This document shows, piece after piece, positions 1 through 64,000 of a DNA stretch of 64,000 nucleotides (positions are counted from its first letter, which is position 1; every line of letters starts with the position of its first letter). The position numbers were made by a program, and so were the translations under genes. The stretch lies in NCBI RefSeq assembly GCF_017348915.1, contig NZ_CP071383.1, positions 558,001 through 622,000 on the forward strand, written 5' to 3'. The stretch comes from Leclercia pneumoniae. GTDB lineage: Bacteria > Pseudomonadota > Gammaproteobacteria > Enterobacterales > Enterobacteriaceae. The notes beneath the pieces were generated by a model, which did not search any database, had not been told where the DNA came from, and saw only the letters and a program-made list of their open reading frames with translations.

Positions 1-737
1 TCGCGCAGCTGACGGTCGAAGATCAGCCGTTTTGGCGGGCGGTTGGCGAAGCGGCGGCAGATATCCGTCAGGCGCGATCCGGTGAGATGCAGCTCGCTGG
101 CGTATTCCGGCACCGTCCAGTGCTGGTGGTAATGCGCGTCAATCAGCTGGGTAAAGCGCTGGAAAAGCTTTAGCTCGCCCCGCATGCCGCTTGAAGCATG
201 GTCGTCGAGCTTCGCGTTGCGCAGCAGCAACGTAAAGACCGCCTGGGCTAAAAGTACCAGCGTATGCTCGCGGCCGGGCAGCTGCGCGGTGGATTCGCGC
301 TTTATCAACTGCCAGTAGTGTTTTAGCGCCAAAAGCTCGTCCGGTTTATCGGCCAGCGAGAGGCAGATCCCCGGCAGGCCGAACGCCTCCCGGGTGCCGG
401 GATAGAGCACCTCCAGCAGCGGCCAGATCAGATCCTCGCGTACCGTCAGCACGTGGCCGTCGCTGTCCGATTCGGTGATGAACGCATGTGGCACAGACGG
501 CGGCGTGAGGACAAACAGCGGGGCCTGCACCGAGTAGCGGTGATCGTCAAGCTGCAGCTCAATCTGTCCAGTATCGAGAAAGTGCATCTGAAAATACTGG
601 TCGTGCCGGTGCGCCTGCATGTCGCGGCCAAAGAAGGCCGCCATGCGAGAAAACGACTGATAGTGCACATCGTCGGTGCCCAGGCTTTCGTCATACTCTT
701 TGCTGATATCAATGTTGGCGATAGGGCTCTGGCACAT
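1..737 (-). CDS. hpaA: HpaA, AraC-family activator of 4-hydroxyphenylacetate catabolism (partial, C-terminus off the left edge)
   Basis: AraC/XylS-type transcription factor. In E. coli W, HpaA activates the hpaBC monooxygenase genes in response to 4-hydroxyphenylacetate. About 245 of roughly 298 residues are visible. They open with MCQSPIANIDISKEYDESLG and hold an N-terminal cupin-like sensor (HRHDQYFQMHF near residues 44-54), then the start of the C-terminal double helix-turn-helix (ELHLTGSRLTDICRRF). The start is the ATG at 737-735, inside the 3' end of hpaX, so the two genes overlap by 29 nt and are probably translationally coupled. hpaBC would be expected further left. The name is secure from sequence and context; regulation is inferred from the family. 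Confidence 0.9.
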   Translation of the reverse strand, partial: MCQSPIANIDISKEYDESLGTDDVHYQSFSRMAAFFGRDMQAHRHDQYFQMHFLDTGQIELQLDDHRYSVQAPLFVLTPPSVPHAFITESDSDGHVLTVREDLIWPLLEVLYPGTREAFGLPGICLSLADKPDELLALKHYWQLIKRESTAQLPGREHTLVLLAQAVFTLLLRNAKLDDHASSGMRGELKLFQRFTQLIDAHYHQHWTVPEYASELHLTGSRLTDICRRFANRPPKRLIFDRQLR

Positions 738-2055
738 GGTCGTTCCTCTGTTGATCCTGCTGCGTCATCGGAATACGGGTCAGCACGAGCGCGCCAACCA
801 CCAGCAGCCCGGCGACAAACCACAAACCTGAGCTAAAGCTGCCGGTCGCGTCGCGCAGAATGCCGATCAGCAGCGGACTGACGGCCGATCCGACGTTACC
901 GATGGCGTTGATCACCGCCAGCGCCACCGCCCGGGACTGCAGGCTAATGACCCGATCCGGGGTGGTCCAGAAGATCGCCATAGCGGTAAAGGATCCGGTT
1001 GAGGCCATAATGATGCCAAGCAGCTGGATCAGGCCGTGATCCGTTGCGGAGGCCAGCATCCAGCCCGCCGCGGCGAACAGGTACGGCAGGATGGTGTGCT
1101 TTTTTCGCTCTTTTAGCCTGTCGGAGCGGCGGCTCCACCAGATCATCCCGAGGATGGTACAGAACTGGGGGATCGCCGCCAGCAGGCCGATCACGATATT
1201 GCTGCTGCCAGTGTTGAAGCTCTGGAGGATCTGCGGCGTCCAGATGTTGATGGCGCTCAGGGTGTTGGTCAGACAGAAGTAGGCCAGCGTGTAGAGCAGC
1301 ACCGCCGGGGTTAACACCTCGCGCAGCGTCGAGCGCGGGGTGGAAGGGTGCGCAATGGCCAGCTCCTGCTCACGGGCGATCATTGTTTTCAGCGCCCGCT
1401 TTTCGTCCTCGTCCAGCCAGCTCGCCTGGTCCGGTGTGTCGTTAAGATAAAACCAGGTCACCACCCCGAGCACCACGGAGGGCAGCCCCTCCAGCAGGAA
1501 CAGCCACTGCCAGCCTTTCAGGTTCCACAAGCCGTCCATCGCCAGAATATAGCCGGAGAGGATCGAGCCGAGCATCATGGTGACCGGCATAGCGATCATA
1601 AACAGCGCGTTGGCGCGGGCGCGATGGTATGCCGGGAACCACCAGGTAAGATAGACCAGGATCCCCGGCAGGAAGCCGGCTTCGGCAATCCCCACCAGCA
1701 TGCGCAGGCCGTAGAGGGTTTCCGGGCTGGTGGCGAACATCGTACAGGTGGAGGCGATGCCCCATACCACCATGATGCTGGCGATCCAGCGGCGCGCACC
1801 TACCTTCGCCAGCATGATGTTGCTCGGGATCCCGCACAGGACATAGGTGACGTAAAACAGCGTGGCGGCCAGGCCAAACATGGTAGAGGTCAGGCCCAGA
1901 TCCTTGCCCATCGTCAGCCCGGCAAAGCCGATGTTGATGCGGTCAAGGAAGGAAAAGACAAACAGAATAAAGAGAAACACGATCAAACGACGGAACAGCT
2001 TGTTAATGGCACGATGTTCAACGGCTTTTTCATCTTGCAGGGTAGAGGTCGTCAT
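709..2055 (-). CDS. hpaX: HpaX, 4-hydroxyphenylacetate permease (MFS)
   Basis: Major facilitator of the anion:cation symporter type, expected in the inner membrane with 12 helices, importing 4-hydroxyphenylacetate. The 448 residues start after a short hydrophilic N-terminus. The first transmembrane segment (LIVFLFILFVFSFLDRINIG) ends in the D-R motif usual for this subfamily. It sits 21 nt downstream of the hpaI stop and its last codons overlap the hpaA start, so it belongs to the catabolic operon. Length and sequence agree with HpaX of E. coli W and Salmonella as I recall them. Confidence 0.92.
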   Translation of the reverse strand: MTTSTLQDEKAVEHRAINKLFRRLIVFLFILFVFSFLDRINIGFAGLTMGKDLGLTSTMFGLAATLFYVTYVLCGIPSNIMLAKVGARRWIASIMVVWGIASTCTMFATSPETLYGLRMLVGIAEAGFLPGILVYLTWWFPAYHRARANALFMIAMPVTMMLGSILSGYILAMDGLWNLKGWQWLFLLEGLPSVVLGVVTWFYLNDTPDQASWLDEDEKRALKTMIAREQELAIAHPSTPRSTLREVLTPAVLLYTLAYFCLTNTLSAINIWTPQILQSFNTGSSNIVIGLLAAIPQFCTILGMIWWSRRSDRLKERKKHTILPYLFAAAGWMLASATDHGLIQLLGIIMASTGSFTAMAIFWTTPDRVISLQSRAVALAVINAIGNVGSAVSPLLIGILRDATGSFSSGLWFVAGLLVVGALVLTRIPMTQQDQQRNDHVPEPYRQH

Positions 2056-2076
2056 GCTGCGCTCCTGATCTTACCT

Positions 2077-2874
2077 TTAGTAGACGGATTTATTGTTATT
2101 TACTGACGTAACCGGTTTATCGATAAAGCGTGCGGCCAGCGCTTCGGCGCTGCGGGCGAGTAGAGTAGTGTCGACGCCAACCGCGACGAACAGCGCCCCG
2201 AGCTCGAGATAGCGTTTTGCCAGCGCCTCGTTCGCCATCAGAATGCCGGGGGCTTTCCCCGCCTCGCGGATTTGCGCGATGGCCCGTTCGATGGCGGCCT
2301 GCACCTCGGGGTGTTGCGGGTTACCAGCAAAACCCATGTCGGCGCTGAGATCTGCCGGGCCAATAAACACGCCGTCGACGCCTTCCACGTCGAGGATCTG
2401 CGGCAGGTTTTTCAGCGCCTCGCGAGTTTCGATTTGCACCAGTACGCACATGGCGTCGTTGGCCTGTTGCAGGTAATCCGGGATGCGGTTCCAGCGTGAT
2501 GCCCGCGCCAGCGCGCTGCCGACCCCACGGATACCCGCAGGCGGATAGCGGGTAGCGCTCACCGCCAGACGGGCTTCGTCGGCGTTCTGCACCATCGGCA
2601 CCAGCAGCGTTTGCGCCCCCACGTCCAGCAGCTGTTTGATCTGCACCGGATCGTTCCATGACGGGCGTACCACCGGCTGGCTGGCATAGGGGGCGATGGC
2701 CTGCAGCTGGGTTAAAACCGTCTGCACGCTGTTCGGGGCGTGCTCTCCGTCGATCAGCAGCCAGTCGAAGCCTGCGCCCGCCAGCAGTTCCGCGCTGTAG
2801 CTGCTGGTCAGTCCCAGCCACAAACCGATTTGCGGTGTTCCGGCTTTCAGTGCCGTTTTGAATGCGTTTTGCAT
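2077..2874 (-). CDS. hpaI: HpaI, 4-hydroxy-2-oxoheptane-1,7-dioate aldolase
   Basis: Metal-dependent class II aldolase that cleaves 4-hydroxy-2-oxoheptane-1,7-dioate to pyruvate and succinic semialdehyde, the last step of the homoprotocatechuate meta-cleavage route. The residues known from the E. coli HpaI structure fall at the same numbers here: D42 and H45 ([11 protein letters not shown]), R70, E149 (VQIE) and D175 (IGPADLS). The 265 residues match the usual 262-267. The start codon at 2874 lies 9 nt after the hpaH stop, so both are in one transcript. Cytoplasmic. Confidence 0.95.
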
Positions 2875-2883
2875 AGTCGTCTC

Positions 2884-3687
2884 CTAGACAAAGCGGCAGC
2901 TGATGGACCCCATGTTGCCGTAGTCCACGTGGAAGGTGTCGCCCCGGCTGGCGGCAACCGGGCGGGTAAAGGAGCCGCCGAGGATGATCTGGCCGGGTTC
3001 AAGCTGAACGTCGTACGGCGCGAGCTTGTTCGCCAGCCACGCCACCCCGTTCGCCGGGTGGTTAAGCACGCCTGCGGCGACGCCGGTCTCTTCGATGACG
3101 CCGTTGCGATAGAGCAGAGCGGAGATCCAGCGCAGATCTAGTTCGTCGGGCTTAATTGGGCGGCCGCCGAGGATCACCCCCGCGTTGGCGGCGTTATCGG
3201 AGATGGTGTCGAACACCTTGCGCGGGCGCTGGGTTTCAGGATCAACGTTGTGACAGCGGGCGTCGATCAGTTCCAGGGCGGGGATCACGTAGTCCGTGGC
3301 GTTGTAGACGTCGAAGATCGTGCAGTTTGGGCCGCGCAGGGGTTTTGCCAGCACGAAGGCCAGCTCCACTTCAATGCGCGGGACGATAAAGCGATCGACG
3401 GGGATGTCGCTGCCATCGTGGAAGAACATATCGTCCAGCAGCGCGCCATAGTCCGGCTCGCTAATCTGCGAGCTGGCCTGCATCGCTTTGGAGGTCAGAC
3501 CGATCTTATGGCCCTTCAGCACGCGGCCCTCGGCAATTTTCAGGCTCACCCATTCGCGCTGAACAGCGTAGGCGTCTTCTATGGTGATCTCCGGATACTC
3601 CAGCGAGATCGCGCGGATCTGCTCCCGGGACTGTTCCGCCTGATGCAGGCGGTGGGCGATCAGGGTGTGGGTATGTTTGTCGAGCAT
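2884..3687 (-). CDS. hpaH: HpaH, 2-oxo-hept-4-ene-1,7-dioate hydratase
   Basis: Hydratase of the fumarylacetoacetate-hydrolase/MhpD superfamily that adds water to 2-oxohept-4-ene-1,7-dioate, producing the substrate of HpaI. The 267 residues carry the expected metal-binding stretch [14 protein letters not shown] near residues 110-122 and [12 protein letters not shown] earlier. Gene order hpaF-hpaH-hpaI is as in other enterobacteria. Unlike the tight spacing elsewhere in the operon, 129 nt separate it from hpaF, and that gap holds a palindromic repeat. Confidence 0.95.
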
Positions 3688-3713
3688 GGCGATATCCTGT
3701 TGTATTGTTTTCT

Positions 3714-3799
3714 CCCTCTCCCTGTGGGAGAGGGCCGGGGTGAGGGCGTCAGGCCTCAGAGCTATCCCCTCACCCTAACCCTCTCCCAAAGGGAGAGGG
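3714..3799. repeat. Palindromic extragenic repeat, two inverted units (copy 1)
   Basis: Two hairpins, CCCTCTCCC-TGT-GGGAGAGGG (3714-3734) and CCCTCTCCC-AAA-GGGAGAGGG (3779-3799), flank complementary arms (CCGGGGTGAGGG against CCCTCACCCTAA). This gives a larger composite palindrome. The same core recurs at 46804-46823, 47583-47603 and 53131-53151. It sits inside the hpa operon between hpaF and hpaH and could act as an mRNA stability or partial-termination element. Confidence 0.8.
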
Positions 3800-3816
3800 G
3801 ACTGGCTGTGCCGCTA

Positions 3817-4197
3817 TTATTTAAACAACGCGTGCACGTTGTTTTGCTTGTAATTGAGCGTCGGATGCAGCTCCTCTATTTCAAACGACAGTGCCAGATA
3901 GCGTGCTTCCATCAGCCCGGCGAAATGGTCTTTAATCAGCGCAAACAGCATCTCGCCCACCTGTTGACGGCTTTCCAGGCTGCGCCCCGCGCCAATCTTC
4001 AGCGTCATGTGCACGAAGGCATAATCGTGTTTCCCGTCGGCCATCTGCCAGGTGTCCAGCCAGTGGGCGCGGCTGCGGATACCGCCGATCGGAAAGATAC
4101 CCGTGGCGGCCAGCGCCGCGTTCACCCTGGCAAACAGCCCCGGCAGGTCGGCCTGCTCGCGGATGTTGTCGGTACATTCAGCAATAAAGTGCGGCAT
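3817..4197 (-). CDS. hpaF: HpaF, 5-carboxymethyl-2-hydroxymuconate delta-isomerase
   Basis: Small trimeric isomerase (126 residues) related to 4-oxalocrotonate tautomerase, converting 5-carboxymethyl-2-hydroxymuconate to its 2-oxo isomer. Pro2, which becomes the catalytic N-terminal proline after Met removal, is present (MPHFIAECTDNI). The start lies 9 nt after the hpaD stop. Sequence and length fit HpaF/HpcD of E. coli. Cytoplasmic, third step of the homoprotocatechuate pathway. Confidence 0.94.
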   Translation of the reverse strand: MPHFIAECTDNIREQADLPGLFARVNAALAATGIFPIGGIRSRAHWLDTWQMADGKHDYAFVHMTLKIGAGRSLESRQQVGEMLFALIKDHFAGLMEARYLALSFEIEELHPTLNYKQNNVHALFK

Positions 4198-4206
4198 GAT
4201 GGCTCC

Positions 4207-5058
4207 TTACGCGGGCAGCGGGAAAACGGCGTTAACCTGACCGGTACCGGAGCTGGCGAACAGCTCGGTGAGGAACTCCACTTTGCCGTCGTATTTGTCC
4301 CAGCCGAGCATCCCCAGCAGCATCACCGTGTCGTGCATGTTGCCCTCGCCGTAGCAGTAATCGGCGTATTCCGGCAGCATGCTGCAAAACTCTTTGAACT
4401 GGCCCTCGCGCCACAGCTTGACCACGCGCTCGTCCATCTGACGGTCAAACTCGCGGGTGTAACTGTTCATCCCTTCTTCCGCGCGCTGGTCGTCGATGAA
4501 GCGGTGCGAGAGTGAGCCGCTGGCAAGTACCGCCACGGTGCCGTCATATTTTTCGATGGCGCTGACGATGGCCTCGCCGAGCCTGCGGCTGTCGGCAAAA
4601 TCGTGAACGGTGCAGAACGCCGAAATGGAAACCACTTTGAAGTGCTTATCCGCGTTCATGTAGCGCATTGGCACCAGCGTGCCGTACTCCAGCTTCAGGC
4701 TCGGGATGTTGTGCGCTTTGGCGCGCACGCCGAGCTTCACCGCCTCGTCGGCGATCAACTGCCCGAGTTCCGGGTTGCCGTCGTAGTCGTAGGTCATGTC
4801 GCGGATAAAGTGCGGCAGCTCGTTGCTGGTGTAGACGCCGGAAAAATGGTCCGCACAGTTAATGTGATAGGCGCTGTTCACCAGCCAGTGGGTGTCGAAG
4901 ACGATAATGGTATCGACCCCCAGCTCGCGGCAGCGCTTGCTGATCTCTTTATGCCCGTCAATGGCCGACTGGCGGCAGCCGTGGTTTTTGCCCGGCAGTT
5001 CGGAAAGGTACATCGACGGCACGTGGGTGATTTTTGCCGCTAACGCTAAGGTGCCCAT
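4207..5058 (-). CDS. hpaD: HpaD, homoprotocatechuate (3,4-dihydroxyphenylacetate) 2,3-dioxygenase
   Basis: Class III (LigB-type) extradiol dioxygenase that opens the ring of 3,4-dihydroxyphenylacetate using a divalent metal. The 283 residues equal the E. coli C enzyme in length. The N-terminal HVPSMYL histidine, FDTHW near residue 54 and HRFIDDQR near residue 186 are candidate metal and acid-base positions. Only 1 nt separates its ATG from the hpaE stop, so translation is probably coupled. Ring cleavage yields 5-carboxymethyl-2-hydroxymuconate semialdehyde for HpaE. Confidence 0.94.
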   Translation of the reverse strand: MGTLALAAKITHVPSMYLSELPGKNHGCRQSAIDGHKEISKRCRELGVDTIIVFDTHWLVNSAYHINCADHFSGVYTSNELPHFIRDMTYDYDGNPELGQLIADEAVKLGVRAKAHNIPSLKLEYGTLVPMRYMNADKHFKVVSISAFCTVHDFADSRRLGEAIVSAIEKYDGTVAVLASGSLSHRFIDDQRAEEGMNSYTREFDRQMDERVVKLWREGQFKEFCSMLPEYADYCYGEGNMHDTVMLLGMLGWDKYDGKVEFLTELFASSGTGQVNAVFPLPA

Positions 5059-5059
5059 A

Positions 5060-6526
5060 TCAGATACCCCACTTTGGAATCGGATGGTTGCCCATCGAGA
5101 TGCAGACGTTTTTCATCTCGGCGAACACTTCAAAGCTGTACTCGCCGCCCTCGCGCCCGGTGCCGGAGGCCTTCACGCCGCCAAACGGCTGGCGCAGGTC
5201 GCGCACGTTCTGGGTGTTGACAAACACCATGCCCGCTTCGATGTTGCGCGCCAGGCGCAGCACTTTGCTGACGTCCTGGGTCCAGATATACGACGCCAGG
5301 CCGTACTCCACGTCGTTGGCCAGGCGCAGCCCTTCCGCTTCGTCCTTAAACGGCAGCAGGCAGGCCACCGGCCCGAAGATCTCCTCCTGGGCCACCCGCA
5401 TCCGGTTATCGACATCCGCCAGCACCGTCGGGCGCAGGAAGTTGCCGCCTTTCAGGTGCGCAGGCAGATCGGTGGGTTTATCCGGCCCGCCCGCCAGCAG
5501 GGTCGCCCCTTCCTCAATACCGAGGCGGATATAGCCGGAGACTTTTTCCCAGTGCTGGGCGCTAATCAGCGCGCCAACCTGGGTGTTTGGATCGGTCGGG
5601 TCGCCCACCCGCAGGCGGCTGGCGCGTTCGGCGAAGCGTTTAACAAATTCCGGGTAGATGCTCTGCTGAATGAAAATGCGCGAACCGGCGGTGCAGCGCT
5701 CGCCGTTGATCGAGAAGATGGTGAACAGGGCAGCGTCCAGGGCGCGTTCGATGTCGGCATCGTCAAAAATCAGCACCGGCGATTTGCCGCCCAGCTCCAT
5801 TGAGTATTTTTTCAGCCCGGCGTTTTTCATGATGTTGCGCCCGGTGGCGGTGCCGCCAGTGAACGAGACGGCACGCACGTCGTGATGGCGCACCAGCGCA
5901 TCGCCGGCCGTCGCGCCATAGCCCTGCACCACGTTCAGCACCCCCGCCGGGATACCCGCCTCCAGCGCCAGCTCGCCTAAGCGGTCGGCGGTCAGCGGGG
6001 AGAGTTCAGACATCTTCAGTACCGCAGTGTTACCCAGCGCCAGGCACGGCGCGACCTTCCAGGTGGCGGTCATAAAGGGCACGTTCCACGGCGAGACCAG
6101 CGCGCACACGCCCACCGGCTGCACCAGGGTGTAGTTGAGCATGGTGTCATCGACTGGATAGGTTTTGCCGTTCATCTGCTGGCACACCTCGGCGAAGAAC
6201 TCGAAGTTGTGCGAGGCGCGTGGGATCAGTACGTTTTTGGTCTGGTGGATCGGCAGGCCGGTGTCGGCGGTCTCCATGGCGGCGATCGCCGGGACGTTCT
6301 CGTCGATCAGCTCCCCCAGCCGGCGCATCAGGCGCGCGCGCTCTTTCATCGGCAGGTTGGCCCATTTCGGGAAGGCTTCTTTCGCGGCGGCGACCGCCTG
6401 ATGGATTTCCGCTTCACCGCCGGAGGCCACTTCCGCTAAGACCTCTCCGGAGGCCGGGTTGGTGGTGTGGAAGTAGTCGCTACCCGCCACGTTTTTGCCG
6501 TTGATCCAATGGTTTATCTTTTTCAT
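5060..6526 (-). CDS. hpaE: HpaE, 5-carboxymethyl-2-hydroxymuconate semialdehyde dehydrogenase
   Basis: NAD-dependent aldehyde dehydrogenase (488 residues) that oxidises the ring-cleavage semialdehyde to 5-carboxymethyl-2-hydroxymuconate. The catalytic glutamate E244 (MELGGKSPVL) and nucleophilic cysteine C278 (NGERCTAGSR) are in their family contexts, and the cofactor-loop signature FTGGTATG lies near residues 222-229. The ATG overlaps the hpaG stop by 4 nt (ATGA), the usual coupling in this operon. Generic aldehyde dehydrogenase families are similar; context fixes the role. Confidence 0.95.
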   Translation of the reverse strand: MKKINHWINGKNVAGSDYFHTTNPASGEVLAEVASGGEAEIHQAVAAAKEAFPKWANLPMKERARLMRRLGELIDENVPAIAAMETADTGLPIHQTKNVLIPRASHNFEFFAEVCQQMNGKTYPVDDTMLNYTLVQPVGVCALVSPWNVPFMTATWKVAPCLALGNTAVLKMSELSPLTADRLGELALEAGIPAGVLNVVQGYGATAGDALVRHHDVRAVSFTGGTATGRNIMKNAGLKKYSMELGGKSPVLIFDDADIERALDAALFTIFSINGERCTAGSRIFIQQSIYPEFVKRFAERASRLRVGDPTDPNTQVGALISAQHWEKVSGYIRLGIEEGATLLAGGPDKPTDLPAHLKGGNFLRPTVLADVDNRMRVAQEEIFGPVACLLPFKDEAEGLRLANDVEYGLASYIWTQDVSKVLRLARNIEAGMVFVNTQNVRDLRQPFGGVKASGTGREGGEYSFEVFAEMKNVCISMGNHPIPKWGI

Positions 6527-7800
6527 TTTGTTGTCTCCTCGCTGACAATCCGGTTGACCAGGCGACCTACGCCTTCCACTTCCACCACCACTTCATCGCC
6601 CGGGACCACGTCGGAGAGTCCCTTCGGCGTGCCGGTGGCAATCATGTCGCCCGGCTGCAGGGTCATAAATTCACTCAGATACGCGATCAGGAACGGGATG
6701 CTGAAGATCAGATCTGCCGTCGTGCCTTCCTGTCGCAGTTCGCCGTTGACGAAGGTGCGCAGGGTGAGGTTGTGCGGATCGGGAATGGCGGCTTTCGGCA
6801 CGATGTTCGGGCCGATCGGCGTTAGCCCGTCGCGGCTTTTCACCCGCAGGTTGGGGCGGTAGTAGTTTTCGAGATAGTCGCGGATGGCGTAATCGTTGCA
6901 GAGGGTGTAGCCCGCAACAAAGTCCATCGCGTCGGCCTCACTGACCTTACGCGCGGTTTTGCCGATGACCACCACCAGCTCCGCCTCATAGTGCATGTAC
7001 TCGACGTTGTTCGGGCGCACCGACGTCTGGTTATCACCGTTAAGGGTGTTCGGCGCTTTAATAAACACCAGCGGCTCGGTGGGCGGGGTGAAGGCCAGTT
7101 CGCTGGCGTGATCGGCGTAATTCAGCCCGAGGGCAAACAGCGTGGCATGCGGGGGGGTGGCCGGTGTAATGGCGACGTCGCGCTCATCCACTACCGGGTT
7201 TTCCAGCGGCGGGAAACCTTCAGCCAGAATGCGCACGCGATCGCCGGGACGGATCTCGGCGCGGGTGTGCGGGGTACCCAGCAGAATGGCGTCACCGGGT
7301 TGGAGGGTGGCGAATTCGCTCAGGGCGCTCAGCAGTTCGGCGGCATTGCGCTCGAGATCGCCGGTGTTCCAGTGGTCAGCTTCGCGGCCATTGATTTCGG
7401 TGATGATGTTCAGGTTATCGATATTATCAACGTCGGCCAGTTCACCGAGCGGGCAAAAGCCGTCGCGGCATTTCGCCTTGATGGCCGGGCGGTAAAAGCT
7501 CTCTTCCGGCAGGCTCACGTCGTTCGCCAGCGCATAACCGGCGATGTAGTGCTGCGCCTCGTCTACCCGCACGCGGCTGGCGGTTTTGCCAACAATCAAC
7601 GCAACCGTCGCCCCGCTCAGCACCTTTTCACCGGCGGGGTGGGGGATCGGCTCACCGGCCTGAATCACCGTATTGTGCGGTTTGATAAACCATACCGCTG
7701 TTTTAGGCGGTGTGTTGTAGGGGGGCTGTCCAAATTTCTCTTGCCAGGCGGCAAGCTGGCTGCGGTGGTTGAGGGCGACTGCGAAAACCGTACCTTTCAT
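6523..7800 (-). CDS. hpaG: HpaG, bifunctional OPET decarboxylase / HHDD isomerase (tandem FAH domains)
   Basis: Promoter-proximal gene of the meta operon. The 425 residues contain two fumarylacetoacetate-hydrolase-fold domains, roughly 1-205 and 210-425, each with a central AxxVGKTA/VVIGKTARKV-like strand. This is the fused HpaG architecture. It decarboxylates 5-oxopent-3-ene-1,2,5-tricarboxylate and isomerises 2-hydroxyhepta-2,4-diene-1,7-dioate. The ATG at 7800 follows an AGGAGAGA-type ribosome site. Upstream lies the divergent control region shared with hpaR. Confidence 0.95.
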   Translation of the reverse strand: MKGTVFAVALNHRSQLAAWQEKFGQPPYNTPPKTAVWFIKPHNTVIQAGEPIPHPAGEKVLSGATVALIVGKTASRVRVDEAQHYIAGYALANDVSLPEESFYRPAIKAKCRDGFCPLGELADVDNIDNLNIITEINGREADHWNTGDLERNAAELLSALSEFATLQPGDAILLGTPHTRAEIRPGDRVRILAEGFPPLENPVVDERDVAITPATPPHATLFALGLNYADHASELAFTPPTEPLVFIKAPNTLNGDNQTSVRPNNVEYMHYEAELVVVIGKTARKVSEADAMDFVAGYTLCNDYAIRDYLENYYRPNLRVKSRDGLTPIGPNIVPKAAIPDPHNLTLRTFVNGELRQEGTTADLIFSIPFLIAYLSEFMTLQPGDMIATGTPKGLSDVVPGDEVVVEVEGVGRLVNRIVSEETTK

Positions 7801-7839
7801 TGCTCTCTCCTCAGGCTCTGTTGCCCGGTTTTGAGTTCG

Positions 7840-7887
7840 TTAATATATTAATGAATAGGTTTTAGGCTTTCGTTCGGACATTGGCAA
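7840..7887 (-). promoter_or_regulatory. Candidate Pg promoter of the hpa meta operon with HpaR operator
   Basis: On the minus strand TTGCCA (7887-7882) and TAAAAC (7864-7859) are separated by 17 nt, placing transcription start near 7852. Immediately there lies the perfect 12-nt palindrome TTAATATATTAA (7840-7851). HpaR of E. coli W is known to repress Pg from a palindrome overlapping the start site, so this is the likely OPR1 equivalent. The match is positional and was not compared base by base with the E. coli W site. Confidence 0.6.
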
Positions 7888-8070
7888 ACGGAAGTGAAAT
7901 ATTTGTGATATCAATAACAATAAATTTACATATTTATAATAATTGTGTTTATATACAGTGAGTTAATGTTTTTATCTGTTTTCTGGTAGACTTTTTTCTT
8001 CACGTGAAGGCGGCAGTCAGAGTCCGTCGGAGACGATTGTTAGCTTGTTAATGATTTTAAGGGAGGTGCT

Positions 8071-8511
8071 ATGCACAACTCACTCACCATTGCTTTGCTT
8101 CAGGCCAGGGAAGCGGCGATGGCCTGGTTTCGCCCCATCGTCAAACGCCATAATCTGACGGAGCAGCAGTGGCGCATCGTGCGCGTGCTGGCTGAAAACC
8201 CGAATATGGATTTCCACGATCTCGCCTTTCGAACCTGCATTCTGCGCCCCAGCCTGACCGGCATCCTCACCCGGATGGAGAGCGTAGGGCTGGTGTTGCG
8301 ATTAAAACCGGTGAATGACCAGCGCAAACTCTATGTTTCGCTTACCAAAGAGGGGCAGGCGCTGTACGCCCACGCCCAGGCCGAAGTGGAAGAGGTGTAT
8401 CAGCAGATCGAGGCGGAATTTACCGCAGAGAAGATGCAGCAGTTGACCGGACTATTGCGGGAGTTTATTGCGCTGGGTCAGCAGCGCTCCGCCAGGCAGG
8501 ATGAAGAGTAA
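8071..8511 (+). CDS. hpaR: HpaR, MarR-family repressor of homoprotocatechuate degradation
   Basis: MarR-type winged-helix dimer of 146 residues. The helix-turn-helix and wing occupy about residues 45-95 ([20 protein letters not shown], then [14 protein letters not shown]). In E. coli W it represses the meta operon and is relieved by homoprotocatechuate pathway aromatics. It is transcribed divergently from hpaG across a 270-nt AT-rich gap. The start ATG follows a strong GGGAGGTGCT ribosome site. HpcR is the synonym. Confidence 0.93.
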
Positions 8512-8539
8512 ATTCTGCAAACGATCAGGACGATTTTCG

Positions 8540-8566
8540 TAAAGTTTTCCCTTACCAGGCCGAAAA
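8540..8566 (+). promoter_or_regulatory. Sigma-28 (FliA) promoter of tsr
   Basis: TAAAGTTT at 8540-8547, an 11-nt spacer, then GCCGAAAA at 8559-8566. This fits the flagellar class III consensus (TAAAGTTT-N11-GCCGATAA) with one mismatch. It lies 31 nt before the tsr start codon, so chemoreceptor expression should follow flagellar assembly. Confidence 0.9.
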
Positions 8567-8597
8567 TTCTGTTATCTGTCTGGTGGAAAGAGAAAAA

Positions 8598-10262
8598 ATG
8601 TTAAATCGTATTAAGATTGTTACTAGCTTGTTGATAGTATTGGCTATTTTTGGCCTTTTACAACTCACATCCGGTGGTCTTTTCTTTAATGCCCTGAAGC
8701 ATGACAAAGAAAACTTCACCGTTCTGCAAACCATTCGTCAGCAACAATCCACGCTTAACGGCAGTTGGGGCGCGTTGCTGCAAACCCGTAATACCCTGAA
8801 CCGTGCGGGTATCCGCTACATGATGGATCAGAATAATATCGGCAGCGGCGCGACCGTGAACGATCTGATGCAGATTGCTGCGGCTTCCCTGAAGCAGGCG
8901 GAAAAAAACTGGGCTGACTACGAAGCTCTGCCGCGCGACCCGCGTCAGAACGACGCCGCAGCGCTGGAAATTAAACGTAACTACGACATCTATCATGGCG
9001 CACTGGCCGAGCTGATCCAGTTGCTGGGCGCGGGTAAAATTAACGAATTCTTTGACCAGCCGACTCAGGGTTATCAGGACGCTTTCGAGAAAGAGTACGT
9101 TAACTACCTGCAGCAGAACGACAAGCTGTACCAGACTGCGGTGGATGACAGCAACAGCTCTTACAGCCAGGCGATTTGGGTGCTGATTAGCATTCTGGTT
9201 GCGGTGTTGGTGGTGATTGTTGGCGTGTGGCTGGGTATCCGTCAGGCCCTGATCTCCCCGATGAACCGTCTGATCGACAGCATTCGTCATATCGCCAGCG
9301 GCGATCTGGTGAAGCGCATCGATGTGGAAGGGACTAACGAGATGGGTCAGCTGGCTGAAACGCTGCGTCATATGCAGGGTGAGCTGGTGCGTACCGTCGG
9401 CGACGTGCGTAATGGCGCGAACGCGATTTACAGCGGCGCGAGCGAAATCTCCATGGGTAACAACGATCTCTCTTCCCGTACTGAACAGCAGGCCGCTTCT
9501 CTGGAAGAGACCGCCGCCAGCATGGAAGAGCTGACCGCCACCGTGAAGCAGAACGCCGAGAACGCCCGTCAGGCGAGCCATCTGGCATTGAGCGCCTCTG
9601 AAACCGCGCAGAAAGGCGGCAAAGTGGTGGATAACGTGGTGCAGACCATGCGTGATATTGCCGGTAGTTCGCAAAAAATTGCCGACATCATTAGCGTGAT
9701 CGACGGCATTGCCTTCCAGACTAACATCCTGGCGCTCAACGCCGCCGTTGAAGCGGCGCGTGCGGGCGAGCAGGGCCGTGGTTTTGCGGTTGTTGCTGGC
9801 GAAGTACGTAACCTGGCCCAGCGCAGTGCGCAGGCCGCGCGTGAGATCAAGAGTCTGATTGAAGACTCCGTGAGCCGCGTGGATCTGGGCTCTACCCTGG
9901 TAGAGAGCGCCGGTGAAACCATGGGTGAAATCGTTAATGCCGTGACCCGCGTTACGGACATCATGGGCGAAATTGCCTCGGCCTCTGATGAGCAGAGCCG
10001 CGGTATCGACCAGGTAGGTCTGGCCGTTGCGGAGATGGATCGTGTGACTCAGCAGAACGCCTCGCTGGTGGAGGAGTCCGCCGCCGCCGCCGCCGCGCTG
10101 GAAGAGCAGGCGAGCCGTCTGACGCAGGCCGTAGCGGTCTTCCGCATTCAGCAGGAGCAGCAGAAAGCGCGCGCTAACGCGTCGCTGAAACCTGTTGCTG
10201 CCCCGGCGATGGCGCGTAAAACCGCAACCGCTGATGCTGGCGACAACTGGGAAACCTTCTGA
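8598..10262 (+). CDS. tsr: Tsr, serine methyl-accepting chemotaxis protein
   Basis: Inner-membrane chemoreceptor of 554 residues. TM1 spans about residues 7-28, the periplasmic four-helix domain about 30-190, then TM2, a HAMP linker and the signalling hairpin. The serine-binding residues of E. coli Tsr are all present at the same numbers: R64, R69, R73 and T156. The C-terminal NWETF pentapeptide that tethers CheR and CheB is intact. I chose ATG 8598 over an in-frame GTG at 8583 because the protein then begins [10 protein letters not shown] as in E. coli. Expressed from the sigma-28 promoter just upstream; monocistronic. Confidence 0.97.
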
Positions 10263-10269
10263 TAAACCA

Positions 10270-10290
10270 CGCGCCCCGTTCCGGGGCGCG
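10270..10290. terminator. Hairpin between convergent tsr and lgoT
   Basis: An 8-bp all-GC stem CGCGCCCC/GGGGCGCG with loop GTTCC lies 7 nt after the tsr stop and 10 nt after the lgoT stop on the other strand. The following T-tract is weak (TATTTC), so a bidirectional terminator is likely but not certain. Confidence 0.65.
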
Positions 10291-10300
10291 TATTTCAGAC

Positions 10301-11662
10301 TTACGCCTGACGAGGATCGTCGATCGGTTTGCGGACCAGGAAGATATAGGCCAGCGCCCCCAGCGCGGTGACGCAGCCGCAGATAATAAGCGCCAGGCGG
10401 AAGGAGTGGGTCGTATCCACGATAAATCCGGTCACGATGGGCGCAAAGGACGCACAGATAAAGCTGGCAAAGTTTTGAATGCTACCTACCGAGGCCGTCA
10501 TGCGCGAAGCGACGGCGACATGAATCAATCCCCAGCACGATGTACCCGCAAAGTGGATGCAGAACAGCGCCATCCCAATCAACAAAACAGCACTCATCGG
10601 CGTGGTTGCCTGCGGTACCACGAAGGTAAAGGCCGCTGAGCAGAGCATACCGATAACAATACTGATTTTACGGCTCCGCACCGGCGCCATCCCCCGCTTG
10701 ACCAGCCAGTCGGTGGCGAAGCCGTTAGTTAACATCCCTGCCGCCCCAAAGATAAACGGAATGGCCGCCATCAGACCGGTGCTTTTCAGATCGAGGTTAT
10801 AAGCCGTTTGCAGGTAACCTGGCAGCCAGGCGAGGTAGAGCCAGGCGGTGTAGTTGATGCCGCTGAAGCCGAGCATCATCCCCCACATGGTACGATTGCG
10901 GAACAGGCTCCGCCACTCAGCAAAAGTGAGCGGATCGCGGCGGGCGTTGACGCTGCCCGCATTCAGGTAAGCCTCTTCCTGGCCGCTCAGCGATAACTCT
11001 TCACGGTTGCGATAGAGCATGTACCAGCCGATGGCGAGGAAAATCCCCAGCACGCCGATAGTGATAAACATACCGCGCCAGCCCATGACCAGCATCATCG
11101 CGGCCAGGATAGGGGGGCTCATGGCCACGCCGATAGTGGATGCGGCATTGAAGATGCCCATAGGGCGGCCACGCTCGTTGATGTTAAACCAGTCGTTAAT
11201 CACTTTAACGCCGCAGGGGTTCATGGGCGCTTCGCCAATTCCCATCCCGATGCGTACCAGCACGAACTGGGTAAAGTTCTGCACCATGCCGGAGAGCGCC
11301 TGGAAGAGCGACCAGAAAAACATCCCTATCCCCAGCATAAGACGTGGGCCCTTGCGGTCCAGCAGCGGGCCGCAGGGTAGCTGTGCGATACCGTAGGCCA
11401 GCGAGAAAATAGAGAGCAGGGCGCCGATTTCGGTCGCGTTTAGCCCCAGCTCTTCTCGAATGGTGAGGTTTGCCACCGACAGCGAGCTGCGGTCAAGGTA
11501 GTTAATCACCGCCGCAAAAAATAATAACAGCATGGCGGTCGTCTGAATGCGTTTAATACGCGGAGAACGCGCTACGGCACCCACCGGCGGTACGGGAATA
11601 TCCCGCGTTTTTTCTTTGTTGAAGGTGGTTTGCGGGTCGAGAGTAATATTGTTCTTTTCCAC
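10301..11662 (-). CDS. lgoT: LgoT, L-galactonate transporter (MFS, YjiZ)
   Basis: Major facilitator of the anion:cation symporter family, 453 residues, importing L-galactonate. The N-terminus MEKNNITLDPQTTF and the core (INYLDRSSLSVANLTIREEL) are near-identical to E. coli YjiZ as I recall it. It lies downstream of lgoR on the same strand with a 213-nt AT-rich gap, as in E. coli. The product is handed to LgoD and then to hexuronate enzymes encoded elsewhere. Confidence 0.93.
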   Translation of the reverse strand: MEKNNITLDPQTTFNKEKTRDIPVPPVGAVARSPRIKRIQTTAMLLLFFAAVINYLDRSSLSVANLTIREELGLNATEIGALLSIFSLAYGIAQLPCGPLLDRKGPRLMLGIGMFFWSLFQALSGMVQNFTQFVLVRIGMGIGEAPMNPCGVKVINDWFNINERGRPMGIFNAASTIGVAMSPPILAAMMLVMGWRGMFITIGVLGIFLAIGWYMLYRNREELSLSGQEEAYLNAGSVNARRDPLTFAEWRSLFRNRTMWGMMLGFSGINYTAWLYLAWLPGYLQTAYNLDLKSTGLMAAIPFIFGAAGMLTNGFATDWLVKRGMAPVRSRKISIVIGMLCSAAFTFVVPQATTPMSAVLLIGMALFCIHFAGTSCWGLIHVAVASRMTASVGSIQNFASFICASFAPIVTGFIVDTTHSFRLALIICGCVTALGALAYIFLVRKPIDDPRQA

Positions 11663-11875
11663 ACCTGACTCCTGAAATATTTTTGATTATTTCTCTTTTT
11701 TTTATAAATAAGAGGAATATTGATAACGACAAGTGATGTAAATTTAAATTCACTGTCACTCACGGGAAATAACACCAGGTCGACTTCTCGTGAGCATAGG
11801 CAGCCTTTTTTTTCTCGCGCAGGCCTTTTATCGGAAGCGTGCTGCCCTTAATAGTTTGTCGTTTTTAATCGGTAC

Positions 11876-12790
11876 TTAATAAAAGACCGTCGCGCTCTGT
11901 TGCAAGGAGCGAATCATGGACTGTTTTGCAGTGGAGAGGTGGTTACGCAACGCCAGGTTGGCATCCAGATCGTTGCGGCAGATAAGCGCGCTGAGAATGG
12001 TCATGTGCTCGTCAATGGCGATGATGTTGCGCTGTTTGAGGTCGCTTTCATCCCACTGGTAGTGGAAATGGAAGATCACGGAGATGATCTCCAGCGACTG
12101 GTTGAAAAAGATGTTATTGGCGGCGCTGAGCAGCAGCGAGTGAAAGTCGCGATCCAGCAGGGAAAACGTGCGAAAACTGTCGCCAATACTGTCGCGCAGG
12201 GCGCGGTGCTCCTCCAGCAGGGTTTTCGCCTGTAGCCAGCGCGGATCGTTGTCTGGCAGATTCAGAAAGTGCTGCAGGGCGTGGGTTTCCAGCATCTCGC
12301 GCAGTTCAAACAGCTGCTCGGCATAGGACTGGTCGAACTGCTTCATACTCCACTGGCCGCGTTTGTCGCTCTCAATCAGGTTGTAGCGGCTAAACTTAAG
12401 TAAGTACTCCCTAACTACCACAGGGCTGACCCCGGCGGCGCGAGCAAGTTGCAGCTCGGAAAAGGATTCGCCTGCGCGCAGCTGGCGCTGGTTAATCATT
12501 GAAAAAAATGCCTGCTCAAATAATCGGTTTTGTTCGGCCAGCGGGGCCGCGTCGCAGGTGAAGCCATCCTCGCTGGTGGGCTGACGGATAATCACATAGT
12601 CATTGTTCACCTGGGCCAGTACGCCGCGGGTGCACAGGTGAGACTGGATGTGACGAACGGTGGTGCGACTAATGTTATACATCTCTGCCAGCGCGCTTTG
12701 CGACGGCAGCGGCGAGGGAATATGCCCCCGTGATATATCGTCGATGACCTGGTTAATCACGTTATGACGCAAATTTTGTGAGCGGCTCAT
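11876..12790 (-). CDS. lgoR: LgoR, GntR/FCD-family regulator of L-galactonate genes (YjjM)
   Basis: GntR-type regulator of 304 residues. It has an N-terminal winged helix (SALAEMYNISRTTVRHIQSH) and, unusually for the family, a second helix-turn-helix-like segment around residues 105-150 (SELQLARAAGVSPVVVREYL) before the FCD ligand domain. The E. coli protein shares this doubled architecture. It is transcribed away from lgoD, with which it shares a 145-nt control region. Known genetically as the regulator needed for L-galactonate growth. Confidence 0.9.
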   Translation of the reverse strand: MSRSQNLRHNVINQVIDDISRGHIPSPLPSQSALAEMYNISRTTVRHIQSHLCTRGVLAQVNNDYVIIRQPTSEDGFTCDAAPLAEQNRLFEQAFFSMINQRQLRAGESFSELQLARAAGVSPVVVREYLLKFSRYNLIESDKRGQWSMKQFDQSYAEQLFELREMLETHALQHFLNLPDNDPRWLQAKTLLEEHRALRDSIGDSFRTFSLLDRDFHSLLLSAANNIFFNQSLEIISVIFHFHYQWDESDLKQRNIIAIDEHMTILSALICRNDLDANLALRNHLSTAKQSMIRSLQQSATVFY

Positions 12791-12935
12791 ACGGGCTCCT
12801 TTTGTCGTTGGAGGGGCATTAAAACCCTATTTAAAACGGCTTTATGCGCGTGATTTCACATTTCAGCTTTTTGCCTGCCCGTTATTTCTTATTTTCATCA
12901 ATATCTGAATCCACAAAAAAACGGGAGGCAAAAAA

Positions 12936-13958
12936 ATGGCAACAATGAATACGCTGGTGTGTCAGGAACCAAAAAAACTTATTTGGGCGCAGCGAGACAT
13001 TCCCGTGGCGGGCGAAAACGAAGCGCTAATAAAAATAAAAACCGTCGGGATTTGTGGCACCGATATTCACGCCTGGGGTGGGAATCAACCCTTTTTTAAT
13101 TACCCCCGGGTGTTAGGCCATGAAATATGTGGCGAGGTCATTAGCGTGGGGGAAAATATTCGTACGCTGCGCCCGGGGCAACAGGTGGCGGTGATCCCCT
13201 ATGTGGCTTGTCAGCGCTGTCCCGCCTGCCTGAGCGGCAGGACCAACTGCTGCGAGGCGATTTCGGTCATTGGCGTGCATCAGGATGGCGGCTTCTGCGA
13301 GTATCTCGCCGTACCCGTTACTAATTTGCTGCTGGCAGAGGGCATCGACCCCGAAGCGGCGGCGTTGATTGAGCCTTTCGCCATCAGCGCCCATGCGGTC
13401 CGCCGTGCGGCCGTACAGCCCGGCGATGCGGTGCTGGTGGTAGGGGCCGGGCCCATTGGGCTGGGGGCGGCGGCGATTGCCCATGCGGATGGCGCCCGGG
13501 TGGTCGTTGCGGATACCAGCATTTCCAGGCGTGAACATGTTGCCGGATCTCTTGGCCTGTCGACGGTTGACCCTGTGGCGGCGGACTTTACCGACCAGCT
13601 ACGGGCGCACTTTGACGGGGCGCTGGCGCAGACGGTGATCGACGCTACCGGCAACCCGCACGCCATGAACAACAGCGTGAACTTGATTCGTCACGGGGGG
13701 AGCATTGTTTTCGTCGGCCTGTTTAAGGGCGATCTCTGTTTTTCGGATCCCGAATTTCACAAGAAAGAGACCACCCTGATGGGCAGCCGGAATGCCACCG
13801 CAGAGGATTTTGCAAAGGTCGGCAGGCTGATGGCGGAGGGCAAGCTGAGCGCAGACATGATGTTGACGCACCGCTACGCTTTTCACGAGCTGGCAGAGAG
13901 TTACGAACCGGGGGTGATCAATAATCGTCAGCTGATTAAAGGGGTGATTGCCTTTTAA
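12936..13958 (+). CDS. lgoD: LgoD, L-galactonate-5-dehydrogenase (YjjN)
   Basis: Zinc-dependent medium-chain dehydrogenase of 340 residues that oxidises L-galactonate to D-tagaturonate. Catalytic zinc ligands are C40 (GICGTDIH) and H61/E62 (LGHE). Structural zinc cysteines are C92, C95, C98 and C106. The Rossmann motif VGAGPIGLG lies near residues 168-176. ATG 12936 follows ACGGGAGG. Followed by a strong terminator, so it is a single-gene unit divergent from lgoR-lgoT. Confidence 0.93.
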   Translation: MATMNTLVCQEPKKLIWAQRDIPVAGENEALIKIKTVGICGTDIHAWGGNQPFFNYPRVLGHEICGEVISVGENIRTLRPGQQVAVIPYVACQRCPACLSGRTNCCEAISVIGVHQDGGFCEYLAVPVTNLLLAEGIDPEAAALIEPFAISAHAVRRAAVQPGDAVLVVGAGPIGLGAAAIAHADGARVVVADTSISRREHVAGSLGLSTVDPVAADFTDQLRAHFDGALAQTVIDATGNPHAMNNSVNLIRHGGSIVFVGLFKGDLCFSDPEFHKKETTLMGSRNATAEDFAKVGRLMAEGKLSADMMLTHRYAFHELAESYEPGVINNRQLIKGVIAF

Positions 13959-13970
13959 CGTCTTGCCATA

Positions 13971-14004
13971 CAGCGCCCGGGGTGGTGTTGGGCGCTGTTT
14001 TTTT
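13971..14004 (+). terminator. Rho-independent terminator of lgoD
   Basis: 8-bp stem CAGCGCCC (13971-13978) with GGGCGCTG (13990-13997), followed by seven T residues. Confidence 0.88.
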
Positions 14005-14011
14005 ATTGCCG

Positions 14012-14037
14012 CGCAGGAGAGGCAGTCCTCTCCTGCG
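14012..14037. repeat. 11-bp perfect hairpin after opgB
   Basis: CGCAGGAGAGG (14012-14022), loop CAGT, CCTCTCCTGCG (14027-14037). It starts 1 nt beyond the opgB stop codon on the minus strand. No T-run follows in that direction, so it may protect the 3' end or act with the adjacent lgoD terminator rather than terminate alone. Confidence 0.6.
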
Positions 14038-14038
14038 G

Positions 14039-16330
14039 TTAGCCTTCGGCGTTGACGATTTTAATCTCCACCATCCCAATCCCCAACTGGCGCGGAGAGT
14101 GACCGAGGATATTGCCCTCGTTAGTGGACTGCGGATCCGGCGGTACAATGACCAGGGTGCTGCTGCGTGAAGGGTTGTCGAAATGCAGCGTGGTGGTGGT
14201 CACCTCGTTGCCGAGCTTCAGGGTCTGCTCGCTCTGGCCAATCCTCACCGGGATAGGGCGATTAGCATTGGGGCCAAAGGCCTTAGCGGTGATGACCAGG
14301 TCAAACTTCGCCGGCAGGGGCTGGTTATATTCAATCTTCACTTCGTCGCCCAGTTGGGCATTAGACCAGCGGCCCCAGGATTCCGGACGCGAGATGCCGC
14401 TGAACTGCTTCACCTCTTCTGGCGCACCGGCGACGTTAAAGACAAAGCTGTCGGCTTTGTAGCGAATGTCGTTATCGGCCACCTTCAGCATCTCGACGTT
14501 GCGGTTATAGCGATCGGTGCTGATGACCGTATCCTTAAACGCCGTTTTACCCTGCCACTGAGGCTTGTCCACACGCTGAATGCTCTGCTCCCCACCCAAC
14601 TGGCCCTGGGAGACGCACCAGTCGGTAGAGAGCGCCAGCGGCTGTGACCAGAGCTGGCCCATCTTGTAGCAGCGATCGACCCAGACGAAGTTATCGCGCG
14701 GAGCAAAATCTGCCAGCTGGTAGCGTAGCGGTGCGGAGTATTCGCTCTCTGGCAGCGGCTCGACGCGCTTATCTGAGACGCGCAGCAGCAGCGGCAGGCG
14801 GAAATGGCTGCCGGAGAAGGCCATCATATTTTTATCGCTATCGACGGTGAACGCTTTTAGCTCTTTCGGGAAGTTCCACAGGCGGATGACATCCGGTTTC
14901 CAGGCCAGCACTTTCTCTTTCATATTGAGGAAAATTTCTGACAAGGATTGCCCTGACAGGCTGCTGCGGCCCAGACCGATGAAGTTATCGCCGCCGAGAA
15001 TATCCAGCACCGTAGCGCCGTTATCCATGGTGTTGCGCTTCACGGCGAGCGTCTCCTGCTGCGGCTTATCGCCGCGCAGCACGAAGAACAGATTGCTGCG
15101 ATCTTGTTTATTCAGCTCGTCCCAGGCGGTATTTTTCATCGCCAGATGATCGGAAGAGACCACAATCACCGTGTTTTTAAAGTACGGCGAGGCTTTGATT
15201 TTCTCGATCAGCGCTGCAATGTGCTCCTGGCTACAGCCAACGGCACTAAACGACTGGTTCGGTTTGCCATCAATGGCATAGCTCTTGCGCTGGCAGGTGC
15301 GGGAGATAAAGCCATCCGGGTGATGGGTATCCACCGTCAGGGCGAATAGCGAGAAACGCTTACCGGACCTGGACAGCGCTTCGAATTTTTTCCATGTCTC
15401 GTCCAGGACCGTATCATCGTAAAAGCCCCAGTCGTTGCGATAGCTCGGGTCGGCGACGGTGGTTTTTAACTCCTCGGCCCCGTAGAGATGGTCGAAACCG
15501 TGAGATTTCAAAAAGACATCTTTCCCGGCAAAGCGCAGGTTGGCGCCCTGCATAAAATAGTTCTCATAGCCGGAGTTTTTCAGGATGTCGCCCAGGCAGA
15601 TATTTTGCGGGAAGAAACTCGATACCGAGGCCGAGGCATTGCCCTCAAACGGAGCGAACAGCGGGATACCGCACTGGGAGGCCACCATGCCCGCAATGGT
15701 GTAATCGGTACCCGGCAGCTGAGCGGTATGGCTGAAATCAATCCCTTCATTTTTGATCGCCCCTAACTCCGGCGCCAGATCCGGGAAGGCGTCGTTGTCA
15801 AAGTAGGTGCGCTCCAGGCTTTCGCCATAGATATAAACGAGGTTCAGTTTGGGGTTGGGGATGGTTTTTGCGGGCTCTTTGTACCAGGCGGCAAAATCGG
15901 GGTCACCGTCGCGAGACTGGGATTTTACCAGCTCGGTGATCTGATTAAATGCCGGGCTGGCATCCACAGAGCCCAATGCCAGTACCAGCGCCAGCAGACT
16001 ATAGCCAAGATGGTGCGGATGGTGGCGACGACGGCGCAACACCCAGCCCAACAGACCAAACACCAAGACCAGTGTGGTAGCGATCCCGATACCGGGAAGT
16101 ATGTACTTACTAACCCCTGCGCCTGTAAGACTATTGGTCAGGGTATAAAGAACGGCATCGTTAATGCCATCGCCAGTAAAGTAATCGCTGGCGTACAGGG
16201 TAATATTTAAAACAACAAAAAGTCCCAGCACCAGCAGCGTGGCAATAAACCACCAGGTGTTGCGGCCCGCTTTCCAGGCATAAACCATTACCGAAGCGAG
16301 AAACAGGGCAAAAGAAAGTAACTCTGACAA
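14039..16330 (-). CDS. opgB: OpgB, phosphoglycerol transferase I (MdoB)
   Basis: Inner-membrane enzyme of 763 residues, the same length as E. coli OpgB. It moves phosphoglycerol from phosphatidylglycerol to osmoregulated periplasmic glucans. Four hydrophobic segments occupy about residues 1-130, followed by a periplasmic alkaline-phosphatase-superfamily domain. Expected metal and nucleophile motifs are visible: [10 protein letters not shown], the GTDYTIAGM threonine, DTHHPDG and SSDHLAM. Monocistronic on the minus strand, with about 270 nt to yjjA. Confidence 0.95.
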
Positions 16331-16543
16331 CAGCTTATCCTCAACGATTGCAGCCGCGGGTTAACAAACCAACTGTCTATTTTTTGGGTAATACAATGTA
16401 ATTGCGATGCCATGTAGCTGCAATTCTAGTGTCATCAAATTGTGCTGTTGTTAGGATTTGGTTTAGATATTGCAAACTTTGAGCGCCGTCTCATCCCTCG
16501 ATACGGGGGCTCAGGCAATGTCAGGCAGGGGAAATAAAGCGTG

Positions 16544-16582
16544 CACGCCGCGAGGTGAGCGTAAGCTGTTAATCGCGGCGTG
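16544..16582 (-). terminator. Candidate terminator of yjjA
   Basis: 9-bp stem CACGCCGCG/CGCGGCGTG around a 21-nt loop, 22 nt past the yjjA stop. On the minus strand it is followed by CACGCTTTATTT. The large loop makes this a moderate call. Confidence 0.5.
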
Positions 16583-16604
16583 ATGTCGTCAAAAAGGGGG
16601 AGGT

Positions 16605-17087
16605 TCAGGAGAGGAAGTTAAGTCCCTGCTTCAATACTAAATCGCAGGCTTTGGTTTTGACCTTTTTACCCAGCGCGGAGTCGCCCAGCGTGTTCAGATT
16701 CAGCTGCTGACCATTCTGTGCATTCAGTAGACCCTGAATACCGTCCATAAAATTGGTATCTTCTTTCTGCTCTTGCGTATCCAGACCCAGCTTACCCAGA
16801 ACCTGGTTTTTAATATTCTGCGTGTCGGTGACCGACGCTAGTTTCTGTTTCGCACAATACTCCAGGATCCCGGCGGCGTTGTTCATGGTACCCGCGCTCA
16901 GGCTCTGGTTACTGTTGCCCAGCAGGCCGGTCAGGGTACCGGCTGAGAGGCCGCCGCTTTCTGAACCGCTGCTTTTGGAAAGTTCGCTGGCGGCACTGGA
17001 GAGCGAATCCTGCCAGGATGCGGCGTGGGCGGAACCCAGAACTAACGTGGCGCTTAATACGGCGCTGAGAAGAGATGCTGTTTTCAT
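16605..17087 (-). CDS. yjjA: YjjA, exported DUF2501 protein of unknown function
   Basis: 160 residues with a clear Sec signal peptide (MKTASLLSAVLSATLVLGSAHA, then ASWQ; cleavage after about residue 22). Gly/Ser/Leu-rich repeats follow, and two Cys residues (in YCAKQ and KACDL) could pair in the periplasm. DUF2501 proteins have no assigned role. It lies next to dnaC on the same strand, as in E. coli, but probably has its own promoter in the 76-nt gap. Confidence 0.85.
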   Translation of the reverse strand: MKTASLLSAVLSATLVLGSAHAASWQDSLSSAASELSKSSGSESGGLSAGTLTGLLGNSNQSLSAGTMNNAAGILEYCAKQKLASVTDTQNIKNQVLGKLGLDTQEQKEDTNFMDGIQGLLNAQNGQQLNLNTLGDSALGKKVKTKACDLVLKQGLNFLS

Positions 17088-17163
17088 AAGACTTACTCAA
17101 AGAGTTGGGGCGGAAGTGGGGCCAGTATAAACCCCACGGCCAGACACTTCCCGGGTAGATTTC

Positions 17164-17901
17164 TTAATACTCCTTCCCGGTGACACGGCTACGGTAACTC
17201 TCCCAGTCAAATATCACGTACAGGCTGTTGCCGAGCTTCATGCGATCCATAACGCGTTCACCCAGCAGACGGGTCATCTCATCGATGTTGTGGTTGGTCA
17301 GCATGCCGGTGGGGCGCTTGGAGGAGGAGCGGCGATCGACAATCTGGTTGATGATCACTTTCTCATAACGGGATTCGGTCTGGACGCCAATTTCATCAAT
17401 GACCAGCAGGTCGACGTTGCTCAGATCGTTGAGTAACTGCTCTTCACTGGTTTCGCGATTGCTGAAGGTGTCTTTCATTGCCGACATAATATCGGCTACG
17501 GTGATGATCAGCACCGACTTACCGCGCAGCAGCAACTCGTTGCAGATGGCCGCAGCAAGATGATTTTTGCCGGTGCCGGGTTTGCCGCTAAAGATAAAGC
17601 TCGCGATATTCCCGTCGAACTCTTCCACGTACTGACGCGCCTGCGTCAGCGCCGCCAGTTGCCCCTGGCTCTCTACCTTATAGTTTTCAAACGAGCAGTT
17701 CTGATGCAGCGGGCGAATGCCGGAGCGGTTAAAAGTGCGCTGCATTTTCATGGCCCGGTTTTCGCGGGCCAGCGCCGCGGCGCGGATCTCACCTTGCTCT
17801 TTTTGCCACGCCAGAAGCTCTTCGCCGGTGGTAAACGCCGGTTTCACGTTCGCCGGCATGATCTTCTGCAGGCGTTTCATCAGTTCGCCGAACTCTTTCA
17901 T
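17164..17901 (-). CDS. dnaC: DnaC, DnaB helicase loader
   Basis: AAA+ ATPase of 245 residues that delivers DnaB to oriC and to restart sites. Walker A is [12 protein letters not shown] (about residues 105-116) and Walker B is LLVIDEIG (D169, E170). The arginine-containing [12 protein letters not shown] follows. The start overlaps the dnaT stop by 4 nt, so dnaT-dnaC is a coupled pair. Sequence is almost colinear with E. coli DnaC. Confidence 0.97.
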
Positions 17902-18443
17902 TTGGCACCTCGGAATCCGTGGGGGATCTGTTTATCCGGTTCTGAAAATGAATTGATATCGCGTCTGGACTGGCCGCCATTGCTGGCGCGGTTGATCTGT
18001 ACGCTGCGCGCCAGTTTTTGTTGCCATTGAATATGGTGAAAAACTTTGCCTTCAGCCTGCCAGTAAGCTGTAAACGCCGCCAGCTCTTCCGGCGTGACGG
18101 GCTGGGTGAGGGCAATGCCCCACAAGGCCGCCTGACGCTGAAAATCGGGATCCGGCTGCCAGCCGGCATACATGGCAAATTTGCCCATCGGTACGGCGAC
18201 CGGGGCGCTGGTAGGTTCTTCGAAAAATTGCGTATCCAGGGTGACATCGCTGGCCGGGCGGGCAACCCGCGCTTCGGTTTCCAACAACTGCGCCAGACGT
18301 TCCGGGGTAATGGCGTAAAAAGCAGGCGCATTATCGACAAAGACCGCGATGGCGCCGCCTTCGGCATTGGCCAGCACGCCACGAGGATCGTGCGTGAGGG
18401 CATCAAGGCCAGTGACGCGGGTTGTCAGGATTCTGGAGGACAT
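17898..18443 (-). CDS. dnaT: DnaT, primosomal protein I
   Basis: 181-residue primosome component that acts with PriA, PriB and DnaC in replication restart. It begins [20 protein letters not shown] and ends with a basic, Asn/Arg-rich tail, as in E. coli DnaT (179 residues). Upstream gene of the dnaTC operon, with a 107-nt gap to the inserted ohr gene. Confidence 0.95.
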
Positions 18444-18517
18444 AGCACTTTCTCAACTGGATTACTGCGGGCGTGATTGCAGCACATAGTAGCACAGAGA
18501 GAAGGGGGGATGAATGT

Positions 18518-18540
18518 GCCCTTATCCAGAGGATAAGGGC
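18518..18540 (-). terminator. Hairpin downstream of ohr
   Basis: Perfect 10-bp stem GCCCTTATCC/GGATAAGGGC with loop AGA, ending 10 nt after the ohr stop. The minus-strand tail lacks a good T-run, so termination may be partial. Confidence 0.55.
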
Positions 18541-18550
18541 AGCCAGCGGA

Positions 18551-18979
18551 TTACGCGATGATGTTGAGAGTCACATCAATGTTGCCGCGCGTTGCGTTGG
18601 AGTAAGGGCAGACAATGTGGGCCGCATCGACCAGTTTTTTCGCTTCTGCCTGATCCATACCTGGCAGGTGAATGTTCAGTTTGGCTTCAATCCCGAAACC
18701 GGTCGGCAGCGGACCGATACCCACTTCGCCTTCAATAAAGGCCTCTTTCGGCATGCTGATTTTGTCACGACCCGCAACAAACTTCATGGCACCGAGGAAG
18801 CAGGCGGAGTAACCCGCAGCAAACAGCTGCTCTGGGTTGGTGGCTTCGCCGCCCGCGCCGCCCATCTCTTTGGGTACGCCCAGTTTAACATCCAGAACGC
18901 CATCGGAAGAGGTAGCACGGCCGTCACGGCCTCCGGTAGCGGTCGCTTTGGCGGTGTAGACAACTTTTTCTAAAGACAT
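18551..18979 (-). CDS. ohr: Ohr, organic hydroperoxide reductase (OsmC/Ohr family)
   Basis: 142-residue thiol peroxidase that reduces organic hydroperoxides with lipoyl-linked electrons. Both reactive cysteines are in signature positions: C60 ([15 protein letters not shown]) and C124 ([11 protein letters not shown]). R18 (GGRDGR) and E50 complete the usual active site. This places it in the Ohr subgroup rather than OsmC. It is separated from ohrR by 82 nt on the same strand. E. coli K-12 lacks this pair between dnaT and yjjB, so it is a lineage-specific insertion. Confidence 0.93.
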
Positions 18980-19061
18980 GGCAGGTTCCTTATCTTGTGT
19001 TTTGCTTGTTATTTAATAGCGAGCGATTTAGTTACGTGTGGCAAACATATAAACTATAGCT

Positions 19062-19514
19062 TCACGCGCGGTGAAGCTGATGACGTAATTGTTCCAGCTG
19101 CTGTTTCAGGACGGATAGCGTGTCGACATCACACTGGGCTGCGCAGCCTACGGCATTGGGAATACCCAGCGCCTGCTGTTGCAGGTCAGTACCTGCTTCA
19201 GTAAGGGTGACGGCCACCTGACGCTCATCCTGGCGCGAGCGCTGGCGAACGATTAAGCCCGCAACCTCAAGACGCTTTAACAGCGGCGTTAAGGTGGCGG
19301 AATCCAGAAAGAGACGTTCACCAATATCCGACACGGTAATGTCATCCTGCTCCCACAACACCAGCATCACCAGATATTGCGGGTAGGTGAGATTAAGCGG
19401 CGCCAGCAGTTGCCGATAGAGCTTGTTCAGCGCCAGGTTCGCCGAATAGAGGGCGAAACAGAGCTGGTTATCCAGCAACAGCGCAGCGGTGTTATCAGTG
19501 GGTGTCGTTTTCAT
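19062..19514 (-). CDS. ohrR: OhrR-like MarR-family peroxide-sensing repressor
   Basis: 150-residue MarR-type repressor. The redox cysteine typical of OhrR is C19 ([20 protein letters not shown]), the same N-terminal context as in characterised OhrR proteins. The winged helix holds [20 protein letters not shown] and [13 protein letters not shown] start at ATG 19514; an upstream in-frame ATG at 19538 would fall inside the predicted operator. Two more Cys residues (CAAQC) sit in the C-terminal part, and sensing may use either a one-Cys or a two-Cys mode. It presumably represses itself and ohr. Confidence 0.88.
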
Positions 19515-19534
19515 GTCTTCAATATAGATAGTGC

Positions 19535-19547
19535 GCAATTTAATTGC
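19535..19547 (-). promoter_or_regulatory. Probable OhrR operator
   Basis: GCAATT-T-AATTGC, a perfect 13-nt palindrome 21 nt before the ohrR start. Known OhrR sites contain the CAATT...AATTG core, so autoregulation is likely. No equally good copy is visible in front of ohr itself. Confidence 0.6.
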
Positions 19548-19555
19548 AAGCGATT

Positions 19556-21503
<1,948 letters not shown>

Positions 21504-21868
21504 GGATTACCCTGACGATGGTGATGCCTGAAAGCCCGTAATGGTTACTTTTACAACACATCGCTGTAACGCCGGTGCTGAGGCAGATCAAACTTTCGGC
21601 TATCGGTATTTTATTTTTCGCGTTATTAATGGCGTTATTAATTCTGGATTTTTATATGATTAATCTATCCATTCCGCTTTTTGTTATATTTAGAATTTCT
21701 AACTTCACCTTTTTAAAATGATCAGTGATAGTACATTATCAAATTCGGCAGGGTGTGCGATATTGTAAGCGACTTTTGCGGTGTATAAAAACAGGATGCA
21801 CTACTTTATCGAGGATGCGATAAAGATAACGGCGTTTGATCAACGTCAGGAAAGGACTCAAAACAAAA
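21504..21868. promoter_or_regulatory. AT-rich divergent control region yjjP / yjjQ
   Basis: 365 nt without a gene. The 21600-21760 part is very AT-rich and contains a 10-bp direct repeat CGTTATTAAT (21621-21630 and 21633-21642). In E. coli the yjjQ-bglJ promoter is silenced by H-NS and opened by LeuO, and this composition would suit the same control. No individual site can be fixed by eye. Confidence 0.5.
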
Positions 21869-22603
21869 ATGACGCCAATAAGTTGTCAGCACGCAATTAT
21901 TATCAGTAAATTACCGGTAATGCAAACGGGCTTAGGTTGTATTATCTCACGTAATTTGCCTGATTATGAAGTTTCCTATTGCCGCTCTCAGGAAGAGCTT
22001 ACACTTCTTCAATTACGTCGGGCGAATGTTGTTATTGCCGATATCTCCGGGGATCAACGTAACCCGCGTCGAATTTGCGAAGAATATTATTCTTTGCAGA
22101 ATCATTACCGTGATATTCACTGGATATTTTTAGTTTCACGCCGGGTCTATCCCTGTGCGGTAGAGCTTCTGTTACGACCAGAGAGTTCATTGCTTTCAGA
22201 TATCGAGCCCATTGAGGGCGTGATTAACGCCATTCGTGGCGGAAGCCAGAGTGCAGAACGCATTAGCCAGACGCTGCTAAAACCGGAGCTGGAGGAACTC
22301 GACGAAAGTCGGGATGAGGTGATGTTGACTCACTCTGAACGCAAGGTGTTACGCCTGCTTGGAAAAGGCTGGGGCATAAATCAAATTGCCGCCTTGCTTA
22401 AAAAAAGCAACAAAACGGTCAGTGCCCAAAAAAATAGCGCCATGAGGCGACTGTCATTACGCAGTAATGCCGAAATGTACGCGTGGATTAACAGTAACAA
22501 GGGAATGAAAGAGCTGAATCTTTTTTCAGCCTATGGAGAACAGGACGAATGGAAAAGAGCGCCGTTAAGAGACCTATCGCTATCGTCGAAAAGTGCACAA
22601 TGA
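21869..22603 (+). CDS. yjjQ: YjjQ, LuxR/FixJ-type regulator
   Basis: 244-residue regulator with a degenerate receiver-like N-terminal half and a C-terminal LuxR helix-turn-helix (VLRLLGKGWGINQIAALLKK, KTVSAQKNSAMRRL). E. coli YjjQ represses motility and biofilm-related genes. The N-terminal half has no intact phospho-acceptor triad, so activity is probably set by abundance. I prefer ATG 21869 (MTPISCQH); a TTG 33 nt upstream is the alternative. Its last 55 nt overlap bglJ in another frame. Confidence 0.88.
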   Translation: MTPISCQHAIIISKLPVMQTGLGCIISRNLPDYEVSYCRSQEELTLLQLRRANVVIADISGDQRNPRRICEEYYSLQNHYRDIHWIFLVSRRVYPCAVELLLRPESSLLSDIEPIEGVINAIRGGSQSAERISQTLLKPELEELDESRDEVMLTHSERKVLRLLGKGWGINQIAALLKKSNKTVSAQKNSAMRRLSLRSNAEMYAWINSNKGMKELNLFSAYGEQDEWKRAPLRDLSLSSKSAQ

Positions 22604-23235
22604 GTGCCGTTGGTCTGGAACATCTGTTTTCCAGCCCGACTCTTAAAAATTATCATCCCTCTATTTTCAGCGATATTGCGCAATTTAATGAAGCACTTGA
22701 GACTATTCCATTTTCAGCACTTATCTATTCGCTTTCCGATTCGCGAAATGAGCGCCGTTATTGTCTGGAATGTTTAAAGTCGCTGGCCGCCAATCATAGC
22801 CATATTCAGCGTATTGTTCTGGCGTCTGATACCAAAGAGGCCAGTCTTATCAACCATCTCTCCCCGTCGCATTTGCACGGTATTGTGATTAAATCGGAAT
22901 CGGTCAAAGCGTTACAGGAGCAGTTAGGTGCGCTGTTAAGCGAAACGCGGCGGAGCAGTGACAGTATTCATAATCACTGGAACCTGCATCGTGGACGCTT
23001 ACTGAGCCCGACAGAGCGCGCCATTCTGCAATTTATGTCCAGCGGATATTCAATCCCGGAGATTGCCACGCGTCTGGATCGCAATATCAAAACCATTCGC
23101 GCACATAAGTTTAACGCCATGGTTAAGTTGGGTGTTCACTCCGACATGGGATTGCTGAATGCTGCCGACATCCTGAGCCACTTCCCGATGCCGGATCGTC
23201 GTAATCCACAAAGTTTTATGCTTTATCACTCCTGA
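22549..23235 (+). CDS. bglJ: BglJ, LuxR-type partner of RcsB
   Basis: 228 residues, with a receiver-like N-terminal domain lacking the phosphorylation pocket and a C-terminal LuxR domain (LSPTERAILQFMSSGYSIPE, NIKTIRAHKFNAMVKLGV). In E. coli the BglJ-RcsB heterodimer activates bgl and other H-NS-silenced loci independently of phosphorylation. The ATG lies 55 nt inside yjjQ, so the pair is co-transcribed and probably translationally coupled. More divergent from E. coli than its neighbours, as is common for silenced regulators. Confidence 0.9.
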   Translation: MEKSAVKRPIAIVEKCTMSAVGLEHLFSSPTLKNYHPSIFSDIAQFNEALETIPFSALIYSLSDSRNERRYCLECLKSLAANHSHIQRIVLASDTKEASLINHLSPSHLHGIVIKSESVKALQEQLGALLSETRRSSDSIHNHWNLHRGRLLSPTERAILQFMSSGYSIPEIATRLDRNIKTIRAHKFNAMVKLGVHSDMGLLNAADILSHFPMPDRRNPQSFMLYHS

Positions 23236-23267
23236 ACATGACGCCAGAGGTTTCTCTGGCGCCCTGC

Positions 23268-23726
23268 TTACTGACAGACATCCACCCAGGTGGCATCCGT
23301 CAGCGTGGCCATTCTCTCCGGTGAAATGCGAACGGCACTGTGAATGGCCCCCGCAGCGGGTAACACCTCTTCAAACTCCCGCAGAGAGACATCGCAGTAG
23401 ACTGCCAGCGGATTTTCCAGCCCAAAAGGGCAAACGCCGCCTACAGGATGGCCGGTTACGGTCACGACTTCGTCGCTGCTGAGCATGCGTGCTTTGGCGC
23501 CAAAGGCCTCTTTTAATTTTTTGTTATCCAGGCGGGCGTCACCTTTTGCCACCACTAAAATCACCTCGTTTTTAACCTTTAGTGAAAGGGTTTTGGCGAT
23601 CTGGCCGGGGGCAACGTTGTGTGCCGCCGCAGCCAGCGCAACGGTAGCGGTACTCTGGCTGAGCTCGATGACTTCAATGTCCGGAGCATTGTCGGCAAAA
23701 AATTGCCTTACAGACTGCAAACTCAT
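23268..23726 (-). CDS. YbaK/EbsC-family aminoacyl-tRNA deacylase-like protein
   Basis: 152 residues of the YbaK/ProX editing-domain fold. Visible signatures are KTLSLKVKNEVILVVAKGDARLDNKK (residues about 44-69), with the lysine expected in the active site, and GHPVGGVCPFGL near residues 92-103. Members hydrolyse mischarged aminoacyl-tRNA; which tRNA this one edits cannot be told. It stands alone between bglJ and the EIIC gene and is absent from this position in E. coli. Confidence 0.8.
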   Translation of the reverse strand: MSLQSVRQFFADNAPDIEVIELSQSTATVALAAAAHNVAPGQIAKTLSLKVKNEVILVVAKGDARLDNKKLKEAFGAKARMLSSDEVVTVTGHPVGGVCPFGLENPLAVYCDVSLREFEEVLPAAGAIHSAVRISPERMATLTDATWVDVCQ

Positions 23727-23844
23727 TGTTTTCTCCTGCGAAATAGTCTGCGTAATCTTTCATATCAAATTATGCTCTGTAAATATCCCTTAAGTAACAA
23801 AAATCCCGTATCAGTGATTTCTGGATCGCCTTCACATTCACGGA

Positions 23845-23865
23845 AACCGGTTACAGTAACCGGTT
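23845..23865. promoter_or_regulatory. 21-nt palindrome upstream of the EIIC gene
   Basis: AACCGGTTAC-A-GTAACCGGTT, a perfect inverted repeat with 10-nt arms, in the divergent gap between the YbaK-like gene and the PTS gene. AACCGGTT-centred palindromes are typical of LacI/GntR-type sugar repressors (for example AscG- and GntR-like sites). No regulator gene is adjacent. Confidence 0.65.
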
Positions 23866-23934
23866 GCAGTTGCCGTATGCAGAGATTAATACTGAATAGG
23901 TAACTCCCCCTGTATCCAATAATAAGAGTCGACT

Positions 23935-24042
23935 ATGAAACCTATCCGTTTGAGCAGTACCGCTGGTAGACGAACCAGCAAGGTGGTGAAAGTGGTTTAT
24001 GGAACACCGTGCGGCGCGCAGGCGCCCGAAACGAACCTGTGA
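23935..24042 (+). CDS. Possible 35-residue leader peptide before the EIIC gene
   Basis: An ATG-started reading frame (MKPIRLSSTAGRRTSKVVKV, continuing to ...QAPETNL) ends with TGA 13 nt before the EIIC ATG, directly abutting its AGGAGAG ribosome site. It is basic in the middle (RRTSKVVKV). Initiation signals are modest (AAGAG, about 8 nt upstream). It may be a coupled or regulatory leader, or chance. No homologue is known to me. Confidence 0.3.
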   Translation: MKPIRLSSTAGRRTSKVVKVVYGTPCGAQAPETNL

Positions 24043-24055
24043 CAGGAGAGCCGTT

Positions 24056-25399
24056 ATGTCTGCCAACCATGCTGCGTTTAACCTGATATTCCGTTTTGTC
24101 GAAAATTATGTCAGTCCTGTTGCCGGGCGTATCTCTGCCCAACGCCACGTTATGGCCATCCGCGACGGCTTTATCTCAGCCATGCCGTTTATGATTGTGG
24201 GGTCGTTCCTGCTGGTGTTTGCCTATCCGCCATTCTCGCCAGATACCACCTGGGGCTTTGCCCGCGCCTGGCTTGATATGGCAAAACAGTTTGAAGGCCA
24301 AATCCTGACCCCGTTTGATATGACCATGGGCATTATGTCCATTTACATCTGCGCGGCCATTGCCTACAACCTGGGCAAGCATTACGTTAACTCGCATCAG
24401 CTTGACCCGTTCATGTGCGCCATGCTCTCCTTAATGGCGTTTTTACTCATCGCCGCGCCTAAAACGAAAGGAGCGATGCCGGTAGACAGCCTTGGCGGGA
24501 CGGGGATTTTTACGGCCATCCTTGTCGCGATCTACTGCGTGGAGATGATGCGTTTCCTGAAAGCGCACAACATTGGTATTCGCCTGCCTGACCAGGTGCC
24601 GCCAATGATCAAAAACTCCTTCGATCTGCTGATTCCCGTCCTGGTGGTGGTGTTAACGCTCTATCCGCTGAGCCTGTTTATTCAGTCGCAGTTCGATATG
24701 CTCATCCCGCAGGCCATTATGGCTATCTTCAAACCGCTGGTGTCGGCTGCCGATTCGCTGCCTGCCATTCTGCTGGCGGTGCTGATTGGGCACCTGCTCT
24801 GGTTTGCAGGGATCCATGGGGCTGCCATCGTCTCTGGCATGCTGCAGATGTTCTGGCTCACTAACCTCGGGATGAACCAGACGGCGCTGGCACAGAGCGC
24901 ACCGCTGCCGCACATCTTTATGGAGGCGTTCTGGACCTTCTTTATCGTGATTGGCGGCTCGGGCGCAACCATGGGACTGGTCTTCTGCTACTTACGTAGC
25001 CGGTCTGCGCATTTACGCTCTATTGGGCGTTTGAGCGTGGTGCCAAGCATCTTCAACATTAACGAACCGGTGATTTTTGGCACCCCTATCGTAATGAACC
25101 CCGTTTTCTTTATCCCCTTCCTGCTGGCACCTATGGTCAATGCGGTACTGGCATGGGCGGCAATGAAACTGGATCTGATTGGACGCGTGATATCGGTGGT
25201 CCCCTGGACGGCCCCGGCTCCGGTTGGCGCGGCATGGGCACTGGGCTGGGATTTCAGGGCCGCCGTACTGGTGATACTGCTGGCGCTGGTTTCTGCCATT
25301 ATTTATTACCCGTTCTTCAAGGTGTACGAGAAACAGCTGCTCGCGCAGGAGGCTGAAGAGGCGCAGCGCGCGGAAGAGGAGAGCCAGCAGGTGGCTTAG
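24056..25399 (+). CDS. PTS EIIC permease, lactose/cellobiose family (orphan)
   Basis: 447-residue integral membrane EIIC of the Lac family. It has about eight to ten hydrophobic segments and the family motifs WFAGIHGAAIVSGM and NINEPVIFGTPIVMNP, followed by a charged C-terminal tail (QEAEEAQRAEEESQQ). It resembles ChbC/CelB-type permeases, so a beta-glucoside or chitobiose-like substrate is plausible. No EIIA, EIIB or glycosidase gene is adjacent, so it must borrow these from another locus. I start at ATG 24056 after ACAGGAGAG; an upstream in-frame start would run through the leader region. Confidence 0.87.
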   Translation: MSANHAAFNLIFRFVENYVSPVAGRISAQRHVMAIRDGFISAMPFMIVGSFLLVFAYPPFSPDTTWGFARAWLDMAKQFEGQILTPFDMTMGIMSIYICAAIAYNLGKHYVNSHQLDPFMCAMLSLMAFLLIAAPKTKGAMPVDSLGGTGIFTAILVAIYCVEMMRFLKAHNIGIRLPDQVPPMIKNSFDLLIPVLVVVLTLYPLSLFIQSQFDMLIPQAIMAIFKPLVSAADSLPAILLAVLIGHLLWFAGIHGAAIVSGMLQMFWLTNLGMNQTALAQSAPLPHIFMEAFWTFFIVIGGSGATMGLVFCYLRSRSAHLRSIGRLSVVPSIFNINEPVIFGTPIVMNPVFFIPFLLAPMVNAVLAWAAMKLDLIGRVISVVPWTAPAPVGAAWALGWDFRAAVLVILLALVSAIIYYPFFKVYEKQLLAQEAEEAQRAEEESQQVA

Positions 25400-25539
25400 G
25401 TAAAAGCAAACCGGCAACTGAGGTTATAATGCCGATCGGTTAAGCACGGTGGAATCGTTCCGTTCACTAAGGCATCTCTGCTTTATGCCGGTTCCTCTGC
25501 GGCCTGACCGGGGCACGGGTGTTGACTCCCCGCTGAAAT

Positions 25540-25700
25540 CGGCGAACCGGAGACCGGATGACAAGGGCTGGACGCCATGGATGGCGGCCAGAGGCGAAGC
25601 GAGACAGGGACGTCGAGTTGAGCCGACCGCAGGCAGGAGGTCGGGAGGTGAGCGCAGTGCGAAGCACCGATTTCGTTACGGGGCCGTGGGGAAGGGCATC
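25540..25700. other. GC-rich structured intergenic element between EIIC and fhuF
   Basis: The 314-nt gap 25400-25713 has no credible gene. Its right half contains several small inverted repeats: GCCAT-GG-ATGGC (25574-25585), CCGACC...GGTCGG (25623-25644) and GGTG...CACC (25647-25668), embedded in purine-rich repeats. From memory, similar GC-rich elements are dispersed between genes in Klebsiella and Enterobacter. It may be a mobile palindromic element or an untranslated RNA segment. Confidence 0.4.
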
Positions 25701-25713
25701 CGCCCGCAAAAAC

Positions 25714-26502
25714 CTACTTCAGCGTGCAATCGCCGCACTGCTGCACATCGGGCAGGCGGTTACGCTGACAGCATGTACGACGCACTAGCAAACCGTCGCG
25801 CAGAACAACGGTGCGGAAAAGGGGGTTATCGCTGTCATCAGAAAGCGAGCGGTCCATGAAACAGGCGTGACGCAGTGCGTCAATTTTCTCTTCCCCCAGC
25901 AGCGGTTTCATCTCATTCAGATACCAGTTGATCAGGTAACCGGTATTGCTCCAGATGAGTTTCGCGTTTATCTGTCCGGTCTCTTCCAGCGCCTCAATGA
26001 CCGGAACCAGCGCCCGTGTAATCAACACTTCCATTCGCTGCTGAGCTGAAAGCCGCGACGTCTGCTTATCCTCATGGACGTCGATCCAGAAGCAGGCGGC
26101 ACGCCCGGTTTCATGGAATTCCACATGGAAATGTTCGGGAGAGACATCCAGCGCCGTATCCTGCGCAAGCAGCGCTAACATCAGCGGCGGCACCATCAGT
26201 CCGACATACCACTGCGCCCACAAAGAGAGGAGCGGCTTGTTTTCGCGCGTCAGGCTGGGTTGATTACGGTAGATGTGATCCGAATAGGCGGCCAGCAGCG
26301 ATTGCAGCTCAACCGGACGGCGCCACTGCGCCAGCGTCATACTGCTGTGCGGGGGAGCTTCATCCAGTTTAATGAACTCCAGCAGATGCTCACGCGTCTG
26401 GGCGATGGTGTTATGCAACGCATCCGCAAGCGCCGACCTCCCGGTGGGGAGAGGTGCGCGCCAGAGAATATTTTCAACGGCTTGTGCGGACTGTATGGCC
26501 AT
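25714..26502 (-). CDS. fhuF: FhuF, ferric-siderophore reductase
   Basis: 262-residue cytoplasmic 2Fe-2S protein that reduces iron in hydroxamate siderophores. The unusual cluster motif C-C-x10-C-x2-C is intact at C244, C245, C256 and C259 (RRTCCQRNR, QQCGDC), the same numbers as E. coli FhuF. A Fur-box match lies just upstream of the start. Monocistronic and divergent from yjjZ. Confidence 0.95.
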   Translation of the reverse strand: MAIQSAQAVENILWRAPLPTGRSALADALHNTIAQTREHLLEFIKLDEAPPHSSMTLAQWRRPVELQSLLAAYSDHIYRNQPSLTRENKPLLSLWAQWYVGLMVPPLMLALLAQDTALDVSPEHFHVEFHETGRAACFWIDVHEDKQTSRLSAQQRMEVLITRALVPVIEALEETGQINAKLIWSNTGYLINWYLNEMKPLLGEEKIDALRHACFMDRSLSDDSDNPLFRTVVLRDGLLVRRTCCQRNRLPDVQQCGDCTLK

Positions 26503-26523
26503 AAGCGGACTGGATAAAAATCT

Positions 26524-26542
26524 AAATGATAATGATTGCCAA
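26524..26542 (-). promoter_or_regulatory. Fur box of fhuF
   Basis: On the minus strand TTGGCAATCATTATCATTT, 21 nt before the fhuF start, matches the right half of the 19-bp Fur consensus (AATCATTATC) well. Iron repression of fhuF is established in E. coli. Confidence 0.75.
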
Positions 26543-26617
26543 TCCTAACTATAGATAAAACCGATCGCAAGGGATTTTACTCCCACCCGTGCTGACAAAT
26601 GAGAAATATTACCATAT

Positions 26618-26636
26618 GATATTGGTTATCATTATC
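26618..26636 (+). promoter_or_regulatory. Fur box of yjjZ
   Basis: GATATTGGTTATCATTATC agrees with the Fur consensus GATAATGATAATCATTATC at 16 of 19 positions and lies 17 nt before the yjjZ ATG. YjjZ is Fur-controlled in E. coli. Confidence 0.75.
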
Positions 26637-26653
26637 AGTATGCGGGACAGACT

Positions 26654-26884
26654 ATGTTAAGCAGAGCATTGGGGAGTGGGTGGGGGATATTACTGCCGGC
26701 GATGATTATCGCCACGCTGGCCTTTGTCGATCTGCCTATGGCGATCTGGAAAGGGATTATCGTCACTGGGTTACTGCTGACATCGGTCATGATCTGGCAT
26801 AAAACATTACGGCACTTTGTGTTGCTGCCATCGTGTGTTGCGCTAATCAGTGGGATGTTGGTGCTGATGATGAATCTGAAGTGA
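26654..26884 (+). CDS. yjjZ: YjjZ, small iron-regulated membrane protein (DUF1435)
   Basis: 76 residues with three hydrophobic segments (about 11-25, 30-47, 54-73) and the family pattern LGSGWGILLP and HKTLRHFVLLPSC. No function is known. The Fur box right upstream and divergence from fhuF point to a role under iron limitation. The ribosome site is weak (GGGACAGACT). Confidence 0.85.
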   Translation: MLSRALGSGWGILLPAMIIATLAFVDLPMAIWKGIIVTGLLLTSVMIWHKTLRHFVLLPSCVALISGMLVLMMNLK

Positions 26885-26912
26885 AGGGTACTGCAAGAGA
26901 GAAGGTAAGATT

Positions 26913-26998
26913 TGGTGCGAGGGGGGGGACTCGAACCCCCACATCCTAAGGACACTAACACCTGAAGCTAGCGCGTCTACCAATTCCGCCACCTTCGC
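26913..26998 (-). tRNA. leuV: tRNA-Leu (CAG), third in transcript
   Basis: 86-nt tRNA-Leu including encoded CCA, with a long variable arm. Anticodon CAG lies at 26964-26962. The acceptor stem is GCGAAGG with a CCTCGC 3' strand. It is identical to the two copies upstream in the transcript. The variable arm is one nucleotide shorter than in the E. coli leuQPV genes as I recall them. The assignment of Q, P or V among identical copies is arbitrary. Confidence 0.95.
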
Positions 26999-27031
26999 AC
27001 AGTCATCTTACTTTTTTTGATATCGCCTCGT

Positions 27032-27117
27032 TGGTGCGAGGGGGGGGACTCGAACCCCCACATCCTAAGGACACTAACACCTGAAGCTAGCGCGTCTACC
27101 AATTCCGCCACCTTCGC
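27032..27117 (-). tRNA. leuP: tRNA-Leu (CAG), second in transcript
   Basis: Identical in sequence to the flanking copies and exactly 119 nt from each. The 33-nt spacers on both sides are also identical to each other, indicating tandem duplication or ongoing gene conversion. Confidence 0.95.
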
Positions 27118-27150
27118 ACAGTCATCTTACTTTTTTTGATATCGCCTCGT

Positions 27151-27236
27151 TGGTGCGAGGGGGGGGACTCGAACCCCCACATCCTAAGGACACTAACACC
27201 TGAAGCTAGCGCGTCTACCAATTCCGCCACCTTCGC
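27151..27236 (-). tRNA. leuQ: tRNA-Leu (CAG), first in transcript
   Basis: Promoter-proximal copy of three. The 5' end GCGAAGG is at 27236. It is preceded by a leader with the small hairpin CGATACTTTTAAAGTATCG. Confidence 0.95.
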
Positions 27237-27277
27237 AAACCATCGATACTTTAAAAGTATCGTAACCACGGAGGCGC

Positions 27278-27305
27278 ATTCTAGATGTTTTAAGAAGGAC
27301 GTCAA
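27278..27305 (-). promoter_or_regulatory. Stringent-type promoter of the leucine tRNA operon
   Basis: On the minus strand TTGACG (27305-27300), a 16-nt spacer, and TAGAAT (27283-27278) are followed at once by a GC-rich discriminator GCGCCTCC. This is the arrangement of growth-rate-regulated stable RNA promoters. Confidence 0.85.
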
Positions 27306-27356
27306 CAGAAAAATGCGTAGGGGCAGCGTGAACGGTGCAAAAATGGGCTTTAACGG

Positions 27357-27376
27357 TGCCCGGCTTACGCCGGGCA
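27357..27376. repeat. REP-like hairpin downstream of rsmC
   Basis: TGCCCGGC-TTAC-GCCGGGCA, 8-bp stem, 8 nt beyond the rsmC stop. It has the GCCGGGCA core of enterobacterial REP sequences and lies between rsmC and the tRNA promoter. Confidence 0.6.
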
Positions 27377-27383
27377 GGAGACG

Positions 27384-28412
27384 TTATTTTTTCGCCTGGC
27401 GTGTCATGATGGCGCGATAAATTTTAAACCGGCCGGTCTGGGCTAACACTTCATGGAAGCCAAAGGTTTCATCCAGGATTTTTGGGTAAGGTAGGAAGGC
27501 GTTCGCGACGATGCGCAGTTCGCCGCCGCTGTTCAGATGGCGCACCGCTCCACGAATCAGGGTCTGGGCCGCTTCAAGACTGGTTTCGATACCATCGTGG
27601 AAAGGCGGGTTTGAGATGATCATATCGAAACGACCGTTCACGTCCGAGAAGACGTTGCTGGCGAACACTTCACCTTCAATACCATTGGCGGCAAGCGTCG
27701 CACGGCTGGCTTCAATGGCCGGCGCGCTCACGTCACACAGGGTTAAGCGCACCTTAGGCGAATGGCTGGCAAGCACCGCGGAGAGCACCCCTGCACCACA
27801 GCCCACGTCCAGCACTTTACCTTTGGTATGTGGCGTCAGGGTTGAAAGCAGCAGTTTGCTTCCTACGTCCAGATCGTCACGGCTGAAGACGCCCGGCAGG
27901 GTTTTGATGGTGAGCGTATCGAGGGCGTATTCCCCCCAATATTTTTCGGCATCGAACGCCGGTTTTTTGTCCAGACGGCCATGATAGAGGCCGCAACGAC
28001 GGGCGCTGTCAATTTTAGTCAGCGTGACGTACTCTTCCAGCATCGGTTCGGCGCTACGCACGCCGCTGCGGTTCTCGCCGACGATGAAGATATCGCAGCC
28101 CACCGGAAGCAGTGAGAGCAGGTTCATCAACTGGAACTGGGCTTCCGGCTTATTTTTTGGCCAGTAGTAGATCAGGGTGTCGCAGTCAGCCACATCGTTC
28201 TGCTCCGCGACCAGGCTAAAGCGCGCACGCTCGCCCATCTGACGGCTTAAAACCTGCCAGTGGTGATACTGCTGAGTGTGCGCACGGCTGTCGGCACAAT
28301 CGAAACGGGCAGGCAGGTCATCCTGCATATCTCCGGCAAACAGAATACGGCTTTGTTCGAAATCATCACTGTGACGCAGCAAGACTTCACTTGCCGGGGT
28401 AAATGCAGACAT
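27384..28412 (-). CDS. rsmC: RsmC, 16S rRNA m2G1207 methyltransferase
   Basis: 342-residue SAM-dependent enzyme that methylates the exocyclic amine of G1207 in 16S rRNA. It has a non-catalytic N-terminal Rossmann domain and a C-terminal catalytic one. The SAM site is [16 protein letters not shown] (about residues 200-215) and the catalytic motif is [10 protein letters not shown]. Divergent from holD. Confidence 0.95.
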
Positions 28413-28513
28413 AGTTGTTCCTCAATAATCAGTGGCGGCGATTATAGTTGTTTGTTGGCGCAGATTCGACGAGTTTGGTATATTTGCGCGCCTGACAGAC
28501 AGGAGTTTTCGCA

Positions 28514-28927
28514 ATGACATCCCGACGAGACAGGCAATTACAGCAGCTGGGCATTACCCAGTGGGCGCTGCGCCGCCCGGCGGCATTGCAGGGCGAAATC
28601 GCCATCTCCCTCCCTGCGCATGTGCGCCTGGTGATGGTGGCAAATAACCTGCCCGCGCTGAGCGAGCCTTTCGTGACCGATGTCCTTCGCGCCCTGAAGC
28701 TGACGCCCGATGAGGTGCTACAGCTCACCCCGGAGCGCGTGGCGATGTTGCCAGAAGGGAGTCGCTGTAACAGCTGGCAGCTCGGCGTGACGGAAGCGAT
28801 GGCGCTTAACGGCAGCAATCTTGCTACCCCAGCGCTGGACGAACTTAAAGCCAACCCGGCCGCCCTCAGCGCGCTGTGGCAACAAATCGGCGAACATGAA
28901 CACAATTTCTTCCCTCACGACGACTGA
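28514..28927 (+). CDS. holD: HolD, DNA polymerase III psi subunit
   Basis: 137-residue psi subunit that, with chi (HolC), links the clamp loader to SSB. It begins MTSRRDRQLQQLGITQWALRRP; this N-terminal segment is what binds the clamp loader in E. coli. ATG 28514 follows AGGAG. Its 3' end overlaps rimI by 32 nt, giving a holD-rimI-yjjG operon as in E. coli. Confidence 0.94.
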   Translation: MTSRRDRQLQQLGITQWALRRPAALQGEIAISLPAHVRLVMVANNLPALSEPFVTDVLRALKLTPDEVLQLTPERVAMLPEGSRCNSWQLGVTEAMALNGSNLATPALDELKANPAALSALWQQIGEHEHNFFPHDD

Positions 28928-29339
28928 TTTAGCGCAGGCGTTTGCCATTGAAAAACGCGCCCACGCCTTTCCGTGGAGTGAAAAAACCTTCGCCAGCAAC
29001 CAGGGTGAGCGGTATCTGAACTATCGCATGGATGTCGATAGCACTATGGCGGCTTTCGCCATCACGCAGGTTGTTCTGGATGAAGCGACGCTGTTTAACA
29101 TTGCAGTCGATCCTGCTTTTCAGCGCCGTGGCCTGGGCAGGGCGCTGCTTGAGCACCTTATTCGCGAGCTGGAAACACGAGACGTATTCACGCTGTGGCT
29201 GGAAGTACGTGCATCGAACGTCGCCGCCATCGCCCTGTATGAAAGCTTAGGCTTCAACGAGGCGACGATTCGCCGTAACTATTACCCCACTGCAGAAGGA
29301 CGTGAAGACGCCATCATCATGGCTCTACCGCTTGGATAA
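28896..29339 (+). CDS. rimI: RimI, protein N-alpha-acetyltransferase of ribosomal protein S18
   Basis: 147-residue GNAT enzyme that acetylates the N-terminal alanine of S18. The acetyl-CoA loop is QRRGLGRALLEHL (motif Q-x-x-G-x-G/A), and the conserved Glu and Tyr lie in RRNYYPTAEGRED. I start at ATG 28896 (MNTISSLTTTDLAQAF), matching E. coli, rather than a longer frame into holD. Confidence 0.94.
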   Translation: MNTISSLTTTDLAQAFAIEKRAHAFPWSEKTFASNQGERYLNYRMDVDSTMAAFAITQVVLDEATLFNIAVDPAFQRRGLGRALLEHLIRELETRDVFTLWLEVRASNVAAIALYESLGFNEATIRRNYYPTAEGREDAIIMALPLG

Positions 29340-29355
29340 CTAAAAAGGTTGTAAA

Positions 29356-30033
29356 ATGAACTGGGACTGGATTTTCTTTGATGCCGACGAAACGCTGTTT
29401 ACTTTCGATTCGTTTGGCGGCTTACAGCGGATGTTTCTGGATTACAGCATCACCTTTACCGCTGAGGATTTTCAGGATTACCAGGCGGTGAACAAACCTT
29501 TGTGGGTCGATTACCAGAATGGCGCCATCACTGCGTTACAGCTGCAACATCAGCGTTTTGACCTCTGGGCCGGCCGCCTGAACGTCAGCCCTGGCGTACT
29601 GAATGATGCCTTCCTTAATGCGATGGCTGAAATCTGCGCTCCGCTGCCGGGTGCCGTCTCTTTGCTGGATTCATTGAAAGGCAAAGCGAAGCTGGGGATT
29701 ATCACCAACGGCTTTACGGCACTGCAGCAGATCCGCCTCGAACGCACGGGTCTGCGTGACTACTTTGATGCGCTGGTGATCTCAGAAGAGGTCGGCGTAC
29801 CAAAACCGGATCCGCGTATTTTTGACTATGCGCTGGAGCTTGCCGGTAATCCGGATCGCGCCCGCGTACTGATGGTGGGCGATACCGCAGAGTCTGATAT
29901 TCGCGGCGGCATGAACGCCGGGCTGGCTACCTGCTGGCTAAATGCGCACGGTCGCGCGCTGCCTGAAGGCATCGAACCGACCTGGACCGTTACCTCGTTG
30001 AGCGAACTGGAGCAGCTCCTGTGTAAACACTGA
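29356..30033 (+). CDS. yjjG: YjjG, house-cleaning pyrimidine nucleotidase (HAD family)
   Basis: 225-residue HAD phosphatase that in E. coli dephosphorylates non-canonical and pyrimidine monophosphates such as dUMP and dTMP. Motif I is FFDADETLF (nucleophile D9, acid D11), motif II is IITNGF, motif III is the Lys in VPKPDPRIF and motif IV is VGDTAESDI. It is 16 nt after rimI and in the same operon. Confidence 0.94.
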
Positions 30034-30123
30034 TTGCCTCCCCCCCGTTGATGGGTAAAATAGCCGCAATTTTTCGTATTCATCATGCGTGGCGCTTCGC
30101 CGTGCTTACTTAGAAGATTAATT

Positions 30124-31713
30124 ATGACGTTGTCTCCTTATTTGCAGGAGGTGGCCAAGCGCCGCACTTTTGCCATTATTTCTCACCCGGATGCCGGTAA
30201 AACCACCATCACCGAAAAGGTGCTGCTGTTCGGACAGGCGATCCAGACCGCCGGTACCGTAAAAGGTCGCGGCTCTAGCCAGCATGCAAAATCTGACTGG
30301 ATGGAGATGGAAAAGCAGCGTGGTATCTCTATTACCACCTCCGTGATGCAGTTCCCCTATCACGACTGCCTGGTCAACCTGCTGGACACCCCGGGCCACG
30401 AAGACTTCTCCGAAGATACTTACCGTACTCTGACGGCGGTGGACTGCTGTCTGATGGTGATCGACGCCGCGAAAGGTGTTGAAGACAGGACCCGTAAGCT
30501 GATGGAAGTGACCCGTCTGCGCGATACGCCGATCCTTACTTTCATGAACAAACTCGACCGTGACATCCGTGATCCGATGGAGCTGATGGATGAAGTGGAG
30601 AACGAGCTGAAGATCGCCTGTGCGCCTATCACCTGGCCGATTGGCTGCGGGAAGCTGTTCAAAGGGGTGTATCACCTCTATAAAGACGAAACCTACCTCT
30701 ATCAGACCGGTAAAGGCCACACCATCCAGGAAGTCCGTATCGTGAAGGGGCTGGATAACCCGGATCTGGACGCGGCGGTTGGCGAAGAGTTGGCAGCGCA
30801 GCTGCGCGATGAGCTGGAGCTGGTCAAAGGTGCTTCTCACGAGTTCGATAAAGAGCTGTTCCTGAGCGGGGATATCACCCCGGTCTTCTTTGGTACCGCG
30901 CTGGGTAACTTTGGCGTAGACCATATGCTCGACGGCCTGGTGGAGTGGGCGCCGAAGCCGATGCCACGTAAAACCGACACCCGTGAAGTGGAAGCGCAGG
31001 AGGAGAAATTCACCGGCTTCGTATTCAAAATTCAGGCCAACATGGATCCGAAACACCGTGACCGCGTCGCCTTTATGCGCGTGGTGTCCGGCAAGTACGA
31101 AAAGGGCATGAAACTGCGCCAGGTACGTATCGGTAAAGACGTGGTGATCTCCGACGCGCTGACCTTCATGGCGGGCGACCGTTCGCATGTAGAAGAGGCG
31201 TATCCGGGTGACATCATTGGTCTGCACAACCACGGTACTATCCAGATTGGCGATACCTTCACCCAGGGTGAAATGATGAAGTTCACCGGTATTCCGAACT
31301 TCGCTCCGGAACTGTTCCGCCGTATTCGTCTGCGCGATCCGCTGAAGCAGAAACAACTGCTCAAAGGGCTGGTCCAGCTCTCCGAAGAGGGTGCGGTACA
31401 GGTATTCCGCCCTATCGCCAACAACGATCTGATCGTAGGGGCGGTGGGTGTACTGCAGTTCGACGTGGTGGTTGCCCGTCTGAAGAGCGAGTACAACGTG
31501 GAAGCGATTTACGAATCGGTCAACGTCGCGACCGCCCGTTGGGTAGAATGTGCCGATGTGAAGAAATTCGAAGAGTTCAAGCGCAAAAACGAAGTTCAAC
31601 TGGCGCTGGATGGAGGTGATAACCTCACCTATATCGCGCCAACTATGGTGAACCTGAACCTCACTCAAGAACGTTACCCTGACGTACAGTTCCGCAAAAC
31701 CCGCGAGCACTAA
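30124..31713 (+). CDS. prfC: PrfC, peptide chain release factor 3
   Basis: 529-residue translational GTPase that recycles RF1 and RF2 from the ribosome. G1 is [10 protein letters not shown]3 DTPGHEDF and G4 NKLD, followed by the beta-barrel domains II and III. ATG 30124 gives [17 protein letters not shown], identical to the E. coli N-terminus and the same length. An in-frame upstream ATG at 30085 lacks a ribosome site. A perfect hairpin follows the stop. Confidence 0.97.
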
Positions 31714-31721
31714 TCCCCTCT

Positions 31722-31747
31722 CAGAGCACGGCTGTCGCCGTGCTCTG
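31722..31747 (+). terminator. Terminator-like hairpin after prfC
   Basis: 11-bp perfect stem CAGAGCACGGC/GCCGTGCTCTG with loop TGTC, 8 nt past the stop codon. The tail CTTAATTCC is only moderately T-rich. Confidence 0.7.
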
Positions 31748-32017
31748 CTTAATTCCCTGCCTTATTAACTCCTTGCGGAATGTTCTTAAATCACCGCGAT
31801 TTGCTTTTGGTTGTTCATTTTTTCCTCGATTCTGAAAGCGGCGTTAAAATTGTGATCTATATTTAACTCAGTGTTTAACACCGGGTGTGGATGAAAGCTC
31901 TGTTCAATGCGTGTTGATAAGTCTCTCATCCTCACCCTGTGTTCTCTCACAATATTAAAGACTGAATCTAAGGGATATTCGTCGCTCGAATAACGAGTAG
32001 ATAACAGGAGTACATCG
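31748..32017 (+). promoter_or_regulatory. osmY upstream region
   Basis: 270 nt without a gene between the prfC hairpin and osmY. In E. coli this region carries the sigma-S-dependent, osmotically induced osmY promoter with Lrp, CRP and IHF sites. Here the segment is AT-rich, but I cannot fix the -10 with confidence by eye. Confidence 0.4.
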
Positions 32018-32635
32018 ATGAATATGAAAAGTGTGAAGATTTCAAAAACCCTGCTGGCCGTCATGTTGGGCAGTGCCCTGGTAAGTGGTTCCGCGCTGGC
32101 GGAAGAGACCACCACGGACAAGGCGCAAAACAGCGCGAGCAGCGCAGGTGAAAAAATCGATAGCTCTATGAATAAAGTCGGTAATTTCATGGATGACAGT
32201 GCTATCACGGCTAAAGTTAAAGCGGCATTGGTGGATCACGATAATATCAAGAGCACCGATATCTCCGTGAAAACGGAAAAAGCTGTCGTCACCCTGAGTG
32301 GCTTCGTTGAAAGCCAGGCACAAGCCGAACAGGCTGTGAAAGTGGCGAAAGAGGTTGAGGGTGTCTCCTCAGTCAGCGACAAACTGCATGTACGTGATGG
32401 TAAAGAGCAGGGCGTTAAAGGCTATGCAGGCGATACTGCAACCACCAGCGAAATCAAAGCTAAACTGTTAGCAGATGACATCGTTCCGTCACGTAAAGTG
32501 AAAGTTGAAACTACCGATGGCGTGGTTCAGCTCTCCGGTACGGTTGACTCTCAGGCGCAGGTAGACCGCGCTGAAAGCATCGCGAAAGCGGTTGATGGCG
32601 TGAAAAGCGTTAAAAACGACCTGAAATCGAAATAA
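32018..32635 (+). CDS. osmY: OsmY, periplasmic two-BON-domain stress chaperone
   Basis: 205-residue periplasmic protein induced by osmotic stress and stationary phase. A signal peptide (about residues 1-29, ending SGSALAEE) is followed by two BON domains, roughly 57-125 and 136-204, each with the VxLSGxVxSQAQ strand-turn ([24 protein letters not shown]). In E. coli it acts as a chaperone for some outer-membrane and autotransporter proteins. ATG 32018 follows ACAGGAG. The linker after the signal is a little longer than in E. coli. Confidence 0.96.
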
Positions 32636-32650
32636 AAAATCTAAATTCGC

Positions 32651-32672
32651 CCTTCTGGCTGAGGCCAGAAGG
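32651..32672 (+). terminator. Hairpin after osmY
   Basis: 9-bp stem CCTTCTGGC/GCCAGAAGG with loop TGAG, 15 nt after the stop. There is no T-run afterwards, so it may stabilise the 3' end or terminate only partly ahead of ytjA. Confidence 0.5.
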
Positions 32673-32761
32673 CGAGATCAGAATTACACCTGTAGATATC
32701 GCGTGAGCATCTGAGCGCTCAGATTTAGCGGTCGACATTAACTATGGTAAAGGAGAGGCTT

Positions 32762-32923
32762 ATGTTTCGTTGGGGCATTATATTTCTGGTTATCGCGTTA
32801 ATTGCCGCCGCTCTTGGTTTTGGCGGACTGGCGGGTACCGCGGCTGGCGCGGCGAAAATTGTCTTCGTTGTCGGTATTGTTCTGTTCCTGGTCAGCCTGT
32901 TCACCGGACGACGCCGTCCGTAG
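32762..32923 (+). CDS. ytjA: YtjA, small DUF1328 membrane protein
   Basis: 53-residue inner-membrane protein ([20 protein letters not shown], ..., FTGRRRP) with two hydrophobic helices joined by a Gly/Ala-rich turn and a basic C-terminus. It is almost identical to E. coli YtjA, whose function is unknown. ATG 32762 follows AAAGGAGAGG. Downstream of osmY and followed by a clear terminator, it may be co-expressed under stress. Confidence 0.93.
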
Positions 32924-32962
32924 CAACAGCTAATCCGTAGCACGGATATACCGGAGCATCTT

Positions 32963-32989
32963 AAAAGCCAGTCCTTGCGACTGGCTTTT
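32963..32989 (+). terminator. Rho-independent terminator of ytjA
   Basis: 11-bp stem AAAAGCCAGTC/GACTGGCTTTT, loop CTTGC. The A/T ends make it usable in both directions. Confidence 0.85.
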
Positions 32990-33059
32990 CCCGTTTGAGG
33001 AACAGGCCACGTTTGCGTTACTGTGTCCTGACACAATAATTAAAAACAGGAAGGCAGAG

Positions 33060-34130
33060 GTGGGTCAGCGAATTCCCGTTACGCTCGGCAATATTGCGCC
33101 GCTGGCGATAAAACCCTTTCGCCCGGGGCAGATAGCATTAGTCTGCGAAGGCGGGGGGCAGCGTGGCATCTTCACAGCAGGGGTGCTGGATGAGTTTATG
33201 CGCGCGCAATTTAACCCCTTCGATCTCTATTTCGGCACCTCTGCGGGTGCGCAAAATCTCTCTGCCTATGTCTGTAATCAGCCCGGTTATGCCCGCAAGG
33301 TCATTATGCGCTACACCACCTCGCGGGAGTTTTTTGACCCGGTACGTTTTGTGCGGGGAGGAAATCTGATCGATCTCGACTGGCTACTGGACTCTACCTC
33401 TCGTCAAATGCCGCTGGCGATGGACACCGCCGCGAGGCTGTTTGATACCGGTAAGTCTTTCTGGATGTGCGCAAGTCGCAGCGATGACTATACGCCGGGC
33501 TATTTTTCCCCGCTGAAAGAGAACTGGCTGGATATTATCCGCGCCTCGAGCGCCATACCGGGTTTCTATCGCAATGGCGCCACGCTGGATGGCATTAACT
33601 ATCTGGACGGCGGCGTTAGCGATGCCATTCCGGTGCAGGAGGCGGCCCGGCGTGGAGCACAGACAATCGTGGTGATCCGCACGGTTCCCTCCCAGATGTA
33701 CTACACCCCCCAGTGGTTTAAGCGCATGGAGCGCTGGCTTGGGGAGAGCAGCCTGCAGCCGCTGATGAATCTCGTACATCATCATGAGATGACTTATCAC
33801 GCGATCCAGCAATTTATCGATAAGCCGCCGGGAAAGGTGCGCGTCATCGAAATCTATCCGCCCAGGCCTTTAAGCAGTATGGCGCTGGGCAGTCGTCTGC
33901 CCGCGCTGCGGGAAGATTACAAAACAGGGCGCCAGTGTGGGCGTTATTTTCTGGCTACCCTCGGCAAGCTGCTGGCGGAAAGTCCACCGCTGCGCCGCCA
34001 TACGCGGCTTATCCCCCCGGCTACGGTGGTGGTACCGCCTGCAACCGTGGCCAACGATGCCGTTACCACGCCGCTGGTTGATATTCCCCAGGCGAACGAT
34101 ACGCTGTTTGATAACGAGGATTTAGCGTGA
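33060..34130 (+). CDS. yjjU: YjjU, patatin-like phospholipase family protein
   Basis: 356-residue patatin-fold hydrolase. The oxyanion loop is CEGGGQRGIF (residues 29-38), the nucleophile S61 lies in GTSAG and the dyad aspartate D183 in YLDGG. The substrate is unknown. It starts at GTG 33060 after AGGCAGAG, giving MGQRIPVTLGNIAPL as in E. coli. It overlaps yjjV by 4 nt. The C-terminal 50 residues are Pro/Thr-rich and variable. Confidence 0.92.
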   Translation: MGQRIPVTLGNIAPLAIKPFRPGQIALVCEGGGQRGIFTAGVLDEFMRAQFNPFDLYFGTSAGAQNLSAYVCNQPGYARKVIMRYTTSREFFDPVRFVRGGNLIDLDWLLDSTSRQMPLAMDTAARLFDTGKSFWMCASRSDDYTPGYFSPLKENWLDIIRASSAIPGFYRNGATLDGINYLDGGVSDAIPVQEAARRGAQTIVVIRTVPSQMYYTPQWFKRMERWLGESSLQPLMNLVHHHEMTYHAIQQFIDKPPGKVRVIEIYPPRPLSSMALGSRLPALREDYKTGRQCGRYFLATLGKLLAESPPLRRHTRLIPPATVVVPPATVANDAVTTPLVDIPQANDTLFDNEDLA

Positions 34131-34909
34131 GTTACCGCTTTGTAGACACCCATTGCCATTTCGATTTTCCCCCGTTTACTGGCGATGAGACGGCCAGCAT
34201 CGAGAGGGCGGCAAAGGTGGGCGTGGAGGCGATCATCGTGCCCGCTATTCAGGCAGCGCGCTTTGAGCAGGTATTGCAATTAGTAGGCGGGCATCCGGCT
34301 CTGTATGCTGCCCTCGGCCTGCATCCTATCGTGATCGAAACCCATCAGGAGCGCGATCTGGAGGCGCTGGAAGCGGCGCTTCAGGCCAGGCCTGAAAAGC
34401 TGGTGGCCATCGGCGAGATCGGCCTCGATCTGTATCGCGCTGATCCCCAGTTTGCGCGCCAGGAAGCGATCCTCGAGGCCCAGTTAAAACTGGCAAAACG
34501 CTATGAGCTACCGGTGATTCTTCACTCCCGCCGTACTCACGATAAGCTGGCTATGCACCTTAAGCGGCAGGATCTTCCGCGTACCGGGGTGGTGCACGGC
34601 TTTGCCGGCAGCCTGCAGCAGGCGCAGCGGTTTATCGACATGGGTTACAAAATTGGCGTCGGCGGCACCATTACCTACCCGCGTGCCAGTAAAACGCGTG
34701 ATGTGATGGCGCAGCTGCCACTCTCCGCGCTATTGCTGGAGACCGATGCGCCTGACATGCCGCTTAACGGTTTTCAGGGGCAACCGAATCGCCCCGAGCA
34801 GGCGGCCCGGGTCTTCGCCACTCTCTGCGAACTGCGAAATGAACCCCCAGAGGCGATCGCCGGGGCGCTGCTGGATAATACCCGCGCGCTCTTTGATCTG
34901 CCGCTTTAG
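34127..34909 (+). CDS. yjjV: YjjV, TatD-family metal-dependent hydrolase
   Basis: 260-residue TIM-barrel hydrolase of the TatD DNase family. Metal ligands are the DTHCHFD start (H9, H11), GEIGLDLY, HSRRTHD, HGFAG and ETDAPDMP. The likely activity is 3'-5' exonuclease or phosphoesterase, as in other TatD proteins. GTG start overlaps the yjjU stop (GTGA). In E. coli yjjW and yjjI follow; here the sulfatase module follows instead. Confidence 0.92.
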   Translation: MSYRFVDTHCHFDFPPFTGDETASIERAAKVGVEAIIVPAIQAARFEQVLQLVGGHPALYAALGLHPIVIETHQERDLEALEAALQARPEKLVAIGEIGLDLYRADPQFARQEAILEAQLKLAKRYELPVILHSRRTHDKLAMHLKRQDLPRTGVVHGFAGSLQQAQRFIDMGYKIGVGGTITYPRASKTRDVMAQLPLSALLLETDAPDMPLNGFQGQPNRPEQAARVFATLCELRNEPPEAIAGALLDNTRALFDLPL

Positions 34910-35006
34910 AAAGAGTGGTTGCCGTTATACTCATGAGCCTCTTCTGCCTGCGGATGCTGAGGGGGCTGGCGGGTTTACAAGACGATGTTTTTGTTAGCGA
35001 TTGCGT

Positions 35007-35273
35007 TCAATCTCTCAGCCCAGCCGCTAATAATAAGAGCGTGCCAGCCGTCACCACGATCAGAGAAATAAAAGCGTATTTCCCGCGACCAAGCCCGCAA
35101 AAAAGCGATACCGAGCCACCCATCAAGAGTGTGCCTGCGATTGCATAAAGCACTTCTCCATATTTTCCCCAACCCCGCAGACACAACAGCGCAGGAATAA
35201 TCATCGACCAGCCTGTTCTTCGCCAGGAAAGTTCGGTCCTTTCCGGCTGAAGGCCGGGATCGCCAGTCGTCAT
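35007..35273 (-). CDS. DUF202 membrane protein, YidG-like (short)
   Basis: 88-residue membrane protein with the DUF202 N-terminal signature DPGLQPERTELSWRRT followed by about two hydrophobic helices. It resembles E. coli YidG, which is about 120 residues, so this version is shortened at the C-terminus. Its ATG overlaps the stop of the preceding DUF202 gene by 4 nt. It is the last gene of the minus-strand sulfatase operon. DUF202 is also the fold of yeast Vtc1. Its role next to sulfatases is unknown. Confidence 0.75.
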   Translation of the reverse strand: MTTGDPGLQPERTELSWRRTGWSMIIPALLCLRGWGKYGEVLYAIAGTLLMGGSVSLFCGLGRGKYAFISLIVVTAGTLLLLAAGLRD

Positions 35274-35659
35274 GGTTTTCCCTGCCAGAGCAAGATCCCA
35301 AGTGAAACAGAAAGCACAACCATCAAAGCAGAAAGGATTACGAGTGCACGGGTATAAGGTAAATTTGTCGCCAGCCGCATGGCATACTCATTACGTCGCC
35401 AGCGGCGCCATGCCATAAATCCCATCAGGGACGCACTTAGCAGAAGCGTTGTCGAGATAGCTATACGTAACTCTCCGGATGAGAGTTGAGGAGAAAATTG
35501 TTCAATTCCTACGGCGCCAGCCATCAGCGCAAGTGCCGTGCGGATCCAGGCAAGAAAAGTTCGTTCGTTTGCGAGAGTGAAGCGGTAGTCTGGCGTTTTA
35601 CCCGCCAGCCACCATTTACCTCTGGGTCGTACGGACGAGACGTTATCCTGTTGACTCAC
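35270..35659 (-). CDS. DUF202 membrane protein, YidH-like
   Basis: 129 residues with three predicted membrane helices and the motif RFTLANERTFLAWIRTALALM, as in E. coli YidH. It starts at GTG 35659 behind AAAGGA, overlapping the 3' end of the RpiR regulator gene by 17 nt. In E. coli yidG and yidH sit beside the sulfatase gene yidJ and maturase yidF, so the same pairing here is unlikely to be chance. A membrane partner or small-ion transport role is speculative. Confidence 0.8.
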   Translation of the reverse strand: MSQQDNVSSVRPRGKWWLAGKTPDYRFTLANERTFLAWIRTALALMAGAVGIEQFSPQLSSGELRIAISTTLLLSASLMGFMAWRRWRRNEYAMRLATNLPYTRALVILSALMVVLSVSLGILLWQGKP

Positions 35660-36524
35660 GTTTAATCCTTTCTTTAATTAGCAATTCTTTTATCGACAGT
35701 CCGGTTGATGCACTGTCTCGTAGGTTATGGCGTGTCACTTCAGTACATAAGAATTCAATGATGAATAGCTGCGAAATACGCGTAGCAATGGAGTCGCCCT
35801 GATAGGGGCCTGCACTGCCGCAGGTTAATAGCCAGGTTTCTGCAAGTTCAGTCAGCGGTGACTGGGGGCTATGCGTGATTGCCAGACGCTGTGCTCCCGC
35901 TTTCTTTGCCAGCCTGAATGCGTTGACCACTTCCGGCGTTTCACCGGAATGGGAGAAGGCGATGACCAGATCGTTGGGCTTCAGGTTGGCAAGCTTTAGC
36001 GTCATGGTGAAGCGATCGGTATAGGCTTCAGAATCAATACCTTGACGGTTCATTTTGTCTCTCGCTTCCATGGCTGAAAGCCCTGAAGCGCCAAATCCGA
36101 CAAACAGAACGCGGTTGGCCGTCAATAAGCGCTCCACCACTGGATTAACGACTTTCATATCAAGCAGGCCGATAGTCTCATTGAGGGTGGTTGCCACTGT
36201 CATTGAGATCTTCTGCGCTACGTCATTGCGCGTGTCATCCAGAAAAATATCCGGTGAGGTGGGCAAAAGCTGGTCGGTCTCTTCCAGCAACTCGCGCTTC
36301 AGGGCTGATTTCAGTTCCAGCAACCCGGTATAACCGATCTTCTTACAAAAACGCACGATCGTGGCTTCGCTGACTGAGATAGCTTCTGCCAGTTTACGCA
36401 CCGGCATCTGTGCCACCGCTGCGGGCTGCTCAAGAATAAAGCGGGCAATATGTTGGTCAGTTTCACTCAATCCCGACATGATATTGCTGATATAAACCCG
36501 AACATTCTCGCGATTAGCGCTCAT
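35643..36524 (-). CDS. MurR/RpiR-family regulator of the sulfatase-PTS operon
   Basis: 293-residue regulator with an N-terminal RpiR helix-turn-helix (AEAISVSEATIVRFCKKIGY, about residues 45-64) and a C-terminal SIS sugar-phosphate-binding domain (VGFGASG, FSHSGETPEVV). Such proteins sense phosphosugars. I start at ATG 36524 (MSANRENVRVY), preceded by AGGTGTAGCG. An in-frame start at 36596 would overlap the epimerase gene and adds no conserved sequence. Encoded inside the operon it probably controls, with twin palindromes at 40790-40836 as candidate sites. Confidence 0.85.
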   Translation of the reverse strand: MSANRENVRVYISNIMSGLSETDQHIARFILEQPAAVAQMPVRKLAEAISVSEATIVRFCKKIGYTGLLELKSALKRELLEETDQLLPTSPDIFLDDTRNDVAQKISMTVATTLNETIGLLDMKVVNPVVERLLTANRVLFVGFGASGLSAMEARDKMNRQGIDSEAYTDRFTMTLKLANLKPNDLVIAFSHSGETPEVVNAFRLAKKAGAQRLAITHSPQSPLTELAETWLLTCGSAGPYQGDSIATRISQLFIIEFLCTEVTRHNLRDSASTGLSIKELLIKERIKRESTG

Positions 36525-36579
36525 CGCTACACCTGACCTTAAGCATGATGAATAAGCGGATATTTTGGCAATACCCCGC

Positions 36580-37446
36580 TCATGCGTCCACCGCAAAACG
36601 TAGCTTCACTCTGAATGCCTCGTTTTCATTCGGCTTAAGCTGTCGTATCCCACGCTTGTGAGTTATATCCCCTTTGAATCCTGGGCAATCGGTCGTACCC
36701 GCCAGGGGTTCAATGCAGAGTAAATCGGCACCGGGAACTCCCCACAGTGCCAGCCAATCTTGTGTGCCCGTCTCCAGCGACATCACCACGTTACCTTCAG
36801 GATTACGGATAAAAATCTGCCGCTGCTGGCAGTTCCCGAAGTAAACGGCCCCTTCGCGAAATGAGGACGGCTCAAGCGGAAAGGTCCCGGTGGTCTGGAA
36901 TTGCTCTTCTGTGATTAGCGTTCTGTTCCGGGTAAGGAATGGCCCCCGCACCGGATTATCTGCAAACTCAACATGCCAGCCAGGCTGGCTGGCTATCGGT
37001 AAGGCAAAGCCCGGATGCCAGCCAATGGAGTACCAGAAAGGGCGATCGTCATCATTAAAAATCTGCTGCGATACGCAAATCCCCTCCCTTTCAAGAGTAA
37101 CTTCATACCTGATACGCCATCGCCAGGGCCATTGTTTCATTGTTTCGGTCGTTGCCATGGCCTCGAGAAGAACATGGTTGTTACCTTTACTGAGACAGGA
37201 AAATGTCTGGTGACGTAAAAAACCGTGTGGCGCTAAGGCCAGGAAGTGCCCGTTAACCCTGATTCCGCCCTGAACAAGTCCTCCTACAACAGGAAAAAGC
37301 TGTGTGGCGGAATGATTCCAGACGTCAGCTTGTGGTTGCCACAGCCATTCCCCCCCTGTCTGTTTATCACGCAGGCTGCAAAGTTCCCCGCCGAGTGCAT
37401 TGACTGAGACCTGAAAGCGGTCATTGCCAATCGTCCAGACATTCAT
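36580..37446 (-). CDS. Aldose 1-epimerase family protein (LacX-like mutarotase)
   Basis: 288-residue galactose-mutarotase-fold enzyme of the LacX subgroup. Likely catalytic histidines are H74 (APHGFLRHQ) and H144 (GWHPGF), with catalytic glutamate E246 (CIEPLAGTTD) and R78. It interconverts alpha and beta anomers of a free or phosphorylated sugar. It begins 2 nt after the sulfatase stop, so translation is tightly coupled. A mutarotase in a sulfosugar operon has precedent in E. coli yihR, which acts on sulfoquinovose; that enzyme has a different substrate chemistry. Confidence 0.87.
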   Translation of the reverse strand: MNVWTIGNDRFQVSVNALGGELCSLRDKQTGGEWLWQPQADVWNHSATQLFPVVGGLVQGGIRVNGHFLALAPHGFLRHQTFSCLSKGNNHVLLEAMATTETMKQWPWRWRIRYEVTLEREGICVSQQIFNDDDRPFWYSIGWHPGFALPIASQPGWHVEFADNPVRGPFLTRNRTLITEEQFQTTGTFPLEPSSFREGAVYFGNCQQRQIFIRNPEGNVVMSLETGTQDWLALWGVPGADLLCIEPLAGTTDCPGFKGDITHKRGIRQLKPNENEAFRVKLRFAVDA

Positions 37447-37448
37447 GG

Positions 37449-39209
37449 TTATTCCGTCCTCAACAGCAACCGGGCCTGATAAACCAGCGCCTTATGACGA
37501 TCGCCCGTAAAGCAGGCATCTATGAGCGCAAACAGATCCTGTTCAACCAACACATGCCCTGCCGGGAAATGGGTGAGTATGGCTTCGGCAGCCAGACCCT
37601 GTTCCTTTGCCGCAGTAAGGATGAAGCGCAATGCTTCTTCCACACCATGATGTTCACAGCGATACTCTTTGCCAGTCCATAAGGTCTGCTTTGCCCAGCG
37701 CTCGGCAAAGGCACGTTCTCGCTCAGGCATTAATGGGTCTAACTCAAAACGCGTGTAAAGCTCAGAGGGTGCGTCATGACGCCGCATCTCTTCAGCAATG
37801 GCGCTGGCAAACTGAAGCGTCCGTTTCTCGTCGTGCAGAGAGTGCATCTGTCGGGGATCGTTTTTCAGATCGAAGAACTTATCTCCAAAACGCCATGGGT
37901 TAAGGTAGCCAAAGGTTGCAGGGATCTGCATGACCTGAGCCCCCAGGGTGAAATCGAAACCGGGATGGATACGGATATCAGTGAGTTCGCTAGTTTTAAA
38001 CATGCTGTCGATACGCGTTGGCATCAGGGTATATTCGTACAGGTTCTCCTTGCCGGCCTCGCGAGGGCATCGCATGTAAACGTAATTGCCATCAGTAATG
38101 TTGATGTGCCCACCGAAATAGCCAAACATTGCATAATCCCTGATCGGGGTATCATCTTGTACGGCAGGAAGAAGAGGTTTACCGGTCATAGATGGTGGAC
38201 GGGTAACGTCAAAGTAGTCCAGCAGGGTAGCCGGGATATCCACGGTTTGCGCCAGCGCGCTACGGCGTACGCCCTCTGCCTTACAGCGCGGATCGCGTAT
38301 AAAGAACGGCGTATTGGCGATTTCATTGTAAACCGGCATGATATTTTTGCCCCACCACTGGTGTTCACCCAGCAGGAAGCCATGATCGGTGCAGACGATA
38401 AATAGGGTATCTTCCCAGAGATTGAGCGCCTTAAGCTTATCCATAACCTGCCCGAGGTAGTCATCACACATTGTGATGAGCGCCTGGTAAAATTTTCGGA
38501 CCTTATCGTCGTCTTTACCGCCTGGCGAACCGCAGTAGTAAGGCACCCAGCCATCGAACTCATCCGGCGTGCAACCGTACTGCGCGAGATATTTTTCGGG
38601 CACAAAGAATGGCTCATGGGGATCGAAACACTCTATTTGCAGGAACCAGTTATCCTGGTGCTGATTCACATCGAGGAACTCCAGGCCAGCGCTGATGGTG
38701 CGATGCGTGAAATGCTCTTCCTGCGTGGGCATTGCGGCACGATTGATAAGATCCTGAGTCATTCGGCCACTGCGGCGACGAAGCGTCTCTTCATCCTCCA
38801 TGCCCTGCCAGTTAATCGCCGGTTTCTCAACCTGACCTTTCCAGCAATCGCCTTCCTGACCCCGGATAAATTCAAAGGTGGAATAACGCGTATGGTAGGT
38901 TGCGCCGCCATCACGCCAGTAATGTTTGTGGTCGGTTACCATATGGGTGTGGACACCGGCCTGCTTCAAAGCCTGAAACGTCGAGAAATCGAAGGGCTCT
39001 ATAGGACCCCAGCTGCGATGAAGGAAATTGTAACGGCCGGTGTGAAGTTCACGCCGGGCAGGCATACAAGGCATGCTGCCAACGTAGAAATTATCAAACT
39101 GTACAGATTCGTTTGCCAGCCGGGTAAAGTTAGGGGTGATGGCATCGCCCCCATAGGGGGCGAGATGGTTACGCGTCAACGTATCAAACATTAACATTAC
39201 AGCTTTCAT
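37449..39209 (-). CDS. Cys-type sulfatase, probably cytoplasmic sulfosugar sulfatase
   Basis: 586-residue alkaline-phosphatase-superfamily sulfatase. The formylglycine motif C-x-P-x-R is C48-M-P-A-R52, preceded by metal ligand D9 (MFDTLTRNHLAPYG). CTDHGFLLGEHQWWGK supplies later metal and substrate residues. There is no signal peptide (MKAVMLMFDTLTRNHLAP), so the enzyme should work in the cytoplasm. The Cys type needs an anaerobic maturase, and one is encoded divergently nearby. It is 14 nt downstream of the EIIBC gene. The substrate is probably a sulfated hexose or hexosamine delivered by that PTS; the exact sugar cannot be told. Confidence 0.88.
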   Translation of the reverse strand: MKAVMLMFDTLTRNHLAPYGGDAITPNFTRLANESVQFDNFYVGSMPCMPARRELHTGRYNFLHRSWGPIEPFDFSTFQALKQAGVHTHMVTDHKHYWRDGGATYHTRYSTFEFIRGQEGDCWKGQVEKPAINWQGMEDEETLRRRSGRMTQDLINRAAMPTQEEHFTHRTISAGLEFLDVNQHQDNWFLQIECFDPHEPFFVPEKYLAQYGCTPDEFDGWVPYYCGSPGGKDDDKVRKFYQALITMCDDYLGQVMDKLKALNLWEDTLFIVCTDHGFLLGEHQWWGKNIMPVYNEIANTPFFIRDPRCKAEGVRRSALAQTVDIPATLLDYFDVTRPPSMTGKPLLPAVQDDTPIRDYAMFGYFGGHINITDGNYVYMRCPREAGKENLYEYTLMPTRIDSMFKTSELTDIRIHPGFDFTLGAQVMQIPATFGYLNPWRFGDKFFDLKNDPRQMHSLHDEKRTLQFASAIAEEMRRHDAPSELYTRFELDPLMPERERAFAERWAKQTLWTGKEYRCEHHGVEEALRFILTAAKEQGLAAEAILTHFPAGHVLVEQDLFALIDACFTGDRHKALVYQARLLLRTE

Positions 39210-39223
39210 AAGACGTCTCTTCT

Positions 39224-40765
39224 TTATGAACCGATAAACTCTTCTACTTCATTCTTAATCAGGGTTACATGCGGGCCGTAGACTACCTGTACCCCCTCTC
39301 CACGGACGAAGGCGCCACGGCTACCTAACTGTTTGAAGGCTTCTACCGTTACCCGCTGCGGATCTTTTACCGTGATGCGCAGGCGCGTAGCGCAGCAGTC
39401 CACATCCACAATATTTTCACGTCCACCTAAAGCCTGAACGATGCCTTCAGCTCTCTCGTTACCGGCAAGCGTGGATGCCGGTTGTTCCTCTTCCGATTCC
39501 TCTTCACGGCCCGGCGTTCTGAGCTGTAACCACTTAATCAACGCGCGGAAGCTGAAGTAGTAGAGACAGAACATGACGAGCCCAAGCGGCAGCATCAGTA
39601 CCCAGTTTGTCTTTGCATTGCCCTGCAGTACACCAAACAACAGGAAGTCAATGAGCCCACCAGAGAAGGTCTGACCGACGGTAATTTGCAGGATATGCGT
39701 CAACATAAACGCCACGCCAGTCAGAACAATATGTACGCCATAGAGCAGTGGCGCACAGAACATGAACGCAAATTCAAGCGGCTCGGTGATACCGGTGACA
39801 AAGGCAGTCAGCGCAGCGGACAGCATCAGGCTGGCGACCTTTTTTTTGTTCTCTGGACGTGCGGAATGGTAAATAGCCAGCGCTGCACCCGGTAAACCAA
39901 ACATAAAGTCGGCGAAGCGGCCCGCCATGAAGCGTGAAACGCCGATGTAATATTGCGTGACAGAGGGATCGGCCAACTGAGCAAAGAAGATTTTCTGCGT
40001 GCCTTGTACTAGCTGCCCGTTGACCATTTGTTCCCCACCTACGCTGGTTAGCCAGAAAGGCAGATAAAACAGGTGATGCAGACCAAGCGGAATGAGGCAT
40101 TTGAGGATCATGCCGTAGATGAGTGTACCGACGTAGCCAGTCTTTTCGACCAGCCCGCCAAGGTGGGTAATGCCTATCTGAATATGCGGCCAGATCCAGA
40201 AAAGAGCCACCCCGAGGAAGATGGCGAAGAAAGAGGTTACGATAGGGACGAAACGTGAACCGCTAAAGAAGGCCAGCAGATTAGGAAGCTGCGTTTTCCC
40301 GAAGCGTTTCTGCACCCAGAACGCCAGGAGCCCACTCAGGATACCTCCCATGACCCCAGTCTGTAAGGTCGTGATACCCATTACGCTTGCCTGACCTGCC
40401 GCCGCCAGATTCTCTGTCGCCAGTGTGCCTGACAGTAACAGTGAGGCATTGATCGCCTTGTTCATCACGATAAAGCACAGCACTGCAGCAAGACCGGCGG
40501 TGCCTTTATCACTTCGGGCCATACCTACGGCTATCCCTACAGCAAACAGCAGGGACAGATTATCGAAGACCACGCTGCCGCATAGCTTCATGACCGTAAA
40601 GATCGCCTGAATAATCTCGCTGTTCAGTACAGGATAGGTAGCTATGGTAACCGGATTAGTGAAAACGCCGCCGAACCCCAGAAGCAGGCCTGCCGCGGGC
40701 AGGACAGCAATCGGCAGCATAAACGATTTACCCAGATTTTGTGCTCCGGCAAACAGTTTGCTCAT
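39224..40765 (-). CDS. PTS EIIBC permease, glucose/N-acetylglucosamine/maltose superfamily
   Basis: 513-residue inner-membrane transporter. The EIIC domain (about 1-415) has roughly ten helices and the signature GITEPLEFAFMF. A Glu-rich linker leads to the EIIB domain (about 435-513) with phospho-cysteine C458 in DVDCCATRLRITV. No EIIA is encoded here, so it likely uses the cell's EIIA-Glc (Crr), as GlcNAc-less family members do. First gene of the minus-strand operon. Its position before a sulfatase suggests import and phosphorylation of a sulfated sugar. Confidence 0.88.
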   Translation of the reverse strand: MSKLFAGAQNLGKSFMLPIAVLPAAGLLLGFGGVFTNPVTIATYPVLNSEIIQAIFTVMKLCGSVVFDNLSLLFAVGIAVGMARSDKGTAGLAAVLCFIVMNKAINASLLLSGTLATENLAAAGQASVMGITTLQTGVMGGILSGLLAFWVQKRFGKTQLPNLLAFFSGSRFVPIVTSFFAIFLGVALFWIWPHIQIGITHLGGLVEKTGYVGTLIYGMILKCLIPLGLHHLFYLPFWLTSVGGEQMVNGQLVQGTQKIFFAQLADPSVTQYYIGVSRFMAGRFADFMFGLPGAALAIYHSARPENKKKVASLMLSAALTAFVTGITEPLEFAFMFCAPLLYGVHIVLTGVAFMLTHILQITVGQTFSGGLIDFLLFGVLQGNAKTNWVLMLPLGLVMFCLYYFSFRALIKWLQLRTPGREEESEEEQPASTLAGNERAEGIVQALGGRENIVDVDCCATRLRITVKDPQRVTVEAFKQLGSRGAFVRGEGVQVVYGPHVTLIKNEVEEFIGS

Positions 40766-40789
40766 AAAGACCCCTGATGTTGGTGTTAT

Positions 40790-40836
40790 GAAGTTTATAT
40801 TTCATGTTATATTTGTTTTTGAGAAATATATGTTTC
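40790..40836. promoter_or_regulatory. Twin palindromic operator candidate between EIIBC and the sulfatase maturase
   Basis: Two related 14-nt imperfect palindromes, GAAGTTTATATTTC (40790-40803) and GAAATATATGTTTC (40823-40836), lie 33 nt apart centre to centre, about three helical turns. The reverse complement of the first agrees with the second at 11 of 14 positions. They occupy the 156-nt divergent gap. A dimeric RpiR-type regulator is the obvious candidate to bind. Confidence 0.55.
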
Positions 40837-40921
40837 GATCCTTTTTGTACAAAGTCAAAACACGTCAGCAAAAGAGTGAACTCTGTCACTAAATTTCCCG
40901 GCGTGATTTTCAGGAGTGCAT

Positions 40922-42145
40922 ATGAACAAACCCTTTCACCTTATGGCTAAGTCAGTCAGTTTTCAGTGCAATATCGCCTGCGACTACTGTTTTTATCTGG
41001 AGAAAGAAGAGGGAACACTCAAACCTCGTAAAGCTGCCCGTCATATGGACGATAGCACTCTGGAGGCTTATGTCCGGCAGTACATCGAATCAAACCCAGC
41101 CCCGGAAGTAGAGTTTACCTGGCAGGGTGGGGAGCCCACCCTTGCCGGTATCGCCTTTTATCAAAAGGCTCTGGAATTGCAAAAAAAGTTTGCTGGCACG
41201 AAACGCATTACCAACAGTATTCAGACTAACGGCGTGCTAATTGACGAGCAGTGGGCTGAATTTTTGGCGAGAAATCGCTTCCTGGTGGGACTCTCCATAG
41301 ACGGGCCGGCATGGCTACACGATCGGTATCGTAAGACTCGCAGCCAGCAATCGGTCTTTGATAAGGTGCTACGCGCTATGAGGCTGCTACAAAAGTATCG
41401 CGTTGAGGTGAATGTACTCACAGTCGTGAACAATGTAACGGCCGAGCACCCGCAAGAAATCTACGATTTCCTGACTCAGGAGTTGAAAGCGGAATTTGTT
41501 CAATTCATTCCTGCCGTAGAACAACGCGCTGTTGATAAAAAATACGGTGAATTATTGTATCCGCAGACGCTCAAAGGTTCTGTCACCGAGTGGTCGGTCT
41601 CAGGTGAACAATACGGACAATTTATGAAGGGGGTGTTTGATCGCTGGGTGCGAAAGGATGTCGGTCGGGTGTACGTTCAGATGTTTGACAGCGCTTTGGC
41701 TGCCTGGCTTGGAGAGAAACCGTCGTTGTGTGTCATGCAGTCATCGTGCGGGTTCGGTCTGGTGGTAGAGCAAAACGGTGATGTCTACAGCTGCGACCAC
41801 TATGTCTATCCTGAACATCGGCTGGGAAACGTCAGGCGAGATAATCTGGCCAGGATGGTCGCCAGTAAACAACAGCGCAAATTTGGTCTGGCAAAAACAG
41901 AGGTTAGTGCAGAGTGTATGCGTTGTGAGTGGCGCTTTGCCTGCCATGGCGGCTGCCCAAAACACCGTATCCATAAGAGTGGAGAGCGCTGGCACAATCA
42001 TCTTTGCGCGGGCTATAAAGCCATTTTTAGCCACATGGATCCTTACATGCGGTATATGGCTGATCAAATAAAAGCTCAGCAACCACCGGCCAGGGTTATG
42101 CAGGTTATTGATTCGATTGGCGCCTCTGAATCCATATCGAAATAA
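40922..42145 (+). CDS. Anaerobic sulfatase-maturating enzyme (radical SAM, SPASM)
   Basis: 407-residue radical-SAM enzyme that oxidises the sulfatase active-site Cys to formylglycine without oxygen. The C-x3-C-x2-C cluster is C16, C20, C23 (FQCNIACDYCFY). The C-terminal SPASM region supplies ligands for two more 4Fe-4S clusters (SSCGFG, YSCDHYVYPEHRLGN, CMRCEWRFACHGGCPKHR, LCAGYKAIF). ATG 40922 follows CAGGAG; a GTG 6 nt upstream overlaps the ribosome site and is unlikely. Transcribed divergently from the operon that encodes its probable substrate at 37449-39209. Confidence 0.92.
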   Translation: MNKPFHLMAKSVSFQCNIACDYCFYLEKEEGTLKPRKAARHMDDSTLEAYVRQYIESNPAPEVEFTWQGGEPTLAGIAFYQKALELQKKFAGTKRITNSIQTNGVLIDEQWAEFLARNRFLVGLSIDGPAWLHDRYRKTRSQQSVFDKVLRAMRLLQKYRVEVNVLTVVNNVTAEHPQEIYDFLTQELKAEFVQFIPAVEQRAVDKKYGELLYPQTLKGSVTEWSVSGEQYGQFMKGVFDRWVRKDVGRVYVQMFDSALAAWLGEKPSLCVMQSSCGFGLVVEQNGDVYSCDHYVYPEHRLGNVRRDNLARMVASKQQRKFGLAKTEVSAECMRCEWRFACHGGCPKHRIHKSGERWHNHLCAGYKAIFSHMDPYMRYMADQIKAQQPPARVMQVIDSIGASESISK

Positions 42146-42364
42146 TCAATTCTGACGAAGAGGAGCGTCTCACTCTTATCTCTGTAATGTCACGGAAGAG
42201 GTTATTTTAACGTGCCGGGTCGGTCACCTTTGTGGATAAAATAACAGCCCCTTCATTTGTGTAGCCCGTCGGGAATAGTCTCTTTACACCTGCGAACACG
42301 AACGACCAGTAACACGGCATCGACTACTTCAACGTCCCGACTACATGGCAACGCGTCCCGAATA

Positions 42365-42601
42365 TTACCCGCTTGCTCTCAGCGAGACGGGTTCCATAAC
42401 GTTCATTTTATAGCCAGTCGGGCCGCTCACCTTTTCCAGAACGCTATTATCAATAAAGCCAGCGTGTGCGTAGAGATCAACACTGCGCACCGGTGATTTT
42501 AGGGTGCAAAGAACAGCCGTACGACAGCGAGTTATAACAAATGACGGCACTGGCGTGTTTCTTGTGACTATTTTACCATTTTTCGACATCAGGGGTGTCA
42601 T
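42365..42601 (-). pseudogene. Possible gene remnant, unidentified
   Basis: A 78-residue frame with protein-like composition (SVDLYAHAGFIDNSVLEKVS, GPTGYKMNVMEPVSL) lacks a ribosome site and has a stop just upstream. A second minus-strand frame, ending near 42540, reads TEDNYRQNAANV then, after a stop, RRDAGNHLCVASK. This could be a frameshifted fragment of one gene. I do not recognise the family, and chance is possible. Confidence 0.2.
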
Positions 42602-42829
42602 GTTTGCTGGCTACACAAAGATGGTTGCCCGCATCCCGTCGTCAAACATTCGCGGCGTTCTGCCGATAATTATCTTCTGTCAAAGTGGACGTTAATGGCT
42701 GGGTGTCCGCTTCTTACCGTATTTTTCTCAGATGTAAGGTCTGTTTTCTCTACCGATCTTCATACCTATAAAAGCTTTCGACAGCATTAGAACGGTACAA
42801 GGTTTAAGACGACGATAGATTGTTTTTTG

Positions 42830-42845
42830 TGTTATAATTATAACA
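42830..42845. promoter_or_regulatory. Perfect 16-nt palindrome TGTTATAATTATAACA
   Basis: TGTTATAATTATAACA is fully self-complementary and contains a TATAAT -10-like hexamer on both strands. It could be an operator overlapping a promoter. No gene starts close by on either strand: the nearest are deoC, 440 nt to the right, and the end of the maturase gene to the left. Confidence 0.4.
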
Positions 42846-43140
42846 TTCTGTTCGCCGTCGTTTACCAGCATGTTAGATGGAAGAGGCTGCTAAAAGCCAA
42901 TGAGCCGCGAGAAGGCATAGTCAAAGCCTCCTTCTTCCGGTTCCAGCTATTTTGGCCGTTATAGAAGGCTTGTCACACTTAGCTGGCAACGTTATTGCAG
43001 GCCACTGAATAGGATGAGGGGCATAACTGCATCCTTAATCTGACTGTCTGGCATGAGCCACCTGGAGAGAGCGTGTGGCGGCTGGTTTTTAAAAACTACG
43101 CGTCTGCCTGACGTCGTCCTCAGCCGTCAGGGTGAGATTG

Positions 43141-43242
43141 TTTGAACTGGATCTCATTACAGTAATGCAAATTTGTATGCAGTTTTCATTAACTGTGATG
43201 AATGTCGAAGTGTATATGCGGGCGGATGTTAGAATATTCACA
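43141..43242 (+). promoter_or_regulatory. deoP2 control region (CRP, CytR, DeoR sites)
   Basis: The layout follows E. coli deoP2. An upstream CRP-like site occupies 43141-43159 (TTTGAACTGGATCTCATTA). A CytR interval and a second CRP-like site (TGTGATGAATGTCGAAGTG, 43194-43212) follow. The DeoR operator TGTTAGAATATTCACA (43227-43242) overlaps the -10-like TAGAAT (43230-43235). CRP activates, CytR and DeoR repress in E. coli. Sites were recognised by resemblance. Confidence 0.75.
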
Positions 43243-43286
43243 GACCCGCAAGGTGAAATTTTACGGCAAAGCCGTTGGAGACTGAT

Positions 43287-44066
43287 ATGACCGATTTAAC
43301 CGCAAGCAGCCTGCGCGCGTTGAAACTGATGGATCTGACTACCCTGAATGACGACGACACTAATGAAAAAGTGATCGCCCTGTGTCATCAGGCCAAAACC
43401 CCGGTGGGGACTACCGCTGCCGTCTGTATCTATCCACGTTTTATCCCGATTGCGCGTAAAACGCTGAAAGAGCAGGGCACGCCGGAAGTTCGCATAGCGA
43501 CCGTTACCAACTTCCCGCACGGGAACGACGACATTGAGATCGCGCTGGCCGAAACCCGCGCCGCCATTGCCTACGGTGCTGACGAAGTGGATGTGGTCTT
43601 CCCGTATCGTGCGCTGATTGCTGGCAACGAGCAGGTCGGTTTTGACCTGGTGAAAGCCTGTAAAGAGGCCTGTGCCGCGGCAAACGTGCTGCTGAAAGTG
43701 ATCATCGAAACCGGCGAGCTGAAAGAAGAGGCGCTGATTCGTAAAGCGTCTGAAATCGCGATCAAAGCGGGCGCCGATTTCATCAAAACCTCTACCGGTA
43801 AAGTGCCGGTGAACGCAACCCCGGAAAGCGCGCGCATCATGATGGAAGTGATCCGCGACATGGGTGTGGAAAAAACCGTCGGCTTCAAACCGGCTGGTGG
43901 CGTGCGTACCGCAGAAGACGCCCAGCAGTTCCTCGCCATTGCCGATGAACTCTTTGGCGCAGAGTGGGCGGATTCCCGTCACTACCGTTTCGGCGCATCC
44001 AGCCTGCTGGCAAGCCTGCTGAAAGCGCTGGGTCATGGCGACGGTAAGAGCGCCAGCAGCTACTAA
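43287..44066 (+). CDS. deoC: DeoC, deoxyribose-phosphate aldolase
   Basis: 259-residue class I aldolase that splits 2-deoxyribose-5-phosphate into glyceraldehyde-3-phosphate and acetaldehyde. Schiff-base K167 (IKTSTGK), proton-relay K201 (GFKPAGG) and D102 are at E. coli positions. I start at ATG 43287 after TTGGAGACTGAT; an in-frame ATG 12 nt upstream is less well placed. First gene of deoCABD. Confidence 0.97.
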
Positions 44067-44075
44067 GTATGAATT

Positions 44076-44101
44076 GCCGGGTGACGCGTTGCGCTCCCGG
44101 C
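44076..44101. repeat. REP-like hairpin between deoC and deoA
   Basis: GCCGGG (44076-44081) pairs with CCCGGC (44096-44101) around a GC-rich centre, the usual enterobacterial REP form. Such elements between cistrons can buffer upstream mRNA from decay. Confidence 0.65.
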
Positions 44102-44120
44102 CTATTTTCGGGAGGTTACC

Positions 44121-45443
44121 GTGTTTCTCGCACAAGAAATTATTCGTAAAAAACGTGATGGTCAGGCCTTAAGCGACGAAGAGATCCGCTTCTTTATCAA
44201 CGGCATTCGCGATAACACCATCTCTGAAGGGCAGATTGCCGCCCTCGCGATGACCATCTTCTTCCACGATATGTCTATGCCTGAGCGCGTGTCGCTGACC
44301 ATGGCGATGCGGGATTCAGGAACGGTGCTGGACTGGAAAAGTCTTAATCTTAACGGCCCGATCGTCGATAAACATTCCACCGGCGGAGTCGGTGACGTCA
44401 CCTCCCTGATGCTGGGCCCGATGGTGGCAGCCTGCGGCGGTTACATCCCGATGATCTCCGGGCGTGGCCTGGGTCATACCGGCGGTACGCTCGACAAACT
44501 GGAAGCCATTCCAGGCTTCGATATCTTCCCGGATGACAATCGCTTCCGCGATATTATTAAAGACGTTGGCGTGGCGATTATTGGCCAGACCAGTTCGCTT
44601 GCGCCAGCGGACAAGCGTTTCTACGCCACCCGCGACATCACCGCCACCGTGGACTCCATCCCGCTGATTACCGCCTCTATTCTGGCGAAAAAGCTGGCGG
44701 AAGGGCTGGATGCGCTGGTGATGGACGTGAAGGTGGGTAGCGGCGCCTTTATGCCAACCTATGAGCTCTCTGAAGCGCTTGCCGAAGCGATCGTTGGCGT
44801 CTCCAACGGCGCGGGCGTGCGTACCACCGCACTGCTGACCGATATGAACCAGGTGCTGGCCTCCAGCGCGGGTAACGCCGTCGAAGTGCGTGAAGCGGTG
44901 CAGTTCCTGACCGGAGAGTACCGTAACTCACGTCTGCTCGACGTGACCATGGCGCTGTGCGTCGAGATGTTAATCTCCGGCAAGCTTGCCAAAGACGATG
45001 CAGAGGCGCGGGCGAAGCTGCAGGCGGTGCTGGACAACGGCAAAGCGGCCGAGATCTTTGGCCGGATGGTTGCCGCGCAAAAAGGGCCAACCGACTTCGT
45101 CGAAAACTATGCCAAATACCTGCCGACGGCGACGCTCAGCAAAGCCGTGTATGCGGATACCGAAGGCTTCGTCTCAGCGATGGACACCCGCGCGCTTGGC
45201 ATGGCGGTCGTCTCGATGGGTGGCGGTCGCCGTCAGGCCTCGGACACTATTGATTACAGCGTCGGTTTCACCGACATGGCCCGCCTGGGTGACAGCGTTG
45301 ACGGGCAACGTCCGCTGGCGGTGATCCACGCGAAAGATGAAGCCAGCTGGCAGGAAGCGGCGAAGGCGGTGAAAGCGGCAATTTGCCTTGACGATAAAGC
45401 GCCGGAAACCACGCCGACGGTCTATCGCCGTGTCACTGAATAG
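44121..45443 (+). CDS. deoA: DeoA, thymidine phosphorylase
   Basis: 440-residue enzyme that phosphorolyses thymidine and deoxyuridine to base and deoxyribose-1-phosphate. Signature motifs are KHSTGGVGD (phosphate loop) and [20 protein letters not shown] (substrate). It starts at GTG 44121 behind GGGAGGTT, giving [14 protein letters not shown] as in E. coli. Second gene of the operon. Confidence 0.97.
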
Positions 45444-45454
45444 CGGTATACTGA

Positions 45455-46720
<1,266 letters not shown>

Positions 46721-46775
46721 TGTGACAGGGGTGCGGCCTGATGCCGGCACCCCGGCCCTCTCACATAATAAACAA

Positions 46776-46823
46776 GGGTGCGGTCTGATGCCCTCACCCC
46801 AACTCTCTCCTACAGGGAGAGGG
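46776..46823. repeat. Palindromic extragenic repeat (copy 2) between deoB and deoD
   Basis: GGTGCGGTCTGATGCCCTCACCCC followed by CTCTCTCCT-ACA-GGGAGAGGG; the hairpin is slightly degenerate. A related GGTGCGGCCTGATGCC tract lies just upstream (about 46730). One inverted unit of the family seen at 3714-3799. Confidence 0.7.
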
Positions 46824-46850
46824 AAAATCTCAATGAAAAGGAACTGAAAG

Positions 46851-47570
46851 ATGGCAACTCCTCACATTAATGCAGAAATGGGTGATTTCGCTGACGTCGT
46901 ATTGATGCCGGGCGACCCGCTGCGCGCTAAGCACATTGCTGAAACTTTCCTGGAAGATGTGCGTGAAGTGAACAACGTTCGCGGCATGCTCGGCTTCACC
47001 GGTACCTATAAGGGCCGCAAAATCTCTGTTATGGGTCACGGTATGGGCATCCCATCCTGCTCCATCTACACCAAAGAGTTGATCACCGATTTCGGCGTGA
47101 AGAAGATCATCCGTGTGGGCTCCTGCGGCGCCGTGCGTATGGACGTGAAGCTGCGCGATATCGTGATCGGTATGGGCGCCTGCACCGACTCCAAAGTCAA
47201 CCGTATGCGTTTCAAAGATCACGACTTTGCCGCCATCGCGGACTTCGATATGGTGCGTAACGCGGTAGACGCGGCGAAAAACCTGGGCGTGGATGCGCGC
47301 GTGGGCAACATCTTCTCCGCAGACCTGTTTTACTCTCCGGACGGTGAAATGTTCGACGTGATGGAGAAGTACGGCATTCTGGGCGTGGAAATGGAAGCGG
47401 CGGGCATCTACGGCGTCGCGGCGGAATTTGGTGCAAAAGCGCTGACCATCTGCACCGTGTCTGACCACATCCGTACCCACGAGCAGACCACTGCCGCTGA
47501 GCGTCAGACCACCTTTAATGACATGATTAAAATCGCGCTGGAATCGGTTCTGCTGGGCGATAAAGCCTAA
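46851..47570 (+). CDS. deoD: DeoD, purine-nucleoside phosphorylase
   Basis: 239-residue hexameric enzyme that phosphorolyses purine (deoxy)nucleosides. Phosphate and substrate motifs are [33 protein letters not shown] (E179 to E184 region) and the catalytic aspartate in [10 protein letters not shown]. Last gene of the deo operon. The gap from deoB carries palindromic repeats, which may uncouple its expression. Confidence 0.97.
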
Positions 47571-47582
47571 TCATCTCGTCCT

Positions 47583-47603
47583 CCCTCTCCCTTTGGGAGA
47601 GGG
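47583..47603. repeat. Palindromic extragenic repeat (copy 3) between deoD and lplA
   Basis: CCCTCTCCC-TTT-GGGAGAGGG, perfect 9-bp stem, followed by CTGGAATGCGGTTATCAGACCG. It lies between convergent deoD and lplA and could serve as a shared terminator. yjjJ occupies this place in E. coli K-12 but is absent here. Confidence 0.75.
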
Positions 47604-47629
47604 CTGGAATGCGGTTATCAGACCGCCCG

Positions 47630-48646
47630 TTACCGTACTGCCCTCGCAATCCACGTCGATAACTCCCGCAACTCTTTCTCTTGCTCCGGGAAATCCCCTA
47701 ACAACGCATTGCACGCCTGCTGCAGGATATCGGCCCGGTACAGACAGCCCTGTAAACGCGCCGCCAATGCTTCCAGTGGGGCCGGATTCAGGCTATCGGT
47801 AAAGACCTGCGTGCGGGTGATATGCCCTTTTTCAACATCGAAATGCAGCTCTACGCCGCCCCAGGTAAAGCGCTCATCCAGCAGATGGGAGAATGCTGGC
47901 GCCTGGCCGAAATTCCACTCCCAGCTGCTCTGGCGCGCAAAAGTCTCAGCGAAATTGGGCAGATCCGGCGTTTTGTCTGGTGAGATCACCTCTGCTTCCA
48001 CGCGCTCGCCGTAATAGGCGAAAAAGGCCTCGCGCACGGCGTCGCAAATCTGCTGATGAGTGATCCCCGGCAGCAGCTCCACCAGATTCGCCACGCGGCC
48101 ACGCACCGAGGTAATCCCCTTAGCCTGTAGCTTTTTCTTGTCCGGATTGAGGTAATTTGCCAGACGGCTCAGATCGGCATTCAATAGCAGCGTGCCGTGG
48201 TGGAAGCCCCGATCTTTGGTCTCCCGGTAGGCAGATCCGGACACTTTGCGGTCGCCCTCCGCGGTTTTCACCACCAGATCGTTACGACCCGAGGCTTCTG
48301 CTGTCACGCCCAGCGAATTGAGCGCATTGAGCACGATGGCGGTCGAGATCGTTTTGTCATACTCCGGTTTACCCGCCATAAAGGTAAAGCAGGTGTTACC
48401 CAGGTCGTGAAACACCGCGCCGCCGCCGCTGCTCCGGCGCGCCAGGCGCACGTTGTCCTCTTCCATGCGCCGGGTGTTGCACTCCTTCCAGGGGTTTTGC
48501 GCCCGACCAATGACTACCGTATCGGCGTTACGCCACAGGAACAGCACACGCTGGGTGGCGGGCATCTGGCGGAAGATGCACTCTTCCACCGCAAGGTTAA
48601 ACCAGGGATCGTATGAATCTGAGATAAGCAGGCGTAATGTAGACAT
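47630..48646 (-). CDS. lplA: LplA, lipoate-protein ligase A
   Basis: 338-residue ligase that activates scavenged lipoate with ATP and attaches it to lipoyl domains. The lipoate-binding motif is [15 protein letters not shown] (about residues 70-84) and the lysine region is [14 protein letters not shown] 48646 follows AAAAGGAAATCTGC. A longer in-frame start at 48685 would overlap the ytjB stop. The length equals E. coli LplA. Confidence 0.96.
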
Positions 48647-48684
48647 GCAGATTTCCTTTTCTGAAAGGGGAGTCAACTGTACCA

Positions 48685-49329
48685 CTACTCTTTCTTTTCG
48701 CTCTCTTCCTCTTCCGGCACCGATTTACTGGCGGTCAGCAGGAAGGGCGATTGTTGCCAGCGGGTACGTTTCCCTTGCAACAGGGTTCGCGTCAACACCA
48801 CGCCGATTGCCAGCGACAGCAGCAACATCAGGCGCAGAATGTTAGTGGTGTTATCCACCTGCTTGGCCTCGGTTGCCAGCGTGTGGGTATCGAGGGTCAG
48901 GCGCAGGTAACCCAGCGGACCGTTTTTCCCCTGGATCGGCTCAACAATCTGCTGGTTAAAATATCCGCCCGCTTTTTTGCCATCCAGCGCCAGTCGGTCA
49001 CGCACCTCGACGTGCTCGCCGGAGCGGGCAACCAGTTCGCCAGATTCGTCGTAAATGCTGGCATCCAGGATGCGGCTCTCTTCGGTTAACACCCGCAACA
49101 CCTGGCTGATACGTTTTTCATCGGGCGTTTCGGTACGCATCATCGGGGCGACATTCAGCGATACCTGTCGCGCCAGCGTGCGGGCCAGCTCTTCAAGCTG
49201 GGGATTCCGTTGTCGTTGATGGTTCTGGCTGAACCACGACGCTCCCTGCATCAACGCCACTAACAGGGCGAGACAGGAGAGGACAATCACGGCACGGTGA
49301 AGCCGGAATTTCAGTTTTGCGCGAGCCAT
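48685..49329 (-). CDS. ytjB: YtjB (SmpA-like), membrane protein of unknown function
   Basis: 214 residues with an N-terminal helix (about 12-33), a periplasmic sensor-like region of about 125 residues, and a second helix near 165-185 before an acidic cytoplasmic tail ([11 protein letters not shown]). The layout resembles the sensing half of a histidine kinase without the kinase. It is upstream of lplA on the same strand and divergent from serB, as in E. coli. Confidence 0.9.
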
Positions 49330-49447
49330 ATTCCACCTGCTGAAAATTTTCGGCTTAATGTTGCCAGAAGTGATGGTTACAAGGTAGCCTCATGCGTTAT
49401 TTTCCCCCTGGATGATTCCCGGCGCGAACGATTTTACAGGAGCTTTA

Positions 49448-50416
49448 ATGCCAAACATTACCTGGTGCGACCTGCCTAATGATGTCTCTCTCTGGCCAGG
49501 ATTGCCGCTCTCTCTCAGTGGCGATGAGGTAATGCCACTGGATTACCACGCTGGCCGTAGCGGCTGGCTGCTGTACGGACGCGGCCTGGATAAACAGCAA
49601 CTGACGAAATATCAGCGCAAGCTGGGCGCGGCGATGGTTATCGTTGCGGCCTGGTGCGTAGAAGATTATCAGGTCATCCGTCTGGCGGGCTCCTTAACGC
49701 AGCGCGCCACGCGCCTGGCACATGATGCCGGGATGGACGTTGCGCCGCTGGGGAAAATCCCGCATCTGAAAACGCCGGGCCTGCTGGTGATGGATATGGA
49801 TTCAACGGCTATCCAGATTGAGTGTATCGACGAGATCGCCAAACTGGCGGGGACCGGCGAAATGGTGGCAGAAGTCACTGAGCGCGCGATGCGCGGTGAG
49901 CTGGACTTTACCGCCAGCCTGAAACAGCGCGTAGCCACCCTGAAAGATGCCGATGCCAATATCCTGATGCAGGTGCGTGAAACGCTGCCGCTGATGCCAG
50001 GGTTGACGCAGTTAGTGCTCAAGCTGGAGACGCTCGGCTGGAAAGTGGCTATCGCGTCTGGCGGCTTTACCTTCTTTGCTGACTATCTGCGCGATAAACT
50101 GCGTCTTGACGCGGTGGTGGCGAACGAACTGGAGATCCGGGACGGTAAACTCACCGGCCAGGTGATCGGCGATATCGTGGATGCCCAGTACAAAGCGAAC
50201 ACCTTGCTGAGTCTGGCAGAGAAATACGCCATACCCTTCGAGCAAACCGTGGCTATCGGCGACGGCGCGAACGATCTGCCGATGATTAAAGCGGCAGGGC
50301 TGGGCGTGGCATACCATGCCAAGCCGAAAGTTAATGAAAAGACGGAAGTGACTATCCGTCATGCTGACCTGATGGGGGTGTTCTGCATCCTCTCCGGTAG
50401 CCTGAATCAGAAATAA
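49448..50416 (+). CDS. serB: SerB, phosphoserine phosphatase
   Basis: 322-residue HAD phosphatase for the last step of serine synthesis. The nucleophile D116 and D118 lie in DMDSTAIQ, motif II is ASGGFT and motif IV is GDGANDLPM. An N-terminal ACT-like domain precedes the catalytic part. ATG 49448 after CAGGAGCTTTA gives MPNITWCDLP, as in E. coli. Heads a serB-radA-nadR operon with short gaps. Confidence 0.97.
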   Translation: MPNITWCDLPNDVSLWPGLPLSLSGDEVMPLDYHAGRSGWLLYGRGLDKQQLTKYQRKLGAAMVIVAAWCVEDYQVIRLAGSLTQRATRLAHDAGMDVAPLGKIPHLKTPGLLVMDMDSTAIQIECIDEIAKLAGTGEMVAEVTERAMRGELDFTASLKQRVATLKDADANILMQVRETLPLMPGLTQLVLKLETLGWKVAIASGGFTFFADYLRDKLRLDAVVANELEIRDGKLTGQVIGDIVDAQYKANTLLSLAEKYAIPFEQTVAIGDGANDLPMIKAAGLGVAYHAKPKVNEKTEVTIRHADLMGVFCILSGSLNQK

Positions 50417-50427
50417 CGAGGTAAACC

Positions 50428-51810
50428 GTGGCGAAAGCTCCAAAACGCGCATTTGTCTGTAATGAATGTGGTGCGGATTATCCGCGCTGGCAGGGGCAGT
50501 GCAGCGCCTGTCATGCCTGGAACACCATCACCGAAGTGCGTGTGGCCGCTTCGCCAACCGTTGCCCGCAACGAGCGCCTGACGGGTTATGCGGGTAATGC
50601 GGGCGTTTCGAAGGTCCAGAAGCTGTCTGAAATCAGCCTGGAAGCGCTGCCGCGTTTCTCTACCGGTTTCAAAGAGTTTGACCGCGTGCTGGGCGGCGGC
50701 GTTGTGCCGGGAAGCGCCATTCTAATTGGCGGGAACCCGGGCGCCGGGAAATCCACGCTGTTGTTACAGACGCTGTGCAAACTGAGCGAACAGATGAAAA
50801 CCCTGTACGTCACCGGGGAAGAGTCGCTGCAGCAGGTGGCAATGCGCGCCCACCGTCTGGGTCTGCCCACCGGCAACCTGAACATGCTGTCGGAAACCAG
50901 CATCGAGCAGATCTGCATGATCGCTGATGAAGAGCAGCCGAAGCTGATGGTGATCGACTCCATTCAGGTGATGCACATGGCCGATGTCCAGTCCTCGCCG
51001 GGCAGCGTGGCCCAGGTGCGTGAAACTGCAGCCTACCTGACGCGCTTTGCCAAAACGCGGGGTGTGGCCATTGTGATGGTGGGCCACGTGACCAAAGATG
51101 GCTCGCTGGCCGGGCCAAAAGTGCTTGAGCACTGTATCGACTGTTCGGTACTGCTGGATGGCGACGCCGATTCCCGTTTCCGTACTCTGCGCAGCCATAA
51201 AAACCGCTTTGGCGCGGTCAACGAGCTGGGGGTCTTTGCCATGACCGAACAGGGGCTGCGTGAAGTGAGCAACCCGTCGGCCATCTTCTTAAGCCGCGGC
51301 GATGAAGTGACTTCTGGCAGTTCGGTGATGGTGGTCTGGGAAGGGACCCGTCCGCTGCTGGTGGAGATTCAGGCGCTGGTGGATCACTCCATGATGGGCA
51401 ACCCGCGCCGCGTGGCGGTGGGGCTTGAGCAAAACCGCCTGGCCATTCTGCTGGCGGTGCTGCACCGTCACGGTGGTTTGCAGATGGCGGATCAGGATGT
51501 CTTTGTCAACGTCGTGGGCGGCGTGAAGGTCACTGAGACCAGCGCTGACCTGGCATTGTTGCTGGCGATGGTCTCGAGCCTGCGTGACAGGCCGCTGCCG
51601 CAGGATCTGGTGGTCTTTGGTGAAGTGGGTCTGGCCGGGGAGATTCGCCCCGTACCGAGCGGCCAGGAGCGTATCTCCGAGGCCGCAAAACATGGCTTCC
51701 GTCGGGCCATTGTGCCGGCAGCCAACGTACCGAAAAAATTGCCTGAAGGGATGAAAGTCTTCCCGGTTAAAAAACTCTCTGATGCGTTAAGCGTTTTTGA
51801 CGACTTATAA
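50428..51810 (+). CDS. radA: RadA, DNA repair ATPase / branch-migration factor
   Basis: 460-residue RecA-related protein that drives branch migration in recombination. The N-terminal C4 zinc finger is C11, C14, C25, C28 (CNECGADYP, CSACHAW). Walker A is GGNPGAGKST (101-110), the RadA-specific KNRFG motif is at 258-262, and a C-terminal Lon-protease-like domain follows. The GTG start at 50428 lies 11 nt after the serB stop. Confidence 0.97.
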   Translation: MAKAPKRAFVCNECGADYPRWQGQCSACHAWNTITEVRVAASPTVARNERLTGYAGNAGVSKVQKLSEISLEALPRFSTGFKEFDRVLGGGVVPGSAILIGGNPGAGKSTLLLQTLCKLSEQMKTLYVTGEESLQQVAMRAHRLGLPTGNLNMLSETSIEQICMIADEEQPKLMVIDSIQVMHMADVQSSPGSVAQVRETAAYLTRFAKTRGVAIVMVGHVTKDGSLAGPKVLEHCIDCSVLLDGDADSRFRTLRSHKNRFGAVNELGVFAMTEQGLREVSNPSAIFLSRGDEVTSGSSVMVVWEGTRPLLVEIQALVDHSMMGNPRRVAVGLEQNRLAILLAVLHRHGGLQMADQDVFVNVVGGVKVTETSADLALLLAMVSSLRDRPLPQDLVVFGEVGLAGEIRPVPSGQERISEAAKHGFRRAIVPAANVPKKLPEGMKVFPVKKLSDALSVFDDL

Positions 51811-51845
51811 TTATGCATTCGATGTTGCAGGAGGCACCGTAATTT

Positions 51846-53078
51846 ATGTCGTCATTTGACTATATCAAGACCGCGATTCGCCAGAAGGGCTGTACGTTAC
51901 AGCAGGTGGCGGAAGCCAGCGGCATGACCAAAGGCTATCTAAGCCAACTGCTTAACGCCAAAATCAAAAGCCCCAGTGCGCAAAAACTTGAAGCGCTGCA
52001 CCGTTTTCTGGGGCTCGAATTCCCGCGCCTTCAGAAGAACATTGGGGTGGTGTTCGGCAAGTTTTACCCCCTGCATACGGGCCATATCTATCTGATTCAG
52101 CGCGCCTGTAGCCAGGTGGATGAGCTGCACATCATCATGGGCTACGACGATAAACGCGACCGTGAGCTGTTTGAGGCGAGTGCGATGTCCCAGCAGCCGA
52201 CGGTGTCGGATCGTCTGCGCTGGCTGCTGCAGACCTTTAAGTATCAAAAAAATATCCGTATCCACGCTTTCAACGAAGAGGGGATGGAGCCGTATCCCCA
52301 CGGCTGGGACGTCTGGAGTAATGGCATCCGGGCGTTTATGGAAGAGAAGGGGATTCAGCCGAACTCGATCTACACCTCTGAAGAGTCTGACGCATCCCAG
52401 TATCTGCAGCATCTGGGAACCGAAACGGTGCTTATCGATCCTAAACGGACGTTCATGAACATCAGCGGCGCGCAGATCCGCGAAAACCCGTTCCGCTACT
52501 GGGAGTACATTCCCACCGAGGTTAAGCCATTCTTCGTGCGTACCGTGGCGATTCTGGGCGGTGAGTCGAGCGGTAAATCGACGCTGGTGAACAAGCTGGC
52601 AAACATCTTTAACACCACCAGCGCATGGGAGTACGGGCGGGATTACGTCTTCTCACATCTGGGCGGTGATGAGATGGCGCTGCAGTATTCCGATTACGAT
52701 AAAATTGCGCTTGGGCATGCTCAGTACATTGATTTCGCGGTGAAATATGCCAATAAGGTCGCTTTCATCGATACCGACTTCGTTACTACTCAGGCGTTTT
52801 GTAAGAAGTACGAAGGGCGTGAGCACCCGTTCGTACAGGCGCTGATTGATGAGTATCGCTTCGACCTGGTGATCCTGCTGGAGAACAACACGCCGTGGGT
52901 TGCAGACGGTATGCGTAGCCTCGGCAGTTCCGTGGACAGGAAAGAGTTCCAGACCATGCTGGTGGAGATGCTTAACGAGAATAACGTTGAGTTTGTGCAC
53001 GTTGAAGCGTCGGATTACGACACCCGTTTCCTGCGCTGCGTAGAACTGGTGAAGGCGATGATGGGGGAGCAGGGGTAG
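51846..53078 (+). CDS. nadR: NadR, NAD regulator with NMN adenylyltransferase and ribosylnicotinamide kinase activity
   Basis: 410-residue trifunctional protein. Domains in order: an N-terminal Cro-like helix-turn-helix (LQQVAEASGMTKGYLSQLL), an adenylyltransferase domain starting at residue 66 (GVVFGKFYPLHTGH, with HTGH at 77-80), and a nucleoside-kinase domain with Walker A GGESSGKSTL near residue 240. It represses NAD biosynthesis genes when NAD is high and salvages nicotinamide riboside. Third gene after serB and radA. Confidence 0.97.
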   Translation: MSSFDYIKTAIRQKGCTLQQVAEASGMTKGYLSQLLNAKIKSPSAQKLEALHRFLGLEFPRLQKNIGVVFGKFYPLHTGHIYLIQRACSQVDELHIIMGYDDKRDRELFEASAMSQQPTVSDRLRWLLQTFKYQKNIRIHAFNEEGMEPYPHGWDVWSNGIRAFMEEKGIQPNSIYTSEESDASQYLQHLGTETVLIDPKRTFMNISGAQIRENPFRYWEYIPTEVKPFFVRTVAILGGESSGKSTLVNKLANIFNTTSAWEYGRDYVFSHLGGDEMALQYSDYDKIALGHAQYIDFAVKYANKVAFIDTDFVTTQAFCKKYEGREHPFVQALIDEYRFDLVILLENNTPWVADGMRSLGSSVDRKEFQTMLVEMLNENNVEFVHVEASDYDTRFLRCVELVKAMMGEQG

Positions 53079-53087
53079 ATTGCTTTT

Positions 53088-53160
53088 CCCTCACCCCCGC
53101 CCCTCCCACGGGGAGAGGGAGCGTGAAATCCCCTCTCCCTTAGGGAGAGGGTTAGGGCAG
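53088..53160. repeat. Palindromic extragenic repeat (copy 4), two units, after nadR
   Basis: The first unit is degenerate (CCCTCCCACGGGGAGAGGG, about 53101-53119). The second is perfect, CCCTCTCCC-TTA-GGGAGAGGG (53131-53151). It is the same bipartite arrangement as copy 1 and lies between convergent nadR and the dehydrogenase gene. Confidence 0.75.
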
Positions 53161-53168
53161 CAGACCGC

Positions 53169-54170
53169 TCAATACGCCACAACCACTTTTCCGCGCATAT
53201 GCCCTTCCAGCACTTTACGGTGCGCCTCGGTGATGCTCTCTACGCTCAGACCATGCAGCGTCTCGCTGAGGGAACTCTCCACCACACCTTCATCCACCAG
53301 CTTCGCCACTGCGTTTAAAATCTCGCCCTGACGTGCCATATCTGCGGTCTGGTACATGCTGCGGGTATACATAAACTCCCAGTGCAGGGCAGCGGATTTG
53401 GACTTCAGCTTGTCCTGATTCAACGGATGCGCGTTCTCAACGATGGTACAGATATGCCCCTGCGGCGCAATCAGCTCACTGACTGCATCCCAGTGGCCAT
53501 CGGTATCATTAAGAATAAAGATGTAATCGACGAAGTTAATCCCCTGTTTCGCCAGTTCACCTTTTAGATCGCGGTAGTTCACCACCATATCCGCACCGCG
53601 ATCCCGACACCACTGCGCGGAATCCTCACGCGATGCGGTGGCAATCACCTTCACCTTGCTGTTGTGCTTCGCAAACGGGATCGCCAGCGAGCCGACCCCG
53701 CCCGCGCCACCGATAATCAGCAGTGTTTTATCCGCGTCGGCATCCTGCACGTTGAGTCGTTCAAACAGTCCCTCCCAGGCGGTGAGTGCCGTCAGGGGCA
53801 GGGCGGCAGCAGCGGCCCAGTCGAGGCGGGTGGGTTTATGGCCAACAATGCGTGCATCAATCAGTTGGTGCGTAGTGTTGCTGCCTGGACGGGTAATATC
53901 GCCGGCATACCAGACCTCATCACCTTCTTTAAAACCCGTGACGGCGCTTCCTGCGGCTTTGACTATGCCGCTGGCATCCCAGCCGAGAATACGCGGTTCC
54001 TGCAGGCCGTTTTTAGCTATCCCGGCATGGACTTTGGTATCGACCGGGTTAATGGAGACGGCCTTCACTTCAACCAGGAGATCGTGCTCACCCGGCTGCG
54101 GCATTGGCGGGATGATTTCAATAAAAGCGGCGGGGTTCGCTGGGTTAACGGCAATGGCTTTAACTGACAT
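53169..54170 (-). CDS. Zinc-type alcohol dehydrogenase family protein (quinone-oxidoreductase-like)
   Basis: 333-residue medium-chain oxidoreductase. It has an N-terminal GroES-like domain, the NADPH motif IIGGAGGVGSLAIPFAKH (about residues 152-169) and no zinc-ligand cysteine cluster. This suggests a zinc-free quinone or enal reductase despite the family name. Divergent from a LysR gene, which may control it. E. coli K-12 has neither gene between nadR and ettA. Confidence 0.85.
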   Translation of the reverse strand: MSVKAIAVNPANPAAFIEIIPPMPQPGEHDLLVEVKAVSINPVDTKVHAGIAKNGLQEPRILGWDASGIVKAAGSAVTGFKEGDEVWYAGDITRPGSNTTHQLIDARIVGHKPTRLDWAAAAALPLTALTAWEGLFERLNVQDADADKTLLIIGGAGGVGSLAIPFAKHNSKVKVIATASREDSAQWCRDRGADMVVNYRDLKGELAKQGINFVDYIFILNDTDGHWDAVSELIAPQGHICTIVENAHPLNQDKLKSKSAALHWEFMYTRSMYQTADMARQGEILNAVAKLVDEGVVESSLSETLHGLSVESITEAHRKVLEGHMRGKVVVAY

Positions 54171-54278
54171 GGTGATCTCCTCATTGGAATGTGCTGTGTT
54201 GAGGCTAGTCTATTAAGCCATCAGTTGCGTGATAAGATAGACAATCAAGAACGAAGTGTTCGCATAAGGTGAACAATC

Positions 54279-55178
54279 ATGTTTAAACAGCTGCAGGATA
54301 TGGCGCTCTTTGCGCTGGTAGCGGAGTTGGGCAGCTTTACCTCGGCTGCGCTAAAGGCGGGCCTGCCGAAGTCGAGCGTCAGTCAGCGCATTAGCCAGCT
54401 TGAGCAGCAGGTAGGGATCCGCCTGCTCAACCGAACGACCCGCAAACTCAATCTGACGTTTGCCGGGGAGCATTACCTGGTTCACTGTCGGGAGATGCTT
54501 GCCGCCAGTGAACGCGCCGAGTATGCCATTCAGCGGCTACGGGATAACCCCAGTGGGCGGCTGCGCATCACCTGCCCGGCGGGTCTCGGCGCGACGTTGC
54601 TGGCCCATTTGAATGCCGAATTTCAGCGCCGCTATCCGGACGTTTCGCTGGATGTGTCCATCTCTGACGACGTGGTGGATTTGGTTGAGTCGGGCTTTGA
54701 CGTCGCGTTGCGCACCGGCAAGCCGCAGGACTCCTCCCTGATTGGCCGCATGATTGGCCACTGTCCTCGTTACATGCTGGCCTCGCCGGACTATCTGGCG
54801 AGCCGGGTTCCGCTCACCCATCCCAGCCTGCTTGTAGAGCACCGCTGTATTACTCATAAAGCCTGGTCAGAGTGGTTGCTGCAAAGCGAGAGCGAAGATT
54901 ACCGCTATCTGCCGGATAATGCCCATCTGACCGATAACCTGGTCTACGCCCGGGAGTGTGCTATCGCCGGGGCCGGGATCACGCTGCTCCCCGCGTTCCT
55001 GCTGGAAGGTAAGATTGAGACAGGGGCGCTGGTAAAAGTGCTGCCGGAGTGGAACGTCGAGGGAAACGACCTGTGGCTGGCCTATCCGAGCCGCAAACTG
55101 AACTCGCCTGCGCTAATGAGTTATATCGAGTTTGCAATGCAGTTTGATGAGGTGAAGCGGTTTTACGTGGGGGTGTGA
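54279..55178 (+). CDS. LysR-family regulator
   Basis: 299-residue LysR-type regulator. It has an N-terminal winged helix (FTSAALKAGLPKSSVSQRIS, about residues 20-39, then LEQQVGIRLLNRTTRKLNLT) and a two-lobed effector domain. The target is unknown. Its 108-nt divergent gap to the oxidoreductase gene is the classic arrangement for LysR control of a neighbour, possibly in response to an electrophile. That is inference. Confidence 0.9.
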   Translation: MFKQLQDMALFALVAELGSFTSAALKAGLPKSSVSQRISQLEQQVGIRLLNRTTRKLNLTFAGEHYLVHCREMLAASERAEYAIQRLRDNPSGRLRITCPAGLGATLLAHLNAEFQRRYPDVSLDVSISDDVVDLVESGFDVALRTGKPQDSSLIGRMIGHCPRYMLASPDYLASRVPLTHPSLLVEHRCITHKAWSEWLLQSESEDYRYLPDNAHLTDNLVYARECAIAGAGITLLPAFLLEGKIETGALVKVLPEWNVEGNDLWLAYPSRKLNSPALMSYIEFAMQFDEVKRFYVGV

Positions 55179-55224
55179 AAAGACGGCCTGATGCCCTTCC
55201 CGCGGGGAGCCGGAACAAATATAA

Positions 55225-55250
55225 AAAACGGCAACCGAAGTTGCCGTTTT
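55225..55250. terminator. Bidirectional terminator between lysR and ettA
   Basis: Perfect 11-bp stem AAAACGGCAAC/GTTGCCGTTTT with loop CGAA. A-run and T-run on both sides let it serve both converging genes. Confidence 0.9.
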
Positions 55251-55254
55251 GCTT

Positions 55255-56922
55255 TTATTTCGCGATACGCTTGTACTTGATACGCTTTGGCTCCAGCGCA
55301 TCAGCGCCCAGCGTGCGTTTCTTGTACTCTTCGTATTCGGTGAAGTTACCTTCGAAGAATTCCACTTTACCCTCGTCCTGGTAGTCCAGAATGTGGGTCG
55401 CGATACGGTCGAGGAACCAACGGTCGTGCGAGATAACCATCGCGCAGCCCGGGAACTCCAGCAGGGCGTTTTCCAGCGCGCGCAGGGTTTCGATATCCAG
55501 GTCGTTGGTCGGTTCATCGAGCAGCAGCACGTTTCCGCCTACCTGCAGCAGTTTCGCCAGGTGCAGACGACCACGCTCACCACCGGAGAGCTCGCCCACG
55601 CGTTTACCCTGGTCGGTGCCTTTGAAGTTAAAGCGGCCAACGTAGGCGCGGCTTGGCATCTCGGTGTTGCCGATACGCATGATATCCAGACCGCCGGAGA
55701 CCTCTTCCCACACGGTTTTACTGTTATCCATCGCGTCACGGAACTGGTCAACGGAGGCCAGCTTCACGGTCTCACCCAGGGTGATAGAGCCGCTGTCAGG
55801 CTGTTCCTGACCGGACATCATACGGAACAGGGTGGATTTACCCGCGCCGTTCGGACCGATGATGCCGACGATCGCCCCTTTCGGCACGGAGAAGCTCAGA
55901 TCGTCAATCAGCAGGCGGTCGCCGTAGGATTTACGCAGGTTGCTGACTTCCACCACTTTATCCCCCAGACGTGCTCCAGGCGGAATAAAGAGTTCGTTGG
56001 TTTCGTTACGTTTCTGGTATTCGGTGTTGTTCAGCTCTTCGAAGCGTGCCAGACGGGCTTTGCCCTTAGACTGACGGCCCTTCGCACCCTGACGCACCCA
56101 CTCCAGCTCTTTCTCGATAGACTTGCGACGCGCCGCTTCAGCAGAGGCTTCCTGCGCCAGACGCTGGTCTTTCTGCTCCAGCCAGGAGGAGTAGTTACCT
56201 TCCCATGGAATACCTTCGCCACGGTCCAGCTCCAGGATCCAGCCCGCCACGTTGTCGAGGAAGTAACGGTCGTGGGTAATGGCCACGACGGTACCTTCGA
56301 AGTCGTGCAGGAAGCGTTCCAGCCAGGCCACGGATTCTGCATCCAGGTGGTTAGTTGGTTCGTCGAGCAGCAGCATGTCTGGTTTTTCCAGCAGCAGGCG
56401 GCACAGCGCCACGCGGCGGCGTTCACCACCGGAAAGCTTCTCGACCTTCGCATCCCAGTCTGGCAGACGCAGGGCATCTGCCGCGCGCTCCAGCTGCACG
56501 TTCAGGTTATGGCCGTCGTGCGCCTGAATGATCTCTTCGTACTTGCCCTGCTGAGCAGCCAGCTTGTCGAAGTCCGCATCGGGCTCGGCGTATTTTGCGT
56601 ACACCTCGTCCAGCCCTTTGAGAGCGTTAACCACTTCGGCAACCGCCTCTTCCACGGATTCACGTACGGTGTGTTCCGGGTTCAGCTGCGGCTCCTGCGG
56701 CAGGTAGCCGATCTTGATGCCAGGCTGCGGACGGGCTTCGCCTTCGATGTCTGTATCGATGCCGGCCATGATGCGCAGCAGGGTGGACTTACCGGCACCG
56801 TTGAGACCCAGAACCCCGATTTTCGCGCCCGGGAAGAAGCTCAGCGAGATATTTTTGAGAATATGACGTTTCGGCGGTACGACTTTGCCGACACGATGCA
56901 TGGTATAAACGAATTGAGCCAC
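55255..56922 (-). CDS. ettA: EttA, energy-dependent translational throttle (ABC-F)
   Basis: 555-residue soluble ABC-F protein that binds the ribosomal E site and gates entry into elongation by ATP/ADP ratio. It has two nucleotide-binding domains with Walker A GLNGAGKST and GPNGAGKST and signatures LSGGERRRVALC and LSGGERGRLHLA, separated by the P-site-interacting linker. It starts at GTG 56922 (then AQFVYTMHRVGKVV), as in E. coli; longer in-frame upstream sequence is not conserved. Formerly yjjK. Confidence 0.97.
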   Translation of the reverse strand: MAQFVYTMHRVGKVVPPKRHILKNISLSFFPGAKIGVLGLNGAGKSTLLRIMAGIDTDIEGEARPQPGIKIGYLPQEPQLNPEHTVRESVEEAVAEVVNALKGLDEVYAKYAEPDADFDKLAAQQGKYEEIIQAHDGHNLNVQLERAADALRLPDWDAKVEKLSGGERRRVALCRLLLEKPDMLLLDEPTNHLDAESVAWLERFLHDFEGTVVAITHDRYFLDNVAGWILELDRGEGIPWEGNYSSWLEQKDQRLAQEASAEAARRKSIEKELEWVRQGAKGRQSKGKARLARFEELNNTEYQKRNETNELFIPPGARLGDKVVEVSNLRKSYGDRLLIDDLSFSVPKGAIVGIIGPNGAGKSTLFRMMSGQEQPDSGSITLGETVKLASVDQFRDAMDNSKTVWEEVSGGLDIMRIGNTEMPSRAYVGRFNFKGTDQGKRVGELSGGERGRLHLAKLLQVGGNVLLLDEPTNDLDIETLRALENALLEFPGCAMVISHDRWFLDRIATHILDYQDEGKVEFFEGNFTEYEEYKKRTLGADALEPKRIKYKRIAK

Positions 56923-57141
56923 GTTGGACTTCGCCTCTTTTATCGTGATGAGAATAGCTGCGAAGTGTAGCCTTTTTCCCGCCCTAATCCCAGCCACCGA
57001 CGCCTGGAGTGTTAAAACGCGCAGAAAAGGTAAAAAAGTGTCCGCAACGTGGCGCGCTGCCGGATGCCTGGTTAGCATAAGTGGGTGACGCTTTTACGCG
57101 GCAAGATGCTGCATTTAATGATGAATCAAAAGGAAGAGCTT

Positions 57142-59079
57142 GTGGAAAAAGCCAAACAGGTGGTCTGGCGTCTGCTGGCTGCCAGCGTATGCGTGATGAC
57201 GATAAACCACGTGGCTCGCGCCGATTCACTGGATGAACAACGTAACCGCTATGCGCAGATCAAGCAGGCCTGGGACAGCCGCCAGATGGACACCGTCCAG
57301 GCGCTGATGCCCAGCCTCAAAGACTATCCGCTGTACCCCTACCTGGAATATCGTCAGCTGACTGACGATTTGATGAACCAGCCGACCGTCGCCGTCGCCA
57401 ACTTCATCCAGGCCAACCCAACGTTGCCGCCTGCGCGTACCCTGCAGTCACGTTTTGTGAATGAACTGGCGCGCCGGGAAGACTGGCGCGGATTGTTGGC
57501 TTTCAGCCCGGAAAAACCGGGCACCACAGAAGCACAGTGCAACTACTACTACGCCAAATGGGTTACGGGTCAGCAGGACGAGGCCTGGGCGGGGGCGAAA
57601 GCGCTGTGGCTGTCCGGAAAAAGCCAGCCAAACGCCTGTGATTCCCTCTTCGGCGCCTGGCGTGCCTCCGGCAAACAAGATCCGCTGGCCTGGCTCGAAC
57701 GCATTCGCCTGGCAATGAAAGCTGGCAACACACGTCTGGTGACCACCCTTGCCGGGCAGATGCCGTCGGAGTATCAAACTATCTCCTCTGCGGTTATCCA
57801 GTTAGCGAACAATCCAGACACGTTAATGGATTTTGCCCGCACGACCGGCGCGACCGATTTCACGCGTCAGATGGCGGAGGTGGCCTTTACCAGCGTGGCG
57901 CGGGAGGATGCGGAAAACGCCCGCCTGATGATCCCGTCGCTGGCAGAGGCGCAGCAGCTCAACGAGGAGCAGACGCAAGCGCTACGGGACATCGTTGCCT
58001 GGCGTTTGATGGGCAATGATGTTACCGATGAACAGGCACGCTGGCGTGATGATGCCATCATGCGCTCGAACTCTACCTCGCTGGTGGAGCGCCGTGTCCG
58101 TATGGCGCTGGGAAGCGGCGATCGCCGGGGGTTGAATACCTGGCTGGCGCGTCTGCCAATGGATGCGAAAGAGAAAGACGAGTGGCGTTATTGGCAGGCC
58201 GATCTGCTGATGGAGCGTGGCCGGGAGGAAGAGGCGAAGACGATCCTGCATTCCCTGATGCAGCAGCGCGGTTTCTATCCGATGATCTCCGCTCAGCGTC
58301 TTGGTGAAGAGTACACCTACAAGATCGATAAAGCGCCGACAACGATCGACCCGGCGCTGGTGCAGGGGCCAGAGATGGCGCGCGTACGCGAGTTAATGTA
58401 CTGGAACCTGGATAATACCGCGCGCAGTGAGTGGGCCAATCTGGTGACCAGTCGTACCCAGGATGAAAAAGCGCAGCTGGCCCGCTATGCCTTTAACAAT
58501 CACTGGTGGGATCTTAGCGTGCAGGCCACGATCGCCGGCAAGCTGTGGGATCATCTCGAGGAGCGTTTCCCGCTGGCCTATAACGATCTCTTTGCGCAGT
58601 ACGTCACTGGCAAAGCGATCCCACAGAGCTACGCGATGGCGATCGCCCGCCAGGAGAGCGCCTGGAATCCAAAAGTACGTTCGCCGGTAGGTGCCAGTGG
58701 CCTGATGCAGGTGATGCCCGCCACGGCAACGCATACGGTGAAGATGTTTAATATCGCGGGTTACAGTAGCTCTGCGCAACTGTTGGAGCCGGAGATGAAT
58801 ATCAATATCGGCACCAGCTATCTGCAGCATGTTTATGAGCAGTTTGGTAACAACCGTATCTTCGCCTCAGCGGCCTATAATGCCGGTCCTGGACGCGTAC
58901 GCACCTGGCTGAATAACAGCGCAGGGCGTATCGACGCGGTCGCCTTCGTTGAAAGCATTCCGTTCTCTGAAACCCGCGGCTATGTGAAAAACGTGCTGGC
59001 TTATGATGCCTACTATCGTCACTTCATGGGGCAGAAAGATACCCTGTTGAGTGAGAGTGAGTGGCAGCGACGTTACTGA
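57142..59079 (+). CDS. slt: Slt, soluble lytic murein transglycosylase (Slt70)
   Basis: 645-residue periplasmic enzyme cleaving peptidoglycan to 1,6-anhydromuropeptides. The signal peptide spans residues 1-27 (ending INHVARA, then DSLDEQ). A long helical superhelix forms the doughnut, followed by the C-terminal catalytic domain, where ARQESAWNP carries the catalytic glutamate and GLMQVMPATA and AYNAGPGR are family motifs. It starts at GTG 57142 behind AAGGAAGAGC, giving the E. coli length exactly. Confidence 0.96.
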   Translation: MEKAKQVVWRLLAASVCVMTINHVARADSLDEQRNRYAQIKQAWDSRQMDTVQALMPSLKDYPLYPYLEYRQLTDDLMNQPTVAVANFIQANPTLPPARTLQSRFVNELARREDWRGLLAFSPEKPGTTEAQCNYYYAKWVTGQQDEAWAGAKALWLSGKSQPNACDSLFGAWRASGKQDPLAWLERIRLAMKAGNTRLVTTLAGQMPSEYQTISSAVIQLANNPDTLMDFARTTGATDFTRQMAEVAFTSVAREDAENARLMIPSLAEAQQLNEEQTQALRDIVAWRLMGNDVTDEQARWRDDAIMRSNSTSLVERRVRMALGSGDRRGLNTWLARLPMDAKEKDEWRYWQADLLMERGREEEAKTILHSLMQQRGFYPMISAQRLGEEYTYKIDKAPTTIDPALVQGPEMARVRELMYWNLDNTARSEWANLVTSRTQDEKAQLARYAFNNHWWDLSVQATIAGKLWDHLEERFPLAYNDLFAQYVTGKAIPQSYAMAIARQESAWNPKVRSPVGASGLMQVMPATATHTVKMFNIAGYSSSAQLLEPEMNINIGTSYLQHVYEQFGNNRIFASAAYNAGPGRVRTWLNNSAGRIDAVAFVESIPFSETRGYVKNVLAYDAYYRHFMGQKDTLLSESEWQRRY

Positions 59080-59101
59080 TCGCGGTGGGTTATGTTATGC
59101 T

Positions 59102-59121
59102 TGTACTCGTTTAAGAGTACA
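59102..59121 (+). promoter_or_regulatory. TrpR operator at the trpR promoter
   Basis: TGTACTC-GTTTAA-GAGTACA is a perfect palindrome apart from its centre and lies 15-34 nt upstream of the trpR start. It matches the GTACT...AGTAC half-sites of trp operators. TrpR autoregulation is established in E. coli. Confidence 0.85.
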
Positions 59122-59135
59122 ACAGGCGGCATAAC

Positions 59136-59465
59136 ATGACCCAGCATTCCCCGTATTCCTCGGCAATGGCCGAACAACGCAACCAGGAGTGGCTTCGTTT
59201 TGTGGAGCTGCTTCGTCAATCTTATGAGCAAGACTTGCACTTACCGCTGCTGCAGTTAATGCTCACCCCCGACGAGCGCGAAGCGCTGGGCACGCGGGTG
59301 CGTATTATCGAAGAGCTTCTGCGCGGTGAAATGAGCCAGCGCGAGCTGAAAAGCGAACTTGGCGCCGGTATTGCCACCATCACCCGAGGCTCAAACAGCC
59401 TGAAATCGGCTCCCGTAGAGCTTCGTCACTGGCTCGACTCTGTTCTACTGGGCGATCAGCGATAG
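59136..59465 (+). CDS. trpR: TrpR, trp operon repressor
   Basis: 109-residue dimeric repressor activated by L-tryptophan. The helix-turn-helix is [20 protein letters not shown] and the tryptophan pocket is in the [17 protein letters not shown] helices. The C-terminus overlaps the convergent yjjX gene by 10 nt. Autoregulated through the operator just upstream. Confidence 0.97.
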
Positions 59466-59971
59466 ATAGCGTTGTGGAACGGACTCAACGCCAGGATCAC
59501 CGCCTGGTGATAGACGCTCGCGCGCGTGAGTGCCCCGGCAGTAAAGACACCGATCGCCCCCTCTTTACGACCAATCTCATCGATGCCGGTGTAGTGCGAC
59601 ATCACCGGCCCGAGCGCTTCACCTTCTTGCACTTTTCTTAAAATCTTCTCGGGTAACGGCAGGGTTGCCGAGCGGGCTTCGCCGCGCTGATCCCGGCTTT
59701 CGATCACCACCCAACTGAATGTCGCCCCTTCGTCGATACCGGCTTCAATGGCGACCCAAAAATCGGCATCCGGTACCGCGGCTTTGGCATTGGCAATGCG
59801 ATTACGTGCGCCAGCCCGTGTTTCTTCACTGCCGAAAGGCTGTTCCGGGACGCCGCTCTCGACGCTGACGGCGTCAATGTGGCACGATCTTTCGCCGTAG
59901 ATCTCTTCAAAAGCCTTTAGAATTGCCTGAATTTTGGCAGGATTAGTGGTAGCAGAGACAACATGGTGCAT
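59456..59971 (-). CDS. yjjX: YjjX, inosine/xanthosine triphosphatase
   Basis: 171-residue house-cleaning NTPase that hydrolyses ITP and XTP to keep them out of nucleic acids. Conserved motifs are ATTNPAKI at the N-terminus, [12 protein letters not shown] and EAGID. I choose ATG 59971 ([14 protein letters not shown]) as in E. coli rather than an upstream frame reaching into the gpmB promoter. Divergent from gpmB, convergent with trpR. Confidence 0.94.
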
Positions 59972-60020
59972 AATTGAACTCGATTCAAAAAAAACTGATC
60001 GCAGTATAACGGAAAATAAC

Positions 60021-60668
60021 ATGTTACAGGTTTACCTTGTTCGCCACGGTGAAACGCAGTGGAACGCCGAGCGACGTATTCAAGGCCAGTCAGACAGTCC
60101 TCTCACCTCCAAAGGGGTGGAACAAGCGTGGCAAGTAGCGGAGCGTGCAAGAACGTTGGGGATCACCCACGTCATTGCCAGCGACCTGGGCCGCACTCAA
60201 CAAACGGCGCGCATTATCGCAGATGCCTGCGGATGCGAGATCACCCTGGACTCTCGCCTGCGCGAACTGGACATGGGTGTGCTGGAGCAGCGTCACGTCG
60301 ACTCCCTGACAGACGAAGAGGAGAGCTGGCGTCGAACGCTGGTTAACGGTACGGAAGATGGACGTATTCCTGAAGGTGAGTCCATGCTTGAGCTGAGCCA
60401 GCGTATGCACGCGGCGCTGGCAGAGTGCCTGAAGCTGCCGGAGGGGAGTCGTCCTTTGCTGGTAAGCCATGGTATGGCGCTGGGCTGCCTGGTGAGTACT
60501 ATTCTAGGACTGCCGGCTTACGCTGAGCGCCGCCTGCGTCTGCGCAACTGCTCGCTTTCCCGTATCGACTATCAGGAAAGCCCGTGGCTGGCGTCGGGAT
60601 GGGTGGTGGAGATGGCAGGGGACATTTCGCATCTGGATGCCCCTGCACTGGACGAACTGCAGCGTTAA
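60021..60668 (+). CDS. gpmB: GpmB (YtjC), histidine-phosphatase family protein
   Basis: 215 residues of the phosphoglycerate-mutase/phosphatase superfamily. The RHGE motif is [10 protein letters not shown] (R8, phospho-accepting H9) and the second histidine is in [10 protein letters not shown]. Originally called a phosphoglycerate mutase, E. coli YtjC behaves more like a phosphatase, so the true substrate is uncertain. ATG 60021 gives the E. coli length. Its stop overlaps the rob stop by 4 nt, convergently. Confidence 0.93.
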
Positions 60669-61534
60669 CGACGAATCGGAATCAGGTATTCGCAGCGCAG
60701 GTCGATTGGGCGTTCGTCCGGCTTCACATCGGTGGCCGGGTAGTAACGCTCAATGTCCTGCCCTTTACGGCGGTTCAGATTGAGCATAGGCATGCAGGTG
60801 CCGTAAACCGTCAGAATGAAATCCTGCACCCCGGTTCCCAGCCCTTCATAGGTGAACATCACATACTCACCGCCTTCCACTACCACCGGTTTGGCATCAT
60901 GGACATGGCCGTTGGCCATCTCTGGCGTCAGCGCGGTAGTGTAGAACACCTCTTGTTCGTCATCTTTTTCCTGGCTCGGACGCGTTTCGTTCAGGCCATA
61001 CAGCAGCGGCGGGATGGCCGGGGCATGGCTCAGGAAGTCACGCCAGAACTGTACGCGCATCTGATGACGAAACTCTGAAATCTGCTCCAGTGAGCAGGAG
61101 TAGCTCTGCGTCGTGCCGATAAGGTGCGTTTCAGGCAAGGTAATGAATTCATGTTTAGGCATAGTGAATTCACCCATGCGCAGCGGCGGTCGCATCCCAA
61201 AGGAGTTCCAGTCCGGCGAGCGGCGATAGAGCGCCGGCGTGAGCGAGAACTGCTTTTTAAAGGCTCGGGTAAAGGTTTGCTGCGAGTCGAAACGGTATTG
61301 CAGCGCGATGTCCAGAATCGGACGCGCGGTAAGGCGAAGCGCGACGGCTGATTTAGAGAGCCGACGAGCGCGGATATAGGCACCGATAGCGTGGCCGGTG
61401 ACATCTTTGAACATCCGTTGTAAATGCCACTTGGAATAACCCGCTTTTGCCGCCACATTATCAAGTGACAAAGGTTGGTCCAGGTGGCCTTCCAGCCAGG
61501 TAAGCAGATCGCGAATAATTCCAGACTGATCCAT
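60665..61534 (-). CDS. rob: Rob, right-origin-binding AraC/XylS-family activator
   Basis: 289-residue activator of the mar/sox/rob regulon that also binds oriC. It has an N-terminal DNA-binding domain with two helix-turn-helices (VAAKAGYSKWHLQRMFKDVT and IALQYRFDSQQTFTRAFKKQ) and a C-terminal GyrI-like ligand domain. Bile salts and fatty acids activate it in E. coli. Monocistronic. Confidence 0.97.
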   Translation of the reverse strand: MDQSGIIRDLLTWLEGHLDQPLSLDNVAAKAGYSKWHLQRMFKDVTGHAIGAYIRARRLSKSAVALRLTARPILDIALQYRFDSQQTFTRAFKKQFSLTPALYRRSPDWNSFGMRPPLRMGEFTMPKHEFITLPETHLIGTTQSYSCSLEQISEFRHQMRVQFWRDFLSHAPAIPPLLYGLNETRPSQEKDDEQEVFYTTALTPEMANGHVHDAKPVVVEGGEYVMFTYEGLGTGVQDFILTVYGTCMPMLNLNRRKGQDIERYYPATDVKPDERPIDLRCEYLIPIRR

Positions 61535-61747
61535 ATACTATCCTCATCCTTAAAACAGCAAGAGCCCTGCTAACAGGTTAGCGGATAATAGCATTTTTTG
61601 ATGTTTAAGCATTCGGTGTTTTTTTTGCGCATTGATGCGTTTTAACCAGCGGATAAGAGAACTATTTTCTAATCCTGTGATCTTGCTACCTTTTTCTACT
61701 CACGTGTTGAATAATTACGCAACGCAATTTTCTGATATGGTAACAAT

Positions 61748-62218
61748 ATGAAATACAAGAGTTTGATCGCTTTCACGCTCCTTTTTGCTGGCGCTCATGC
61801 CGCGCAGGCTGAGCAAATTGGTTCCGTTGACACCGTTTTTAAAGTCTTTGGCCCTGACCACAAAATCGTGGTTGAAGCCTTCGACGATCCTGATGTGAAG
61901 AATGTGACTTGCTACATCAGTCGGGCGAAGACGGGCGGCATCAAGGGTGGCCTGGGGCTGGCTGAAGATACCTCCGATGCGGCCATTTCTTGTCAGCAGG
62001 TGGGCCCTATTGAGCTCAGCGACAAGATCAAAAAGGGCAAGACAGAAGGGGATGTGGTCTTCCAGAAACGCACGTCATTGGTCTTCAAAAAACTGCAGGT
62101 CGTGCGTTTTTACGATGCAAAACGCAACACGCTGGCCTACCTGGCTTACTCCGATAAAGTGGTAGAAGGATCGCCGAAAAACGCGCTCAGCGCGGTGCCA
62201 ATTATGCCGTGGCATTAA
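61748..62218 (+). CDS. creA: CreA, periplasmic protein upstream of CreBC
   Basis: 156-residue exported protein with a signal peptide (about residues 1-21, ending GAHAAQA). It has a paired-cysteine arrangement (NVTCYISR and AISCQQ) conserved in the CreA family. Function unknown. 14 nt separate it from creB, so it is part of creABC(D). Confidence 0.93.
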
Positions 62219-62232
62219 TATAAGGACGCAGC

Positions 62233-62922
62233 ATGCAGCAACCGTTGATATGGCTGGTTGAGGATGAAGCCAGCATTGCCGACACCCTCATTTATATGCT
62301 TTCGCAGGAGGGGTTTAGGGTCAAAGCGTTTGCCAGGGGTCTGCCTGCGCTGGAGGAAGCCCGGCATCAACTTCCGGCGCTGGCAATCCTTGACGTTGGT
62401 TTGCCTGATATCAGCGGTTTTGAGCTGTGCCGCCAGCTGCTGGCGCAGCATCCTCTGCTGCCGGTGTTATTTCTCACTGCCCGCAGTGATGAGGTGGATA
62501 AGCTGCTGGGTCTGGAGATGGGGGCCGATGACTACGTGGCGAAGCCCTTCTCACCACGTGAAGTGTGCGCCCGGGTCCGGACTATTCTGCGGCGCTTGCA
62601 GAAATCCTCCACACCTGCAGAGATCGTACACATCGGACAGTTTGCGCTTAATGAGCCCGCGGCGCACATTAGCTGGTGCGGCAAACCGCTACAGCTGACC
62701 CGCTATGAATTTTTACTCTTGAAGACGCTGCTGCGTGCTCCTGGACGCGTCTACTCACGGCAGCAGCTGATGGACATGGTCTGGGGAGATGAGGGCGACA
62801 GTTTTGACCGCACCGTAGATACTCACATCAAAACCTTGCGCGCCAAGCTGCGGGCTATCAATGGCGACTTGTCACCCATTTGCACCCATCGTGGGCTCGG
62901 CTACAGTCTGGGTCTGAATTAA
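62233..62922 (+). CDS. creB: CreB, OmpR-family response regulator
   Basis: 229 residues: an N-terminal receiver with phospho-acceptor D54 (LAILDVGLPD), acidic E10/D11 and the lysine in YVAKPFS, then an OmpR-type winged helix (YSRQQLMDMVWGD, RTVDTHIKTLRAKL). In E. coli it activates genes bearing TTCAC direct repeats in fermentative growth. Its stop overlaps the creC start (TAATG). Confidence 0.96.
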   Translation: MQQPLIWLVEDEASIADTLIYMLSQEGFRVKAFARGLPALEEARHQLPALAILDVGLPDISGFELCRQLLAQHPLLPVLFLTARSDEVDKLLGLEMGADDYVAKPFSPREVCARVRTILRRLQKSSTPAEIVHIGQFALNEPAAHISWCGKPLQLTRYEFLLLKTLLRAPGRVYSRQQLMDMVWGDEGDSFDRTVDTHIKTLRAKLRAINGDLSPICTHRGLGYSLGLN

Positions 62923-64000
62923 TGCGCATCGGAATGCGGTTGTTACTGGGTTATTTTTTGATTGTGGCCATCGCCGCCTGGTTTGTGCTCTCCATCTTCG
63001 TACAAGAGGTCAAACCCGGGGTGCGCCGCGCCACCGAAGGGACGCTCATCGATACCGCCACGTTACTGGCCGAAGTCGGGCGCGACGACCTGCTGTCGGG
63101 CGACCCGCTAAACGGCAAGCTGGCCCAGGCATTTTCCCGGCTCGCTGCGCGCCCGTTTCGCGCCGATATTGGCGGGATTCATAAAGTCCGTAACGAGTAT
63201 CACGTCTACATGACCGATGCCCAGGGGCGAGTGGTGTTTGACTCCGCTGGCAAAGCCGTGGGGCAGGATTATTCGCGTTGGAATGATGTCTGGCTGACGC
63301 TTCGCGGTGAATACGGCGCCCGGAGCACGCAGAGCAACCCCGTAGATCCCGAAAGCACAGTAATGTATGTGGCCGCTCCGGTAACTGAGAACGGCAAAAT
63401 TATTGGCGTACTTAGCGTTGGCAAACCCAATAGCGCGATGGCACCGGTGATCAAGCGCAGTGAGCGCCGTATTCTGTGGGCCGGTGGCGCTTTGCTGGGT
63501 ATTGCCCTGATGATTGGCCTGGCGGTGGCCTGGTGGATTAACCGTTCGATAAGCGCGCTGTCACGCTATGCCGATTCCGTCAGCGGCGACAACCCGCTAC
63601 CGCTGCCCGATCCCGGAAGTAGCGAGCTTCGCAAACTGGCGCAGGCGCTGGAGAATATGCGTATGCGTCTGGAAGGTAAAAATTACATAGAGCAGTATGT
63701 TCATGCCCTGACCCATGAGCTGAAGAGTCCCCTTGCCGCCATACGCGGCGCGGCAGAAATCTTACGGGAATTGCCCCCGCCGGATGTCGCTGCGCGCTTT
63801 ACGGATAATATCCTGGTGCAAAATGCGCGGATGCAGACGCTGGTCGAAAAGCTGCTGGCGCAGGCGCGGCTGGAAAACCGTATCGAAATTAGCGCTACGG
63901 CTGTTTCGGTGGATGCACTGTTCCGCCGCCTCCTTGATGCCCGTGCTGCACAGATTCAGGCGAAAAAGCTTAACGTCATCTGCCCGACATCATCGCTGAT
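62922..64000 (+). CDS. creC: CreC, sensor histidine kinase (partial, C-terminus off the right edge)
   Basis: About 359 of roughly 474 residues are visible. TM1 is about 7-27, a periplasmic sensor 28-183, TM2 184-205, then HAMP and the dimerisation domain with phospho-accepting H265 (ALTHELKSPL). The ATP-binding domain has begun by the window end. It starts at ATG 62922, sharing one base with the creB stop. Partner of CreB. Confidence 0.96.
   Translation, partial: MRIGMRLLLGYFLIVAIAAWFVLSIFVQEVKPGVRRATEGTLIDTATLLAEVGRDDLLSGDPLNGKLAQAFSRLAARPFRADIGGIHKVRNEYHVYMTDAQGRVVFDSAGKAVGQDYSRWNDVWLTLRGEYGARSTQSNPVDPESTVMYVAAPVTENGKIIGVLSVGKPNSAMAPVIKRSERRILWAGGALLGIALMIGLAVAWWINRSISALSRYADSVSGDNPLPLPDPGSSELRKLAQALENMRMRLEGKNYIEQYVHALTHELKSPLAAIRGAAEILRELPPPDVAARFTDNILVQNARMQTLVEKLLAQARLENRIEISATAVSVDALFRRLLDARAAQIQAKKLNVICPTSSL

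Follow-up and report, generated by a model that had tools for sequence, protein, structure and literature searches.

A PTS-sulfatase operon of Leclercia pneumoniae and a candidate pathway for a sulfated hexose

The SPH1922-SPH1930 island of Streptococcus pneumoniae is described as comprising a PTS, a sulfatase, a sulfatase-modifying enzyme, a TauE exporter and a regulator, with no substrate assigned (PMC3283741, PMC3302838). The nearest enterobacterial analogue of the locus considered here is, as the preliminary description had proposed, yidFGHIJKL of E. coli: the likeness lies in the YidG/YidH pair of DUF202 proteins, a sulfatase and a divergent regulator. In the K-12 annotation YidG and YidH appear only as inner membrane/DUF202 proteins. 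The locus was analysed within a 64,000-nucleotide stretch of the Leclercia pneumoniae genome (NZ_CP071383.1, positions 558,001 to 622,000), hereafter the window.

Organization and distribution of the locus

Seven open reading frames are present at 35007-42145 of the window and profile matches (Pfam/NCBIfam) confirm their families (Table 1), bearing out the six-gene operon and divergent maturase of the preliminary description. Along the minus strand, from the EIIBC gene on, the first two intergenic gaps measure 14 and 2 bases, and the next three junctions are overlaps of 17, 17 and 4. The probable start of the RpiR gene is ATG 36524 rather than TTG 36596 (two orthologues, L036 and L038, have 293 aa), in which case it does not overlap LacX but lies 55 bases from it. 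For the maturase the probable start is ATG 40922, preceded by GGAG.

Table 1. Genes and candidate regulatory sites of the locus (window coordinates)
Feature	Position	Strand	Basis
YidG-like DUF202 membrane protein	35007-35273	-	PF02656; aligned with E. coli YidG
YidH-like DUF202 membrane protein	35270-35659	-	PF02656; aligned with E. coli YidH
Regulator of RpiR/MurR type, with SIS domain	35643-36596	-	PF01418, PF01380
LacX-like aldose 1-epimerase (mutarotase)	36580-37446	-	PF01263
Cytosolic Cys-type sulfatase with K95, R99, K129	37449-39209	-	PF00884, PF16347
PTS EIIBC, glucose family, without EIIA domain	39224-40765	-	PF02378, PF00367
Box 1, inverted repeat TGAA-N7-TTTCA, candidate RpiR operator	40789-40804		12 orthologous intergenic regions aligned
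Box 2, GAAA-N6-TTTC, second candidate RpiR operator	40823-40836		Same 12-region alignment
CRP-like site AGTGA-N6-TCACT	40875-40890		Window pattern scan
Anaerobic sulfatase maturase (radical SAM/SPASM), divergent	40916-42145	+	TIGR03942

Recurrence of the locus in genomes of the family excludes a chance arrangement. Sulfatase matches at 1e-80 or better occur in 18 of 246 family genomes, 12 of them with an identity of at least 70% (both counts include the genome under study). EIIBC, sulfatase, LacX and RpiR occur together at all 11 other loci of the latter group (L032-L042), the LacX of L034 only as a single ORF joined to RpiR, and the sulfatase match of L042 containing TAG. The DUF202 pair is present in nine of the 11, a full-length maturase in nine, and the complete set of seven genes in seven. 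Since the chromosomal sites differ among relatives of the same family, the gene set moves as a unit, which is also found in Vibrio hannami (L058) and in a locus of the same order (L179).

A megablast search of 5426 complete E. coli genomes with 34000-43500 gave some match in 1651 and in none a match over 80% of the segment; the 20 matches listed were all a piece of deoC (4%). No yjjW/yjjI remnants adjoin the island, the two weak yjjI matches (E 0.13 and 0.19) being distant in the window. A literature search found no description of this exact seven-gene operon. An island of the PTS-sulfatase-maturase-TauE type, which the preliminary description did not mention, is known in S. pneumoniae.

In the alignment of orthologous intergenic regions box 1 is exact in 10 of 12 (one mismatch in L042, truncated in L057), as is box 2 (one mismatch each in L038 and L057); the box 1 pattern occurs four times in the window against 0.44 expected. 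The CRP-like pattern has a single match in the window (0.04 expected), and its GTGA-N6-TCAC core is conserved in all nine of the 12 regions that extend that far. A sigma-70 promoter scan of 34900-43300 found five candidates, compared with 7.7 expected by chance.

The sugar transporter, the sulfatase and their partners

EIIBC has the features of the glucose family (PF02378 and PF00367, EIIB Cys458, and the conserved His/Glu of the O6 site), but falls short of the glucose-specific equivalog: its best NCBIfam match, TIGR02002, scores 552.1 bits, under the curated cut-off of 591.8, and E202 and R203 are replaced. A stand-alone EIIA-Glc-like protein probably serves it, the same genome containing a 172-aa open frame that matches EIIA_1 (G000:C1:3089162). 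Comparison with PtsG shows that the contacts to OH-6 are retained while those for C2/C3 are altered, so that O6 is expected to be unsulfated and to receive the phosphate, and a sulfate at position 2 or 3 or on nitrogen should fit better than one at position 6. The test sugars first put forward include 6-O-sulfates, which are thereby disfavoured. E202L is also present in five other EIIBCs without an assigned substrate. Positions 215 and 257, once considered a sign of a changed sugar side, were withdrawn since both vary among GlcB proteins; L267, with an improper EIIC alignment, was left out of the comparison.

The sulfatase (PF00884, 113.2 bits, cut-off 25) contains an invariant C48-M-P-A-R52 motif of the Cys type (C-x-P-x-R), from which formylglycine conversion and sulfate-ester hydrolysis are predicted. 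D9, a metal ligand in this family, is also invariant, leaving no room for a signal peptide and so placing desulfation in the cytoplasm. The clade to which the enzyme belongs carries K95, R99 and K129, at positions occupied in most relatives by Q/Y, E and D, although the alignment register against GKWHLG, the canonical sulfatase motif, is ambiguous. In a comparison of 117 sulfatases (80 relatives were taken among at least 582 matches; L055, E. coli YidJ, was excluded as too distant), all 27 with K95 and R99 (KR) lie within 2 kb of a PTS EIIC, as against seven of the 90 others; these counts retain near-copies (L046 and L089 are identical; L033/L034, L036/L038, L049/L054, L107/L128 and L175/L177 are close). 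The neighbouring EIICs are of three kinds: glucose type, EIIB-first BglF-related, and the kind found at L075, where EIIC stands apart and lacks an EIIB domain. Six later loci, retrieved with KR sulfatases as queries and including one (L285) in the genome of L064, have an EIIC beside four of four KR sulfatases and neither of the two others.

In the sulfatase tree the KR clade, with members in two phyla, has one origin. It is marked by five fixed differences (Q95K, E99R, D129K, K208L, Y218F) with a charge sum of +4, even though a basic residue was lost at 208 (K/R to L); four nested subclades that include the sulfatase of the window have larger sums (5 to 8), over 32-71 differences. L170, L172, L173 and L178 were excluded from tree, residue counts and charge comparison, and a second PTS group (5 rows) was tallied separately in the residue counts. 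The seven PTS-linked sulfatases without KR belong to other lineages (L170, L171, L174-L178): the idea that KR marks PTS linkage in general was rejected, and the rule so far runs one way, KR implying PTS and not the reverse. The three basic residues may form a grip for the phosphate of a sugar-6-phosphate.

LacX is the best-match neighbour of 15 of the 27 KR-type sulfatases and of none of the 90 others, the fused copy of L034 being uncounted. Its H144 and E246 – presumably the catalytic pair – are invariant in 16 aligned sequences. The maturase scores 505.8 bits with TIGR03942, above the curated cut-off of 349.45.

The DUF202 pair and other exit genes

The preliminary description had correctly recognized two DUF202 proteins (PF02656) and left their role unsaid; they are now seen as relatives of YidG and YidH and, by profile comparison, as distantly homologous to VTC1, a polyphosphate channel. 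The ERT motif is invariant in both proteins and in E. coli YidG/YidH, a joint profile of the pair has significant PDB matches to VTC1 only (E between 7e-5 and 9e-5), and the Arg of this invariant motif aligns with Vtc1 R31, which the structural account locates at the narrowest point of the channel (PMC9911596).

With a TauE model derived from the TauE genes of PTS loci, 25 of 34 PTS-linked sulfatases were seen to have an exit gene (DUF202 or TauE) no more than 6 kb away, as had eight of 83 others, the remaining 75 having none nearby. The corresponding counts are 6/12 vs 1/29 in Bacillota (broad sense) and 19/22 vs 5/11 in Enterobacterales plus Vibrionaceae; in half of the Gram-positive PTS-linked loci a TauE/SafE gene replaces DUF202. 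Among the later loci no exit gene was found at two of four KR sulfatases (L284, and L286 at a contig start), and one non-KR locus (L287) has a DUF202 match. The VTC1 homology and this co-occurrence suggest that the pair may provide an exit for sulfate.

A strict tie of the pair to sulfatases was rejected: of 40 DUF202 pairs hand-picked among the matches listed, away from matches to this sulfatase family, 30 lack a sulfatase in the surrounding 6 kb or so (the stretches of L231 and L240 reach contig ends). A role of YidH as D-alanine exporter was likewise set aside, since YidH was chosen by a screen and yet left the transport assay of that study nearly unchanged (PMC10299036).

Proposed pathway, alternatives and related systems

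According to our hypothesis the operon would serve the use of a sulfated hexose as carbon source. EIIBC, fed by EIIA-Glc, would import a glucose-like sugar with an O- or N-sulfate at C2 or C3 and phosphorylate its free 6-OH during import; LacX, judging by its family, would interconvert the anomers; and the sulfatase, presumably matured by the divergent anaerobic maturase, would desulfate the sugar-6-phosphate. If K95, R99 and K129 – whose association with PTS genes is observed – bind phosphate, then the sulfatase acts after the PTS step, and if desulfation yields a central metabolite, for example glucose-6-P or glucosamine-6-P, this would account for an operon without a further catabolic enzyme. 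Freed cytoplasmic sulfate would leave through the YidG/YidH-type pair as a VTC1-like anion channel, while RpiR would sense a phosphosugar and act at the boxes between the divergent genes, where CRP would also exert control. N-sulfoglucosamine is a substrate compatible with this scheme. Of the original proposals, PTS import of a sulfated sugar, cytoplasmic desulfation (from the position of D9) and a phosphosugar-type regulator are supported.

We consider the core of the scheme, PTS import with 6-phosphorylation followed by desulfation of the sugar-6-phosphate, probable on balance. Tentative, and less likely than not, is the joint claim that the three residues clamp phosphate, accepting the PTS-made sugar-6-phosphate only, and that the YidG/YidH pair is a sulfate channel, related to VTC and exchangeable with TauE/SafE, in a modular pathway of Gram-negatives and Gram-positives. 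A somewhat unlikely variant retains import and desulfation but has the sulfatase take either form, with K95, R99 and K129 serving stability or another sugar contact and co-inherited with the linkage. The single origin of the clade, within which the change of residues and linkage is not repeated, would be expected in that case, as would the seven PTS-linked relatives without KR; retention of the linkage in 27 of 27 members, across two phyla and three kinds of EIIC, and the acid-to-base changes E99R and D129K argue otherwise. That the DUF202 pair is a membrane scaffold, stress protein or general anion channel from a yid-like ancestor, and not a sulfate channel, has nearly an even chance: orphan pairs are common, and this genome has a further pair beside emrD (L246). 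Such a role is harder to reconcile with recurrent pairing with sulfatases across transporters (two EIIBC kinds, GPH symporters, E. coli YidK), with TauE in the matching role in some Gram-positives, and with the VTC1 homology including the pore Arg.

A substrate sulfated at 6-O and phosphorylated at another position, or N-sulfated glucosamine derived from heparin fragments, is unlikely. The sulfatase does carry an SGSH_C domain, named after N-sulfoglucosamine sulfohydrolase, and NagE also differs from PtsG at E202, but SGSH_C is a broad family and the retained OH-6 contacts of EIIC speak against a 6-O-sulfate. Least probable is an operon for sulfur supply instead of carbon: sulfatases can feed sulfate assimilation, but exit genes would discard the sulfate, and the RpiR-type regulator and CRP-like site point to carbon. 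If the preferred scheme is true, it provides a readable sequence signature for sulfatases acting on phosphosugars, narrows the substrate search for PTS-sulfatase operons, and suggests for YidG and YidH the release of anions such as sulfate from the cell.

Among related systems the E. coli yid locus has YidK, an SSS transporter, in place of EIIBC, YidL in place of RpiR, and no LacX. A close YidJ relative (YidJ itself is distant, 24% in profile alignment), a YidK-type transporter and a YidL-type regulator are absent from our operon; relatives of the yid locus have a full maturase in the position of YidF, which looks like a decayed maturase. GntR-type PTS-sulfatase operons (L043-L045, L059, L061; Serratia entomophila plasmid NZ_MT039147.1) share the KR sulfatase, DUF202 pair and maturase, but have an EIIB-first BglF-related EIIBC, GntR and no LacX match. 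VTC shares the DUF202 family and the ERT motif with pore Arg; the window proteins, however, stand alone (88 and 129 aa), and a domain search (E up to 0.01) found neither polyphosphate polymerase (TTM) nor SPX domains in them. The E. coli yih pathway likewise handles a sulfur-bearing sugar and has a mutarotase (YihR), but sulfoquinovose is a C-S sulfonate and the yih annotation includes no sulfatase or PTS gene. The pneumococcal island, compared by description, has a lactose-type EIIA/B/C and a ROK regulator, and that description mentions neither mutarotase nor DUF202 (PMC3283741, PMC3302838); lactose-type EIIC, ROK regulator and TauE are all absent from the seven genes of the window. PTS-sulfatase islands are already known from S. 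pneumoniae, and the present gene set differs from that one.

The island, its neighbours and its mobility

Between yjjV and deoC this 4.40-Mb genome has seven genes, six on the minus strand and a divergent one on the plus strand, and family-profile matches place them in the families that the preliminary description had named. In E. coli K-12 the same chromosomal place holds yjjW-yjjI; remnants of these two genes were sought throughout the window, the gap between the maturase and deoC included, and none was significant. The G+C content of each kilobase of the island (35000-41999) lies between 0.49 and 0.53, and among the ten other kilobases within 30000-46999 six are at 0.55-0.59 and four are lower.

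Features of the island's surroundings (window coordinates)
Feature	Position	Remark
yjjV	34127-34909	flank on one side
Divergent intergenic region	40766-40915	two inverted repeats and a CRP-like site
Maturase-deoC gap	42146-43274	1.1 kb; short ORFs only; G+C 0.46 (42000-42999)
deoC	43275	flank on the other side

In an alignment of 12 such divergent regions, ten have TGAA-N7-TTTCA without change, one has it with a single mismatch and one is cut off; GAAA-N6-TTTC is likewise unchanged in ten and has one mismatch in the other two. For the AGTGA-N6-TCACT site, the GTGA-N6-TCAC core is kept in all nine regions that reach it. RpiR and CRP would be the obvious candidate readers of these sites.

Relatives of the sulfatase (1e-80 or better) were found in 18 of 246 family genomes, twelve of them, own genome counted, at 70-100% identity. 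Around the other eleven (L032-L042) the window's gene set recurred in unchanged order: EIIBC, sulfatase, LacX and RpiR at all eleven loci, the DUF202 pair at nine, a full-length maturase at nine, and all seven genes at seven. In one locus (L034:10611-12413) LacX and RpiR form a single ORF of 600 aa; these are two separate ORFs in its near-twin L033. The sulfatase match at L042/L019 contains one in-frame TAG and is probably a decaying copy. All seven genes are also present in Kluyvera intermedia (L056), Citrobacter sp. MGH106 (L057), Vibrio hannami (L058; maturase downstream, DUF202 pair divergent) and at L179, and the Cedecea sulfonylureivorans locus L089 is identical to L046. On broader scales the sulfatase is rare: 2 of 295 genomes order-wide (1e-140) and 1 of 274 class-wide (1e-120), own genome counted in each.

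The flanks of the island vary among relatives. One site, whose flanking genes we take to be frdB and blc, is common to L037, L039, L040 and L041; a second, adjoining mtlA, is common to L036, L038 and L057; that of the window is a third, distinct from both. Because flanks differ between loci, and because the sulfatase is absent from both other same-genus genomes (G144, G239) in the 246-genome family scan, we conclude that the seven-gene unit moves as a whole. A Serratia entomophila plasmid typed as conjugative (NZ_MT039147.1, L274) carries a related EIIC-sulfatase-GntR-DUF202-DUF202-maturase operon with K95 and R99 (window numbering) in its sulfatase.

A sulfatase clade tied to PTS transporters

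For comparison, 117 sulfatases and their neighbours were assembled from the window, 23 and 13 loci from other scans, and the best 80 of at least 582 relatives in a species-genome scan. The adjoining transporters vary (PTS, GPH symporter, ABC and others). Lysine at 95 together with arginine at 99, both within the window motif DHKHYWRDGG, occurs in 27 of the 117 (hereafter KR sulfatases), and an EIIC gene lies within 2 kb of all 27 vs 7 of the 90 others. These EIICs are of three kinds: a glucose type, an EIIB-first type related to BglF, and a separate EIIC at L075, which matches PF02378, has no EIIB domain and is presumably, from its sequence, of the Lac/Cel type. The pattern was noticed post hoc and then checked on six later-met loci, for which KR sulfatases had served as queries and one of which (L285) shares its genome with L064 of the first set: EIIC lay 29-323 bases away in 4/4 KR loci and near neither of the two non-KR loci.

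A quick tree of 113 rows groups all 27 KR sequences in a single clade (SH-aLRT 99), and the change therefore happened once. The 81 rows outside it, not counting a second PTS group of five and four distant rows, have E at residue 99 in 76 cases. At residue 95 they show Q in 45, Y in 13 and K in one (L105), at residue 129 D or E in 54, and at residue 208, where the clade has L, they show K or R in 69. The fixed clade differences number five, with a charge sum of +4 – or six, with V203 added, under a slightly different denominator – and larger sums (5 to 8) occur in four nested subclades over 32-71 differences. When aligned by profile with YidJ, the window sulfatase has an ambiguous register to the canonical sulfate-binding motif. 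From charge, conservation and genomic context we make the bold prediction that K95 and R99, with K129, would grip the phosphate of the imported sugar.

KR predicts PTS. PTS does not require KR, since PTS linkage is also seen in a second, separate group (L171, L174-L177) that carries S/W and E at positions 95 and 99. Three of its sulfatase frames (L175, L176, L177) need code 4 (TGA = Trp); at these loci a cytosolic sulfatase adjoins PTS EII genes, with FGE and TauE in two and a GH1 glycosidase in one.

Predicted sugar specificity and a possible sulfate exit

In PtsG, E202, R203, K257, T297 and E298 contact OH-2, OH-3 and OH-4, and E298 with the H211/H212 pair contacts OH-6 (PMC11393339). At positions 202, 203, 257, 297, 298, 211 and 212 the window EIIBC and all 15 orthologues have L, K, F, T, E, H and H. 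Nine EIIBCs above the GlcB cut-off (five from Bacillota, four from Vibrionaceae) served as control: E202 is kept in eight (R in L253) and R203 in all nine; positions 215 and 257 vary. Asparagine occupies 202 in NagE and two NagE-like proteins; leucine is found there also in five other below-cut-off EIIBCs (L257, L261, L263, L264, L269), and lysine at 203 is confined to the 16 window-type proteins of the alignment. With the OH-6 contacts kept and 202/203 changed, the sugar's OH-6 is expected to be free and to receive the phosphate, and the likeliest difference from glucose would lie at C2/C3. A GH1 or GH4 glycosidase close to some Gram-positive KR loci (L062, L063, L286) suggests that glucoside-type sugars are used at those loci. 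The candidate substrate, a lead and no more than that, is a glucose-like sugar with a 2-, 3- or N-sulfate.

Both small proteins carry the invariant DUF202 ERT, one aligning with YidH and the other with YidG. Against all solved structures VTC1 gives the pair profile its only significant hits (E 7e-5 to 9.3e-5); a Na+/H+ antiporter subunit follows at E 0.71. The invariant Arg aligns to Vtc1 R31 (printed numbering): by cryo-EM the narrowest point of a polyphosphate channel, whose mutants lose vacuolar polyphosphate (PMC9911596). DUF202 or TauE genes lie within 6 kb of 25/34 PTS-linked sulfatases vs 8/83 others (117 loci; Fisher p 1.6e-11, ignoring kinship), and in Enterobacterales plus Vibrionaceae of 19/22 vs 5/11 (p 0.03). 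In Bacillota and code-4 genomes TauE/SafE, assigned by Pfam PF01925 at L064, L075, L176 and L177 and elsewhere by our own model only, is within 6 kb of 6/12 PTS-linked sulfatases vs 1/29 others. In Gracilibacillus lacisalsi a TauE gene sits between two PTS-sulfatase operons of one genome (L285, L064).

Against a role in sulfate exit stand several observations: neither gene is near two of the four later KR loci, one later non-KR locus has a DUF202 match, at least 76 of 198 family genomes have DUF202 matches, and a sulfatase is absent near 30 of 40 sampled DUF202 pairs elsewhere. Many such pairs adjoin emrD, for which sulfatase loss is one possible reading. An orphan YidH-YidG pair adjoining emrD exists in the window's own genome (L246, G000:C1:11300-23300), with no sulfatase in that 12-kb stretch. 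That the island's DUF202 pair is a sulfate channel is put forward as a bold prediction.

Relation to known systems

The preliminary description knew of no characterised enterobacterial operon with exactly this set, and a search of PMC open papers yielded neither a description of the operon nor a substrate for it. In E. coli K-12 YidF (L055:3115-3612, 165 aa) resembles the C-terminal part of the window maturase in a single comparison (27%, large gaps, E 2e-16), and no Pfam match was found for it. In relatives of the yid locus the yidF slot is taken by a maturase about 370 aa long; YidF looks like a decayed maturase. A chondroitin operon of Proteus vulgaris includes sulfatase and PTS genes, according to a review (PMC9067506). 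PTS-sulfatase islands are already known from S. pneumoniae: mutants are reported to be attenuated, with no activity on 4-methylumbelliferyl sulfate (PMC3283741), and two papers place a TauE gene in the pneumococcal island (PMC3283741, PMC3302838). For the present operon two predictions are added to this picture, the phosphate grip and the sulfate channel.
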